Source: Dryococelus australis
Taxonomy: Eukaryota; Arthropoda; Insecta; Phasmatodea; Phasmatidae
Assembly (NCBI GenBank): GCA_029891345.1
Contig: CM057009.1
Coordinates: 307,746,666-307,810,665 of the forward strand
Length of the DNA stretch: 64,000 nucleotides
Direction: 5' to 3'
Shown here: positions 1 through 64,000 of the stretch, piece by piece
Numbering within the stretch: position 1 is the stretch's first letter
Layout: every line of letters starts with the position of its first letter
Notes under the pieces: generated by a model
Databases searched by the model: none
What the model saw: the letters and a program-made list of their open reading frames with translations, nothing else
What the model was told of the DNA's origin: nothing
Translations under genes and position numbers: made by a program

Positions 1-1717
1 ATCTCTTTCCTTTTCAAAATTACGGTAAATTTCGCAATATAAATGGCGATAGATTATTTCTCGCAACTATTTGGGCAAATTCTATAAAAACAACAAATTT
101 TAATACGCCACTGCAGTTGGTCGCCACATATTCAATCAGTGAGCTTGTTCACGTCACGAATTCAGACAGTGAAATTTTTTTCTCTGTAACACTCAGTGGT
201 TTTTCCGCAGATTATAAGTGGAGACATTTTCACTGATTCGAGTAGTTGAAATTTATTGCGAATCAGTGGTTTTCTACGGATTCGAATTTAGAGTGTACCG
301 CGCTAGTATCTGGGTTTTTTTCGGGAAGGATTATTTTATAGTTTATTCTTTTACGTGTTCCCGTGAAGTATTTTAAGTTTCATTTGAAGTTCTCCCTACA
401 TAAATTCTAAGATTTTTGTGTTCGTCAATTTATTATATCAAAATACTAATATTGGCGGACGTAAAAGTAAAAACAACACGTTAACTATGTAAGTATCTAG
501 CGGACTGTCTCAAAGGCTATTATTTCGAGACATTTTTTAAAGGTGGATGATGATCCAGACAGGAACACAATGTATTCCCAACTCTTAATTTACTTTCAAG
601 TCTTGCTGCTACAGGTACTCCGTAAACTCTGATTTAGTGCGTGAATAAGCACTAATGTCTGATAAAAGGATATTTACGAAAAACCTCATTTTTTGAAATA
701 TTTTTTCCTTACTACAATAATTTAAATGGCGGTTTTCTTGACCAATGATGTAGAAAATCCAAACAGAGATTTAATTAAATTTCCAAATTGTTTCATTATT
801 ATGCTGCAGTTCTTTTAAAAACATGGTATTACCATGCATATAATGACCTCATTAATAATTAATGAGCCATCGGATGCGATGAACTTTGGGAAGTAACTTA
901 ATTATTAAACAAAAACGCACACTATTTATTGAATTAGGTAATTATGAACAAAAATATTACAAAACATTTAAAAATGAAATTATATACAAAGAGTATATAG
1001 CTGTATTTCAAATGTCCAATAATAATAATGAAAGTGAAAACAATTTGAAGTATAAGGTACACTGGATATTTAAAAATTTTGAAGTGGTTGCCAACTAAGT
1101 AATTTTATGCCCATGTAAATTTATTGGTACTAGTCAAACAGTTTTGAACATTTGATACTCTTACCAGATGATTTAAGCCTAGAAAACGAATTTGCCACTA
1201 AAAAATTCTTATTTACTGAGTATCAATATATCACAGACGGGAGGGGTTTTGTTTACACATACACATAGAGACAGGAAAATCGTTACTTAAAACCTTCTTT
1301 CCCACCAAAATAAAGCTTAAATAAAAGAATTGCCCCGCTTACAGTTGGCAAGTAAAAAAGTATTTTAAGCATTTGTAATTGTTCTACGGCTTCATTTTAA
1401 AGCACTAAATTTCATAGGTATAAGAATAAATGCATCAAAAATATCACCCACTAATTTTATAAAATTTACTTATTTAAGATGCCGTAATCAAGCTTATGGA
1501 CGTTACTTAATTACTTTTTCAAAAATTTTTGTTTTTCATAATGCTAAATACCGTAGTTTGGTTTACTCGTTTGTATATCAGAAAAAAAAAAACAATTCTG
1601 CGCTGAAAAGGAGTCATGCAAAAAATACTAGCTAATTTGATGGAATAACTGCTTACAAAGTCACACTGTAAACTGAGTAGCAATTGGTAGGATAATAAAA
1701 TAATGAATTGAGTGGTA
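1..1717. other. AT-rich stretch without recognisable gene
   Basis: No open frame here has protein-like composition that I recognise; the 70-codon frame at 886-1098 is Asn/Lys-rich as expected of AT-rich DNA read by chance. A poly-A run lies at about 1581-1591. I see no repeat family that recurs elsewhere in the window. Confidence 0.5.
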
Positions 1718-1835
1718 TCACGCGCCCTTACTTAATTCAACCAGTAACGAAGATGCAGGCGAATCAATAAAGTCCGTTCCCGGCTGGCTGCTACGGAACA
1801 GAGGAAACGGAAATTGCGATCCCAACCCCCCAAAC

Positions 1836-1850
1836 CCCCCCCCCCCCCCG
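1836..1850. repeat. poly-C homopolymer run
   Basis: A run of cytosines interrupts an otherwise mixed segment. Two minus-strand frames running through it owe their Gly-rich stretch to the homopolymer and are not credible genes. A similar C run lies at about 3398-3413, after a TG-rich segment. Confidence 0.8.
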
Positions 1851-2150
1851 GCTACACGCAGACCGCCGACCAAGAGTTGTGTGTGAGCCAACCATGACTG
1901 AAATAGAGTCGGCCCACTTGGCCGCTTTATCAAGTGGGGATGTCTTTGGCACTTGCTGATTTCTGGCCAACCATTGTCGTAGCTCATACAAGAGAGTGAT
2001 TAGTAAACTCCACGACTCGTCAGTGCAATCACTTTAGTTTCGTAACTACAAATAAATATCGCACGTTGATTTTGGCGATAATAGCAAGCGAAAATAGTAC
2101 AACATTTCAAAACCACTTTTAAAATGTCCAACAACAGTTATAAACAGTTA

Positions 2151-2563
2151 GAGACTGTTCACGGTAAAATTAGCACTTTTGAAAGCCCTGCTTAAGATCT
2201 TCTTTTATATACGTTGTGTATTCTTCCGCCTTATGTAAAATTAACATTGCCAAGGGCCTTCATCACTTTATTCATTCTCGGCCAAAGGAAACTGTTGAAT
2301 TAAGAAACTTTACAAATCCGCTCATTTTTACACTTCGGTGCATACTTAAAAACAGAAAGCGATAGAAATAATTTAAATGATCGCAATTTGTTACCTAACA
2401 CTTTTTATTCGACGTTAAGATATGGAACTACTTTCCCCTCAATCGTTACCAACTTTACTGGGCGCATGTCAGTCATTGCACCCGTTAAAATATATGCAGG
2501 TAGGGGCAGCGGCTTTTTTCTAAGGTTGGTTTCAAAAGTGCTCACTTTATCGTGAACAGCCTC
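2151..2563 (+). mobile_element. MITE copy 1, TA-flanked, about 35-bp TIRs
   Basis: The left end reads GAGACTGTTCACGGTAAAAT and continues to TTTTGAAAG. The right end, read on the other strand, is GAGGCTGTTCACGATAAAGT and continues to TTTTGAAA. Both ends abut TA (2149-2150 and 2564-2565), the target duplication of Tc1/mariner-type elements. At 413 bp with no coding frame it is a non-autonomous element. A second, diverged copy sits at 47508-47927 in the opposite orientation and shares internal sequence, which confirms that this is a family and not a chance hairpin. Superfamily assignment from TIR and TA is inference. Confidence 0.85.
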
Positions 2564-2749
2564 TACAAGGCTGATCGACCTCATATAAAGCGGGAATAGC
2601 TATGTGGATGAAATACAAATGTCTCATAACATACGTGTGTGGATTCATACATAAGCTCATAGGGCAATAAAAAGAGCTACTTGTAACTAAAACGTACTTA
2701 GTAAAGTGTAAAACTGCAACGAACATAAGTAATAGCTGCGAATAGATTT

Positions 2750-3228
2750 GGCATGGACTGTATAAGCATCCGGATGTAGGAAATATCTATGTTCGGTCAC
2801 TCTTGTATCAAAGATCTCCGCAATTCGGCCACATTCGTGGATATATCCTATGACATTATACACATTATTTTATGTAGTCCAAGTATTTTCAATGCGATTG
2901 AAATCTGAATATTCTGCGAGCCATTCGCATGTCGTACATGCTCCTGAATATTCATAAAGCCAGCCAGTCGCAAGTGCAACCCGATGAATGCGAGATTTGC
3001 CATCGTGGAATACATGGGTAGGTATGTCATGTTCCCTGCTAAGATCATAAGCAAAAGAGAAATCCTAGTTGTGTGGCATTTCAATGTAGCCATTGGCTCC
3101 AATTTATTTGCACCACAATCAAAGAACCCATTTCTCCACAATTGAAACACCTCCAGAGTATCAAAAACTACCGCCATCTTGAACCACACCTTGTACGTAG
3201 AACTAGCTGAAAGTTTCTTAAGCTCCAT
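2750..3228 (-). pseudogene. Tc1-like transposase C-terminal remnant
   Basis: On the minus strand a frame ending in EYSDFNRIENTW (about 2885-2930) matches the Tc1/mariner signature normally written WPAQSPDLNPIENLW. Upstream, in shifted frame, residues resembling DGKSRIHR followed by a WL motif correspond to the QDNAxxHxA segment holding the second catalytic aspartate. The coding path needs at least one frame change, so it is a dead fragment. It lies between the MITE at 2151-2563 and a further MITE-like end at about 3245-3278. Whether those TIRs once belonged to this transposase cannot be told from the sequence. Confidence 0.6.
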
Positions 3229-3244
3229 AATAAAAATTTACATA

Positions 3245-3280
3245 GGTTGTTCAAGGTAAAGTGTGCACTTCTGAGGCCGT
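3245..3280 (+). mobile_element. Solitary MITE-type terminal repeat
   Basis: The sequence GGTTGTTCAAGGTAAAGTGT, preceded by TA, resembles the left TIR of the MITE at 2151-2563. I find no partner end downstream, so this may be a truncated copy or the end of an element overrun by the following tandem array. Confidence 0.4.
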
Positions 3281-3449
3281 AATTACTTTTTCCGTTCAGC
3301 CGTTTTTTAAACTATAACCACATTTTAGCCTACTGTCTGTGTGTGTCTGTGTTTGTAGGTGTGTATGTGTGTGTGTGCACGTCTGCGCGTGTGTCCCTCC
3401 CCCCCCCCCCCCCAACTTTCAATTTTTGAAAGCTTCACCTAATTTCGCT

Positions 3450-5560
3450 AAATATGGTAGACATATAATAGTTAGTAAGGACACCTGAATTTTGTTGTTT
3501 TAGTCCACGTCGGCCACTTGAATTTGAAATGGTGGTCACTTTTTTAAATTTTGGTGATGTCATGTCTCGGGAAACAATCTACTGATCTAAACGAAATTTG
3601 GTATGTTATCAGATCATTGTATAAACATTGAATGCCGTGATGCATATTGTTGTTGGTCCACAATTTTGGATAATAGAACCAATTTAAACATTGATATTTT
3701 ACGTTATATTTCGAAAACTAATCAACCAATTCTCTCCCAATTTTGCATGTAGCTATTACTATGGTAGGCAATGTAAACGCAAGTGATTGAATACGGTTAG
3801 CTTCTTATTTTTAAAATGGCGGCCATACAAACGTTTAAATTTATTTGGTATATCTGCGATACCATTTAACCTATTTCGACCAATGATTGTATACTGAAAA
3901 TATCTATTATAAACATTGTATATACTAACAAATAACCACATTTTTCAGCCCTTTTTATGATAGCGCCATATGAATAAATAAAGTTCCTATGTCATATCTC
4001 GGTAAATAATTAGCTGATTCCTACCAAATTTGGCAATCAACTAGTACTGACGCAGGTGATGTTAGTTGATATGTTTTAAGAATGTCAGATAATTATTTTC
4101 AAAATTGCGGCCATATAGACATTTTAGTTTGCAATGCCATATCGTCAAAATTATGTAATCAATTTCAGCATAACTTTATATGCTGGCAGTAGACATTACA
4201 ACTATCAAGTGTATGTAAACGGATCATCTTTTGTCCGTCATTTTGAAAGATAGCACCATGCTAGTAAAAATATGTTTGTGTGTCATATCTCGGGAAAGAA
4301 TTGACCAATTCCTCTTAAATTTGTCAAGCAAGTAGGCATATGATATCGCGTGGTTAATTTTAAGCATGCCAGACACTTACTTTAAAAGTGGCGACCGTAA
4401 AGCCCTTTTTAGCTTAGAATGCTATATCGTCGAAACCATGCAATAAATTTCCACTAAAATTTGTATGCTAGCAGTAGATATTACAAATATCAACTGTGTG
4501 TGCATAGAGCATCACTTGTCCCCATTTTGTTTGCTAGCGCAAAGCGAGCAAATAAAGTTTTTTTTTGTCATACCTCGTGACACAATTTACAGATAACCTT
4601 TCAAATTTGTCAAACATATAGTACTGCAGCAGGTGGTGTAAACTGGCATGCTTATGTAGGTCAGGCACTTATTTTCAAAATAGTGGCATTATACATATTT
4701 TAGCTCAGTGTATTTTACTAACGAAACAAATTCCAAATCAAATTTTTATTCTGTCAGTACCTATTACAACCATCAAACTTGTCTATGCAGTCCCTCATTT
4801 CTCTGCAATTTTATAAGATAGCACTGCCAATAAATAAAATTATTTTATCACGTATCTCGGAAAACAATCAACCCATTCTTACAAAATTTGGCAAAGATGT
4901 TGATTAGTGGTATCCCATAATAATAAATGCAAGTTTTAAAGAGGATACACTTATTTCTAGAATGGCGACTATAAAATAATTTTAGTTTTATGGGCGATAT
5001 CAACGAAACTAGGTAATATATTATAACTAAACGTTGTATATTGGCAGTACACAATCAGCGAAATTGCTACTACATGACATATTTGTCCTTCATTTATGAA
5101 GATCGACACATGAAAATTATGGATGTCTTATGCCATGTCTCGACGACCAGTCAACCGATTCTTACCAGATGTTACATTGAAACATTTCAAATAAAATAAA
5201 TGCTACAGAAATCCATGTAAATTTCCCGGATAAAAATGGGTCAGACAACGATGTTCAAAATGGGAAATTCATAAATAATCCAGGTAAGTTTGATATCTAA
5301 ACTAAACCATTTAACAAACTTCAACCAGTATTTGTATGTAGACAGTATACATTAGAATGATTGATTATATAATTTTTTTTTTTTGGCTATTTTGTACAAT
5401 AGCATCAATAAGAACATTAAGTTTTGTTATGTTATATCTCAGGGATCAAACAATTAATTTCCATCTAATTATTCACACGGCAGGCCATGCAAACTTACAA
5501 GTTTTATGTTGTTCAGTCACTTCTTTTCAAAATAACGTCACTGCAAATATTTTAAGTTAG
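3450..5560. repeat. Diverged tandem array, period about 285 bp
   Basis: A core around TATCTCGG followed by (A)AATTxACxxATTC and AAATTTGGCAA recurs at about 3566, 3997, 4288, 4573, 4855, 5138 and 5437. The last six are spaced 291, 285, 282, 283 and 299 bp; the first gap of 431 bp is about one and a half units. Each unit seems to hold two related halves, since a second core (TCGxAACxAxxxAACxAATT, ending in TGTATGxxxGCAGTA) occurs midway, for example at 3710, 4140, 4430 and 5010. Copies also share an ATGGCGGCCAT-like segment. The copies are strongly diverged, so the array is old. No protein is recognised. Confidence 0.75.
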
Positions 5561-6061
5561 CAAACCCTATCATCCGAAACATTAGGCTGATTAAATCCGA
5601 AGTTTATCGTCTAAATCCGACTTTCATAATGCAGTGGATTGCACGCTAACTTAGAGAACGCCTTTTTTCCTGTGCTGAAGTCTGGGTTAAGTGATGCGTG
5701 TATTCGTAATTGCCTCACTACTGTGGCATAATTTTCTGGTTTCATTTCTAAAGTTGTTCGTTTCAAAGAGAAGCAGGGCTTTCAAATGTGATCACTGTAA
5801 TTTGAATAGCATATAGAAGCACGATTCTTACACAGGCATAAACGAGATTAATGTCATGAAATGCCATATTTCTATTTGTAAACACTTTAATGGTTGTGCA
5901 TTTCAAGTACATGGCAACCGGGCAACTTTGCGTGCAGAAGAGATCAAAAGCCTTTTCCATGCCACTGGACTCCATATGTTCATGGCATGCTGTTTCCCCA
6001 GCGGAGAGTTATTTCGTAAGTTGCGAAGCACACGCGTTGACTTTTAGTAGCAATTATTTCT

Positions 6062-6315
6062 TCAGGAGAAGCAATATGTATTCACAAACTGCGAAACGTG
6101 CCGGCGGTCCTTGGCCATAAGTGCCGTCGGCCACAATCTTGATAATACTTTCCCGTGGAGTGGGATTTTTCCACTAGAGGTAAAACCGGTGCGACCGTAT
6201 GCTTCGATACACTTACAAATTCGGCTACTTCGGTCGCACAAGTGCAATAACTTCTTTTTGCCCATATTAGCATCTGCTTTGCTCTCCATTTCCAGACATC
6301 ATACGGGACATTCAC
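6062..6315 (-). pseudogene. Tc1-like transposase N-terminal fragment (HTH region)
   Basis: The minus-strand frame contains TEVAEFVSVSKHTV, like the helix-turn-helix of Tc1-family transposases (xEVAxxxxVSxxTVxRxL), followed by YYQDCGRRHLWPRT, resembling the NCGRRxxLxxRDRR segment that joins the two DNA-binding subdomains. No catalytic domain follows; downstream on this strand the sequence is unrelated. I read it as a short 5' remnant, and the overlapping plus-strand frames as its shadows. Confidence 0.5.
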
Positions 6316-6514
6316 TGTAAAATCTTCGCGATATATGAATCCCGTGGCACACTATTCAGGCACTTACAGCCCTACAATCCTCATGCAACAGCATTTGCGT
6401 GAGCCTAAATTTACTAAAACCTTAACTGAATAAGGTTACTAAATATTTTGGCCGGGAGGCATACATATATACAGTGGCCGCCAGCTCGCTGTGCCTCTGA
6501 GCTCTGTTGCAAAT

Positions 6515-7094
6515 GAAAGAGAGAAGTAAAAGCCCATTTACACGTTGCCAGTTACTGGCATGCCAATTGAGGAACTGAACTGGCGATGCCAGCACTGGTC
6601 CTGTGAGTGACTGGAAATAGCTGTTCACACGGAGTACCTGACATGCAAGTTGAGGTACTACTGGCTAATGCCAGTTACAGGCATTGTGAACACAGTGCAA
6701 GTCAATGAAGACAGGTGGCCTCCGCGTCATTAAAAAAATGGCGTGTGCATATAGGCAAGTAATTCTTCAAAGATAGGTGCGTTTAGTTTCTTTAGTTGCG
6801 TGTGAAGAACTTTTACAAAAATTGCTAGAAGAGAACAGAAAAAAAGGGAAGATCCAAGTGTATACGAGCTTGGTTGAATAATAAAATAATGGGAACATCA
6901 GACACTATTCTTAAAGAGCTACAGTAAACGGATCATCAGGAATGTAAAGAGGTAATGTAACTTTTACCAGAAGAATTCGAAGATATACTGCGCAAATAAG
7001 TCCACTCGTTACAAGTCAAGATACTACGATGTGTATTGCTCTGTCTGCAAAACTGAAGTTAGAAATAACTCTGGTTTTTCTAGCATCTGGAAAC
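6515..7094 (+). pseudogene. PIF/Harbinger transposase, 5' portion
   Basis: Joining two or three frames gives KKGRSKCIRAWLNNKIMGTS (about 6840-6905), then ELQ, LLPEEFEDILRK (6961-6996) and SAKLKLEITLVFLASGN (7044-7094). This order matches the start of PIF/Harbinger nucleases: a basic WxxxWL segment, then F..LLR(M)xxxxFxxLL..V and RLAxTLRFLATG. The DDE catalytic part is missing: homology stops after ASGN at 7094, exactly where the next element begins. The upstream AAGCCCATTTACACGTTGCC (about 6530-6550) may be part of its 5' terminal repeat. Stops and frameshifts make it non-functional. Confidence 0.65.
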
Positions 7095-8177
7095 TAACTT
7101 CAGGATGTCCGGGGCAACGGCACCTGGGACCGGAGCTCAGAGCAATTCATGCTCTGTCATTCCTATTGGACGGCGGCCATCTTAGATTCAAGTGACCTTG
7201 ACCTTTGAGATCTGACCCCGGTGATTTTTGATCCAAAATTTCCAAATCAATCTAAAAATATTTTAAAAATTTCAAAAATTTATTATTTTAATTATAAAAA
7301 AACGTAATTTAAAAATTATTTTAAAAACTTAAATTACGGGGGACCCCTCCCTCCCCACCCCCGAAAACACCATCAACCCCTCAACTAACTTATACTCATT
7401 CCGCCATGTTGTTTTTTTCATCTGTCATTTGTTCACACATTGTGGAGGCCGCCATATTTGTTTTAGTTTCTTATTTGCTTATACATTGCTTGAAGATGCC
7501 ATGTTGGTTTTTTTCGTTGGTCATATGTTTATGTTTTGCTGGAGGTTGCTATATTGGTTTTTTAGTTTGTCATTTGTTTATAAATTGCTGGAGGATGCAA
7601 ATTTGGATTTCAAATTTTTTCAGCATCTAGGTGGTGCTAGTGTATTTATTATCGATATCGCCACTAGGTGATGCCATATTTGTTTATGTTTTTAAAAGTA
7701 TAGCTTGCATTGTCGGCGCCCTCCATGTTAGATGCTACATTCAACACATAGGTGACATCAATTTCTCGATTTCATCACTAGGTGAGCTGACTGCACACAT
7801 ATTTATAGATATAGGTCAAATATTTAATTTTTCATCGTATACAAAAACTCTTGTTTCCAATCAACAGTATACCTACATGCATGATGCGGACTTTTACTAA
7901 ACTCATAATTTGTTTAATATATACGTTTTATTAAACATTTTAAGTTGTTCAATTTTAAAAAAGTATTTTCATTTAATTATATACTTGTATATATAGTACA
8001 ATGGTACTTTATATAATAATTTTAATTGATTTTTTATTTCTTTGGCTTTAAAATTTATTTTACTGTAGCAACTTAAGTAAACATGAAATAAAACCCTATT
8101 TTAATCACAAGCAATTTTTTAATCAGTTAATTGATTACAGTTGGTCATCATCTCGAAAAAAATTACAATATTCTTAC

Positions 8178-9050
8178 CTATATAAAATACATCTCGCTAT
8201 TCACACTCGTGTTGTCCTGTGCGAAAATATCGTGACATATATTGCACCAACAAGCTGTGCATGGTAGGTTATGTAGGATACTACACATTTGAGGAAATGT
8301 ACTAAAGCCACACGAGACCTGCTTGCAGCAAATCTGGTACCGAGTTACTGATGAGAAAATGTCACCTTTATAGATCTTTGCATGTTTAAGTAAACTGTTG
8401 GTAGGGCTGGACAGCTTACCGCACCTGCCACACAAATATGACATGCGACAGGAGCTCGCGACAATATTAACGTGCTCGTCACCATAGATCGTGGCAGAAA
8501 TTAAATGTCTAATCACAAATGCGACACCGATGACGACGTAGTGGTCGGGCGAATAATCGTACTGATTGGTTGGAGTTAAAGTTGCTGGAGCTAAGGAAGC
8601 AGGTAACGCCGACAATGGTATTCTAGGTACCGCAGCCGAATAATCCGATGGCTCCATTGAAGAATTCGTAATCATGACAGATGAAGAAGTTAATGGTACT
8701 ATAGCATCTGTAGATGATCTTGCTGCACTGGTGGAAGTAGATGCTGGTAGTGATGCAGACGTCACAGCTGAAGAAGTCGATGGCACCAAAGCAATCTGAT
8801 ACGATGGTACTGCACTCGTGGAAGTAGATGCTGGTAGTGATGCAGACGTCACAGCTGAAGAAGTCGATGGCACCAAACCAATCTGAAACGATGGTACTGC
8901 ACTCGTGGAAGTAGATGCTGCTCGTGACGGAGCCACGACACCTGAAGAAGTCGATGGTGCTGGTAAAACAGGAGACATCTCGCTCGACGAAATTGATGGC
9001 GAGAAACCATTGACGGGCAATTTCCAATCCACTTTAATGTAACTAGCCAT
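8178..9050 (-). CDS. Ser/Thr-rich protein with C2H2-like fingers
   Basis: Longest open frame in the window, 290 codons, ATG at 9050. Residues about 15-130 are Ser/Thr/Ala/Pro-rich low complexity containing a 29-residue unit (87 bp) in tandem, about two full copies and flanking partials, each with PSTSSAVTSASLPASTSTSA. Residues about 163-195 (SPDHYVVIG ... HLI ... IYGDEHVNI) resemble a segment in the right end of element 2. Residues 205-226 (YLCGRCGKLSSPTNSLLKHAKI) look like a C2H2 finger with the last ligand uncertain, followed by a Cys/His-rich tail. A nuclear DNA-binding role would follow from that family; nothing in the sequence proves it. The codon after MYFI is TAG, and the next bases are GTAAGAATA, a good 5' splice site, so the frame may be an exon whose stop is authentic or bypassed. 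Coding by chance cannot be excluded for the low-complexity half. Confidence 0.55.
   Translation of the reverse strand: MASYIKVDWKLPVNGFSPSISSSEMSPVLPAPSTSSGVVAPSRAASTSTSAVPSFQIGLVPSTSSAVTSASLPASTSTSAVPSYQIALVPSTSSAVTSASLPASTSTSAARSSTDAIVPLTSSSVMITNSSMEPSDYSAAVPRIPLSALPASLAPATLTPTNQYDYSPDHYVVIGVAFVIRHLISATIYGDEHVNIVASSCRMSYLCGRCGKLSSPTNSLLKHAKIYKGDIFSSVTRYQICCKQVSCGFSTFPQMCSILHNLPCTACWCNICHDIFAQDNTSVNSEMYFI
8766..8939. repeat. 87-bp in-frame tandem repeat
   Basis: AGCTGAAGAAGTCGATGGCA begins at 8766 and again at 8853, an exact 87-bp step; the second unit decays after about 70 bp. Being a multiple of three, it extends the minus-strand open frame by 29 residues per unit without a shift. The two copies are nearly identical, so the duplication is recent compared with the other repeats here. 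Confidence 0.85.
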
Positions 9051-9134
9051 GGAATACCTGGCTTAGAAGCTAGCTGAGACGATCCACCTTTCACGTTAAA
9101 CGTTTTCAATCTAAGGCTATCAGCTAACATCCCT

Positions 9135-9155
9135 ACAGCTTATAAAATAGGAATA
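9135..9155 (-). promoter_or_regulatory. Possible TATA-like promoter for the minus-strand frame
   Basis: On the minus strand TATTTTATAAGC lies about 90 bases before the ATG at 9050, in a mixed-composition segment. TATA-like words are common in AT-rich DNA, so this is only suggestive. Confidence 0.2.
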
Positions 9156-9480
9156 TGCAAGCCCTATGACGTCATTTTGATTTGGAACCAATCGTATTAC
9201 ACCATTAATATATAAATCGGACACCGACCAGTCAATAACCGAGGTGCCACGTGATTGCAACTGACCAATCGCATGAAGGCATTGAGACATCACTCACAGT
9301 CAGGTAGGCAGGCTTTAGATGATTATCATTATTACCTATATAAACCACACAAACAGGCCAGTCCATCAGACCATGCAGAACCTGCGGAACTTGCCCCCGT
9401 CCAAGAAATTTACTCGGAAGGATGAGATGATGACAAGAAAACAAAAGTTTTCAATTTTTTTCCCACCATGTCCATAGCAT

Positions 9481-9590
9481 AACCGCCACTGCACCTCAAT
9501 CAGCGCCACATGAACCAACCACAATCAGCGCCACATGAACCAACCACAATCAGCGCCACATGCACCATAATCAGCACCACATGCATCTCG
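9481..9590. repeat. CCACAATCAGCGCCACATG short tandem repeat
   Basis: About four copies of a 24-25-bp unit containing CAATCAGCGCCACATG. Closely similar CACCACAATCAGCACCACAT repeats occur at 53.09-53.30 kb and, inverted, at 53.55-53.73 kb, tying this site to the axis of element 2. Confidence 0.8.
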
Positions 9591-9900
9591 ACCGCACCAC
9601 AATAAGCATCACACACACCACCTTCTCTAGTTGTCTCGTCTGTGTTAACTACGGGGCGACTTCTTAGGCAGTTCGTCTCTAGTATTCTTGAAAACAAAAT
9701 GACAAGTTTCATTATATGTTAATTCAAGGAATATGTGATTTGTCTTGAACATGAAGAATGTTCATAGCATTTTGTGGTTCCATATCTGTAAATGAAGCCG
9801 AAGATTATAAATAATTATGTAACTATAAATTTGTAATAATACAGGTTTTGTATTTTGTTCAAAAATATACATAATAAATCACTCTCCCCCTCCCCCCCAA

Positions 9901-11626
9901 CTTCACCCTGCGGGCTAGAGTACATTCCTAGCTACGCCCTTGTTTCAAATAATATGCCAATGTTTTAATGAGTGCCATATAAATGTCCGTTGTAAGTACA
10001 GTACCTTGTTTTCCATACATAAGCAGTGCCGTTACTCGTATCATTTTCCATACATTAATATTACTCGTACGTTAAAATCTAAACCAATGCAGTCTTCGGG
10101 GGGGGGGAAGAAATAATCATCGTACCTTTTGGATGCACGACAAAGCACCTACATGGTTGCATTTGTACCCCTGACCCCTGCGAGATGTTTTGCCTGCCAT
10201 TTACAAGTTTCTATTAGCACTTTAGATAACGTGTGGGTATGGACGGATGCGTTCTTTCTTCCCTTCTGCTATAGAAACTTGTATGCCTTCTGCTGTGCCC
10301 ATGAGTATAACAGAAAGTAGCAGAAAATGGGCATCGTGTAATGCCGGTTTAAACGATTCACGTCTCTCACAGAAATTAGGCACCAGAAACTTCTTAAAAC
10401 TTTTTTAAATATCGGAAGAAAAACGGTTCTGAAAATATGATACACTACCTTCTGCTAGTATTATACTACCATATTACCATTAACATTGTTAAGTGGTAGA
10501 GGAATGCTAGTAAAAAGGAGAACATACCCACAATAAAAGAATCGAATCTACATTTGATGTACGAATTAACACTCCTTGTTATGAGGATGATCGTACATGT
10601 TATAAAATATATTTCGTTAGTTTAGTATAATCGTGCAAACAAAATGAGTGGTCGTTAATGAAAAAAGTATTTATTCATTCAACAAAACATGGGGCACACA
10701 TAACATAACTACTTAAGGAAAAGTAAATTATAATTATATAAATATGCCACAAAGATAACACACAAGAATGTGTGTTACACATGTGTGTCACAGATCATTC
10801 CAATTTGTACGTAGTGTACATAAATTGTTGTCATTGTACATTTGTAGGCTAGGAGACGACAAAAATTCCAGAATACACAAAAAACGTTTGACACAGTCAA
10901 GATATTTAATACTTTTTCTGTTATTCTTGGCAACTGTACACTATGAACAGAGAAATGTATTGATACGACTGCGTTTATATACCCCTGCACACAGTAATGC
11001 AGCGTAAGCTGCGACATCTGAAGTAAAGTTGGATGTACAATATAAATATTAAAGCATTATATTATGCGTTAAGTTGTGTGCAGAAGAAACGTATGTGCGT
11101 TCTCATATGTTTTGGTTCCCAGTGGAACTTATCAGGTCGTGTGCGTTGGTGGGATTTCCTTAAGCATTGAAAGAAATCGTTTTTTTAAAATATCTTTAGA
11201 TAATGTTGAAGCTACGGTCAATTAGCACAGAGCAGTCGGTGTTGTTGGTGGGAAACTGTTATTTACAGTAATGTAAGTATAAAAAATATGACAAAGGCGT
11301 GTGTGTGCACATGTTGACGATTATATTTGTTTACAAATAATAAGCTTCTCTAATAGCAAATGTCGGCTTTGAAGTACGATCTACTTCAATATGGTTGTTT
11401 TTTACGAGGTGTTGTTACGAACAAAAGTTATCATGACAGGCTTACTGCCTGTTAAAATTAACTGGAATTAAGAATTAAAACATTAATGTAAAACTGAAAA
11501 TACAGAAGACATGTTTTTGTATGACGGAGAAGCACCTACTACATAATTCTAAATGCATTAGGTTTGGTATTCTAAACGTAGGCCGTGTCCTAAATGGCAG
11601 ATTGTGTTGACAAACAAAATTGGGCG
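9901..11626. other. No recognisable gene
   Basis: Mixed AT-rich DNA with a G run at about 10098-10106. The 80-codon frames near 10768-11017 overlap on both strands, lack recognisable motifs and are probably chance. Confidence 0.45.
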
Positions 11627-11930
11627 ACTGAAAAGTTTCCATTCAGAATGGTTACCATTCCCGAAATTTTGCATCCGTACTTGCGCAGCAAAATCCGGAA
11701 TGGTAACCGTTCCGATTTCATTAGCAAAGCACTGCGTCACTAAATCCTGAAAAGTATTCATTGTAGGAATGGTTACCATTCCGGATTTTTGTGCCAACAT
11801 TCACATCCCAAATATCCTGGAAAGTGTCCACAGTCAGAATGTTTATAATTCCGGTAGGTGTGTTTTTTTAGTTGTCATTCACAAAAGCCTGAAAACTGTC
11901 CAGTCCCTGAATGGTAACCATTCAGGGCTC
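11627..11930. repeat. Tandem array of about 70-bp units, each with a palindrome
   Basis: Five units each hold a dyad around GAATGGTTACCATTC: 11646-11661, 11697-11713, 11766-11782, 11837-11852 (decayed) and 11905-11927. Centre spacings are about 51, 69, 71 and 71 bp. The last, CCCTGAATGGT/A/ACCATTCAGGG, has 11-bp perfect arms around one central base. The segments between the dyads share CCTGAAAAxTGTCCA, so the whole unit is duplicated. The dyads are better conserved than the rest in four of five copies. Confidence 0.8.
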
Positions 11931-14900
11931 AAGTGCGAAAATATGTTGCCAATATTACAGTAATATTACAAATAGCACATAAATATGTTAAATTGCACAA
12001 CACAAGCACACATTATTTCTCAATGCAAATAGGCTACACACGACAATCATTTGCGGAGATACTCCAATCTTCGCTGAAGTTTGTTCAGAATCTTATGATC
12101 TATCTAGTTGCTGTAAAGGATGCAAATACGCATGTATATCGGAATGTATCACGTATCGAGCCGAGTGGGGTATGCCTATATGAACAAGTACATTCCTAGG
12201 TTCGGACACAGCCCTAATGACAGTTGAATCGACACATTGAACGAAATGATTATTTGTACGAACATTCACCTATGTAGTAGATCACAACCCCAAACTGTAA
12301 ACATTGTGTTCAACTGTAGACCGTCGTGCGTCTAACATATATTTCTCCATTATTGAAAAATGATTTCCTGCCCATTTCCTTTCACATAATAACGGGACGA
12401 AAAGTTAATTGAGATGTATGACATCATTCATGATTAATATGACGTTTGTAATTAACAGTACTCGTATTTTACAATGAACACCTAAACTATAGTAAAATAA
12501 TAGATTATAATTAAAAACAATGATTGTTATATATTTATGATAATTTATTTTCGTAGCGGTACGTAAGATCAAACAGTAGTTGATATCACTGTATATTTCC
12601 GCAAACACATAATTCTACGACATAAACGAAACACATGCCATGGTCGCCACTAGTAAATCATGAGTTTGGTATACACAGCTGCAACGAATTCTGGTAACTC
12701 GCGTGTGACAGGCACGCCTCTGGCAGATCTTGAACGAACACGTGGGTGAGCCTAGGACAGGGTTATAACATACTCTTACCGACTGCGGAATTGGCAACAC
12801 CGCGCGGTTGACGTCATCGAGAACACTAGCGCTCCTCTGGATCAACAGCGGAACTAACACATAAAACTGGTCAGACTTTTTCCTGTCCCATGGCCACTCT
12901 AGTGTATATCTTTACTCAATTGTGTGGCGACGCTCGGAGAGATCTAGAACATTGCGGACTGGTGGGACCTGGACTAAACTGAGGTGGGACTGAATAAATA
13001 TGTAATAAGGACTTTATTGTAAATATTGGAACTGTCGAATATGAACACATAATTTATAAAATAATTGAATAGGTTTTAATACTTTGTGTATTGGGACTGA
13101 TTTGTTGTCATTAATTTCTTTCAAGTAACTGTAATTTGTGTATTGATTAAAATCATTAATTGTTTACACCATGTGATAAGAATTTATTTTGAGAATTTGG
13201 GTCGAGAGAAAGTTGTTTGTATTTATTGTGAATAAAATTAGAAAATTATAGTATACTCTTTTATTTAATTAAGACTTCCAATCCTTAACTAACCTTGTTT
13301 AGCTCACTGACTTTGAAAAAATTGTGTCAGTATTCTTTCTGAGGTCCGAAAAAATATGAAGCGGTGGCAATATCACACTCTTCAATAAACATTATTTAAT
13401 TATTTGAACTATTGATATATTTAATTTTGGTCTTTAATTGTATGGATTTCGAGTGATATGGTAATTAATTTGACAAGAATTTGAAGGAAAAATTGCCCCC
13501 ATTAAGAAAATTTGTTAAAAAGAGGCTTTGTGCTTATCGTTTTGATTATATATCCATTTGTAAAACTAGGTATTATTTGCATCTGTAATTGCTATTACCC
13601 CAACGATAAGCTTTCAGAAATAAACTGTACATTTTGCAAAAGAAAATAAAGTTTTTTTTAACCGATTTTATTCGAATTTTGAATTATGTATATTAAGTAG
13701 AAAGGCTTATTTGTTGGTATTGCCGTAATTTTTTAAGGATATTGTTGCTTAAAGATACTTATTGAAGCTATAAAAACTGTTGAAGTTACTTGCAATGACG
13801 AGTGCAACTATACATACGCCGCACAAGGTCTGTGCCTCGCTCTTCCTGTAGCAGACATAAAAAGTCCCCAGATCAGCAGATTTGATGTGAGCTACACAGC
13901 AGTTTTCAAGCGTGATAAATGACCTAAATAGATGCGCAAAGTAATCGTGACAGCCGTATGAATATCTGGCAGTGATTTAAATAGGTTGAATGAAAAGGGA
14001 CGCGAGAGGTAGTTTGGACCGCGTGCTAAACTGCCTGCAAAATTAGCCATTCAAAAATAGTGTTCAGATTGCACTGAGAGCTCTGTACACGTGATAGTAC
14101 CTATATATGCCAAAAAGGTTCTGGACGACTTCGACATACCATACGGAGGCAGAAGAGTATGTTTGTCAGGCAGGCATGAACAGATTCATCGGCTTTCTTG
14201 GTCATCATTGAGTGAAGTGCAGCGTCTTCACTAGAGCATCGTGTCCCATCCAGAATAATGTCCAGATGTTAACGACATGTTCTGTCTTTAAAACTTCAAA
14301 ACTGTCACTTCTGCCATAACCAGAGAGCAGCGTGGAAAAGCTGAAGGCTGTCGATATTGTATTTAACGACGAATCAAGTTCTACTTTGGGAAATGATGAT
14401 CCACGTGACCGAGATTCGAGCAACGAAACTGGACATTCCAATCCCTGTCTCACTTAAAAGGAACACACGACCATAGTTCTTTCGTGATGATGTGTTAAAC
14501 CATTGTAAGTGATCGCGATTCGTCCTGGTAGAGATATGCGTTTCTTATAATTTATTGAATTCCACTGAAAACTTTCTAACAGCCCTTTGTGCGACCCTTC
14601 ATAACCAACTTTCCATCCGTGTCTTTATTCGCCCATTGAATGTTTATGGGGTCAGTTCGGACGTCAGCTTCTTTCATGTTGAAATGTCCGTGCTTTGTAG
14701 CGTAAATTGTAACAATTTTTTTTTTTTGCAAATCTGCTTCATAATAACATACAATGCGGTTCGATTCCATGCCTTATCCTATCGACGCGTGTATCCAAAC
14801 ACAAAATGTTCCGATGAGGTACTAAATGTGTCTACTGTGCCGCAAACGCGCGGAACACTGGCTTGTTGCAATGATACAACAAACGCTAAGCTATGCAGTT

Positions 14901-16750
14901 ATAAGTGCTATTTCTAATTGCGACGAAAATTCCATAAGTTTGACTTGGCTCTAAAAAATGCTGAATAATTAGGAGTAAGTGCGTGATTGGTTGATTTGTC
15001 ACGTCTAAAGTAGTGGAGCAAATATCCCTCTAACCACCTTCCACCTTCATAATTTTAAGACAGCTGAGCGTCCGCTTTTACAAGAACACGAAATCACGTC
15101 GGCAGGCCCTCCATGAACATTACTTAATAAGGGCCAAGGAGGAGGGAACAAGGAATGGGAAGGAGGGGGCAGTAGTATATTATAAATCCCTCCCCTTCCC
15201 AAATGTTGTTGGTGGTGTACAGAGTAGCATTTGTACCCACAGAATATTATATTACTCTCACACACCATTATTAAATTTTATACTTATTATATTGTGCACT
15301 AAGAGCATTGTAAATTTCAGCAATATATTGTAATATGCTCTAGCAGTCAATTTTTATCTTGATAAATCCCCACACACTCAGGTACCAGACTTTCGTATCT
15401 CTGCTGTCCTAATCCTGCTACCATGCTTTGCCATGAACACACAAAATAAGTGCGGTTACCTAGTTACTTAAGTAGGAGGAATATTTCGCAGTTGCGGCAA
15501 AGCAAGAATAAATCTGTTCTGTTTTGAACAACTGGAGCTGACTCCCTCACCGATATATTATTTTCGATAATGGCTTTTTTTTTTTGTAAATCATAGAAAA
15601 ACGGCTTATTTTTTCTAATGAAATACAAAATCATTACTGATTGGTTGTGCCTTGGTACGAGAAACGTGCTATAGAATAAACGGTTTCGCTTAAATAATAT
15701 AATATTTTATTCACTATTTGTATTTAAAAATATTATTGTATTTCTTTGGTATCAAATATTTTCCACAAAGTCATCAAAATTGACTTAAACTTTTCGCAAT
15801 ATATTTTAATTTGATTCCACTAAAGTTAAATATATATGTGTATACCTAATATTATACACAGCACATTAAATTTATAAAGTTACGGGTTATAAAACCATAA
15901 AGCACTGTAATTAATTTGGGGGAATCAATTAAATAGCACAGTATGATACTTAAATTAAATGTAATATCCTGCATGTAATAATTAGGTTGAATAATTAATG
16001 TGATGACGGGAATACTTCTACCTAGAAATATTAATATGGTAACTTCAATTAACTTAAGTTTTCTATGCAATATTTTGTTAACATGACTTACACACTTAAA
16101 CATTTAACAGCTACTTGGTCTCCTCATTGGAGTGAAGCTGTCACATTTACATCACAAGGTGGACGCAATAAGCAACATATTTGTTATGAATGAACCAATA
16201 CCGTTTCGTAAATGCTGAACACAGAAAAGTCACAAGTGTTCAACCATTCTTCTGAATCATATCAAACTACCCAAATACAACTTTGTATTGTTTTTGTATG
16301 CCCTAAAACAATTAGCAGTAGAAATTTATAATTTATATAGTTCTTCCGAAAACAAAGTAGGTAACAGTAGTAACAGAAGCTAACAGTTTTGGCTGCTGCT
16401 GCTTCTCCGTGAAAATGGAGGCTGCGATGTCTTCTGAAAGGTAGGCAAGGAAAACGACAGTGTTGCGGCTACTACCCAGAAGCCAAGATTTGCCAGACAA
16501 CGGCTGCAAAAGCCTGCGAACTTTATTTCTTCCAAGCACCTTAGCAAAATTTAACTGCACCTCACAGATAATGCGTGGATACAAATACATATATCGGATC
16601 TATTTTTTTGTTCGTACATCCCCATTATTTCAGATATTTCATTTTAATTGATGTTTTAAATGTTGACTGTCAATGCCATTATGATGAACTGAAATATTAC
16701 ATTGCTTTATTCTCTACGAGATTTGTTCTATTCTCTGTTTCATATTACTT
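11931..16750. other. Long stretch without a supported gene
   Basis: No frame longer than 120 codons. The 120-codon frame at 14555-14917 has no recognisable domain. A GC-richer island at about 12640-12980 ends before an AATAAA at 12992 and could be the edge of an old LTR or gene end, but I find no matching partner, primer-binding site or coding region. Poly-T and poly-A tracts (14717-14727, 15577-15586) could be tails of retroposed copies. Confidence 0.35.
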
Positions 16751-16760
16751 CAGTAAATTT

Positions 16761-16986
16761 GTTCACCACAAAGGCGAACCGGGTTCATTCCCCGGCCGGG
16801 TCACTGGATTTTCGCACGTGGGAATAGTGCCAGACGATGCAGTTGGTCGGTGGGTTTTCTCGGGGATCTCCCGTTTCCCCTGCCCCTTCAGTCCGGAGCC
16901 TCACCCCTCACCATATTCACTTAACTCACCCTCATCTGCTCTCAAGGCCTCACTGTAAAGAGCCGCCCAAATCTCTTTACTCTTCA
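16761..16986 (+). mobile_element. tRNA-derived SINE, 5'-shortened copy
   Basis: Flanked by a perfect 10-bp target duplication CAGTAAATTT at 16751-16760 and 16987-16996. The body keeps a B-box-like GGGTTCATTCCCCGG and then the same tRNA-unrelated region as the copy at 17500-17752, including TGGTCGGTGGGTTTTCTCGG. The A-box half of the tRNA head is missing although both duplications are intact, so the copy inserted short or suffered an internal deletion. Confidence 0.85.
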
Positions 16987-17499
16987 CAGTAAATTTTTAC
17001 AGACACTGTGACCAACCTACACAACATGTAAACAGTAAACGCCATCGTTTGCAAAGTACTAAGTGAGCTGATGGTTTGTTGCAGGATGCGTGTTATTATG
17101 TTGGCAATCTTTGCGATGATTATGAAAGAAAATTGTAATCGACATTAAACATTGTAATTTGAAAATTTAAAATGATTTTACATTTATGTTTCATATTATG
17201 CTCTTAGAATAATGTACCATTATTAGTTATAGAGTGAGGGCTTTAAAATCACAGTAAAACCATGTATTATGTTAGAGCATGCGAACGTTACAGTAACGTG
17301 AAACGTCTCCATCCGCCCAGTGAATGCCGGACACTGAGCTTACTTCCGTAATCATTTATCTATATGTGAGAGAAGTCCGTGTTGGTGGTGTTCTAATACT
17401 TCATTATTTTAGTATTTGCGTATTTAATTAAATGCAGTTCGCCATATGTAATTATTAAAAACAGTATCCACAGTGAAACGAGATATCGACATGTGTTTG

Positions 17500-17752
17500 G
17501 GGGCCACGGTGGCTGAGCGGTTAGCCTGCTCGCCTCCCACCAAGGTGATCCGGGTTCAATCCCCGGCCGTGTAACACCGGATTTTCTCATAAGGGAATCG
17601 TGCCGGACGATGCCGTTGGTCGGCGGGTTTTCTCGGGGATCTCCAGATTCTCCGCCCCTTCATTCCGGTACTGCTCCATTCTCAACTTAATCACCCTCGT
17701 CGGCTCTCAAGACCTCGATCTTAAGAGTCTTCCAAATCTCTTCACTCACTCG
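17500..17752 (+). mobile_element. tRNA-derived SINE, full-length copy
   Basis: Flanked by a perfect 10-bp duplication CATGTGTTTG at 17490-17499 and 17753-17762. The head is tRNA-like: A box TGGCTGAGCGG (17510-17520) and B box GGGTTCAATCCC (17552-17563) at normal pol III spacing. A body shared with 16761-16986 follows (GGTTTTCTCGGGGATCTCC, CTCTCAAGACCTC). No poly-A tail is seen; the element ends in CTTCACTCACTCG. The tRNA of origin is not determined; the leucine/serine-like head is a guess. Confidence 0.9.
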
Positions 17753-17762
17753 CATGTGTTTG

Positions 17763-19019
17763 CCGCTTTGTTAAAGGGTTTGTTGTGTGCTTTGGTCCGC
17801 CATTTTCCTTGATCGTCGTGAAGCGCGGCCGACAAACTATTTACGTTGTGTATTTTAAATGTGTTGGTTTCAGTAAACAGTTCAGATGATATGTTAATCA
17901 AATAAGTCAGCCAATAAGCGATTTCGTATCCGTGGCCGACAATAGTGATTTTCGTGAAGTAATCATCAAAGGTTCGCCATGTGTTTAGGAAGTACGAAAT
18001 AAACAGTAAGCGTGTGTTTAACGAATAGTGTTTCTTTTTTATTGTTGTTGGAATATTTTAAATACATTTTGTCATTCAAAAATTATTACTTGCCCTAACA
18101 TATTTTATTGAAATTCTTAACGAGTTATTCTTGTTAAGTTAAATTTGCTGAAAATGTTTACGTTATGTATTTCGCACATCGGTATTAACAGCGAAGTATT
18201 TATCGCGTTTTGTTCTTGCGGGAGGTTTGGCCCTAATAATCGCCCTTTTAGTGTGAATCGTTATATTAAAAAATCCATAAATTTGAATGTGCGAGTACTA
18301 CTTCACTAAACATTTTGAGGATTTCCCGCATTGGTATTAACAGTGAGACTTTTATAGCATTTAGTTCCTTAGATGAAATCACAACATTAGAGTTACAGTT
18401 GTTTAAATGTTTTTTCCGTACGACTAACATTTAACACTACATAACCAAAACAATGTAAGTTTATTTGCTCCTCTCTCATAAGAAAAACAGTAAAACAATA
18501 ACGTCTCACGAAAGACGTTAAACTATAGTTCCCCACACCACAAATTAAATACGCAGTACCCTAACTAGTATATTACTTGGTTATAGCAAAAATAAAACAT
18601 TTGTGAATGACAACCAACCATGGTAACCTAAGTACTGGACTGAAGGTGTCAGGATTTCAATGCCTGTCATTGGATTCGTAGTTTGTATACAAATAACGTT
18701 TTCTTCACCGACAGAACAACTGTGGTGGAGGGATTCATTGTCGCCACACTTCTTTTTGGTAACTGTCGAAATTTTCTTGTTATATGAAACGGAGAGTATG
18801 AGTTTTAATTGCGAATTAAAATACACTATATTTCTGCCAATTTATGTGTTAGTTTGGATGTCATAACGATCCTGCAATGAAATAAAGAAACGTATCCTGG
18901 TGTCATTAAACGTCGCTTAACTGGACACTAATATTGTTACTACAGATTGCAAAAGAGATGGTGACAATACAACTATTCTGCACCCAACGATTACAGAAAG
19001 GAACTTAAAATATGCCTGT
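17763..19019. other. AT-rich DNA with a short direct repeat
   Basis: The segment TCGGTATTAACAGCGAAGTA with the following TTTATCGCGTTTTGTTCTT (about 18178-18216) recurs, diverged, at about 18330-18372, suggesting an old duplication of about 150-bp step. No gene is recognised. Confidence 0.4.
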
Positions 19020-19023
19020 CACT

Positions 19024-19440
19024 CATTTTGTATGATCATAATTGTACAACCATATAAACAAGGCCACATATATGTACATGTGCGTGAATGTAACACGCAT
19101 TCACGCATACATAGGTTTATAAATATATTCCTAAATACACAAATATTTCAAAATATACTTTCCACTATAAATGTTTGCATTCATTTACATCACTTTTATT
19201 CATTTATAAACACGCAAATACATACATAAATTCATATATGCACTATGTAAATACATAAATAAACCATTATATACAAACATAAATACGTAAATATGTACCT
19301 ATGAAGGACCAACATATACTAACAACACAAATACATACTTGTAAACACATAAGTCTACACAAAAACCAAATGTCCCCACTCATATACATTTACGACGACG
19401 CACATATATACACATATGCATTAACACATACCAAGGCACA
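19024..19440. repeat. CATA/ACATAAATA-rich low-complexity tract
   Basis: Many irregular copies of ACATAAATACATA, ATATACACATA and similar words over about 400 bp. The overlapping frames have His/Ile/Thr-rich translations typical of such sequence. Confidence 0.7.
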
Positions 19441-19539
19441 CGCGGACTTGGGGACATTCCTGCTGGCATTCAGGAAATGTGTTCGCATAAATTCCCCCGA
19501 GTGAATTCAATTGCGGGCATTTGAAATGTAGGCCACGTG

Positions 19540-19810
19540 ACGGCCGCATTAGCTCAGCGGATCGTGTCTATCTGGGGGGGAACCACTGTAGGTTTATCGA
19601 GTCGCACTGCTACCTACATCTTCCTGCCTCTCCCGGCTGCACGGTCGCATGGGTGGGCGACCTGGTCCACCAGGCCGCGCTGCTCAGCGCTGCGAGCTTG
19701 AAGCGATGTGATTTGCGGATCTCTGTTGCGGTAACTCGTGTCACTATTCACAAAAAACTCCGGACGAAACTCTGGCTGTGTGCCGTCGCTACACGAGGCC
19801 GGTACCAACT
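19540..19810 (+). mobile_element. Probable tRNA-derived SINE
   Basis: GGCCGCATTAGCTCAGCGG (19542-19560) holds a clear A box; a degenerate B box (GTAGGTTTATCGAGTCGC) lies about 35-40 bases on, with an inserted G run. A GC-rich body runs to about 19810, contrasting with the AT-rich flanks. No duplications were found, and it has no second copy in the window, so the right boundary is approximate. Confidence 0.5.
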
Positions 19811-21139
19811 ATTTTCGCTAAGCTTGTTGAAAGCTGGCAAATGGTTTTACTTTGGACATTACTTAAAATTACAGTTTTTTTCGGACATGGCCAAATTTAC
19901 CTACCGTCTGTTTATTTCGTTCGTTATTAATTTAGCAATTTAAATAATAATGCTTTGTTCCTTCTTTCAGCCCATTACGTTTCATTTTTTGCCGTACGTA
20001 TATAAATACAATTATAAAGCTTTTAATGGCCGGTGTACGTGCGTCCACCAAATCAAGCTGTGCAAATATTGCGAATATAACTATTTTGCTATCTCGCAAA
20101 TTCTTGCTCTAATGAACATGCAACCAAGAGAAACTTAATTCAAAAGCAACCATTTATTGCCGTTTTGCTAAGACTCCACAATATGGAAATGCCTGTTTTA
20201 ATTCGTTACCAATTTTTTTGCAGCTGTTCAAGCCAGCAGTTATGTGAAGATGCGTGAATTCTGAACATATATTTTGGGGTTATTTTTTATAAAAACCATA
20301 AACAGTATCTCAGAAATAGTAATATATGTGAAGCGGGAAGTCTTTAGACGCGATAAATTATGGTTTTAAATGTTTTTGTTAGAAAGTAGGTTTCGACTGA
20401 TGGTTGAAATCCTTTAGACAATAAATTTAAAAAAGACATCGGCAAACGATAATTTTATGACCAGCTAATTTGGTTAGAACTTACTAATTTTTTCAGTGCT
20501 TATGTTGAAATTAATAAGAAACACTTTTATTTGTTTTCTTCTTCTTCTTCTTCTTCTTCATTATCCGTTAGAGTCTTTTAGGGACCACGAGCCTATTTCA
20601 ATGCTTCGTCCTTGGTTGTTGCTTTTTCTTCCTCCAGTACTGCTTCATCTTCTCACTATGTATCTTTTTCCTCTCCTCGTTTATGTTGTCAAATATCATG
20701 GTATAAATTTCCAAGAACAATGTCTTAATTAAAGAGAATTAAATAAAAATAAGAATTTGTTTCGTTCGGTTAAATTGCGAGTTTACAAAGAGTCCTATTC
20801 TTTTTCTAAAATTAGAACTATACACAACCATTTTTAATTTTGTACGGCTTTTATTTCCCCTTAATACCACTCTGCTGAACGCAAGCAACGCGGTCGTTTC
20901 CCATGAACAAACTATATTGCTTGACACAGTAGATGCGACAGTTTCAGCTATGTTAGCTGCCATACGTTCAGATTAGGGCTCAAATGACTGACCTTTCTCT
21001 TAAGTGGATCCCTCACACTCGTCCGTTTTCGTAGCTCCGAAACGCGACGACTAGATTCGTCAGTTACTTGCTGGTAAATGATCATGTTTTTTTCTGTACT
21101 CGTGCAATCAGACGAAGTCTAGCTGCGCTTAAAACATGA
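19811..21139. other. No recognisable gene; (CTT)n microsatellite
   Basis: A TTCTTC tract at about 20536-20559 lies inside a chance Leu/Pro-rich plus-strand frame. The remainder is AT-rich and featureless to me. Confidence 0.45.
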
Positions 21140-21540
21140 GACCTATCCTCACTGAAGACGGCTGAATGGCCAACTTAAACTCCGATTGGGACAGCCGGGG
21201 AAAGAAGGATGTTGCGCTAACAGAAGGGAAAGTAGTAACAAACAAAGGGGCAAAGAGCACCACTTATAACTTGACACCTAACCTCACCGAAGACGGCTGA
21301 ATGGCCAACTTAAACTCCGATTGGGACAGCCGGGGAAAGAAGGATGTTGCGCTAACAGAAGGGAAAGTAGTAACAAACAAATGGGCAAAGAGCGCCACTT
21401 AAACTTGACACCTAACCTCACCGAAGACGGCTGAATGGCCAACTTAAACTCCGATTGGGACAGCCGGGGAAAGAAGGATTTTGCGCAAACAGAAGGGAAA
21501 GTAGTAACAAACAAACGTGCAAAAAGTGCCACTTAAAAGA
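21140..21540. repeat. Tandem triplication, unit 134-135 bp
   Basis: GACGGCTGAATGGCCAACTT begins at 21157, 21292 and 21426. Units are near-identical (GGGACAGCCGGGGAAAGAAG, AACAGAAGGGAAAGTAGTAA), so the duplication is recent. The minus-strand frame through it simply translates the repeat. Confidence 0.9.
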
Positions 21541-22394
21541 AATCGTTTTTAGCAACATGCAAGTCAACATAAATATTTAGAATGTTTGCTGCTGGTTTTT
21601 TGACTCTCGCACGTCACAGATAACTTATTAGAAGCCATATTTTTTTGGGATTGAATGTAAAATTAATTACTTTACATGTGAAAAAACTTACAAATGGTTA
21701 AACTTGAGCCAAAATTGTATTTTAAAAATCCATTTAAGCCCGGCTGCGTTATGTATGGTTTTAATTAAAAAATATTAATATGACTCTTTGTAACCTCGCA
21801 ATTTAACCTACTGACACAGATACTTATTTTTATTTTATTCTCTTTATTTGAGACATTGTTCTTGGAAATTTATACCCCGATATTTTACGGAACACAAACG
21901 AGAATTAATCCTTAGGTTGTGTACAAGCCATACTTGATGTATGGTGGCAGGAAGCTGCTCTGGCAGAGGCTAGCCACATTAAACAACATATCTCAACACA
22001 AAATACAATACCTGGAGTCTAAAAAAACTACTGCTACAGGTACTAAAATCCTTAAGTACAGTTATGAACTTGCTTATTTCCTGTAAAACTAGTGTGAGAC
22101 TCGTATCTACAAGTTAAAATCCATCTTTGTAGATAAGTTTTTGAAACAAAAACTTTCAAACATGTGAGTTATGTTACAGAAATATCCACAATTGTTACCT
22201 TTTTTTCTGCACTTCTGAGGCCCGAGGTAGATATTGTTTACAATTTCGTCTGCACCGAATGTACATATACTGTATTTGTAATCTTTAATAGGGGTTCACT
22301 TTTTTTTTGTGTTTATGGTAGCTCTATATTAAATATGTGGACGTTTGAGGCTGACGAAGACAATGCTGCATGTTTATGCCAGCCATAGAGGTAC

Positions 22395-22680
22395 TTGCCA
22401 AGAAACAAGTTGTTGACAGTCAATCAATTTTCATTTAAAGAGAGATGCAGGTTAAGTAATGCACAGTTGAAAAAGTTTCTGGCGAAAAAGCTGGAACCCT
22501 TGAAATCTAAAGTAACATATTTTAAAGATTGTCAGACGCAAAAACACTGCAAATTGGGTTCCAGTGGCTTGTTAAGGGTGGACGGTATCACAGAATAGCA
22601 ACATAATAGTAATCCAGAAAAGGCACACTTAAAGTTGTCAGCTAGTCACAGTGTACAACTCATCAACAATTTTAGAATAA
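22395..22680 (+). pseudogene. Possible retrotransposon pol remnant (BEL/Pao-like)
   Basis: A 67-codon frame ends in LGSSGLLRVDG, and in a shifted frame SNPEKAHLKLSASHSVQLIN follows. Order and spacing recall the BEL/Pao pol segment DGxLRVGGRL..S.L....KHPxxLP..HxxTxLI just before the integrase zinc-binding domain. The match is short and no reverse transcriptase or LTR is visible, so this is tentative. Confidence 0.3.
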
Positions 22681-24880
22681 GCGTGAATTTTTAATATGTT
22701 CTTCTCTCAGCTTGTGTTACGTCACTTGTTTCTACAAGTCTACAAGTCCACAAGTTGTAGACTTGCGATATTGTAGGAGTTGTGTTATATTCCTTGGACC
22801 AAAAATACAATTGCGGGAGACTTAAAAATGTAAAACATGATTTACTTTCCATTTGTGAAATTAATAATCACCCAAGATAATAATTTCGGGTAGTAATTGC
22901 ATGACAGCCAGGGGAAAAATATAAGGATGTAGTTAGTGAACGAATTAAATAAAATTTGATTTTTATTTTTAGCCATATCTGATAGTGAAATGTCCTTTGT
23001 TAAACTAGCTTTACACTTGGTAGTTTGGAAAGCCTACAATTGCCTCCATTTGTCATAATAGTCTATTTGCAAACATTCACATGACCTCTTTTATTTATTT
23101 ATTTTAATGATGCTTGGGTACTTAAACTAGAGTTGACCGAAAATCTCTACTTGGAAAAATTTAATAATGCTTACTGGGAATAGTGAAACCTTCCTGGTTA
23201 TGGAGTAGTATTGTTAGTATTTCTATAATTTACGTCTATGTAAATAAATTAACTTCTCACATTTCCCTAATTTCTTGCATAAATATAATACATTCCTGCT
23301 TTTTTTTCCAGAGTTCTACCAGATACTTACAATATATTACACTACCTTTGAGTGAAAACACGTAGGGAAAAATTTTTTTTAAGCTAATTGGTTTATCAGT
23401 TATTGATATAATATGTTTAAAAAGTGTGACTCAAAATATTAGAAAAAATCCAATATAATAAAAGCCACAACAGTAAATATTTTCTTACTGGTGATCAGCA
23501 GGACAACCCACAAAAATTAAGAATTTTTTTTTTACAAGTCTAACATTCGATAATAAGAAATGCTTTACAAAATGAGACACAAAATTAGATTTAAAACCAC
23601 AGGGATATTCTTTGAACTTTCATTGTGAAATACCATTCGCAGGATCAGTACATTGCAAAGATGTAACTTGGATGTACTATGTTATTATCTACCTAATAAA
23701 TCGTAACGCTGCTCCCTAGTTGTAATGTAATTTTCAAAACGAATATATTTCTTTAGAACAAGATGTTTTTGGAATTTTTTTTGTAATCACTTTGTTTTTG
23801 AAAATTCTGTACTGGTATAGGTTTCATGTAGTACTCATACATAAATGTTGTAATAAGCTCGGCTTTTTAAAGAAACGCTTTATATTGTCTTCCATTTCCT
23901 CCTGCATATATCTGTAGAAATTACGAAATACGAAGTGAGATTTATAAGGGTTCTGGGACACCTTATCGGTAATAGCTTTCATTGTTATGAAACAGCAGGA
24001 AGTAAGGCGTATTTAATGTTATGCTAATTTTCTGCGCACTCTGAATTTCAATCACGGATTTCCTGCTTATTTCTATATATTTATAACGCGACATAGAAAA
24101 AAGTTATAAATTCAGTCATTGAATAATATTCGAAGCTTGCAAATACTTCAACAGGAACAATTATTTGTCACCTGCTCATATAGCTGTAGTAGTACGAAAC
24201 TATTCCAGCTCAAAACTTAAACTATAGAAGCATCCATGTTACTGATAAAACGAAACGTAATGCACTATATAATTTATGGTTATGAGTAGGTGACAGTATC
24301 TGCATATTTTATTATTATCTGGAGCTCTGCTTTCTCGAATAGTGTATAGAAGTTGGAGTGTTCTTATTAGTTTATCACTTAAAATATATTGACTTCTGTG
24401 ATCATAAGATTGTCTCTTTACTAGAGCAGTAACAAAAATGTATCGCCAACTAGATGGATTGTTGGCGATGTGTTTTGTGAATTGATTTGTGAGGCAATTT
24501 TGAACAATAGGTGAATGGTTAGCGGAAATTTTTGCTAAGTGTTTGCAAATGGAAATAAGCTTCTAAGCATCGAAAGTCTAAGTGAGTTTGTCGCCAGTTA
24601 GAGCCGGATCTGATGGTGCAAACTTTATCGGTCATGGGAATGCTGGCGAGCTCGCAGCATCAATGGTGTGTTCTCCAGCATCCGGTCGTTTCGCTCGTGA
24701 TTTTGCTGGACAACAGCTTGCCACATTGCATTGTCCATGTGCCATACGAGATAAGTATAGTTGTGTAATATTCAAATTGTCGGTAGCCAGCATAACTCAC
24801 AATGAAATTGATGAAATATCTGCATATATATTTGAATGGATATAATCATGCCTCAGAGGTTGGTTGTTATTTAACCAGCT
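22681..24880. other. AT-rich DNA, no supported gene
   Basis: Nothing recognisable before 24582. The 87-codon frame at 24582-24845 sits in a GC-richer patch and has a non-repetitive composition, but I recognise no domain and cannot separate it from an old repeat fragment. Confidence 0.4.
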
Positions 24881-24884
24881 AACG

Positions 24885-26720
24885 AGTAAAGTCCTGGAAG
24901 TGGTCAATCTAGGCAGAAGTCAGTCTCGGCAAGAGTCAGTCCACAGGAGGAAATTGGCAGGAGTCAGTCAAAAGAAGCCTGCCTGCTGCAACCAGCCTGC
25001 AAGAGTCGGTCTGTAGGAGTCAGTGTGCAGACGTTAGTCTGCAGGAGTAAGTCTAAGTGTACGACGTTTTTGGAATGAATAGACTGCAAGCCACTGACGA
25101 AGCGAAATCGAGTATGTTGAGTACAACTACATATATGTCTTCACCGATTTGCCAAAAAATACTCAGAAATCATTATTGCTATAAAGCTGTAATGTTCTGG
25201 TCTTGGTTCGCAAAATAGATCGTGATGTGCTTCGCACCATGATTCGATGATCATTACTCGGTTCGCTGCATAATTACGATGTCTGAAAAGTTTTGCAAAG
25301 TTTTAACGAAAAACTTCGCTATGTGATTGGTGTTATGCGATGTTTCGAGATTGGTCGACGATGTATTTTAGTATGGCCAGTCGCTATGACTTTTCTGGAT
25401 AATTTGTATGATTGGTTTGACTAGATTGACCGACCAGCTGATTGGTCATTCTGGTAGGTCTGATGGGTTAGTCAGGTTTTATGATTTGGTATGTAGATCC
25501 TGTTGTTCTTGCTGGTTGGTCTTGCCCATTGAAACTTTCTATTTGTCGATCTTAGTTGTTGATGTGGTCTGCCAGTATTGTTGGTTGGCTGGTGTGGTCG
25601 AAATGGATGATACGATCGGTACAGTCGATATGGTTGGTGTGCAGTCGGTCGTTTGTTATTGTGGGCACTAGTGTGAACCTGCCTTTAAACGAACATACTC
25701 ACTGAACGCATCGTAGGTAGACACAGCAGTGTTCAGGATAATTTGCAAACACCTACGGCGAAAGAATGCTAATACGTCGTTAGCAGCAAGGACACATCAG
25801 TACGGGCTTACAGTAACAAAACAAGCTCTCAGCAGTTTCACCACGAGGCGGAAGGGAAACCAGAACAGGTTTATAACACATAATCGTTAAAAAAAAAACA
25901 TATTGCACCCAGAAAATCTGCCCCTCTGTAGCCAACCACCAAGATGAGAGGATGCTGCCCTGAACGCACCGCATGGTCGGTTGGTTTGGTTGGTCTTGTT
26001 TGTTATTTTAAATGGTCTATTGGTATGGCCTGTCTGGCTAGTCTGCTCGTCAGATCAGTTTGTTTGGTAGGTTGATATGATCAGCTTTGTTAATTGGTCT
26101 TGTCCATTGGTCTTGGCAGTTAATCGGGCTTCTCGATTGATGTGTCCAGTGGCATTGATGGATGATGAGGTTTCATATTGATCTTTATCTTCTAGGTTTC
26201 GAATCGATGTTTTATTTTGAGTTTTCTTTCCGAGGTTTTGTTCTGAAGTGTGTAGTTACGGCCATGCTAGTGTGGTCTTTTCGGTCTATGTTGTTGATAT
26301 TGTGGGGTGTCCTGGTGGTCATTGTTTACAGTCTTGATGGTCGGTGTTGATCATCAGTTTGTCCAGTCGACTGGTATGAGCTTTTGGTTGGCCAGCTGAT
26401 ATGGTGGGTTAATATGGTTGCTCGGCCTGGTCGGGTAGTATCGCAGTTTGGTATGACCGGTCGGCCTTGTTGGTCGTTTGGCATGCCCAGTCTCGTTGAT
26501 TGTTTGGTTAAATTAGTTGGAATCAGCATTTGTTCGGCGAGGTAGTATTGTTGTTTCGGTATGTCCAGCTGGTGGTCAGTCTATATGGCTGGTTAGTAAG
26601 GCTGATATTTTGGTATGGTCGATTGAGTTGGAAACCAGTCTGTATAGTTGGATGGAATGGCTGCTTCGTCCGGTCCATTGGCCTGGTTGATCACTTGGCC
26701 TGATCAGCCTTGCCAGCTGG
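24885..26720 (+). repeat. Orphan foldback-arm fragment: GGAGTCAGTC and GGTTGGT tracts
   Basis: Begins with irregular 14-15-bp repeats containing AGGAGTCAGTC (24900-25060). It continues with GTTTTGCAAAGTTTTAACGA...GCTATGTGATT (25285-25330), which matches arm segments at about 34005-34085 and 55247-55325. It ends with more than 1 kb of degenerate TGGTTGGTxTGGTC words. Same orientation as the right arms of elements 1 and 2. A segment at about 25675-25975 without the G/T skew looks like a later insertion. Confidence 0.6.
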
Positions 26721-28219
26721 TCAAAATTATGCATAGGAAATATTTATGAATACTGTAATTATACAAGAATGGTCAGTAGAATTAAAAAAAAAAATAAACA
26801 CACAAGTTACAAATTTGGAGACAGTTTTCCAATTAATGTTTTGATGTATGTATGGATGACAAACAGAAGATAAATGGATGGTTTGACTATGAACTGATTG
26901 TGTACAGATATTGAAATATTTATGAAATTGTTAATTAAAGGGGAGTGGATATAATTGGGGGCTCTAAACAGCGAGGGCTTGCGAGCAAATGAAGGTAAAA
27001 TGATGAATGAAGCAGTGCCAGAATGCATGGGTGGGGTAAATGGTCGATCCCCGTGTAAACCCATTGATCTGGCACGATCCTTAATTACGAAAATGCGGGA
27101 GCAACTACACTTTTGTAGGAGGCGAGTAGTACGACCACTACACCACCACAGTCACTGCTGATTAAAATATTTATAGGAATATTGCTTTAAATATTTAAAT
27201 ATTGATTACAAAATTAAAATAATGACTGAATATTTAATCGCAGGAGAATATTGGTAAAGGGAGATTTAGGATAAGATCACAGAGAACAGAGGCCAGGCAC
27301 CAACTGGCTTCCATGCTGTGACATTACCCGATCGACATATTGGATCCAGGTGAACTTGACTTTGGCCTCGCGCCCATAACCTTCACCCATACATGTGAAC
27401 ATGGGTGACTTTGAATACAAAATCCCCTTAATATTAGAAAAAAAAAATAAAAATTTAAGACATTAAAAAAATTTCGAAAATAAAAATATATTTTAAGACT
27501 CACATGCTGGAGGTCCGGGGTTTGATGATGTGTAGAGTGACTATGCTTCCAGCATAAAGAACAGCATACTACCTACCCTCACCTAATTTTATTGGTGGTT
27601 TAGTAAGCAAACCGCCATTAAAAACTGGTTATTTACTCGGCTCCCACCCAGCCCCCTTCCTCTCTGTAACACATTTACTGTCCATTGTTTTTCGACATCT
27701 GCCCACTTCAGAGTGCTGATAACATGTTTACATCATCACCCCCTAAGGTACAGGTAACTAGATTTTCAAGCATCGGTCAAAATATATAATTTAATGCTGA
27801 CAAGAGTGTACCGACCTGTACCGAATGGCGAAATGGTCCTTACCCACAAAGTATGAAAGTTAATACGACCAATTAGAAACCTAACCAATACCACTTTGAT
27901 TTTTAGAGTTGTCCATCACAATGTAGAAGTGTAGGGAAGTAGTTAATGTGAACATTTCCTCTCGCCACAGGTTATCATTTAATGCGAGATGTGACATACC
28001 ACAGTCACTTCCCTGATGTTTCCCGAATTAAGTCTGGTAAGTAAGTAATCTTTTATGTTCATCTCTTCAGTAAAATTCTGCAGGGTATTATTAAATGTGA
28101 TCGTAATTGAATTTCACATACATATCACACCAAAGAAAAAACTCAGCATAAAATTTCGAATACCAGTTCGGACCAGCAAACAATTGGAGTGTTGATATAA
28201 ATATGAATCATTTGTTTAA

Positions 28220-28328
28220 TGCTATGCCTATGAAAAACATTCAGACTTATTCTTTGGTGATGCCATTGTTGACTCCAGCTAGACTGCCTATGTTGCTGTC
28301 GATACTATTCGCAAACCATTAGGGTTAT
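28220..28328 (+). pseudogene. Left-arm copy of a conserved coding segment, decayed
   Basis: Reads AYEKHSDLFFGDAIVDSS, stop, then AYVAVDTIRKPLGL. It is the inverted partner of the open segment at 34624-34794, differing by substitutions and one in-frame stop. Function unknown. Confidence 0.45.
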
Positions 28329-28469
28329 AACATTGAGAATTGGAGTGTATATCATCATAGTTTGAATGATATCGAAATATCTCACTATGATAAAGCCCAT
28401 ATATAAACCTATTTGATCAATACTTTTCAATAATTGACAAAAGATTAACAGCCAAAGAAACTTACTGAA

Positions 28470-28985
28470 AACATAAACTGATAATACCAAACAACCATAT
28501 GAACCAGTCATCCTAGCGAGCTCTACAAACCAGTCATGCCAGGAAAACCAGGTGAAGCACCAATACAAGCCAGCCATATAAGCCATCAATACCTGCCAAA
28601 AATCTTAACAAATCATACCAGCTAACCTGACCATCAAACCATACAAACTGGCCACACCAAACGACCATTCTAACTGATAAGTCTATTGACCATCAAGATC
28701 AGCAAACCATATTCACCGATCATGCCGGCCAACTGACCAGTTATACAGATTAATTAGTATTAGAAGATTATAACAAAGTATCATAACAAATGGCCATACC
28801 TAAGAACCATAAATGCCAGCCAGACCAACCAACGAAACCAACTTACAAATGAAAATCCCCCCCAGGACTAAATCCAAGCCAAAACTGACTCCACCTAAGA
28901 CTAACTGCACCCAAGATTGAATCCACCATGTACTGAATCCACCAAAGATTGAATCCAACCAAGACTGAATAACAAATTTTTTCAG
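28470..28985 (-). repeat. ACCAACC-type skewed tract, left arm of element 1
   Basis: Degenerate words such as CCAGTCATxCCAGGAAAACC and AAACCATACAAACTGGCCA, the complement of the GGTTGG tract at 33.95-34.62 kb in the right arm. It ends with repeats of AAGACTGAATCCACC (28860-28970). Confidence 0.65.
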
Positions 28986-29199
28986 CTGCCGAGTTCACAT
29001 TCTGCCAAACTGATACGTACAATAATCAAGAACATCCATTTGTACCAACAGTTGATAATGACCAATCTAAAAAATGCCACATAATAGGGATCTTATTGTT
29101 ACATTCTTTTCAAAAATTTCGCAAATTGTTTCAACCAGAGCTCACCATACAAAAAAGGCGATACAAATTGAGCAGGTCCACTGACCAGTTGTCAAGCAT

Positions 29200-31785
29200 A
29201 TCTAAAAAAATAAGTTAAATAAAAAGGACTTAGAAAGACTAAAAGAATATCTCAAAAAGGAGATTCAAAATAATTTCTCGAAAAAAAAAAAACCACCCAA
29301 AAAAACATTTAAAAATCTAAAAAATAATCTTCAAAACTGAGACCTGAAGAAGAAACCTCAAAAATAAAACCTCGAAACATAAAAGAGAATACTTAATCAC
29401 AAAACCTCAAAAATGAAACCGCAATTCTCAAAAAGAAACCTCAAAAAAGAAACATGAATAAATAAAGCTGAAAATAGAAACTTAAAGAATGAAACCTGAA
29501 AAAAAAAACACTTGAATAAATAACACTTGAAATTTAAACACAAGAAACAAACCATCAAAAAAAGAAACATCAAGTGAGTAAACTGCAATGAAACATCAAC
29601 ATTGAAAAAAATTTAACCTCTAATAATAACCCTAAAAAAACCTCAAAATAACACCTTACGAAACAAAAAGAGTAACCACAAATTAAACTTTCAAAAGGAA
29701 AATTGGAAAATTGAAACCTCAAAACAAAGCCTCAAAATCACAACCTCAAAAAGTAATCTCAAAAACTAAACCTCAAAGAGAAACACAAAAAAACCTGAAA
29801 AAAAATTCAGTGTGAAACATTAAAAAAGAAACACCAAAACAAAAACCTAAAAAATCCCCAAAGACCAAACCTAAAAAAAAACCCTCAAAAATGCTCAAAA
29901 AAAGAATCTTCAAACTTAGAGACCGAAATTCTCAAAAACAAAACCTTATTTTTTAAAAATAAATTCTAAATAACGAAACCCCTATAAGAAACATCAAAAC
30001 AAAACCTACAAAATAACCCTCAAATATGAAATCCTCGAGATTTATCCTCAAAAAACGAAACTTTAGTAATAATCTAAAAACCTAATAAATAAAATTTTAC
30101 AAAGCCACCGCTGAAAAGAAACAAAAAATGCAATCCCGAAAATAAGCCTAAAACCAAATCTCAAAATGAAACCTCGGAAAAGAAACCTCAAAAAAATAAA
30201 CACCCAAAAATATCTTCAAAATTACTCTTCAAAAATAAACCCCCCAAAAAAATGCTTAACATCAAGATAGAAACCACAAAAATAAAAACTCAGGAGGTAG
30301 TGTATAAAAAAACATTAAAATGAAACATCAGAAAATGAACCTAAAAAAGTGACCTCAAAAATAAACCTCAAACAAAGAAACCTCACATAATTAAAATGCA
30401 AAAAACAAAACTGCAAATCTCAAAAAGAACTCAACAATAAAAACTCAAAAAATAATGCTCAACAAAATAGCTTAAAAATGAAACCTGAAAAAGAAACAAG
30501 AAAACAATACTCTAATTTAAACATCAAAGACCAAAACATCCAAAATGAAATCTCAATAAAGAAACCTGTAAGGAAACAAAAAAAAATTTAACATCAAATA
30601 AGAAACCGAAACAGAAACCTGAAAATGAAACTGTAGAAAATAAAACTAAATAAAAGGTACTTTAAAAATAAATGTGAAAAGAAACATCATAATGAAGCGA
30701 AGAAAGGAAACCACAAAATTAAACAGCAAATGGCATTTATAAAAAAACTTTAATAAACCATACCTCACAGAAAGAAAAAAAAACACACCTAAAAAGAAAC
30801 GTCAAAAAATGTACTTTCATAAAATATATTTCAAAAGAAACAACATAAAAGAATCCTCAAAAATTAATCAATAAAACCTTCAAAGAACCTATAAAAATTC
30901 TCAAAAATTAAACATCAAAATGGAACCACAAAAACAAATGTCAAAATAAACCTTCAAAAATGAACATCAAAAAAGGAATCCATAAATTAAATGTTCAAAA
31001 GGAAACTCGGGAAAACCGAAACTTAATAACGAAAACTTAAATCGAAACCTCAAAAAGTAACCTCAAATAATAAACCTCAAAGAGAGACCTCAAAAACAAA
31101 CCTCAGTGTACAAAAAAAAATAGAAAATCTCCAACTAGTAACCTCAGAAACAAAACCTACAAACAAAAAATGAAAAAAGAAAGCTCATATAAGAAACTTC
31201 AAAATAAGAGACCAAAATTCTCAAAAAACAAAACGTTAGAAATATTTCTAAAAACCTCAAAAACGAAACCTTAATGAGAAACTTCATAAGAATTCTCTAA
31301 ATTAATCCTCAAAAACGAAACTGCAATAATAACCTCAAAAAAAGATGCCTGACGAGATAAATTTAAAAATGCGACTACCAAATATAGCAACCAAAAATGT
31401 AACTTCAACAATAAACCTAAAAATCAAACCTCAAAATGAAACCTTGTTAAAGAGACCCAAAAAACCCCTCAAATTAACTTTTCAAAAAGGAAAATCTAAA
31501 AAACGAAACCTCAAAATCGAAACCACAAAAACGGAACCTCAAGGAATGAGCAACCACAAAAACAAACCCCAAAATGCAACCTCACAAAAGCAACCTTAAA
31601 AAAGTAACATCCATAAAGAAACTTCAAAATAAAACCTCCAAAAATATCTAAGAAATGAAACCTCTAAAAAGTACATAAAAAATAACCTCAAATAACAAAC
31701 CTCAAAAATACTCAGAAACAAAATGATTAAACTTCAAAAAAGAACACTCAAAAATTAACCCTTAATAAGAAATTTGTATGGAGGC
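29200..31785. repeat. AACCTCAAAA degenerate short repeat tract, left arm
   Basis: About 2.6 kb of irregular 11-16-bp units around AAACCTCAAAAA. The right arm has the complement (TTTTGAGGTTT) over only about 0.7 kb (33.2-33.93 kb), so the tract has expanded or contracted in one arm. The strand is almost free of G here. Lys/Asn/Thr-rich frames in it are chance readings. Confidence 0.9.
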
Positions 31786-32149
31786 ATATGTGTTGATGTA
31801 AATATAAATATAAAATAAGTTTAAATTTTTCTATTGATAATTATGTATAGTCATATCAGATATATTTATGTGTATATATACATATGTGAAGGTATTTGTA
31901 TGATTTTCAATTGTATTTTTCTCCTGATGCAAATCCATAAATGTGGGTTTTCGCACAGTGCTGCCATATTTTTTTACATAAAAAATGTATTTGCAGAGGG
32001 CCTTCTGTGTGCATGAGCTGGGCTTTTTACTGTAACAATAATCGCTTTTATATTGAAAAAAATTTTGTTTTCCTTCTGACACAGTGATGTGAACATTGAT
32101 TTGATAGTGATCACTCTCGTTATACTGAAGATTATATATGTATATGAAA

Positions 32150-32950
32150 GCTTACGAATTATGTAATGGAAATGGAGTCAAAACCAATGGCTTCATCGTG
32201 GAATCGTTGACAGTGCTGATATTATGACAAAGTTTGTGCTTTTGGCCATAGAGCCGGCCCACATGAAAAAAAAAAGTGAGTATGTTTGCATAGCTCATAT
32301 TGTATGGTATTGCATTGTGATACTTTTTCTAGGCTGTTCGCTCTAGGTAGTAGCTTGAATAGACATGCCAAGGTCTGTAAATATAGTTTTCTTCTCCTAC
32401 CAAGAAACAGAGTGTGTCGATATTGCTAAATCTTGTCAATTAACTGCATAATGCTTACAGAATGTGGGAGAACTATGGTCAATCACATGCCATACAGTCG
32501 ATTCGTATGAAATATGACCTTGCTAACCTGGCACGTGAACTGGTTTGCTTGAAAAAGAATAATGCCGTATCAGTATCTGCGAAGACAAATACCACCAACG
32601 AAGACCCAACACCCAAAACAAAGGAACTCAGTGCTGGAAAATAGAAAAATATCGAAGACGATAGTAAAAATAGTTTCGCTGATTAAGGTGATGGTGGTTT
32701 TCCTGATATTTTGACATATCTCCCCAAGAAGTCTGCTTCTACACGTGACCTGCAGAAGACAGAAGCCAAGAACGATCGCTATGCAATACCCCAAAAACCC
32801 GAATGAACTTGTATGCAGAATCAGACATTTGATTGGCCTGCTAGAAGTTGGAGATATTTCGAAAATTGATGAGATATGTTCAGTTATCAGCTGATTGAAG
32901 GAAAGGGGTTCTATCGGATGAAACCATTTGGTATTAATCTTAGTTAGCAA
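32150..32950 (+). pseudogene. Decayed C2H2-like zinc-finger gene of element 1
   Basis: Around 32313-32380 a frame reads DTFSRLFALGSSLNRHAKVC, a C2H2-like finger (hydrophobic core F, LxxH, terminal C) whose first cysteines lie in a neighbouring frame. VCRYC follows at about 32417. After stops and shifts, PNELVCRIRHLIGLLEVGDI and ICSVIS (about 32800-32890) match the C-terminal module of the element 2 copies (PNELVDKFRHLI; EISSVI). The next 200 bp (CATAGTAGTGCATGTTTAAT, CTTATTAATTCAACG) also match the sequence after the element 2 gene. At least three lesions make it non-functional. It sits at the centre of the inverted repeat in single copy. Confidence 0.65.
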
Positions 32951-33199
32951 ATATATAGGAAATGCAAAATTCGAGTGTATGAGATAAGTAAATACGTATA
33001 TTTATATATACATAGTAGTGCATGTTTAATTTCTTGAACATTACGCTAATACTTCCTTGGAACACTTATTAATTCAACGTTTTAAAATATATCGATTGCA
33101 AGGTTTGGTTTTAAGTTACATATCTGAAAGCAAGTGCACAAATAGGACAATGGTTCTATCCAAAACATTACACCAATCTAAAACCAGTTAATGTAGGCT

Positions 33200-33930
33200 G
33201 CTTTTTTTATGAGGTTTCAATTGAAGGTTTCAGTTTGAGATTTGTTGTTTGATGTATCGATTTGAGTTTTTTCTTTAGGTATGTTTTAGAGGTTTAATTT
33301 TTCGAGGTTTCATTTTGATGTTTTTATTTTGAGGTTTGATTTTGAGGTTTTTTTCTAAACATTTTTTAAGGTTTATTTTTGAAGTTTCCTTTGTGTGGTT
33401 TCGTTAATGGAATTTTCATTTTGATGTTTCTTTTGGCATATCGATTTGAGTCACTTTTCCGAGGTGTTATTTTCTTAGGTAATTTTTTAATGTTTTTTAT
33501 GAGGATTCTTTTTGAGTTTTCTATCTTGAAATTCCAGTTTGATGTTTTCATTAAGGTTTATATTTTTTTAGGTTTTTATTTGGAGTTGATTTTGAGGTTT
33601 CTTTTTTTATATTTCTATTTTTAAGGTTTTATTTTTTTATGTTTTTTTTTTTTAGGTTTCTATTTGGTGTTTCTTTTACGAAATTTTATTTTGTAGTTTC
33701 GATTTTTGCAGTTTCTTTATTAAGTTTTGTCTTTAATTGTTTTAGGCTTATTTTTCAGGTTATGAGATTTAGGATTAAGATTCTATTTTTGATGTTGTTG
33801 TTTCCTGGGTTGCTTTTTTAGGGTTTATTTTGGGGTTTACTTTTCGAGGATTCATTTTTGAAGTTTCTATTTTAAGTTTCATTTTGAGGTTTCGTTTTTA
33901 GGTTTCTCCTTTTGAGGTTATAACTTTTTT
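33200..33930. repeat. TTTTGAGGTTT tract, right arm of element 1
   Basis: Complement of the AACCTCAAAA tract at 29.2-31.8 kb. Phe-rich frames in it are chance readings of T-rich repeats. Confidence 0.85.
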
Positions 33931-33939
33931 TACATAGGT

Positions 33940-34620
33940 TTGACAACTGGTAATTTGGCTTGGTCAGTTTGCATGTACCTTTGGTATGGTCAGCTATGGT
34001 TGAAATGTTTCGAGAAGTTTTGTTGAGATGAGCAATGAGATTCGTATTATGCGACTATTTTGAGATTGGTCATCATTATCTGTTGGTACAGACGGAGTTC
34101 TTGACTATTTTTGTAATCAGTTTGGCAGGAGTTGGTCTCGGCAGCTGTCAGTCTGGGGTAGAGGCAGTCTGGAGTGGATTCAATCTTGGGTGGTTTCTGT
34201 CATAGTGGAGTCAGTATTAGGTTCAGTCAGTCTTTGATGGATTTTGTATTGGGTGGAGTTTCACTTATTGGCTGGACTGGTTGGTTGGCCTGGTTGGCCT
34301 TTATGGTCCTTTGGTATGGTCTGCTAGTAATGGTCCATCGGTATGGCAGGTCGATTAGTCGGCATGATCGGTGATTATGCTTTGCTTATCTTGATGATAG
34401 ATAGAATTCTTAGCTGGAATGGCCATTTGGTATGACTAGTTGGTTCTTGTGTAATTAGCTGGTATGTATTGTTCATAATTTTAGCTGGTATTGATAACTT
34501 ATATGATTGACTCATAGGGGGGCTTCGCCTGGTTTGCCTGGCATGGCATGTTCATAAGGATGGCTAGTATGACTAGTTAATTTGGTTGTTTGGTATGGAC
34601 ATTTCATGTGGTTGTCATGT
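33940..34620 (+). repeat. GGTTGGT-type skewed tract, right arm of element 1
   Basis: Degenerate TTGGTATGGTCxGCT and GGTTGGCCTGGTTGG words. The first 250 bp match 55.2-55.5 kb in element 2 (GTTTTGTTGAGATGAGCAAT here against the GAAAAGGTCAGCTATGCGAT region; GGAGTTGGTCTCGGCAG here). Confidence 0.65.
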
Positions 34621-34623
34621 AGT

Positions 34624-34794
34624 CTAGACCACAGACATATCGATATCATTTAGTATGTGAAGATGTTTTACATTCCAATTTTTAGAATCTAACCCTAATG
34701 GTTCGCGAATAGTATCGACAACATAGGCAATCCTGCTTGGGTCAATGAAGATTTCACCAAATACTAAGTCGGGATGTTGATCGTAGGCATATAA
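34624..34794 (-). CDS. Conserved short open segment, right arm of element 1 (unknown function)
   Basis: A minus-strand frame of 56 codons bounded by stops, without an initial ATG, reads LYAYDQHPDLVFGEIF, then IDPSRIAYVVDTIREPLGL, then LHILNDIDM. The composition is protein-like and non-repetitive. The inverted partner at 28220-28328 retains much of the same reading (VDTIRKPLGL), and the right end of element 2 has a looser match (DLVIG..., VDLMREML). I recognise no known domain. Either an exon of an element-encoded protein or a remnant; both copies have a TAA one or two codons before the YAY motif. Confidence 0.4.
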   Translation of the reverse strand, partial: LYAYDQHPDLVFGEIFIDPSRIAYVVDTIREPLGLDSKNWNVKHLHILNDIDMSVV

Positions 34795-35409
34795 TTACAC
34801 TAATGCTTTATATTTTATTCTACACTCCAATTGCTCGCTGTTCCGAACTGGTATTCGAAATTTTAGACAAAGTTATTACTTTGATGTGAAATTTATTTTT
34901 AACTAAATAATGAGCATGTTTAATAATACCCTGCATAATTTGTTTGAAGAAATAAACACGAAAATAATTTACTAGACTGAATGCTGGAAACATGAGCAAA
35001 GAGGATGTAATATGTCACATCTCGCATCAGACAAGAAACAGTGGGAAAAGGAAATTTTTTTCACATTAACTACTTTCCCCGCACAATTGCACTCTGGTGG
35101 ACAATGCAAAACACAAAAGAGGCAATGGTAAGCGATTAAGTGATGGTGTAAAATTGAATATTTTAGTTTTCATGTTTTATAGGAATGGACCTAATCATAA
35201 TTCGGTACAGGTTTGTAGCACTCTCAGAGACAGTAAATTTTCACTGTTGGCCGACCCTCGAAACACGAGTTACCAAGTGTGCTCATGTAGGTGCTGATGT
35301 AATTATTATTTATCATCATATTCTAGTTGGAAAATGTCAACAAACAATGGATAGTAAATGAGTTACAGAGAGGAGGAGTGCTGGAAGGAAGCCGACGAAA
35401 TAACAAAAA

Positions 35410-35422
35410 AAAAAAAAAAAAA
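35410..35422. repeat. poly-A run in right arm of element 1
   Basis: A homopolymer with no matching run at the corresponding place in the left arm (near 27640-27650), hence acquired after the arms formed, or lost from one. Confidence 0.5.
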
Positions 35423-35701
35423 AGTGGTTGGGTGTACACTTGCCGACTAAACTATCAATAAATACAGGTGTGAGATAGTTGTCTGCTGTTCTTAATGCCG
35501 GGAGCTTAGTCACTCCACCCAACATCGGTCTGCTGCGCGTAAGTACTTTAATAAATTTGTATTTATTAAATTTTCAATTTTTGAATTTTTTACAATATTT
35601 TTTTTCAAAATTGGGTTTATTTTAGTATTTTATGGTTTTTTGTGTTTAAGATTATCCTTGCTCATGGGAACAGGATTAAGGTCATGGAAGTGAAGCTAAG
35701 T

Positions 35702-35710
35702 TCAAGGTCA
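35702..35710 (+). promoter_or_regulatory. TCAAGGTCA half-site (element 1, right end)
   Basis: Exact extended nuclear-receptor half-site, as bound by FTZ-F1/NR5A and ERR-type monomers. Other exact copies are at 7193-7201 (-), 48353-48361 (-), 48638-48646 (-), 56302-56310 (+) and 56321-56329 (+), all in foldback arms. Binding is not shown. Confidence 0.4.
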
Positions 35711-35880
35711 CCCAGACACAATATGGCAATCGGTTGACATCACAACTGGTGGCCATTCTGTGTCTGTGCGCCATGTCCTTGTTCCAGATCCGTCATAAAC
35801 ATTCTACTCGAAAGAATGAAAGATTCATTGAAATTTCAAATATTGATTAAAAGGCTGAAATATCGGTGGAATAGTGGATT

Positions 35881-37680
35881 GATGGCCATTAAGATAATAT
35901 TATCTATCGCCCAAGATGATCTCATATTTTCCATATCTCAGGGGTTTAGTCCTATTCATTCTTAAATTATAAACAACCATGTGTATAAAAAGTATTATAC
36001 TTAATATGACATGCATACATTTCGGTGCTGGATTCGATTTTGGCTGATGTCCCCCAAGTAGTCAAACTAGATTTCCTGAGATGATAATGTTATCGACAAA
36101 ATAACCAGTTTTAGCACAGAAATCCCAACAAAAGATTTTTATTTTAACCCAAAATCTTATTTTCTCACTAAAAATGGTCAAAAAATATGGGCAATTCTTT
36201 TATCAAATTATGATCACCTTTGTTATTTTCTGCTCTAGTCCTCAAAAAGAGCGAAGGATATTCGAGTCTCCTCAAAGCGGGAGCCAGGAACGCCTCCGAG
36301 GAGCAAAGCAGATTAAAGGCTCCTCACTGTAGGGCCTATAATGTCCTCAAAGCAGAAAGGCCGAATAAGGGCTCCAAGCCAGGCCCAGAGGATCAAGAGG
36401 GACAGTGGTCATTCTGTTCACAATACTGTCCCTGGCAGTCATTTTTGATGTTAAAGTTCTTGCCATGACCACAGTAGCCTTTAAATTGAATGAAATCTTA
36501 AATATTCCGAGAGAAATGCCATAAAATTTGTAAAAATTCTAAAAATTATTTAAAAAATTAGCTGATAATGTAAAAGGAGCATTGATACAAAATTGCAAAG
36601 AATTGTAATTAAATTTATCAAGGAACTAAAACATGGTTTTAAAATATTTACTTAGAGTGTTTGTCACATTCACCACATTCGAGGGTTTGATTCTCATAAA
36701 TATGGCAGTGGACACATCCTCTCCCGATAGCGCAATCAACAGAAAACTGACTAGGACCAAATAATGAATGTCTTCATAATCGGTTAATATGCCAACAAAA
36801 CTAACCCCCATAACAATCCATTATTGGCTTTATATAATACATAACCATCCACCCACACCAAACCATTTAGACGTCCATTGTCTCAGTATTTGTCCACTAG
36901 ACTGTGGCGTTTACTCATGTTTTCAGAATTGACCACTATGGTGTGGAGGTAACTCAGGTTTTTAGCATCTTTCACCAGAGAGCACTCATGTCGCCTATTT
37001 CCGAAACTATCTTCGATATTTCTTTCTGTTAAATGGCGACAAGACCCCGAAACCTGAAGTATATATGATTATTCTCAAGTATTTTCTTGATATTATTTTT
37101 GATTTTTATTATGATATTTCATTCCAATAATATTTACATCACATTTTTTTGACAAAGTCAATCATGTATGCGAAAGATAATTTTCCATAGTGGGTTTTAA
37201 AAATTTAAATAAAACACATACATGTTAAGTTTTACTTAATATACCAAAGTGTGCATATACACAAAACATTTTTTTGATGAGTTTCACAAACAAGATGAAC
37301 AGGACATCACATTATTTAGTATGTGGGCAGCATATATTTGACCTTACCTGTAAATTATCAACCGAATCCTATGTCCATCCTAAACACTTCATCACTGTTG
37401 GTTCTTCCTCGTGACATATCTTATTTATAATAACTTCAGCACTTTTTTAGTTATCATCCGGATTAAACATAGGCACATTCGATGTCTAGAATGCACTTCA
37501 ACACTTTTCATCTTTGAATGGTTCTTGTTTAGAGTAGATATATTCCCATCAAATATATATATATATATAATTTTGGAGATAAACTGTATTCCCGTTCATC
37601 TATAAGTTAATTTATAAAATTATTTTTCATATCTGAGAGAAACGACCAAATATCTTTAATCAAAACAGCGAATTCTGTAT
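35881..37680. other. AT-rich DNA, no supported gene
   Basis: A GC-richer 82-codon frame (36220-36468) is Ser/Lys/Glu-rich and unrecognised. A (TA)n tract lies at about 37552-37568. Confidence 0.4.
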
Positions 37681-37689
37681 AACAAATGT

Positions 37690-38010
37690 ATTCAGTCTAC
37701 CACAAAAAATTAGATTACTTTAACACGAATCCATTAGCATTCTGTTTGTCTATAACATAGAAATATTTACTATCTGGAGGCGAACACTGCTCAGCATGAT
37801 GGTTATATGCCTCGCTACAATCTTTGATGTGTAACTCATGTCCACACATAAAACAGCAAAGAGACAAAGAAAAACGCCTGGTCTTCCTCACACACTTTAC
37901 AATATTCTCATGCCGATTAGCATACTTCCACTAAAGGTCTCAAAAACTATAGCGACATGATCTTCTCAAAATTGGCAGCCAATTGGGGATGCTTTTCACA
38001 TGCAGGTCCT
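37690..38010 (-). pseudogene. C2H2-like zinc-finger remnant
   Basis: On the minus strand one frame reads KYANRHENIVKC, then CCFMCGHELHIKDC, NHHAEQC and KYFYVIDKQNANG. RHENIVKC ends one finger and CFMC...H..HAEQC forms another Cys/His cluster. Upstream in the same orientation VPRSAKKIVVLSSPQNCDEL (about 38080-38160) is coding-like. In-frame stops precede the first cluster. It is related in style to the foldback zinc-finger genes, but I see no matching arms here, so it may be an independent relict. Confidence 0.45.
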
Positions 38011-38220
38011 TACTTGCCAATGACGCTATGATTGTATCTTCCTTTACTGTTCAATGTGACTATGACATGGTTACATCATCATAATGCACTGTAATATTGA
38101 CTGACAAGTTCGTCACAGTTTTGTGGAGACGACAATACAACAATTTTCTTAGCAGATCGAGGAACAAGTACATTACATTCTTTCAAAGGTCAATACTTGA
38201 CAGTTGACCTCCCATGATGC

Positions 38221-38340
38221 AGTCATTTGGTGCGCCGCCAGACCGAGGTGGGGGAGGTTCTGTGTTCGAATCTCAGGTAAGGCACGGATGTTAATTTAGA
38301 TTAGGTTAAAAATTAGTTTATAAGTTGTCCCCTGATAAGA
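38221..38340 (+). mobile_element. tRNA-like SINE fragment
   Basis: A degenerate A-box region (TTTGGTGCGCCGCCAGA) and a clear B box TGTTCGAATCTC (about 38263-38274) are followed by AGGTAAGGCACGGATGTTAA, the kind of transition from tRNA head to body seen in insect SINEs. No duplication found; boundaries approximate. Confidence 0.45.
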
Positions 38341-40690
38341 CTTCATGGGTATAACACCAAGGGGCATTAATAAGCCCTTTACAATGGAATGCTTAACACT
38401 GAAAGCAAATAAAATCACATATTTCTCCTACATGCCTTATGGAATAGGTTCATCTTACATAAATGTATTGATATCATCGAATATTGCGGATATTCGCAGA
38501 GTCTTAACCACAGTACTTTCATCAAGTCTTGATGGCATTTGCTTGATACACAATGCTGATGAAGCTGCTTAAGGCAACACACCCGAATTCGATGGCTCCC
38601 ATGACACAATGCTCGAAGAAAGCGATTGCGACATTACTGTAGGTTATTCACCTGACAAAGTATATGGTTTCACAGACACCATTGTCTCTGTGACAACCAA
38701 CGACTCCATTGACCTTCGGACATCCTAAGAAATCGTGATGCAGAATAAGATGTAGACTGTAGAAGCAAAGAAGCAGAAGCTAAATAAGATGATCCGTACC
38801 TTCACTCCTCCATTGGCGAACTCGAAATCCCCACAAGATGCAATGCCCCTTATTAATTCCCAATATCTTCAATTTCCCCACATCTTTTCCTCCCTCCTCG
38901 ACTTCCTTCCTTTGTTACTTCCTTAAACCTCTCCCTCACAACCACTCTCCATTATAACCCACCCACTCCATCCCAAACACCTCCCAGTCATGCCATCCAA
39001 CACCCTACATGTTTCATCCTGAAGGCCTGTGTATAATTCCAGATCCATGTGTGAGAAAAACTGCAGGTTTCAACTGTCACACAAAAATCTAAGCAGTTCA
39101 AAAATTATGGTAAGAATCAACGCCCTCTAAAACATAGCACCAGTCTCAGAATCGCAGTGGTGTTCATCGAAATGAGAGGCTACACCTCATTTTTCAGCCA
39201 TACACACAATCTTAGTTTGGCCATTCATCGCATCATCATTGCACTGCATATCTCGCTCATTTTAATAGTAAGCTTAGCGACATCTGGTATGGTAACTGCT
39301 GGAATGATATCAAGTTCATCTCTGGCAGAATCAACATCAGCAGCTATGAGCATACATGTCACTGGGCGATAAGAGCATCAGCAAGTGGGTGTCAGTTCGT
39401 ATCAGGAACTGGGTGCATATCCACCTGGGAAAGCGACGCCATCCATAATGAGTTCCCAGGGCCAGTGGTGCACTCTATGGAACATGCTCATCTGGCTTGT
39501 TTCATCACTGGTTCCAGGACACTACCTTAAGACACCGAAGTTTCGGGCCGTACCTGGGTCAGCTTCATGGCACTGCCCGCATGTAGACAGTAGAGCTTGC
39601 CAGATTATACTGGGCCAGAGCGATTAAATGGTCCACTGGGCAGGGCAGGTGTGACTGGTGTCATATGAAGCACAGAGAATGTCATTGGTCCTGAACAGTC
39701 CACTTCAACATGCGATTACAATTAGGTGGTGGGAAAATGTGCGAATTGTCAGTTTTGCATGTCGCTGCAGCAATCGGTCTCAGTGTAAAAGTGTTAGTGT
39801 CAGCATCCCACCTGTAACCGATATTAGAGTAGCAGGACGTGATGTTGGCATAAGTGTTTGCTGGGTGAAATGTGTACATCATTCTCTGTTGTCTGGAAGC
39901 CAACTGATGGTAGTGAGATTCTCATGCCTTTATGTACAGGATTATTCAGCTAAGATGTTCACCACAAATATCTTCCGAACCGATTATGGTATCGTAATGT
40001 TGATTTTGAATTCATAAATGATACTTTGGGGCTCATAAGACACTGTTTGCCTGTTCCTGTATGTAATTAATTATTTACAAAACAATATCAATTCTGGGTT
40101 TAAATAGGAATATACCCAATTATCTCAATAGAATAACATTTTATTAAGCAGTGAATGCAGAGACCTGATTATTTTGAAAATTTGACGAGCGCTTTCTGAA
40201 ATATAAGGGGGTTTTCATAGGTATATATATTTGACTGTCGCTGTGGCAGGATTGGTCGCATCATCTGTTGGGAGGTGTCCAGCAGAGAGTTCCTACACAT
40301 ACCTGGCTGCACGCATTGAGCAGAATAACCAAAGGTATAAGTGTGTTACATAATTTCATAATTCAATGTACAACAAGGTTTCGATGCTTTTTTACATTGG
40401 TGTGGACTCTGAAACATACACGATTGCTTCGTGAACTAATTTTAGTCAAGCTATGAACATAAAATAAAACACACCCTTATTTGTCTCTAACATCAACAAA
40501 ACCAACAAACATCCATTTGCGTGCACACTGTCTAGTACAACAACTGTATGGGACTTGGAGAATGCATATGTGCCAATATGTTTTTCTAATCCTATACATC
40601 ATTGACTAGTAGGTAGTTGTCGAACTACAATATTCCTAATAACATCGATAATGACCAGAATCTTTTAATTAGTTGCTCCCGGAAAGGTGA
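38341..40690. other. No recognised gene; mixed-composition segment
   Basis: Several frames of 60-120 codons (38345-38572, 39157-39372, 39385-39627, 39658-40017) are not obviously repetitive, yet I recognise no domain and they overlap frames on the other strand. The GC-richer block 39360-39920 could be an old transposon, but no TIR or catalytic motif stood out. Confidence 0.35.
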
Positions 40691-40699
40691 CAGGTTATT

Positions 40700-41690
40700 C
40701 TGGTCTTGCATATCTGCATTTAATTATTAGCACATCCATGTTGTGCCTACTTTATTATGTGCTCGAAAAGACCACCATAAACCGCGATGCCAATGTCAGA
40801 TCTTTTAGCGAACGTCAAAACAGAGGTAACTGTTGCCCTCGGTGGTGTAGTGCACGCTTCAATGATGCATTGCATTAGATCATCTGGAACTTTTGGAACT
40901 TACTAGTTAACTTTATCCTTTACAGTATCCCAAAGATAAAAGTATAAAGGAGTCAAATCAGGTGAATGTCCTGGTCATGGATGATGTTTCTGTGCCCAAT
41001 CCACTGGTCGGGAAAAATGTTGTTGAGTGCTTTCCTAGATACAAGTGATTTGTGTGCAGGACACCCATCATACCAGTGCCACATACACTGACACATTTAC
41101 AGAGGAACATCTTCAAAGAGAGCAGGTGCTACTTCCGAAATAAATTCTGCATATTTGATTTAATTTAATGTATCCTCAATGAAGTAGGAACCGATCACAA
41201 TCTCAACCATCAACCCACACCATACATTCACACTCCACTGTCTCTGATGTTCCATCGCCTTCAGCCATAATCGGTTCTCAGATGACCAGTAATGCATATT
41301 TCTCAAGTTCACTTTGCTTAGTTGCTAAATGTGACATCTTCAGTGAAAATAACTCGCTGAAAAAAGAGTTTGTTGTCCTGCATTTCCGAACGAATAGCAC
41401 AACAACATTCCACCCTCCTCGCATAATCAACCTCATCTAGTTGCTAATGAAGTGATACATGGTACGGACGAAATCTCTACCATTGTATAATGCAAAGAAC
41501 ACTTACCTGGATTATTCCCGAGTCACTCGCAATTTATGTTGTGCTCACATGTGGATTATGGACAACTGCCGCCAGAATATTGATTGCCTGTGTTTCCCTT
41601 TTGCTTGCCTGCATCTGCATTTAACCAGAGTATTCCACTCCCTACCAATCAGTAGTTTCCTACAAAGTCTCAACAGTGTCATTCGCTATT
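40700..41690 (-). pseudogene. Mariner-like transposase pseudogene
   Basis: Joining frames on the minus strand gives, in order, FRPYHVSLH (about 41440-41480), DEVDYARRVECC, QDNKLFFQRVIFTEDVTFSN (41322-41381) and GHSPDLTPLYFYLWDTVKD (about 40905-40975). These correspond to the HTH end (PYHxxLxQxL), the YxxRxxFC segment, the first catalytic block (RVxFTDEATF, the D replaced in the phase read as FTEDV) and the WPxRSPDLTPLDFFLW block of an insect mariner/Tc1-like DDE family. Stops and shifts are numerous. N- to C-terminal order is complete over 1 kb, so one full copy decayed in place. Confidence 0.7.
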
Positions 41691-42199
41691 GACACTGTAG
41701 TAATGGATATCTGTATATAATGCTGCCACTGCTGTCGCATTTAGTTTATGTTCACCATTAATCATAAGCATATCAAAGTTTTCCTCAATAGTGTGTGTTT
41801 CCTTTAGCTTCACCAGAAAATGCAAATATGGTACAATGGTCGCAATTGTTAGATACCTGTGTTACAGTTTCACTAGAGTGTGTGTCACCTACGTAGGAAC
41901 ACAACTGAACTTTCCAGGAATTGATACAACCTACCCTGCTACATCTAGAGTCAAATTCATACACCTATGAAAACCCCATTATATCTCAAATAGTGCTTGT
42001 CGAATTTTCGAAATAATCACATCACTGAACTCGCCACATAACAAAACAGTCTTACAGAGCAGTCACTTTGACTGCTATATTTTCCATGATGCTGTCCTGC
42101 TTTATTTTGCTGGTGTATATTGCGTGTCGTGCTATATAATATTTTTGTAAAAATATATGGATCATTAAACAATAATTATTCGTATGTTTACTTTCCATA

Positions 42200-44420
42200 T
42201 TACCTGTCCCTTCGACGGCTGTTCGCTATTGCTTTTTCAGAGCACTGTGGAATGAAGTCATCAAGGTTGGACAGTGTTATCTCGGACTGTAAATCAAACA
42301 GTCAGCACCATCTATTCCTGAGAGATAAAATAAGTGATGCATCACCAGCCGAGTCCAAAGTTGTGGCTTTCAATGGGCGCATCACATCATTCTAGACAAC
42401 ATAGCACGACAAAAAGGGCTCACTGAAGTAGATATGCACGATTACCTTCAACACCTGCTGGATATATCGCTTCTGCAGTAAGATAAAAATGACTACGATT
42501 CAGACAGTAGTAAATGTGTTAATTATTTGATTCCTAATGGCACAGGTGAGGGTGATTCTAGTAACGATTCTGTAGACTTCCAAAAGGAAGAAACTTTTCA
42601 TATACTGTCACTTTCAATTGATTCTAGGCCCAGTGTGTTCGCCATCTCATTTATAAAAAAAAAAAAAATGTGCACTCGAAGAACTGAGCAGGGCCAAGAA
42701 ACACACACTATGCAGCAATCCATTGTATCCGATTCGCAAAGCAAGTATTCTTACATTTTCATTTGTACTTCGATATCATATTTTAGTTTTCTTTACATAT
42801 ATATATTCTTCCTGTCATTACCTATTTTTTTCATGGGAAACAAGCGTTAACTTCTTAGTATTAGGACCTTCAACTGAATTTGTCTGCAGTGGTTCTTCAG
42901 GTGATTCACCTGCACCTTCCATTCTGAGGGTATCTCGTCAAAGAAGAAGAGGTCGTGCAGGGTGGCGTGGACCTCAAGCATCAATGCAGCTGCATACACA
43001 TCAACACGTCCAAAATGCAGTATCATCACTGGCTGGTGGCGAGAAGGCTGCAGATGGTAATGTGTGGAGTCACATCACACCAGGCAAAAACTCAGGTAGG
43101 CGAAGTGATCACAATGTTTTTCGAGAAGTGTCTGGACTTACACGACATGCGAAGTGCAATATCGAGAATAGCTCACCAGCAGTTGCATTGCGCTTTTTCA
43201 TAAACGAATCAATGATTCGTCAAATAAAAAATTGCACAGGACAATAGGCTCGTTTTGTGCTGAAATATGATAACTAGACACTTCAATTTGAATAACTTGA
43301 AGTATTCATAGCAACAGTTTATGCTAGAGGAGCATATGGTGCCAACACCATTCTTGTACTTCAACTGTGGTCTCGCAAATGGGGTCAGTTTTGTTTTACT
43401 AATACAATGTCCAGGAACAGATTACAGAAATAATGACATTCCTACGCTTCGACGAGAAAGCCACATGCTCTTGTCGCAAGCAGAATGGCAAATTTTGTCT
43501 TGTATCCGAGATTTGGAAAAGTTTGAGAACAATTACATTATCTGTTACAAACCATATATCAATAGATGAACAAATCTTTCCTTCGAAGTGTCGTTGTACG
43601 TTTACACAATATATGCCAAACAAACCGGACAAGTTTGGAGTGAAATATTTGCTGGTTGTAGATGATGAAAATCAAAACATTTTGAATGGCTTTCCATATA
43701 TTGGGAAAGATGCAACCAGACCTGCTGACAGACATTTAGGTGCACACGTAGTGCTCCAACAGATGGAGCCATTCCGTGACAAGGGAAGAAATGTGACTAT
43801 GGACAGTTATTTTACCTCTGCAAGTCTAAATAACGAACTTAAAAAGAAATGCTTGTTGGGACACTGAATAGGGCCAGACGGGAAGTACCATTCCCTGTGA
43901 AACATACTGATGACTCTTTACATTCAACTATCCTTCTCAAAAAATTGACATGGTCCTGACATTTTACCAAGGAAAGGTGACAAAAAAAAGTGCTTGTTCC
44001 GAATACTCTTCACTCTGCGGTAGATATTGATTAGCAGGCAGAGAAGAAGATACTCGAATAGATTCAGTTCTATAATAACACAAAGTACGGAGTTGATATT
44101 GTTGACCAAATTCCATGTAAATAAGCTACAAGAGCCATGAGCCACAGGTGGCCAGTTCATGTGTTTTTCCACATCCTTGACTTAGCATGTATCAATGCTC
44201 ACACACTCTCTAAGGATGTAACAAAAGAAAATATTTCAGGAAGATATTTTATACTTTCTTTGGCGAAAAAGTTAGCCTAACCATATGTAGCTAGACGTTC
44301 ACATGTTCCAAAGCCTTTCCCAAGTATCTGGGGGAATATTCCACAGATGCTTGTCAAAACTAACGCGCACATTGCCAAATCTCCATGTGTAACTAATATA
44401 AAACTAGTGACAAATATTCA
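42200..44420 (+). pseudogene. piggyBac transposase pseudogene
   Basis: N-terminal part at 42842-43247 (ADGNVWSHITPGKNSGR, FFINESMIRQIKNCT). Next, in shifted frames, are a segment resembling VFIATVYARGAYGANTI and MSRNRLQ (43290-43430). The core at 43433-43867 has SIDEQIFPSKCRCTFTQYMP, KPDKFGVKYLLVVDD and VTMDSYFTSASLNNEL. Then KYGVDIVDQ (about 44083-44109) and RWPVHVFFHILDLACINAHT (about 44148-44207). All three catalytic aspartates of piggyBac DDE (IDEQ, MDSYF, GVDIVDQ) are still readable, though in different frames. A C-terminal Cys-rich finger is not evident. An intron or spacer at about 42740-42862 (GTATTC ... TTCTTAG) may split the N-terminal part. No TTAA-flanked terminal repeats were located. 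Confidence 0.85.
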
Positions 44421-45310
44421 CAAGTAGGAAACCTGTTTGTGGCTTGTACACTAGCAGACAAGGGAGGATATGCGAAAAACGTGACAAATAATTCCGGAAA
44501 ATTTTTTTTCTAACAATATTATTCTCTAGATTTGAATAAAAACATTGCCGTTAGCATATTTGGAAAATGTACTGTAATTGTTATTATTGTACGCTAGACT
44601 GTAGCCAATAATTTTGCTATAAATATTATTTGTTATAGTTATTGCTATTGCAAAAATATAATTTTAAATGCAACAATAATTTGCACATATTTAAAACCTG
44701 GCGTGTATAGATTTCTTCCGAGTACTAAATAGCCTGTATAATGTCTGTTACATTTCCAAGTAGAAAAAACTGGAACTAAAAATTAAATTATTTTCGCACA
44801 TTAAATTTTTTCATACATATTTTTCTGTTACGAATTATGAGTACAAACGGAAAATAAATTATTTTTACTGAAATATTTAAAGCAGTCAAATTGTCTGCAT
44901 CGGTAAAACTAGGGGTCAGGTAATGCTGATATCGCAGTCAACTTATTTAGAAAATTTAACTTGTATTCCTGTACACAAAACTGTGCCTAACAATTTCTCC
45001 TTACATGTGTAGCACTAATGCAACAATACTTTTTATATGTTTATTTATTCGCGACAACTGGAATGTAAATTATACTTTGCATTTTTAATGCCAGTTTAAA
45101 TTTTGGTTGTACCATCGGCGAAAATTCATGTAGCATTTTTTTTGTCTACCATAGGGATATGTGCCACTGGCCAAATTCTAGTTTACTTGTACCACGTTAA
45201 CAGGCAAGCTGTTAAGGGCTGCGGCTATTCGTGGTTTGCATATTTGGAAATTCCTGGGTCGAATTCCAGCATGAGGTATATGGAATCTGGTTTTTTATAA
45301 CCAATATTTT
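44421..45310. other. AT-rich DNA, no gene seen
   Basis: Featureless apart from a possible degenerate tRNA-like head at about 45195-45265 (GGGTCGAATTCC resembles a B box), too weak to call. Confidence 0.4.
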
Positions 45311-45317
45311 CACTAAA

Positions 45318-45760
45318 TCAGATAACATTCTTCAGAGTATTGGGATTTCCATGACGTTCGAATTGTGCATCGGGAGACAGCATAACTTCGATGTACTTTG
45401 TCTTGTCTATTTCAAAAGAATCCACTGGCTCTGTCACATAGTGGGAGAAATTAGTACTGCTACATGGTACAGCTTCAAGTATATTATCGATGATTGGTAT
45501 TGCATTGTACTTTTGAAAACCTAACAGCTCCATTACCATTACCTCTCCAGGTTGAGTGGAGGGAAGTGTACTACATGCAGCTCGGGGCAACAGCTCTTCA
45601 ATGTAAGCATTATTGACATGACTGATGGTTTCTGGTCGACATATATGCATTTTATCACTTTATTCAATAGCAATATGTGAAAAACAAGGAAATAAAGACA
45701 CAAAAATCCACAGTTCCACATTTTTGGCATCTGCTCCATCTCGTAGCTGTAAGTCAACAT
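45318..45760 (-). CDS. Unrecognised coding-like minus-strand segment
   Basis: Overlapping frames at 45318-45650 (110 codons) and 45539-45760 (73 codons). The first is rich in mixed residues (ELLPRAACSTLPSTQPGEVM, TKYIEVMLSPDAQFERHG), unlike chance AT-rich reading. I recognise no domain. Together with 46098-46397 and 46608-46850 on the same strand it may belong to one decayed multi-gene insert. Confidence 0.25.
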
Positions 45761-46097
45761 TGTTCCTTTCAGGTACCATCAAAGTTCGGGTGCAGGATAC
45801 AAATTACCTAAACTGTTGTGTTTGTCTGCATATTTGCCTCGTTTTATACATGCTACACAATCTGCAGTGGCCCATACAGTAGTGTCCATATTAATTATGG
45901 CACATTCGTCCCATTTGGGTTTATTGGGCAATTCGTATTAAAGAACGACACCTCGAATATGAAGATTTTCAGTTTTCGCATGTGCGTGTTTAGGCCTGTT
46001 TTTTTATTTAATGTATTTTAGGCAGTGGTTTCATTATTTTCTCTGATTAAGTATCCTAATGCATATATTTTGTATACTTAGCTCTTACTGGATACGC

Positions 46098-46397
46098 TCA
46101 TGAGTAGAGGCCGTAGCTGTTTTTTATTCCCATTGCAATTGCTCCCGATGCTATATTGAGCATTTCGGCCTCGGACAGCTCTTCCTGATCAATCGATACA
46201 AAGTTGACAGCTCTAACGATTCTGCTTGTGGCTCTGATTAGGCTCCCAAGGGCTCTGCAAGCAGACAGAAGTAATAGCAGAAAATTGCCAAAACATTTTT
46301 TCTTGGAATTGCGTGCATTTTTCTTTGCCGTTTTCTGTTTCATCTGCGCCTTACACTTGCTCATTGCTCGTACGCTCATCTTCACCAGGGCATTCAT
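46098..46397 (-). CDS. Unrecognised basic protein segment
   Basis: 99 codons. A Lys/Arg-rich N-terminal third (KCKAQMKQKTAKKNARNSKK) is followed by a Leu-rich hydrophobic stretch (FLLLLLSACRALGSL) and an acidic end (DQEELSEAEM) finishing in SYGLYS. The layout basic-hydrophobic-acidic is protein-like. Just upstream, on the same strand, a shifted frame reads EICHAQLTGLGEKRA. Family unknown. Confidence 0.3.
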   Translation of the reverse strand: MNALVKMSVRAMSKCKAQMKQKTAKKNARNSKKKCFGNFLLLLLSACRALGSLIRATSRIVRAVNFVSIDQEELSEAEMLNIASGAIAMGIKNSYGLYS

Positions 46398-46607
46398 AAT
46401 GCTAGAGACTATTCAGATGGCTCTCTTTTCACCAAGTCCAGTGAGTTGTGCATGGCATATTTCGTCGGCACTCTGTGCGAGTAAGTTGTCTTCCTGATGT
46501 CATTCTTGTAGATTATTATTTCGGGTTTAAAAGATACCGGCCTTGCATGCCTCATCCAGAGCACTGATGACTGTGTTGCTATGTGCTAGCCTTTTAGCTA
46601 TCTTCAT

Positions 46608-46850
46608 TTACGACCCACCAAACTTGTATCCGGAAATTTGCAGCTCGAAGTGAAGATTGTTGATCAGGGTATCGGCAATCCCGTTTACAAATTTGATCTT
46701 ACATCTTCGATACATTGTGATGAACTGAACTGGGAACGTATAAATAAGCCCCCTTATATTCATCGGGGTGGTAAATGGAAACCGAACACCCGGATGCAAT
46801 GGTCCCACATGAATGAATGTTTTATTGAATAATTATACAAGTTGTACACT
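46608..46850 (-). CDS. Unrecognised coding-like segment
   Basis: The minus-strand frame reads HPGVRFPFTTPMNIRGLIYT, then KIKFVNGIADTLINNLHFEL and ends QISGYKFGGS. Alternating hydrophobic beta-like pattern, no low complexity. Start undefined; it lies about 200 bp before 46098-46397 in the same orientation. Confidence 0.25.
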
Positions 46851-46929
46851 ATATATGACAATGATCACAGGGTCGTGCACCTATGAACAGAGGCTACACT
46901 CATCTTGAACAACAATAACAGTATCTTGT

Positions 46930-47165
46930 CTAGCCTACTTTAGCGACGATGCAGTCCTGCAGTTGTGCATAGGGACGATCATAAAGGTGTCGGATGTCAT
47001 CTTGCAATATAGTGTTCCACACTAATTCCACCTGTCGTAGCAATTTGCGGAGGTTTGTTGCCAGTATTACAAACCACACCAAATGGCATCTCATCATGTC
47101 CTACACATGTGCAATGGGGGACAGGTTAGGTGATCGTGCTGGCCAGGGGAGTTGACGGACATAAC
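46930..47165 (-). pseudogene. Tc1-like transposase C-terminal fragment
   Basis: The minus strand reads LPWPARSPNLSPIAHV (about 47110-47160), then VELVWNTILQDDIRHLYDR and AQLQDCIVAK near 46940-47020. This is the end of a Tc1-family transposase (WPARSPDLSPIEHxWD ... QDDIxxLxxRMPxRxxxCI). The catalytic glutamate/aspartate position is altered and the upstream part is absent, so only the 3' quarter remains. Confidence 0.7.
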
Positions 47166-47507
47166 GTAAAAATAAAGTCGATCAAAAACTGGTCGTACTT
47201 AAAAAAATATAAAAAAAATAGGAAAATGCGATTTTAGGGTAAAATCCTGATGTGCTTTAAAGGCTAAAACAGGTCTTTGTCGATACCATTACCATCCTAG
47301 GCCGTCAAACGCGACTCTAGTCTGTGATGTCAACCAATGCAGCACAAGAATCATCCAGAATCCGATAGCCGATGCCTGCAAATAATTCGGCCAAAGCCTA
47401 CTGCTTACCACTGAAGACGGAGTCGGGATTCTAGTCGCAGGGACACTATTTAACGAAAACTGTACCTTGATCTCTTCACTCCAATAGCATGCTGGTACCT
47501 ACAAGTA

Positions 47508-47927
47508 AAGGCCGTTGACGATAAAGTGAGCACTTTTGAATTCAACCTTAGAAAAAAACACTTCCCTTGCCTGCATTTACTTCAACGGGCGCACTGAGTG
47601 ACATTCGCCTGGTATAATTGGTAACTATAGATGGAATGTAGTTCCATATCTTAATATCGAATAAAAAGTGTTAGGTAAACATTTGCGATATTTAAAATTA
47701 TTTATTTCGCTATCTCTTTTTTTTCAATGCATCAGTTTGTAAAATTATAAGATTTATAACATCTTTACTTTCCTAATAATTTCACAGTTTCACTTGACCG
47801 ACGCAAGAATAAAGTGATGAGGCCAATGGCAATGTTAATTTTACATAAGGCGGAAGAATACCCAACATGCATACAAGTATATTTTAAGCAGGGCTTTCTA
47901 AAGTGCTCATTTTAACGTGAGCACCCT
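47508..47927 (-). mobile_element. MITE copy 2 (inverted relative to copy 1)
   Basis: Starts AAGGCCGTTGACGATAAAGT after a TA (47506-47507) and ends near CGTGAGCACCCTA. Internal matches to 2151-2563 read on the other strand include CTTATGTAAAATTAACATTG, GGCGCA near the end and CCTAACACTTTTTATTCGA. Terminal bases have drifted more than in copy 1. Confidence 0.8.
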
Positions 47928-48699
47928 ATTATTGAAATCTGAGTAGATCTTTTTTTTTTTTGTTTGAAAAGATATGTTTATTATGTCAACATCGAATAAA
48001 GCCGCGCGAAAAGAGATGGAAGTGTCAAACATAAAAAAAATTAACTTAGCATTCTAGTAGCAGGGAAATGGGAAGTCTGGCGCAAGCGAATGGGGTAGTA
48101 GGAGCCATGAGCTGACCGCCGCCATATTTCATTTCCCTTTTCTTCTCTGTCAAAATTAACATTTTCCCCTCGAAATTGATTATTTTTTGCTTAAAATGTC
48201 CCTTTTCCCTTCAATATTTCCCTTTCTCAGTTAAAATATCCCGCTTGTCCCTCAAAAAGCAATAATTTAAAAAAAATCCCATTATTTACACAAACGAACC
48301 ATTTTAAGAATTAAGGGGGTCTTTTTTTGCTTTTGATCGTGAACTTTGGCACTGACCTTGATCTTTTGCCCATGCTATTGTATGATGTTTTAAAAAGTCC
48401 ATAAAACCCACAGTTAAAAAAATACCTAAAATATTTATTTAAAAAATAAAAATAATTAAAAATATCAATTAAAAGTGTAAATGTAGTAGATCTAGGGTTC
48501 ATTGGAAGGTGGATAGACAAAGCTCCCTACATGACAAATACTTGTCAGGTTGGTCGGTGTCCAGCTCATTAGCCATGTTAACTGCCGAGGACCTTCACCT
48601 TGACCCATAAAATTGACTCCATTCCCATGACGTTGAATGACCTTGACACAAAACATTCCCAAAAAATCCCAAAACATTTTCAAACAATTCCATCAACTT

Positions 48700-48930
48700 C
48701 CCCAAAACCCTTAACCCTTGACTCAAGACTCAAGACCCAAAACTCGAGAATTAAGACTTAAGACCCTGACTCAGGAATCAAGATTAAAGATTCATGACTC
48801 TGGACACAAGACCCTTGAATCAAGACCCTTGACTCAAGATCCTTGAATCACGGCCGTTGAATGAAGACGTTTGACACAAGATTAAATACTCAAGACTCAA
48901 TACCCTTGACCCAGTACCCTTGAATAATAA
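48700..48930. repeat. GACTCAAGACCCTTGA short repeats (left arm)
   Basis: Irregular 14-16-bp units around ACTCAAGACCCTTGAATCAA. A shorter, diverged complement occurs in the right arm at about 56122-56210 (TCAAGGGTCTTAGGTC, CTTGAATCTTAAATC). Confidence 0.65.
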
Positions 48931-49248
48931 ACTTAAATCCAAAAAATCCTAAAAATTCTAAAGAATTTATAAAAAATAACAAAACTGAAAACTTTAATAT
49001 TAAAATTATTATTAAAACTGTATATAAAAACTTATATCTCCGGAGGTTTCCTGAGCTCCACATCCACTGTTTCTGATTGTTTGATTAGTGGTTTCTCCCA
49101 ATCCCTCCACCAATGTTTCTCATTGGTTGATTACTTGAGATCGCTGCACTCCAAAACTTTTTTTATTTGTTGATTACTCACCTCATTCCACCCACCACTA
49201 ATGTTTCCCATTGGTTAATTAGTTGAAAGGCCTCCACCTCCCTCACCT

Positions 49249-49509
49249 TTGCTCATTCCGTCGTATGCAGACATCTTGTTTTTATCAATTGTTATTTGTT
49301 TTAATTTTCAACACCTAAGAGATGATAGTTTATTAACTATCGTTTTAGTCGCCAGAGGTGCAGTCGATTTAGCCACAATGTTGGTTGTTGAGCTTGACCT
49401 TATACCAATGACATTAAACACGGAAAATCGAGAAAATTCACAGTCCATACAATTATCAATTATTGGCTTGTCACATCAAGGGACAATACCGATTAACAAA
49501 CCTAATTAA
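49249..49509 (+). CDS. Short open frame in left arm, partly conserved in right arm
   Basis: 86 codons containing TIVLVARGAVDLATMLVVEL and PMTLN. The reverse complement of the right arm near 55640-55760 reads LIIDLVTRSAVD, stop, ATVLL. The similarity runs over both arms, but the right copy has a stop and a shift, so conservation of the protein is not shown. No known domain. Confidence 0.25.
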   Translation: MLIPSYADILFLSIVICFNFQHLRDDSLLTIVLVARGAVDLATMLVVELDLIPMTLNTENRENSQSIQLSIIGLSHQGTIPINKPN

Positions 49510-49870
49510 CGAATGACAGCACACACAAGACCGTCACCAACCAAGATTAATTCCACCCAAGACCAACTCCACCGAAGACTGATTCCTGATGAGGTAGACT
49601 TACCCACGAATAACTCCTACCGAGACAAGTTCTTGCAAAACTGGCTAGACCAAACGACAAGACCAACTTGCCATACCACCCATGTATGCAAACTAACGAT
49701 GAAGGAAAATTTCGAAAAGAAAACTCCTAATAAATGTCGCATTGATAACCCCTTCGCAGAAAATCTTCGCAGAACTTTCGAATTACATTTCTATCAGAGT
49801 CGACCATACCAAAGGGCCATACCAACTTACCAAGAAAACTTGCCAGACCAACTGACCAGGCCAACCAACT
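49500..49870 (-). repeat. ACCAACC-type tract, left arm of element 2
   Basis: CAAGACCAACTCCACCGAAG, CCAGACCAACTGACCAGGCC and similar words, the complement of the right-arm tract at 55.20-55.62 kb. The 119-codon frame through it is Thr/Pro/Asn-rich and follows the repeat. Confidence 0.65.
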
Positions 49871-50164
49871 AGTTGCGAAACATTCCTAAAAAATATTCCC
49901 GTCATTTCATTCGTTCGTCATATAGATATCAGTCTATTTTTAACGTCCCGAGTAAGACGTAATACTTCAAACCGAACTATAGTCCTCATACTGTATGCGC
50001 ACACATAAATTTGATCTAACATAGACTCTCAATTGATTGTTTAGACCACTGAATAAATAAGACTTTCAGAGAAGCAGAAGGGACTGTATAAGAAATTAAA
50101 CGCACATTACTATATACATAAGTTGTAATTATTTAATATATATATTCTAAATTTCTGATTATTT

Positions 50165-52900
50165 TGAACATAATGTTTTTACATTTCTCAGATATCTGCA
50201 GATTATGGATAGTCGCCAACTGTCCCATCTGATGTAACCCCAATTCTTCATTTCATCGATGATTCAAGAAATCTCAAGAATGTGTGAGAGATCCCCATGT
50301 TATTGCAGGTAAATCAAATATCTAAGTCTATCAACAAGTTCATTCGGTTCTTCAGGAAATATGTAACGAGCGTTATTGACGCCTTCCGCCTTCTTCAAAC
50401 CACTTGCAGAAGGAAACTCGTTAGTTAAATGTGTGAGAACATCGAGAGAATCATCATATTACGAATCAGATACTTTATCAACACTGTCTCCATAGTCATT
50501 ATCATCAATGCTGTCTTCATGATCCTCTTCACCTCCTGTTTAATCCTCAATATAAAGTATACCTTTATTGTAGGGGTCACACGGACATCATCAGTATTTA
50601 AATCAGACATCTGTTTATTCTGAAGTTCGTCGATTTCACGCTAACATCTCGCAATTGTACATTCCACACATCCTGACTCCACCAAACACTGAAGGTCTCT
50701 CATTCCGTTATAAGCATTAACTGTACGTAATAATCGTCTGTGGAATCAGTACCCATCGATGCAGCAGGGAGTATGGATGACATCACTTTCTGGGTCTCAA
50801 AAGACGAATACTTGTAGTTATTGATGTGGTTCTTCAGTATATCGCCTTGCATAAACTTCATGAACCCAATATCGCAGTGTTTTACCGCACTGTGACACTC
50901 CTCACAAATATACATAGAAATGCGGTATCAGATAAATGCATATACTGTTCTAAATAACATTACAGATGTTCGGGTACATTCTCAATGCACAGATATTAAA
51001 AACAATACTCATATTGCCAGTGATTTTTCATTAAAGTTACACAAAAGAGACGTGCGGCGAGCAGCAAATGTAGACTAGCTACTTTAAGTTTTAATACCAA
51101 TTCTCTAGCCTCAGAAAATAGTAAGAATTCATTATACAGATTATATAATACTCATATTTATACTGCCTTACCATAGGCTTCGAGCAACAGTTACTTGGAA
51201 CATTTGCTGGAAATAATTACAATTCCTAACTATAACTCACTATGAATTTTTGTTGATCTCAATACACCTTCCCATACAAGTGGCACACTACAAGCGTAAC
51301 AGCTGTGAAACAACCTGGGCCTCGATTAACACCTTTGAATGCCCTTGAAATCTACCAAATTTATACATTAAGCCATAGCAATACTACACACTGAGCCCGC
51401 TCACACATTAATGCAGATAGCACGACATATGTTAAAGGATTCAACATTATTTAAATATATTATTGCGTATTCATCACAACTACTAAAATATTTTCTGATA
51501 AAAATATAAATTTAAAAATGATATAAATGTGACTACACATTATAGAGTCCGACCCTTAATATCACTGGTCGCTCAGGCCTTTGAAATTGTATTAAATATT
51601 TATTTCAAGATATACACACATCAGGATTACCTAACACCTATGATTGTAGGTGTAATTTAGTGGCAGCGGTGATGTAGCTAACGAAACCGCGAAAGAGCAC
51701 ACCAAACCAGTAATTTCCTTATCAAAAGGCATATAACTACCAATAAAAACGTGCACAGGCTCCGTAAGAGCCCTAGAATAATAAAACAGCAATCAGCTCT
51801 AGACTTTCACAAACGAACCGAGCTATACTATGGCACCGATACCCCAACACGACGCCAAATATGCTAAGTCTCGACCTATATCTAAAAGGCCTAAATGCAA
51901 AGTATATTGCTCTTAAGCACTCAACATGCTTGCTCCTGAGCGGAAATATTTACGAAAGTGGGTAGTGGAAGAGACGAAAAAGTAACATGAACCTGGGCAG
52001 TTAACTGGGACTGAGGCTGACATGCAATAAAAATTTTCCTGAAACTTATTACAACAAAATTACAGCCAATGTACGGTTAATTGTCGTGCTGCAAAATATA
52101 GTAACATGAAACCAGCAGCCTGTCCGAAAAAAACTACATACTTATCCATGTACGACCCAAAGAGAAGTTTAGCAAATTAAATTCAAGACTTTCCTATCAA
52201 ACGACTCTGCCATGACTCACCTTAATTGGAGCGGAAATTTAACCACCGTAAGTTAACTCCAGGTTAGAGAATCCCGACTCGTAGTTCATGTAACAGTCCA
52301 GAAAACGCGCCACCTACAGCTCGCAATATTATACAAAAGGACTCCCATCACTGCGGAGAGTTTCACCGAAGTCGCTGCTGCCACTGATGTAGACAGAATT
52401 AATGCTGAAAGGAAGAATAGGCTGAGGGCAGGTCGTGTAATACCTTAAATAAACTCAAGGATGTTGACGCACCAGGCTAGGGGAGGAAGGTAGGGGCCTG
52501 GCAAGGAATAGGAGAGGGGACACCGGCCTCCACCAAGGTTAATAGCCAGAGCAAAATCAATCGTAGCGGTCGTCATCGGGAACACAGTTGACGGTGGTAC
52601 TACCACCATCATAGCGCGATAAGGATTCTTCGTACAGGCGGATCTCTCATGTCGCCGAGCATGTCAGCTTTTGTTGAAGATCTTTCCACTGTAGCAACAC
52701 TTTAAACCTGCAATTTTCCAGCAATGGGAGAAAGTACATCCATAGAAGTAAGCTCTACTGTATACTTCGTACAATTATTATCTTACATTTTCTTCATGAA
52801 AAACCAATGTCCTTTCCGCAGTGGCAACGTGTTTATCTACTTGGACTAGCTATTGCTTTATGTAGTGATATAATTACTAACACATTTAATATGTGAAATT
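50165..52900 (-). pseudogene. Decayed zinc-finger gene, left arm of element 2
   Basis: Minus strand, read away from the axis. First part (52.9-52.62 kb): TTGCCACTGCGGAAAGG resembles CHYCGK. After 1.7 kb of unmatched DNA the gene resumes at 50.92 kb with YICEECHSAVKHC and GDILKNHINNYK, the second C2H2 finger with both zinc-binding cysteines intact. ASMGTDSTDD and, in shifted frames, an acidic linker follow. Then comes NEFPSASGLKKAEGVNNARY and PNELVDRLRYLIYLQ (about 50310-50380), a stop, and the end of the module. The inverted partner at 53.95-54.85 kb is collinear. Several stops and shifts make it a pseudogene. Confidence 0.7.
50925..52620. other. 1.7-kb segment unique to the left arm
   Basis: Lies between GCCTGTACGAAGAATCC (minus strand, 52.63 kb) and the TATATTTGTGAGGAGTG finger (50.92 kb); the right arm joins these parts within about 30 bp. 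It has a GC-rich end (52480-52620, with GGTGGTACTACCACC) and an AT-rich remainder without open frames. No GT...AG pair in the sense orientation fits cleanly at both edges. I lean to an inserted element, but no terminal repeats or target duplication were found. Confidence 0.5.
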
Positions 52901-53089
52901 GAAGTATTTTTGTACTTCCATTCAACAAGACAGTTTATCCATTTCCTTAATCACATTAGCATGCAGTGATATATTCATCGCTTTCTTTCAGAAAAGTTCT
53001 TTGCTAAGCTTGAAAACATGGTTATACCTAAAGCAGACAACTGAAGCCTATCAGACCGACCCTTAACAAGCCTGACCCCACAAACCACA

Positions 53090-53340
53090 TGCACCACAAT
53101 CAGCAGCACAATAAACACCACGTGCATCACAATCACCACTATTGGCACCACAGTCAGTACCACATGCACCACAATCAGCACCACATGCACCACAGTCACC
53201 ACCACACACATCACAATCAGTAAAACACACCACAATCAACACAATATGCACCTCAATCAGCACAATATGCACCACAATCAGCAGTACATGAACCACAATC
53301 AGCATCGCGCTTAGCACTGAACTTAGCTCCACAGACACAA
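53090..53340. repeat. CACCACAATCAGCACCACAT repeats, left of axis
   Basis: About 12 irregular 15-18-bp units. The complement (GTGCTGATTGTGGTGCAT) lies at 53.55-53.73 kb. Val/Ile-rich or Cys/Gly/Asp-rich frames in both are translations of the repeat. Confidence 0.85.
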
Positions 53341-53545
53341 CAAATGTCACTTAATGACCCATAAATGACCCATAATGTCCCATAAGTAACCTACAATTAA
53401 ACATAAATAACACATAAATGACCCTAAATGAAACATCATAACCCATAAGTTCATATAAATAACCCATTGCTCATCATGAGTCATTATGGGTTATTCAGGG
53501 TCATTTATGATTCATTTATGGGACATTAAGGGTTATTTGTAATGT
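53340..53545. repeat. Axis of element 2: ATGACCCATAA repeats meeting their complement
   Basis: ATGACCCATAAATGACCC-type 13-bp units on the left switch at about 53480 (CTCATCATGAGTCATTATGG) to GGGTCATTTATG-type units on the right, so the two arms are nearly contiguous at the centre. Confidence 0.75.
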
Positions 53546-53549
53546 GTGG

Positions 53550-53735
53550 TGATAATTGCAGTGCTAAGTGCAGTGCTGATAATGGTACTGACTGTGGAGC
53601 TGATTGTGGTGCATATGTTGTTGACTGTGGTACATGTGGTGCTATTATTGTGCATGTAGTGCTGATTGTGTGTGTGTTGCTGATTATGGTGTGTGTGGTG
53701 CTGATTGTGGTGCATGTGTTGTGTGGGGGCAGTCT
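53550..53735. repeat. GTGCTGATTGTGGTGCATGT repeats, right of axis
   Basis: Inverted partner of 53090-53340, slightly shorter. The plus-strand 95-codon frame (53542-53829) and minus-strand frames across it are repeat translations, although LSALSVTMISSLGKN after the repeat has a left-arm counterpart LSALGITMFSSLAKN. Confidence 0.8.
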
Positions 53736-53954
53736 CGTTAAAAGTAGGTCTGACAGGTGTAAGTTGTCTGCTTTAAGTGTGACCATGATTTCAAGCTTAG
53801 GGAAGAACTTGTGGGGAAGAAACTTCTAATGATATTAATGCATGGTAATGTGTTAAACGAAATAGATAAGATGGCAGATTAAAGAGTCATAAAAATGCTT
53901 AAATCTCCGTGATTAAATGTATATATATATATACACAAAGCCATAGCTAGGCCA

Positions 53955-54850
53955 AGTAGATGCACATGTTACCACTGTGGAAAAACTGAAGTTTTTCTTT
54001 CATGAAGATGATCCAAGCCAATGATTATATGAAGTCTACTGTAGAGCTTATCTCTATGGATATACCTTCTCCCACTGCAGGAAATTTACATGTAAAACAG
54101 TTTTGCTACTGTGGTAAGATCATCAGCAAAAGCTGCCATGGTCGGCAACACGAGAGAACTGCCTGTACGAAGAGTCTATTTTGCACACTGTATCGTTGCG
54201 ACAATGAGCCCATACAGTTTATGGAAGATGATATATTGAAGAACCACATCAATAACTGCAAGGATTCGTCTTGTAAGAGCCAGAAAGTGATATCGTCAGT
54301 ACCATCTGATGCATCGATGGGTACTGATTCCACAGACGACTATGGAGGTACAGATAAAGCTAATGATGGAATGAGAGACCTACGGGGTTTGGAAGATTCA
54401 GCATGTGTTTAATATACACTCGCAAAATGTTCGCATGATATCGACGAACTTCAGCATAAACAGTTGTCGGCTCTAAATATTGATGAGTACACGAACACTA
54501 CAAAATAAAGTAAACTTTATATTGAGGATGAAACAGGAGGTGAATACGTACATGCAGGTAGCACTGATAATAATGACTATGAAGATAGTGTTGACGAAGT
54601 ATCTGATGAGAAGGATGATGATTTTCTCGATGTTCGCATACATTTAAAAAACGAGTTTCCTTCGACATGGGGTGTGAACAAGGCAGAAGTTATCAATAAT
54701 GTTCGTTGCATATTTCCCGAAGACCCTAATGAACTTGTTGATAAATTTAGACATTTGATTTACTTGCAGTTACAAGGGGATCTCTCAATATGGTTGAGAT
54801 ATCTTCAGTCATCTATGAACTGAAGAATCGGGGTTACATGAGATGAGACT
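53955..54850 (+). pseudogene. Decayed zinc-finger gene, right arm of element 2
   Basis: Starts with CHVTTVEKL-like DNA that in a shifted phase gives CYHCGK, paired with the left arm. The frame 54002-54412 (136 codons) reads STVELISMDIPSPTAG, FCYCGKIISKSCHGRQHERT (finger 1), then a second, damaged finger (CTLYRCDNEP ... DDILKNHINNCK) and ASMGTDSTDD. After a stop: HDIDELQHKQLSALNIDEYT, an acidic stretch with DNNDYEDSVDEVSDEKDDD, NEFPSTWGVNKAEVINNVRC and PEDPNELVDKFRHLIYLQLQ (about 54720-54770), then a shift into VEISSVIYELKNRGYMR. Two in-frame stops and one shift lie in the reading. The predicted parent is a two-finger, acidic-linker nuclear protein; function unknown. Confidence 0.75.
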
Positions 54851-54899
54851 GTTGGCTACTTTCCATGATCTGCGATCATCTAATTAATGAAAAGATAGA

Positions 54900-55180
54900 A
54901 TGTTCATAATAATTTGAAAGATTTAATGCATATAGGAAGTAAATAAATAAAATTTATGTACATAGTAATGTCTGTTTAATTTATCATACAGTCCCTTCAG
55001 CTTCTCTGAAAAACTTATTAATTCAGTGGTGTAAACAATCAAATGTATGTGAGTGCATGCAGTAGGATAGCTATAGCTTGATTTGAAGTATTCTGCCTTA
55101 CTCGGGTCGTTTAAAATCGACTGAGTTCTATATGGCGAACAAATGAAACAAAGAGGAAATTTTTTAGTAATGTTTTGCAA
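54900..55180. other. 3' flank conserved with element 1
   Basis: ACATAGTAATGTCTGTTTAA and CTTATTAATTCAGTGG correspond to ACATAGTAGTGCATGTTTAA and CTTATTAATTCAACG at 33.0-33.08 kb, and inverted to 50.02-50.10 kb. So the unit mobilised includes at least 250 bp past the module end. Confidence 0.65.
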
Positions 55181-55194
55181 CTAGTTGGTTAACC

Positions 55195-55620
55195 TGGTCA
55201 GTTGAGCATCTTAGTATGACCCCTTGGTATGGGTGGCCCTGGCAGAAATGTTTTGCGAAGATTATATGAAAGTTTTCTGCGAAAAGGTCAGCTATGCGAT
55301 TCTTATTTGGAGACTTTCTTCGACATTTACCATTATTGTTTTATTGTTTAGGTGGGTGGTATTGCAAGTTGGACTTGTCGGTTTGTCCAGACAGTTTTGC
55401 AGGTACCGGTCTCGTCATGGAGTTAGTCATGGGCTAGTCTCGTTAGGAACTAGGCTTGGGTGTATTTAGTCTAGGATGGATTCGTTCTTGGTTGGGATAG
55501 GTCTTGACTGGAGTCGGTTGGGTGGAGTTAGTCTTGGGTGGAGTCGTTCTTGTGTGCAGTCTGTCGTTATTTAGTATTGTTAGTTGGTATCTCCCTTAAT
55601 GTTACCAGATAGTAATTTAC
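55195..55620 (+). repeat. GGTTGGT/GGAGTCGTTC tract, right arm of element 2
   Basis: TAGTTGGTTAACCTGGTCAG opens the tract; GGTGGAGTTAGTCTTGGGTG-type units follow. It mirrors 49.50-49.87 kb and is similar to 34.1-34.3 kb in element 1. Confidence 0.65.
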
Positions 55621-56301
55621 GAGTGCATTGTCAGCAATTCTTCTCGATTAATTGGAGTTTAATGTCATTGGGTTAAGGTCAAGGTCGTCAACAACACAGT
55701 GGCTTAATCGACAGCACTTCTGGTGACTAAATCGATAATTAATACACTAGTATCGCCTTACTTTTTAAAATTGAAACTAATGACAAACAAAAAACAAGAT
55801 GGCTGCATATGTCGGAATAATCGCAAGTGGGGGAGATGGAGGACAGTCGACTAATTAATAAATGAGAAACATTGGTGGTGGGTCGAAAGACAGTGAGTAA
55901 ACAACCTATAAACAATTCTTTTGGGGGTGAAGCAAGCACAAGTAATAAACCAATGAGAAACATTGGAGGAAGGATTGGAGGGAAATCAACTAATTAACCA
56001 ATGAGAAACATTGCCAAGGACCAGTTGTCTGCTGGATGTGATCTGAGGAAACCTCCGGATATGTATGTCTTATATAAAAATTTATTAATAATAGTTTTTC
56101 AATTATTTTTTATAAATTGAATCAAGGGTCTTAGGTCAAAGGTCTTGAATCTTAAATCTTAATTCTCAAGGCTTGCATTTTCAGTCTTTATTCTTCAGTC
56201 TTGAGTGTAGTGTGAAGAGTTTTTCGGGAATTTGTTGGCATTTTTAACAAAATTGTTTGGGATATTTGGATTTTTTTTGAAATTTTTGTGTCCAAGTTCA
56301 T

Positions 56302-56329
56302 TCAAGGTCATGGATCAACATCAAGGTCA
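56302..56329 (+). promoter_or_regulatory. Two TCAAGGTCA half-sites, 19-bp step
   Basis: Exact copies at 56302-56310 and 56321-56329 near the right end of element 2; near-matches TCAAGGTCG at about 56607 and 55680. See the entry at 35702 for the others. Confidence 0.4.
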
Positions 56330-56912
56330 TCGACATCTAACATGGTTGACGAGGTGTACTTTCGCTGACCTGGCAAGGTTTCGGTCATGTCGGGAGCTTA
56401 GTCGATCCACTTGTTATCGAACCCCGGACCTGTTTCATGTAGATCTTAAAGTAATGTTTTAAAATAATTTAAAAATAAAAAAAATTAGAAATAATTATAA
56501 TTTTTTGGTGGATTTTTTTAAGTAAAATTTTGGGCTTTTGTTTGGAATTTTTTGAGTTCAAAATCATCCAAGGTTACAGGCACAGTGTAGAGTTCAATGT
56601 CAATGGTCAAGGTCGAAGGTAAAAATGATCCCCCCAAATCCTTTAAATTAATAGTTTTTGCAAATGAAGGGATATTTTTTCAAAATGAGGGATCGGTGCT
56701 TTATGAGGGATAAATGGGAAATTTTAAGGGAAAAAAGTGAGATTTTGAGGAGAAAAAGGGAAAATTTAAGTGAAAAATGGTTAATGAGGAGGTAAAAAGG
56801 AATATTTTGAGAGAAAAAAAATTAAAAATGGAGATTCGAGATGGCGGTGGTCGGCTTCTGGCTCCTTCTTTCCCATTCCATTGCGCCAGACTTCCCATTT
56901 CGCTGCTACTGA

Positions 56913-57060
56913 GACTGAATGGTCAAAACATTTCGAAATATAAAGCAGTGTAGCATCTCTCGCATCAGATCTACTGAGATGTGGTGGGTTTTTTCATCAT
57001 TATATATCTGCAAATGTTGATATATCATGTGACCAATAACCAGATCGCGATGGGTAATGT
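56913..57060 (-). pseudogene. Open segment resembling the zinc-finger protein's middle region
   Basis: Minus-strand frame after a TAA: NITHRDLVIGHMIYQHLQIY, then NDEKTHHISVDLMREMLHC. VIG...(I)..HL..IY.DE matches the segment SPDHYVVIG...RHLI...IYGDE in the 290-residue protein at 8178-9050, and DLVIG/VDLMREML is loosely like DLVFGE/VDTIREPL at 34624-34794. It lies just outside the matched arm of element 2, so the element may extend further on this side. Confidence 0.4.
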
Positions 57061-58500
57061 TACATTATAATTAAATCACAAGCAAATTCTAGTGGTAGTG
57101 GTGTGTGTAAAACAACACCGGATAAATGTTGGGAATGGTGAGGGGGTTGGGTTTCGAGTGTAATTTAAGTCAGTGATTCGTAGGAGAAGGGTTGTTGTGT
57201 GGGAGACGACGAAACAGCCGATAGCGGTGTGGGCAGATACTTGCCAAATAACAACCAATACTATTTGATGTGGGTCAGTCATCTGCTGGTCAATGTACTG
57301 TGCGTGGGTGTGTTCTACGATCTTTACGAGAATCAAAGCTGGAACTCCAACATTTTAATCTTTAAACTGTTTACTTATTATTCTGAAAATTTTCCAAAAA
57401 AAAAAATTATTTTGTCAACTAAATTTGAATTTGTTTTGCTTTTTTACATTACTAATATATTTTACAATTTTTTACGATTTTTGAGATTTTTTAAAATTTT
57501 ATCATTCGAGATCACGCCATTGTCATCATGAGTCAAGGTTAGTGTAATGATAGTTCAAGATGGTGGCCTTGTTTACTATGTAATTTATCTCCTGATTTTT
57601 ATTATAGTGTTGTGAACTTTTGCAAATTTGATTAATTGTTTAGTTCAAGGTTTTGCAGTTGAAGATCATGTTAATTTAAATTGGACATTGGGTACAATAT
57701 TGTTTTTTTTTCTATTTTTAATAGACTTTTCCAGAATTTTTGAGTTTTTTCGACTTTAAGTTAATCCCACGTCCATCGCGGATCAAGATAAAAGTTGCAG
57801 AAAACTACGACGAGGGCTGGGGTCATTCATGTAAGAAAACATGACCGCTGTGATTTGTAACTTCACAATAAATCTTAAATTTCCTTAATTATCCATTGTG
57901 CTGGAAGGAACCAATGCATTCTAGTAATATAGCATTGTATATTACTCAGATGATTGAATACCTATAACATAAATGAAGTACCTTTATTTGTTTGCCATGT
58001 GGAATCAATATTAATTAAATAATGATTGCTTTGTGAGAATCACTACAAAAACGATGAGAGTACAAGAAAATTCACACAAAAATCGTCTATAAAAATAATT
58101 AAATAATATTCTCTACTCTAACAATGTTTAAAGTCAAACAATTGAATGCAGAAATATATATATAAATCTAAGATGGCATCCGAAACATCATCTCGAAATT
58201 TAAATATATTGTTATTAGAGTACGGAAGATGAAGGATTTTTAGGACCATTAAAAGCTAGGAGAAGTCGTTAAATACAGAAGTGTCGTTTAAAACTCCTGC
58301 ACGAATGTACTTCTTAGGTAAAGTGGGAAGCACCTGTGCGTGTAGTGGATGCAGAGCTGCTGGAACCACTCTATCCACGAGAGTGCACTTTAATGTCCTT
58401 CCATCAATCCTGACATGGCCTCCTGGGAGGGCGGCTATACATGCGCTGACCGTGCCTTCACATAAACACCGCCTTTCAGTTAGCAGGCGCCGGGTAAATT
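57061..58500. other. AT-rich DNA with weak foldback-end similarity
   Basis: ATCACGCCATTGTCATCATG...AGTCAAGGTTAGTG (57505-57545) and TAGTTCAAGGTTTTGCAGTT resemble foldback termini but lack an inverted partner. The 110-codon frame at 57199-57531 is a run of unrelated AT-rich sequence. Confidence 0.35.
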
Positions 58501-58504
58501 TTAT

Positions 58505-58620
58505 CTGGTGGCGCCGATGTACATATGTGGCTAGCGCGGCGAACTCCCACAAAGGCAATTCGGGTTCGATTTCCGCCAGGGGCATACCTGGGTTCTGAAT
58601 GCAGTTAACTTGGTGCAACA
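58505..58620 (+). mobile_element. tRNA-like SINE head
   Basis: A-box-like TGGCTAGCGCGG (58528-58539) and B-box-like GGGTTCGATTTCC (58562-58574) at tRNA spacing, followed by GCCAGGGGCATACCTGGGTT. The GC-rich segment upstream (58330-58500) may belong to the same composite. No duplication identified. Confidence 0.5.
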
Positions 58621-59239
58621 TTCAGTAAGCCAGTTTCCTTGGACTCTGCACTTAGATGGCGCACAATCGAAGCATTGCATTCCATGTCAAACATCAGTCA
58701 TGAGATTTATTACGGATACACCAACTTAGTCCGTCAATCTGTAGATGTTTCGCTTTCTCCAATATGTGTCTACTACCAAGGTCTCCTTCATGCAGATTTG
58801 TATACTTTCTGAGGTCGAAAAAATGTGTAACGTCTAGTTACTCCTGACGAAAATTTTCACCGTAAATGAGAGCCCCTTGAGAGAACCACCCCCCTCCAAT
58901 AATGTATATCAGTAGCATAATACAGTTGCCTTGTGTTGAATATCTGACGAAAAACTGACTTCAGATATCAAAAGTTGCTCCTAATTAGTGCTACAACCTA
59001 TATTGTGCATAAACCAAATTAATGATCGCTCAGCACAAAGGTAAACTCATTTGGAAAATATTGATCAACACTAACGAATCGCACGAGTACAACGAATGTA
59101 GTCACAGAGCACGCCATAACCTGACAAGTGCCCTGTTTGCATTAAATATGGTTTGCTAGGGGGCATGTATGTCCCTCCATCATGCATATCTGCAAGATAC
59201 CGTTTAAAGCTTTAGTAGCAGTGTGAGCCAGAAAGCCAA

Positions 59240-60265
59240 GTTCAGTAAACTCGCAGCATGCCCCGACTTTACATTCGACAAGCCTTTGCCCTGCTGGATA
59301 AGTTTGGGGTCCGAAAGGCAGGTTAGACGTTTCGGCCCATTGCTCACCACTTGAACGGCGCTGCCTACAATGTGAGTCGTTGTTGAACACCGTGTGAACA
59401 GGAAAGTGCACAAAGTGGTCGAGAAGACTCGGGTCGACCCCAGCGTATCACCAGGAGGGAGGATATTTTCGTAATGCGACAGGATGTAAGCACTCCACGG
59501 GAATCACTGCGCCCCATCCAGGGACATGTCATGGCAGCTGGGGATATGCCTGTGTCCACCAGTACAATATCCAGGCTGCCCGCAGAGCAGAATATGTCGT
59601 CGCGGCATCCATTACGACTTCCATCATTACAATCTGAACATTGCCGAGCATGTGTGACCTTTAGCCGGGATTGGACTGCATGGTAGTTAGCAGATTGGCA
59701 AAAAGTATTCTTCAGCGACGAATCATGGTTCGGCCTCGATAAAGACGACTGCCGAATTCGATTCTGGAGACGTCCTGACAAACATTGTAATTCACGTTTC
59801 ATTGTAGAATGGTGCACCACTCCCAACGAGACGTGTAATGGTGTAGTGTGACATTTTATATGAATCACACGCCCCAGTGTTAGTGGATGAAGGAACTCTG
59901 ATGGCACAGCGATACACTGAGGAAATTTTTCGACCAAGTGTATTTATTCCTTGTGCTGTTTGACAACCTCCTTTTCTAGCAGGATAATGCCCGACCTTAC
60001 ACAGCATGAATACCTCTGGCCTGACTACATAATGTCAACATAATTCCTTGTCAGCAAGGTTCCCAGACCTCTCGCCCATCGAGTCCTTTTGGGACCAGAT
60101 TGCACAGCAACTTGGGCCAGCTGCATCTTCTGCAGATTTGGAGGGTCAGTGGAACCAGCTGTAGCAGAATCTTCCTCAGGATAACTTCCAACGTCTGTAT
60201 ACATCCATGCCCAACTATATCGCTGCCAGTCTCCTTGTCGCAGGTGGTCCAAAACCATACTAAGT
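59240..60265 (+). pseudogene. Tc1-like transposase pseudogene
   Basis: Readable in plus-strand frames, in order: a decayed HTH/linker region (59240-59700), VFFSDESWFGLDKDDCRIRF (about 59706-59765, first catalytic Asp), an altered second block, QDNARPYTA (59980-60006, second catalytic Asp), PDLSPIESFWDQIAQQLG (60063-60116, third catalytic position) and a C-terminal region near 60120-60265. Nearly full length for a Tc1-family protein of about 340 residues, but split by multiple stops and shifts. The 190-codon minus-strand frame at 59365-59937 is its shadow. Confidence 0.8.
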
Positions 60266-60269
60266 TCAC

Positions 60270-61479
60270 CCTTTAAGAGTTGGTCCCCTGCAATATATGA
60301 TTGGCATGGTACAATATTTTGATAATTTCTGTGTACATAATTCCATGTCCTGTGCCCACCACATAGGTGCCCTTGCGATAGCATCTTAAAGTTGATATTT
60401 TTTTTTTGCATATTGGTGTATTTGGCAATCCCAAATATGCAAGCAGATGATCCTCCTGTAGTTTGTTTTGCCTTCTGGTGTATTCTGGATCAAAGAAGAA
60501 TACTGTGCTCAAGTGGAACCTGGGAGGAGAGTGCTCATTTCTTAAAAGAGAAAAAGAAGCCCTGTAATATACAGGAAATAGAGAAAGGACAGTAGACTTC
60601 CTAGTCAGGCTTCATGATCACGGGACCAAACTTTCTGTAAATATTAAACAAATTAAGGTTTACACAGCAAAAATTGCTTATCAAATTAGTGTACGAAATT
60701 TCATCGAGATCGACCAACAAAACTGTAAATAGAACTCCACATTAATTGATTTGAATGTGGATATATAATTTGATGCATTCGCTATATTTTTCTGAAAGGA
60801 GGCGTGTACCTGCTTTACAGAAATGCGTGGTTCGCGTCTTCCCAATGCTTTTATCTGTAGAGCTCGTCGCATTATATTAGGTCACTGTGTTAATAATTTT
60901 AGGTGCAGAAAATATAACAATAGTATTAGAATATAAAAATTATGGCATATTAAAATGCTTGAATATGGGGTGAATATATACTGTAGACATTCGACATGCA
61001 TAATTATCATGTTATCAGGGTGGTAGGTATATGAGTGGAATGTAAAAACATTGTTCGCGATGCCTAAAGTAAAAATTCATGGAACGCTTAATGTCAATTG
61101 AGATAGGCATGATCATAATTCTCTGTATTTAGAACTGCACGGAATTTTTCCCCAGATACAGTCTCAGTACAATTGTTTTCATACATGTCATAATTTTCGG
61201 TTTTCTTCCTGAGTAAAGGACATATAAGGAATACAATGGCTCGAAGTTACAGTATCCGCTTCTCATATTTATTTAATATATTTGTTTATTCAATGTTCCT
61301 AAGGCAATTTTTTTACATGTTAAGGATGGTTCTTTATGCGTTTATTTGACAGTACTTTCTGAGGATATTTGGTGGGTTTATTGACCAACATATGTGATTT
61401 CAAGTCATGTGTGTACGTCTCCTTTCTTTGTTTAAATTTCATCCTTGCGATTAGTGTTTTTAATGATTTTCCATTCCTA
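60270..61479. other. No recognised gene
   Basis: AT-rich with one T run (60399-60408). No recurrent sequence noticed. Confidence 0.4.
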
Positions 61480-62791
61480 CCCATATAGCAAGCCACAGTC
61501 CGCCGACTGTGGTTTTACTGCTTGCACTGCTGGATGACTGCTGGCACTGAAAACTTATGGGTTTACACTAATGGCCGTGTTATGGCTGACTGCTGGCAAC
61601 AGGACACTTGGCATGCCATTTATAGCCCATTGATGGAATTTTGATGGAAACGAAATTATGATTGAGAGTAGGTAGCCTATTAATGGCCCATAAATGGCTT
61701 ATCAACTGTATTCCAGCAATTTCCGCACATAACCTATTCTTATTGCTGGTAAAATTGTGGGTAGCAATCTATAGGCCATTTGATGGCTGTGAAGTGGTAC
61801 ATCTATGAGCCATTGCTTGTGCTATTTGTCTTATTATGGGAATTTTTATGGCTCCCACTTTTCGCAAATTGCTTCTTTAAACTACACACACATGCATATG
61901 TATATATGTGTTTCTAATATAATTATAGATTATCTGTAACTACACTGCGATGGAAATATTTATGGCAAAATGCTATAAATACAGCAACTGGTACTGAATA
62001 ATATGATAAATGAAATGTTTTTCATGTATGACTGCATGTCATTAAAATGAGAAGTTAAAAATAATCTATATAACCACATTTGAAAAATTAACTTTGAAGT
62101 GCTTTGTTGTTTCACATGACTAAAATACTCATAACTGGCCATTGCGTTTCAAAACAGGTGAACAGCATACAGGCGACATACATACTTCGAAATATTACAT
62201 TAAAGGCAAGAGTTTTGGGTTAGCATCGCGATTCATGTAGGAAGATTTCTATCAATGTCAGTATATTTGTTGTTTATCTGCATCTTTTTAAAAACTGATT
62301 TGTTTGCATGGTAAATTTTAAGGCTATGGAATGACTGGTGTAATCTATATTATATTAGTCTTTGTTAATAACTCATGTCCCAAAATATTATAAATTAGTT
62401 CGTCTAAACGAAAGAGTACACAGTGGAGTAATGGTTAGCATGCTGAGCTGTCAAAGTAAGGGGTGTGGGTTCGAGCCCCCTCTCCTGCAATGCTAAGCAT
62501 AAGAATAATGTTCAAAAAAATTATCTTTAAAAGATACAGTTAGACATATGGTATAAGCATGGTTAGCCATCAGATGGCTGTGAAATAGTACATCCATTTG
62601 CCATTGCTGTTGTAAGCATATGTGTTGACCACACCTAGCCCAGTTATGGGCAGAGTATGACTAGTTATTGGTGCCACTTCAGGCCCAGCAATGGTGCTGG
62701 TCATGCTGGGTGCATGCCAGCTGTTGGCCAAGAGTTGGCTTGACATCCGACTGTAAATCATCAATGGGCCATATGTGGTTTGCTACATGGG
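61480..62791. mobile_element. TA-flanked non-autonomous element with ~18-bp TIRs
   Basis: Left end CCCATATAGCAAGCCACA (61480-61497); the right end on the other strand is CCCATGTAGCAAACCACAT (62791-62773). TA abuts both ends (61478-61479; 62792-62793). Internal GATGGCTGTGAAxTxGTACATC occurs twice (about 61782-61803 and 62574-62595) with GCCATTGCT after each, so either two partial copies flank an insert or the element is internally repeated. No coding frame. A tRNA-like SINE lies inside. Confidence 0.65.
62410..62500 (+). mobile_element. tRNA-like SINE head inside the TIR element
   Basis: GTGGAGTAATGGTTAGCATG...GAGC acts as an A box, and GGGTTCGAGCCCC (about 62467-62479) is a strong B box. Its acceptor-like ends do not pair well and no CCA or anticodon assignment is possible, so I call a SINE head and not a functional tRNA. 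Confidence 0.55.
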
Positions 62792-63184
62792 TATTTATTC
62801 TTGGAGGTGATAAACATTGATTTTTTGCATTATTTTATAAATCTCGTCTGCTACAGTATTTTACGACTCTCGCTTTTCAATATATCATACAAAATTTTCA
62901 CTGTCTCGTTTTAGATTACCTACTCGGGGAACAATAATTCCTCTGCTTGTATATATGTATAGCTACTTCCAGACTTGTAACTCAGTTGATATCTGGACTG
63001 TGAAGAGGGAACATCATATCGACCCAATATGGAATGTATTCCGGAACATGTTTGTTTAGTTACTGTGTGAAGAAATTTTGCTAAAATTCTCGGCGACATG
63101 ATGTCAACTGTATTAAGAATGTTTAGTGTGCTACTTTCGCATATGAAAATGCAAATCTCACTTTGGTCAGTGAACTGACAACCT

Positions 63185-63690
63185 CAAAAGTCATCTCAAA
63201 TCCTGCACTGGTCTCCCTTCACCACCTGCTAAGTTTAAATGTCAACATTGCATCAGAGTTGTATTGGCATATTAACTGATGGGACCCACACTGGAAAATC
63301 TTCGAAGGAGGAGACTTCAGCTGTGAATGCTGTAGGCAGTTTGTTGCTTTCATCAAGAATCCCAAACAGCTACTGCGACAAGACTTGCATAAATGCTAAT
63401 AAATGATGAATTTATGAAATGTACGCATGTGTAAAAAGTATCATCCGAATGGTATTTCGATGTGAGAAGCGGTCTAATAGTTTGCATGAACCAACAGCTT
63501 AAATAGACATTTTAAACGACGTAAAGGAACTGCATCATCCCCGTTGTTGAACGAGCCGCCCATACATCCTTTTTGCAGTTTACAGAGGAGGTTGGTCCTA
63601 GTGCAGCTTCGAGTGACGAATCAGAAGCTATGCCTACCAATTCGCCATCTGACCATGCATCGCAACATACTAAAGTAACTTGTGTGATGA
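63185..63690 (+). pseudogene. C2H2 zinc-finger remnant
   Basis: AKFKCQHCIRVVLAY (about 63224-63270), then HTGKSSKEET in another phase, FSCECCRQFVAFIKNPKQLL with RQDLHKC (63310-63400), MCKKYHPNG and SLNRHFKRRKG (about 63497-63530). The series has the C..C...F.....L..H and H-TGK-type linker pattern of tandem C2H2 fingers. A Ser/Glu-rich frame (EEVGPSAASSDESEAMPTNS, about 63580-63650) follows. Stops split the fingers. No foldback arm is seen, though the window ends nearby. Confidence 0.6.
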
Positions 63691-64000
63691 ACCCAAATAT
63701 AAATTGATTTTTTTCTGATGCAATCTGCATGCCAGGGCCTTATAAAATATTGCTGTGCTCCGAATCTGATAGCTTAATCGAAAGATGTTTGTTCATTTTC
63801 GACATATATTAAACAAAATTTAATAAACCAACTTACATAGGAGGTAGAAAATATGGTGCTCTAAAATACAGTACAATATACAGCTGGAATGCAACCGGTA
63901 GTAAACAACAGGCATAAAATGATCAGCAACCAGAGAAGGTATTCAAGACCTCGAATGTATATGTTATCGGAAAGAGCTTTGAAAAAACATAAAGAGGTTA

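Follow-up and report, generated by a model that had tools for sequence, protein, structure and literature searches.

A decayed palindromic element with one probable Polinton/Maverick end, including a neighbouring gene, in both halves

Introduction

Drosophila FB elements have a foldback shape and tandem repeats in their arms, as does the element described here. Inverted structures of another sort are represented by the defective forms of adenovirus, which are of the copy-back/snap-back kind. We know of no direct observation of the mode in which Polintons replicate in animals. Snap-back and panhandle steps have been discussed for invertron plasmids (PMC1864894). The most common ends of vertebrate Mavericks are 5′-(AGT)2 ... 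(ACT)2-3′, accompanied by 6-bp target duplications and terminal inverted repeats (TIRs) of 46-1447 bp (PMC8097293).

The element analysed in this study, located within a 64-kb window (the whole stretch of DNA that was analysed), is a decayed palindromic element which very probably contains one Polinton/Maverick end, i.e. the end repeat and the neighbouring gene, in both of its halves.

Results

Comparison of the window with itself revealed a foldback spanning positions 48056-56910, with arms that are approximately 78% identical (Table 1). The initial annotation had placed the mirror axis near 53480 and had named the absence of a continuous anti-diagonal from about 48.05 to 56.9 kb as a refuting result; the anti-diagonal could be traced from both ends inward, and (AATGACCCATAA)n meets its own reverse at this axis. 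Inverted pairing was found between 48053-48261 and 56914-56697 (75% identity), 49068-49571 and 56010-55509 (77%), 49526-50857 and 55506-54216 (77%, 715 bits), and 52627-53220 and 54173-53600 (76%). It covers 6892 of the 8855 bases of the element, none of them inside the nested insert, without which the proportion is 6892/7135 bases (97%). The arms are ~3.4-3.7 kb long, including the gene, and their identity to each other is 77.8% over 1764 positions; long TIRs, a feature of Polinton/Maverick membership, are thus present in this element.

The left arm is longer than the right solely because of the nested repeat (~50889-52608), which has no inverted partner anywhere in the element. In other copies of the arm, the match passes directly from ~50860-50890 to ~52609, skipping the insert. 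The same repeat also occurs elsewhere in the genome, apart from the element (52 first-look candidates, 40 of which were scored, including the window's own copy). Another inverted pair (2159-2566 / 47505-47920) had initially pointed to an element of 45 kb with one end next to the foldback. This candidate was discarded, as the same kind of repeat, identified visually in L004, is found again among L003, L004, L012, L013, L014, L015, L016 and L020, and the pair was therefore taken to be a dispersed repeat.

Table 1. Features of the foldback element (positions within the window)
Feature	Position	Strand	Basis or remark
Left terminus, Polinton-type end (AGTAGCAGGGAAATGGGAAGTCTGGCGCAAG...)	48056-48147	+	Terminal profile match
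Left arm, outer part: extended TIR, short tandem tracts (e.g. 48649-48868, 49522-49586), 3′ part of gene	48056-50888	+	Inverted alignment with right arm
Left gene copy, broken, outward-reading, split by nested repeat	50250-52860	-	Inverted match to right gene; limits approximate
Unrelated 1.72-kb dispersed repeat nested in left gene copy, not the element's own	50889-52608	.	Borders approximate
Left arm, inner part: 5′ part of gene (read on - strand), CAATCAGCACCACATG repeats (53084-53304), axis tract	52609-53480	+	Self-comparison, tandem-repeat analysis
Axis, (AATGACCCATAA)n against its reverse complement	53348-53538	.	
Right arm	53480-56910	-	Inverted alignment
CAATCAGCAC-type repeats, upstream of right gene	53573-53721	-	
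Right gene copy, outward-reading, frames 53990-54412 and 54509-54823; Cys/His-containing start, acidic middle, PNELVD end	53990-54823	+	
16-bp tandem tract (GTCTTGGGTGGAGT..), counterpart of 49522-49586	55451-55565	-	
Right terminus, reverse complement of left	56822-56910	-	Terminal profile match

The same zinc-finger/acidic/PNELVD gene had been reported to lie head-out in both arms. It was found in each of them, broken in both: the right copy consists of two frames, and the left one is interrupted by the insert. The two copies match in inverted orientation at 50285-50565 / 54507-54787, 50730-50876 / 54197-54343 and 52624-52701 / 54099-54176. The codon-position differences of 25 grouped copies relative to the right arm of the window (0.177/0.219/0.223 for ORF1 and 0.201/0.208/0.220 for ORF2) give no clear sign of purifying selection after insertion. 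A Pfam search with the gene yielded only matches below the curated cut-offs, and a further one gave Gemini_AL1_M (E 0.0037) in one of eight members; there was no match in PHROGs, and nothing usable among the sequences of solved structures (best E 0.17). Polinton core genes (polymerase, integrase, ATPase, protease, capsid) were not seen within 48056-56910 (24 frames listed, five searched), and the window returned no tblastx match (E 1e-6) to the interior of a 15-kb relative, L030/L031. Nor did the element show any transposase, in agreement with the initial annotation.

The first 30 bases of the left and right termini are equal at 29 of 30 positions. The element begins with AGTAGC and ends with GCTACT, each agreeing with the (AGT)2 ... 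(ACT)2 pattern at 5/6 bases. A genome-wide search for the terminus motif AGTAGTAGGGAAATGGGAAGTC (at most two mismatches) detected 449 sites (225 forward, 224 reverse) versus 2 for the reversed control (1 + 1), and a 31-base version of the motif was found at 22 sites versus 0; as judged from their sequence, the ends of the window element are forms of this genome-wide terminus. Ten inverted pairs of termini less than 20 kb apart, including that of the window, were collected, seven among 100 listed places of the 449 and three by means of the 31-base pattern. The 6-bp target duplications match at 6/6 positions in five of these pairs and at 5/6 in three (8/10 in total); the chance of a 5- or 6-base match is 0.7% per pair. 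Candidates outside this set showed matches of 4/6 (L021 and L032) and 1/6 (L014), and the duplication of L007, 2/6 as first cut, reaches 6/6 when the right end of this element is moved outward by one base, as judged by eye. The sequences flanking the window element, CATTCT and GAGACT, match at just 3/6 positions, and insertion as one unit therefore lacks support from the window copy itself.

Long, internally repetitive inverted arms and many copies with two TIRs, including extended ones, are reminiscent of Galileo (PMC3573991), and might indicate a Drosophila-type foldback (of the FB/NOF or Galileo kind) that uses a MULE- or P-type transposase and has captured a gene. This explanation is already disfavoured and we regard it as highly improbable: the 6-bp duplications in eight of the ten pairs differ from the 7-bp duplications of Galileo (PMC3573991), the ends are (AGT)2-like and identical in type to those of polymerase- and capsid-bearing elements, and neither P-type nor MULE transposases appeared among the Pfam matches of the frames searched. 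The earlier remark that the element is unlike known foldbacks is upheld with regard to Galileo, since the target duplications of its relatives are of a different length.

The same genome contains elements with such ends and with Polinton genes. L030/L031 is a 15.05-kb element with the family ends, an exact duplication (CATACA) and TIRs of ~1.4 kb. Three of its frames are colinear with a PF03175 polymerase locus (E 6e-20, 6e-41 and 1e-20), and it contains a Bro-N match (E 2e-19). Its polymerase fragments taken alone, as well as the ATPase-like frames, gave no Pfam match of that kind, and neither an integrase nor a protease domain turned up in the 15-kb element (frames of at least 75 aa listed, nine searched with Pfam). 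The 8.5-kb L032, in which both ends and 1.5-kb TIRs are present, contains capsid frames (tblastn, 2e-70) and shares an ATPase-like region with L031 (tblastx, 3e-75); the related insert of L005 matches PF21738 (7e-35, 1e-15 and 1e-6). How close polymerase and capsid matches lie to the arms was compared by eye, on listed coordinates that cover 54 polymerase matches (91 of 6287 candidates scored) and, for the capsid, the 126 best among 18148 candidates.

The window element and the core-gene-bearing Polinton have sequence in common beyond the terminus. A homologue of the arm gene adjoins the right TIR of the 15-kb element (L031 5648-5962; tblastn E 6e-10, C-terminal part of the gene) and reads toward this TIR, i.e. 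in the same direction as in each arm of the window element. The DNA identity of the gene region of L031 to the two window arms is 66% (E 2e-60) and 63% (E 8e-46), which on the measure of DNA identity places the full 15-kb Polinton in a different subfamily from the window element. Because of the (AGT)2 ends, the 6-bp target duplications of the relatives and the gene match to Polintons of the same genome, the window element is very probably a Polinton/Maverick derivative. Probably, too, this derivative is non-autonomous and palindromic, and its TIR has grown inward to take in the neighbouring gene, through either copy-back replication or recombination. The foldback, the outward-reading gene in both arms, the lack of a visible transposase and the difference from Galileo stand from the initial interpretation, which had missed the link to the Polintons/Mavericks and had not recognised the excess of the left arm as a nested repeat.

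The gene is located in both arms, whole or in part, at five other loci (L007, L011, L019, L028 and L029). Partial second copies include that of L029, which starts at the equivalent of position 54418, and that of L007, which lacks 54070-54388. These five two-gene loci rule out that genome copies exist as single arms alone, the case named in the initial annotation as refuting a true foldback. Both termini were recognised in two of the six two-gene foldbacks (the window and L007). The first 20 loci fetched comprise 3 with a gene-bearing second arm, 4 with a shorter, gene-less second arm and 13 with a single arm (within the 10 kb fetched). The ratio of single-arm to two-arm copies (13/20 versus 3/20), together with the non-sister arms and unmatched flanks of the window copy, would fit two single-arm elements inserted head-to-head by chance. 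We consider such a coincidence very unlikely, as the profile search, run to E 10, found no terminus at the axis, and the head-out arrangement is repeated at the five other loci, with sister arms in two.

These two loci are L028 and L011 (support 100/99 each; 99/98 to 100/100 across trees), on which the gene-only and whole-arm trees agree. Mirror images therefore arose repeatedly, or the arms were homogenised. The window arms were not sisters in any tree made, and their sisterhood was not rejected (p-AU 0.166 and 0.266). Their identity of 77.8% is no closer than that of arms from different elements (mean 78.2, sd 2.2; 270 pairs), and the end branches of the tree correspond to ~0.13-0.15 changes per site in each window arm. 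Such an identity and the 3/6 flanks would be expected of a chimera, with halves from different foldbacks joined by ectopic recombination (e.g. at an inversion breakpoint), for which there is a precedent in Galileo, namely chimeric copies whose two TIRs belong to different groups and whose flanks do not match (PMC3573991). We view a chimera as rather unlikely: sisterhood withstands the test at p-AU 0.266, a star-like old family would yield equal identities, and a 6-bp duplication can decay at the above rate of change.

An axis tract of the same kind is present in the window, L007, L011 and L019, and would be explained if the palindrome had been formed once and had then spread as a non-autonomous family of its own. 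This scenario seems unlikely to us, more so than a chimera, since L028 and L029 are joined at points other than this tract, and L027, whose sequence is 92% palindromic and whose target duplication is 6/6, yielded no copy of the gene (blastn, E 1e-4). The sister arms of L011 and L028 also argue against it, although arm-to-arm conversion could mimic this pattern.

Discussion

If the window element is a palindromic Polinton/Maverick derivative, one Polinton end (the TIR and the neighbouring gene) would have come to occupy the opposite end as well, in inverted orientation, with loss of the genes in between. Recombination may have been the route; alternatively, template switching of the copy-back or panhandle type may have occurred while the linear element was replicated by protein-primed strand displacement. 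In the copy-back step, the polymerase acting on protein-primed linear DNA would switch to its own displaced strand and copy one end back. Both ends would survive, and the product could therefore be replicated and integrated by enzymes from full Polintons; the palindrome has since decayed. Copy-back replication specifically is a possible origin of the palindrome, to which we assign less than even weight. Slightly more tentative is the idea that the foldbacks represent fossil remains of copy-back (defective-interfering-like) Polinton genomes, which retained the ends needed for replication and for integration, were moved in trans and originated more than once.

The results suggest that Polintons, like P-type and FB elements, give rise to foldback architecture, with a whole gene in each arm. 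If the copy-back origin is true, the palindrome junctions record the mode of Polinton replication, and Polinton self-parasitism becomes testable by counting and dating such junctions in genomes. The foldbacks would then document physically that the Polintons of animals exist as free linear DNA during replication and give rise to their own parasites.

Among the known systems, Galileo, of the P-element superfamily, is similar in having copies composed purely of long, internally repetitive inverted repeats, TIR extension, and chimeric copies with unmatched flanks (PMC3573991). It differs in its superfamily, 7-bp duplications and P-type transposase, and the excerpt of its description mentions no gene in the arms (PMC3573991). 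The foldbacks described here are known from old chromosomal copies alone and from no replication intermediate, which distinguishes them from the copy-back/snap-back defective genomes and panhandle forms of protein-primed linear DNAs; they share with these an inverse duplication of one end and loss of the middle. Compared with Polintons/Mavericks, no core gene was found in the five frames of the window element that were searched, and its gene-bearing arms of ~3.4-3.7 kb contrast with the 46-1447 bp TIRs of intact vertebrate Mavericks (PMC8097293). The (AGT)2 ends, the 6-bp duplications (in relatives) and the long TIRs are the same, and the relatives in this genome carry polymerase, ATPase-like and double-jelly-roll capsid genes.

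Structure of the foldback element

Self-comparison of the window (contig C17 of the 3.4-Gb genome) revealed that inverted segments of the foldback align from both ends up to the axis. The inverted pairing comprises 6892 of its 8855 bases and, outside a nested repeat, 6892 of 7135 (97%), which bears out the foldback placed by the initial annotation at 48054..56911. The arms share 77.8% identity (1764 aligned positions). Each contains, from the outside inwards, (i) the terminus, (ii) short tandem tracts, (iii) an outward-reading gene, (iv) CAATCAGCACCACATG repeats and (v) a (AATGACCCATAA)n tract, which abuts its own reverse at the axis. Arm alignment and tract order agree with the earlier description of the same ordered parts in both arms, with the gene head-out. 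The left arm is longer because the nested repeat sits in its gene copy. Relatives of this repeat occur elsewhere in the genome (52 first-look candidates, 40 scored, including the window's own), four of them near full length (78-82%).

Features of the 64,000-nt window
Feature	Position	Observations
Possible Polinton end	7377-9585	Frame 8178-9062 (-) with Cys-rich end, preceded by ACCACAATCAGCGCCACATGAACCA repeats as in the foldback arms; 7377-7606 similar to subterminal part of capsid-bearing L005 insert
Tandem repeat	21132-21537	134-bp unit, three copies, 94% matches
Second foldback, more decayed	27200-35808	Arms ~65% over 2.8 kb; AAACCTCAAAAA-type tracts; at its right end, AGTAGAATGTTTATGACGGATCTGG.., a weak match to the Polinton terminus (E 0.013) and a likeness to the L021 end; 615 candidate copies, 40 scored, most matching only ~27880-28400
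piggyBac-like transposase, piece	43403-43864	DDE_Tnp_1_7, E 2.7e-20
Probable Polinton remnant	45111-46758	Two stretches (67%, 74%) resemble interior of capsid-bearing L005 insert; ~1.3 kb from foldback
Inverted pair	2159-2566 / 47505-47920	79%; looks like a ~420-bp dispersed repeat, found again in several fetched loci
Foldback	48056-56910	Two inverted arms
Left gene copy	~50250-52860	
Nested dispersed repeat, 1.72 kb	~50889-52608	Inside left gene copy; other arm copies lack it and match continuously across the site
Axis	~53480	
Right gene copy	53990-54823	

Related elements in the genome

Among the first 20 loci, chosen by arm similarity and fetched as 10 kb each, the second inverted arm contains the gene in three (L007, L011, L019) and is shorter in four (L002, L003, L012, L013), while a single arm was seen within the fetched 10 kb in 13. 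Two further loci, L028 and L029, first met as divergent gene pairs among 40 scored gene matches, both proved to be foldbacks. With gene-bearing second arms in these five loci, genomic copies are not single arms only. In L007 and L029, just part of the gene is present in the second copy. Of the two-gene foldbacks, the window copy and L007 alone have two recognised termini. The left terminus was recognised in L011 and, weakly (E 0.059), in L029; L019 and L028 showed neither.

The complete elements seen span 0.53-15 kb; in the 10 measured, the 15-kb one not among them, inverted pairing covers 6% to 92% of the sequence. L024 (complete, 3.85 kb) has TIRs of 1.1 kb and one gene copy. L027 (5.2 kb) is 92% palindromic with an exact duplication; the foldback gene was looked for in it and not found. 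Two arm copies, L005 (2514-9258) and L006 (from 2368; both oriented as matched), have the foldback gene itself interrupted by another kind of element, which bears capsid genes and has ends of the AGTAGTAGGG type; in L006 the near end alone was seen.

Termini and target site duplications

The ends of the window foldback have 29 of their first 30 bases in common, and both begin AGTAGC. The motif AGTAGTAGGGAAATGGGAAGTC (at most 2 mismatches) occurs at 449 genome sites (225 forward, 224 reverse), versus 2 for the reversed pattern. Seven forward-then-reverse pairs within 20 kb were found among 100 of the 449 sites, and a longer terminus pattern added two further pairs plus the window, giving 10 in all. 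The 6-bp flanks are identical in five pairs (ATAAGC, GGCACC, AACAAA, CATACA, AACCCC) and match at 5/6 positions in three and 4/6 in one; random hexamer pairs from these sequences score at least 5 in 0.7%. As to the boundaries of the window copy, both termini are recognised, but its own flanks match at only 3/6. Outside this set, the flanks match at 6/6 in L027, 5/6 in the L005 insert, 4/6 in L021, 4/6 in L032 and 1/6 in L014; those of L007 match at 2/6 as first cut, and at 6/6 if the right end is moved one base outward by eye. Since so many flanks are identical or nearly so, the terminus-bearing elements are a mobile family generating 6-bp duplications; the window copy itself shows none.

L007 also contains a tandem pair of right termini (6952 and 8403), with a 196-bp flank after each that is 89% alike between the two, as if end and flank had been duplicated.

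Relationship to Polintons

A 15.05-kb element (L030/L031; C3:69455375/69470428) has TIRs of ~1.4 kb and an exact CATACA duplication. Three frames of its left half are colinear with a locus matching the PF03175 polymerase family (43%, 39% and 45% identity; E 6e-20, 6e-41 and 1e-20); searched alone, these polymerase-like fragments gave no Pfam match. The right half encodes a Bro-N domain (E 2e-19) and frames which, by likeness and with no Pfam match, we take to be a putative packaging ATPase. This ATPase-like region is common to the capsid-bearing L005, L006 and L032 (tblastx). L032 (8.5 kb) has both ends, 1.5-kb TIRs and capsid frames; the related L005 insert shows PF21738 double-jelly-roll matches (E 7e-35, 1e-15, 1e-6). 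PF21738 gave 18148 first-look candidates in this genome, of which the best 126 were scored, all above the cut-off, and none in 14 control genomes.

The last frame before the right TIR of the 15.05-kb element is a homolog of the foldback gene (tblastn E 6e-10), and the surrounding DNA matches the left and right window arms at 66% and 63% identity over ~590 bp (E 2e-60 and 8e-46). This homolog shares its strand with the ATPase-like frames and points in the direction of the TIR, as the gene does in each foldback arm. Given the terminus, the duplications and this gene next to the TIR of a polymerase-bearing element, the foldback is best read as a Polinton derivative made of one end and the adjoining gene, present twice.

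Origin of the palindrome

In a tree of 24 arms, the left and right arms of L011 are sisters, as are those of L028 (support 100/99 each; also in two other trees); support for L029 (83/90) is suggestive, and L007 and L019 show no clear grouping. The inner joins lie at different window-equivalent positions: in L028 the left arm stops at 52843 and the right starts at 53764, and in L029 the right arm starts at 54418. The simplest reading is that palindromes formed repeatedly, the main alternative being arm-to-arm conversion within one element. The window copy, whose arms are not sisters and whose flanks are unmatched, may even be chimeric, joined from two foldbacks in the way of some Galileo copies (PMC3573991); sisterhood of its arms, however, is not rejected (p-AU 0.266).

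Copy-back or panhandle switching during protein-primed Polinton replication would create such a palindrome in one step, with the two ends still fit for use; for invertron plasmids, which are related, snap-back and panhandle steps have been considered (PMC1864894). Recombination extending the TIRs, as discussed for Galileo (PMC3573991), would also serve.

The gene in the arms and comparison with known elements

Eight natural frames, from several arms and from the 15-kb element, align with one another at a mean column identity of 39%, showing a Cys and His start, an acidic middle and a PNELVD-type end. Pfam, PHROGs and sequences of solved structures yielded no family name. The copies differ from the window right arm near-equally at all three codon positions, and on this pattern look like decayed passengers, not working genes.

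In the library of papers searched, phrase searches for non-autonomous, defective or palindromic Polintons/Mavericks found none, and no foldback Polinton is described in the titles and abstract openings covered. According to PMC8097293, the commonest ends of vertebrate Mavericks are (AGT)2 ... (ACT)2, and intact elements measure 12.7-24.6 kb, with TIRs of 46-1447 bp and target duplications of 6 bp. In the 15-kb element the foldback-gene homolog comes after the ATPase-like frames, a neighbourhood in which vertebrate Mavericks have the genes pm and pz (PMC8097293); the likeness is one of position.
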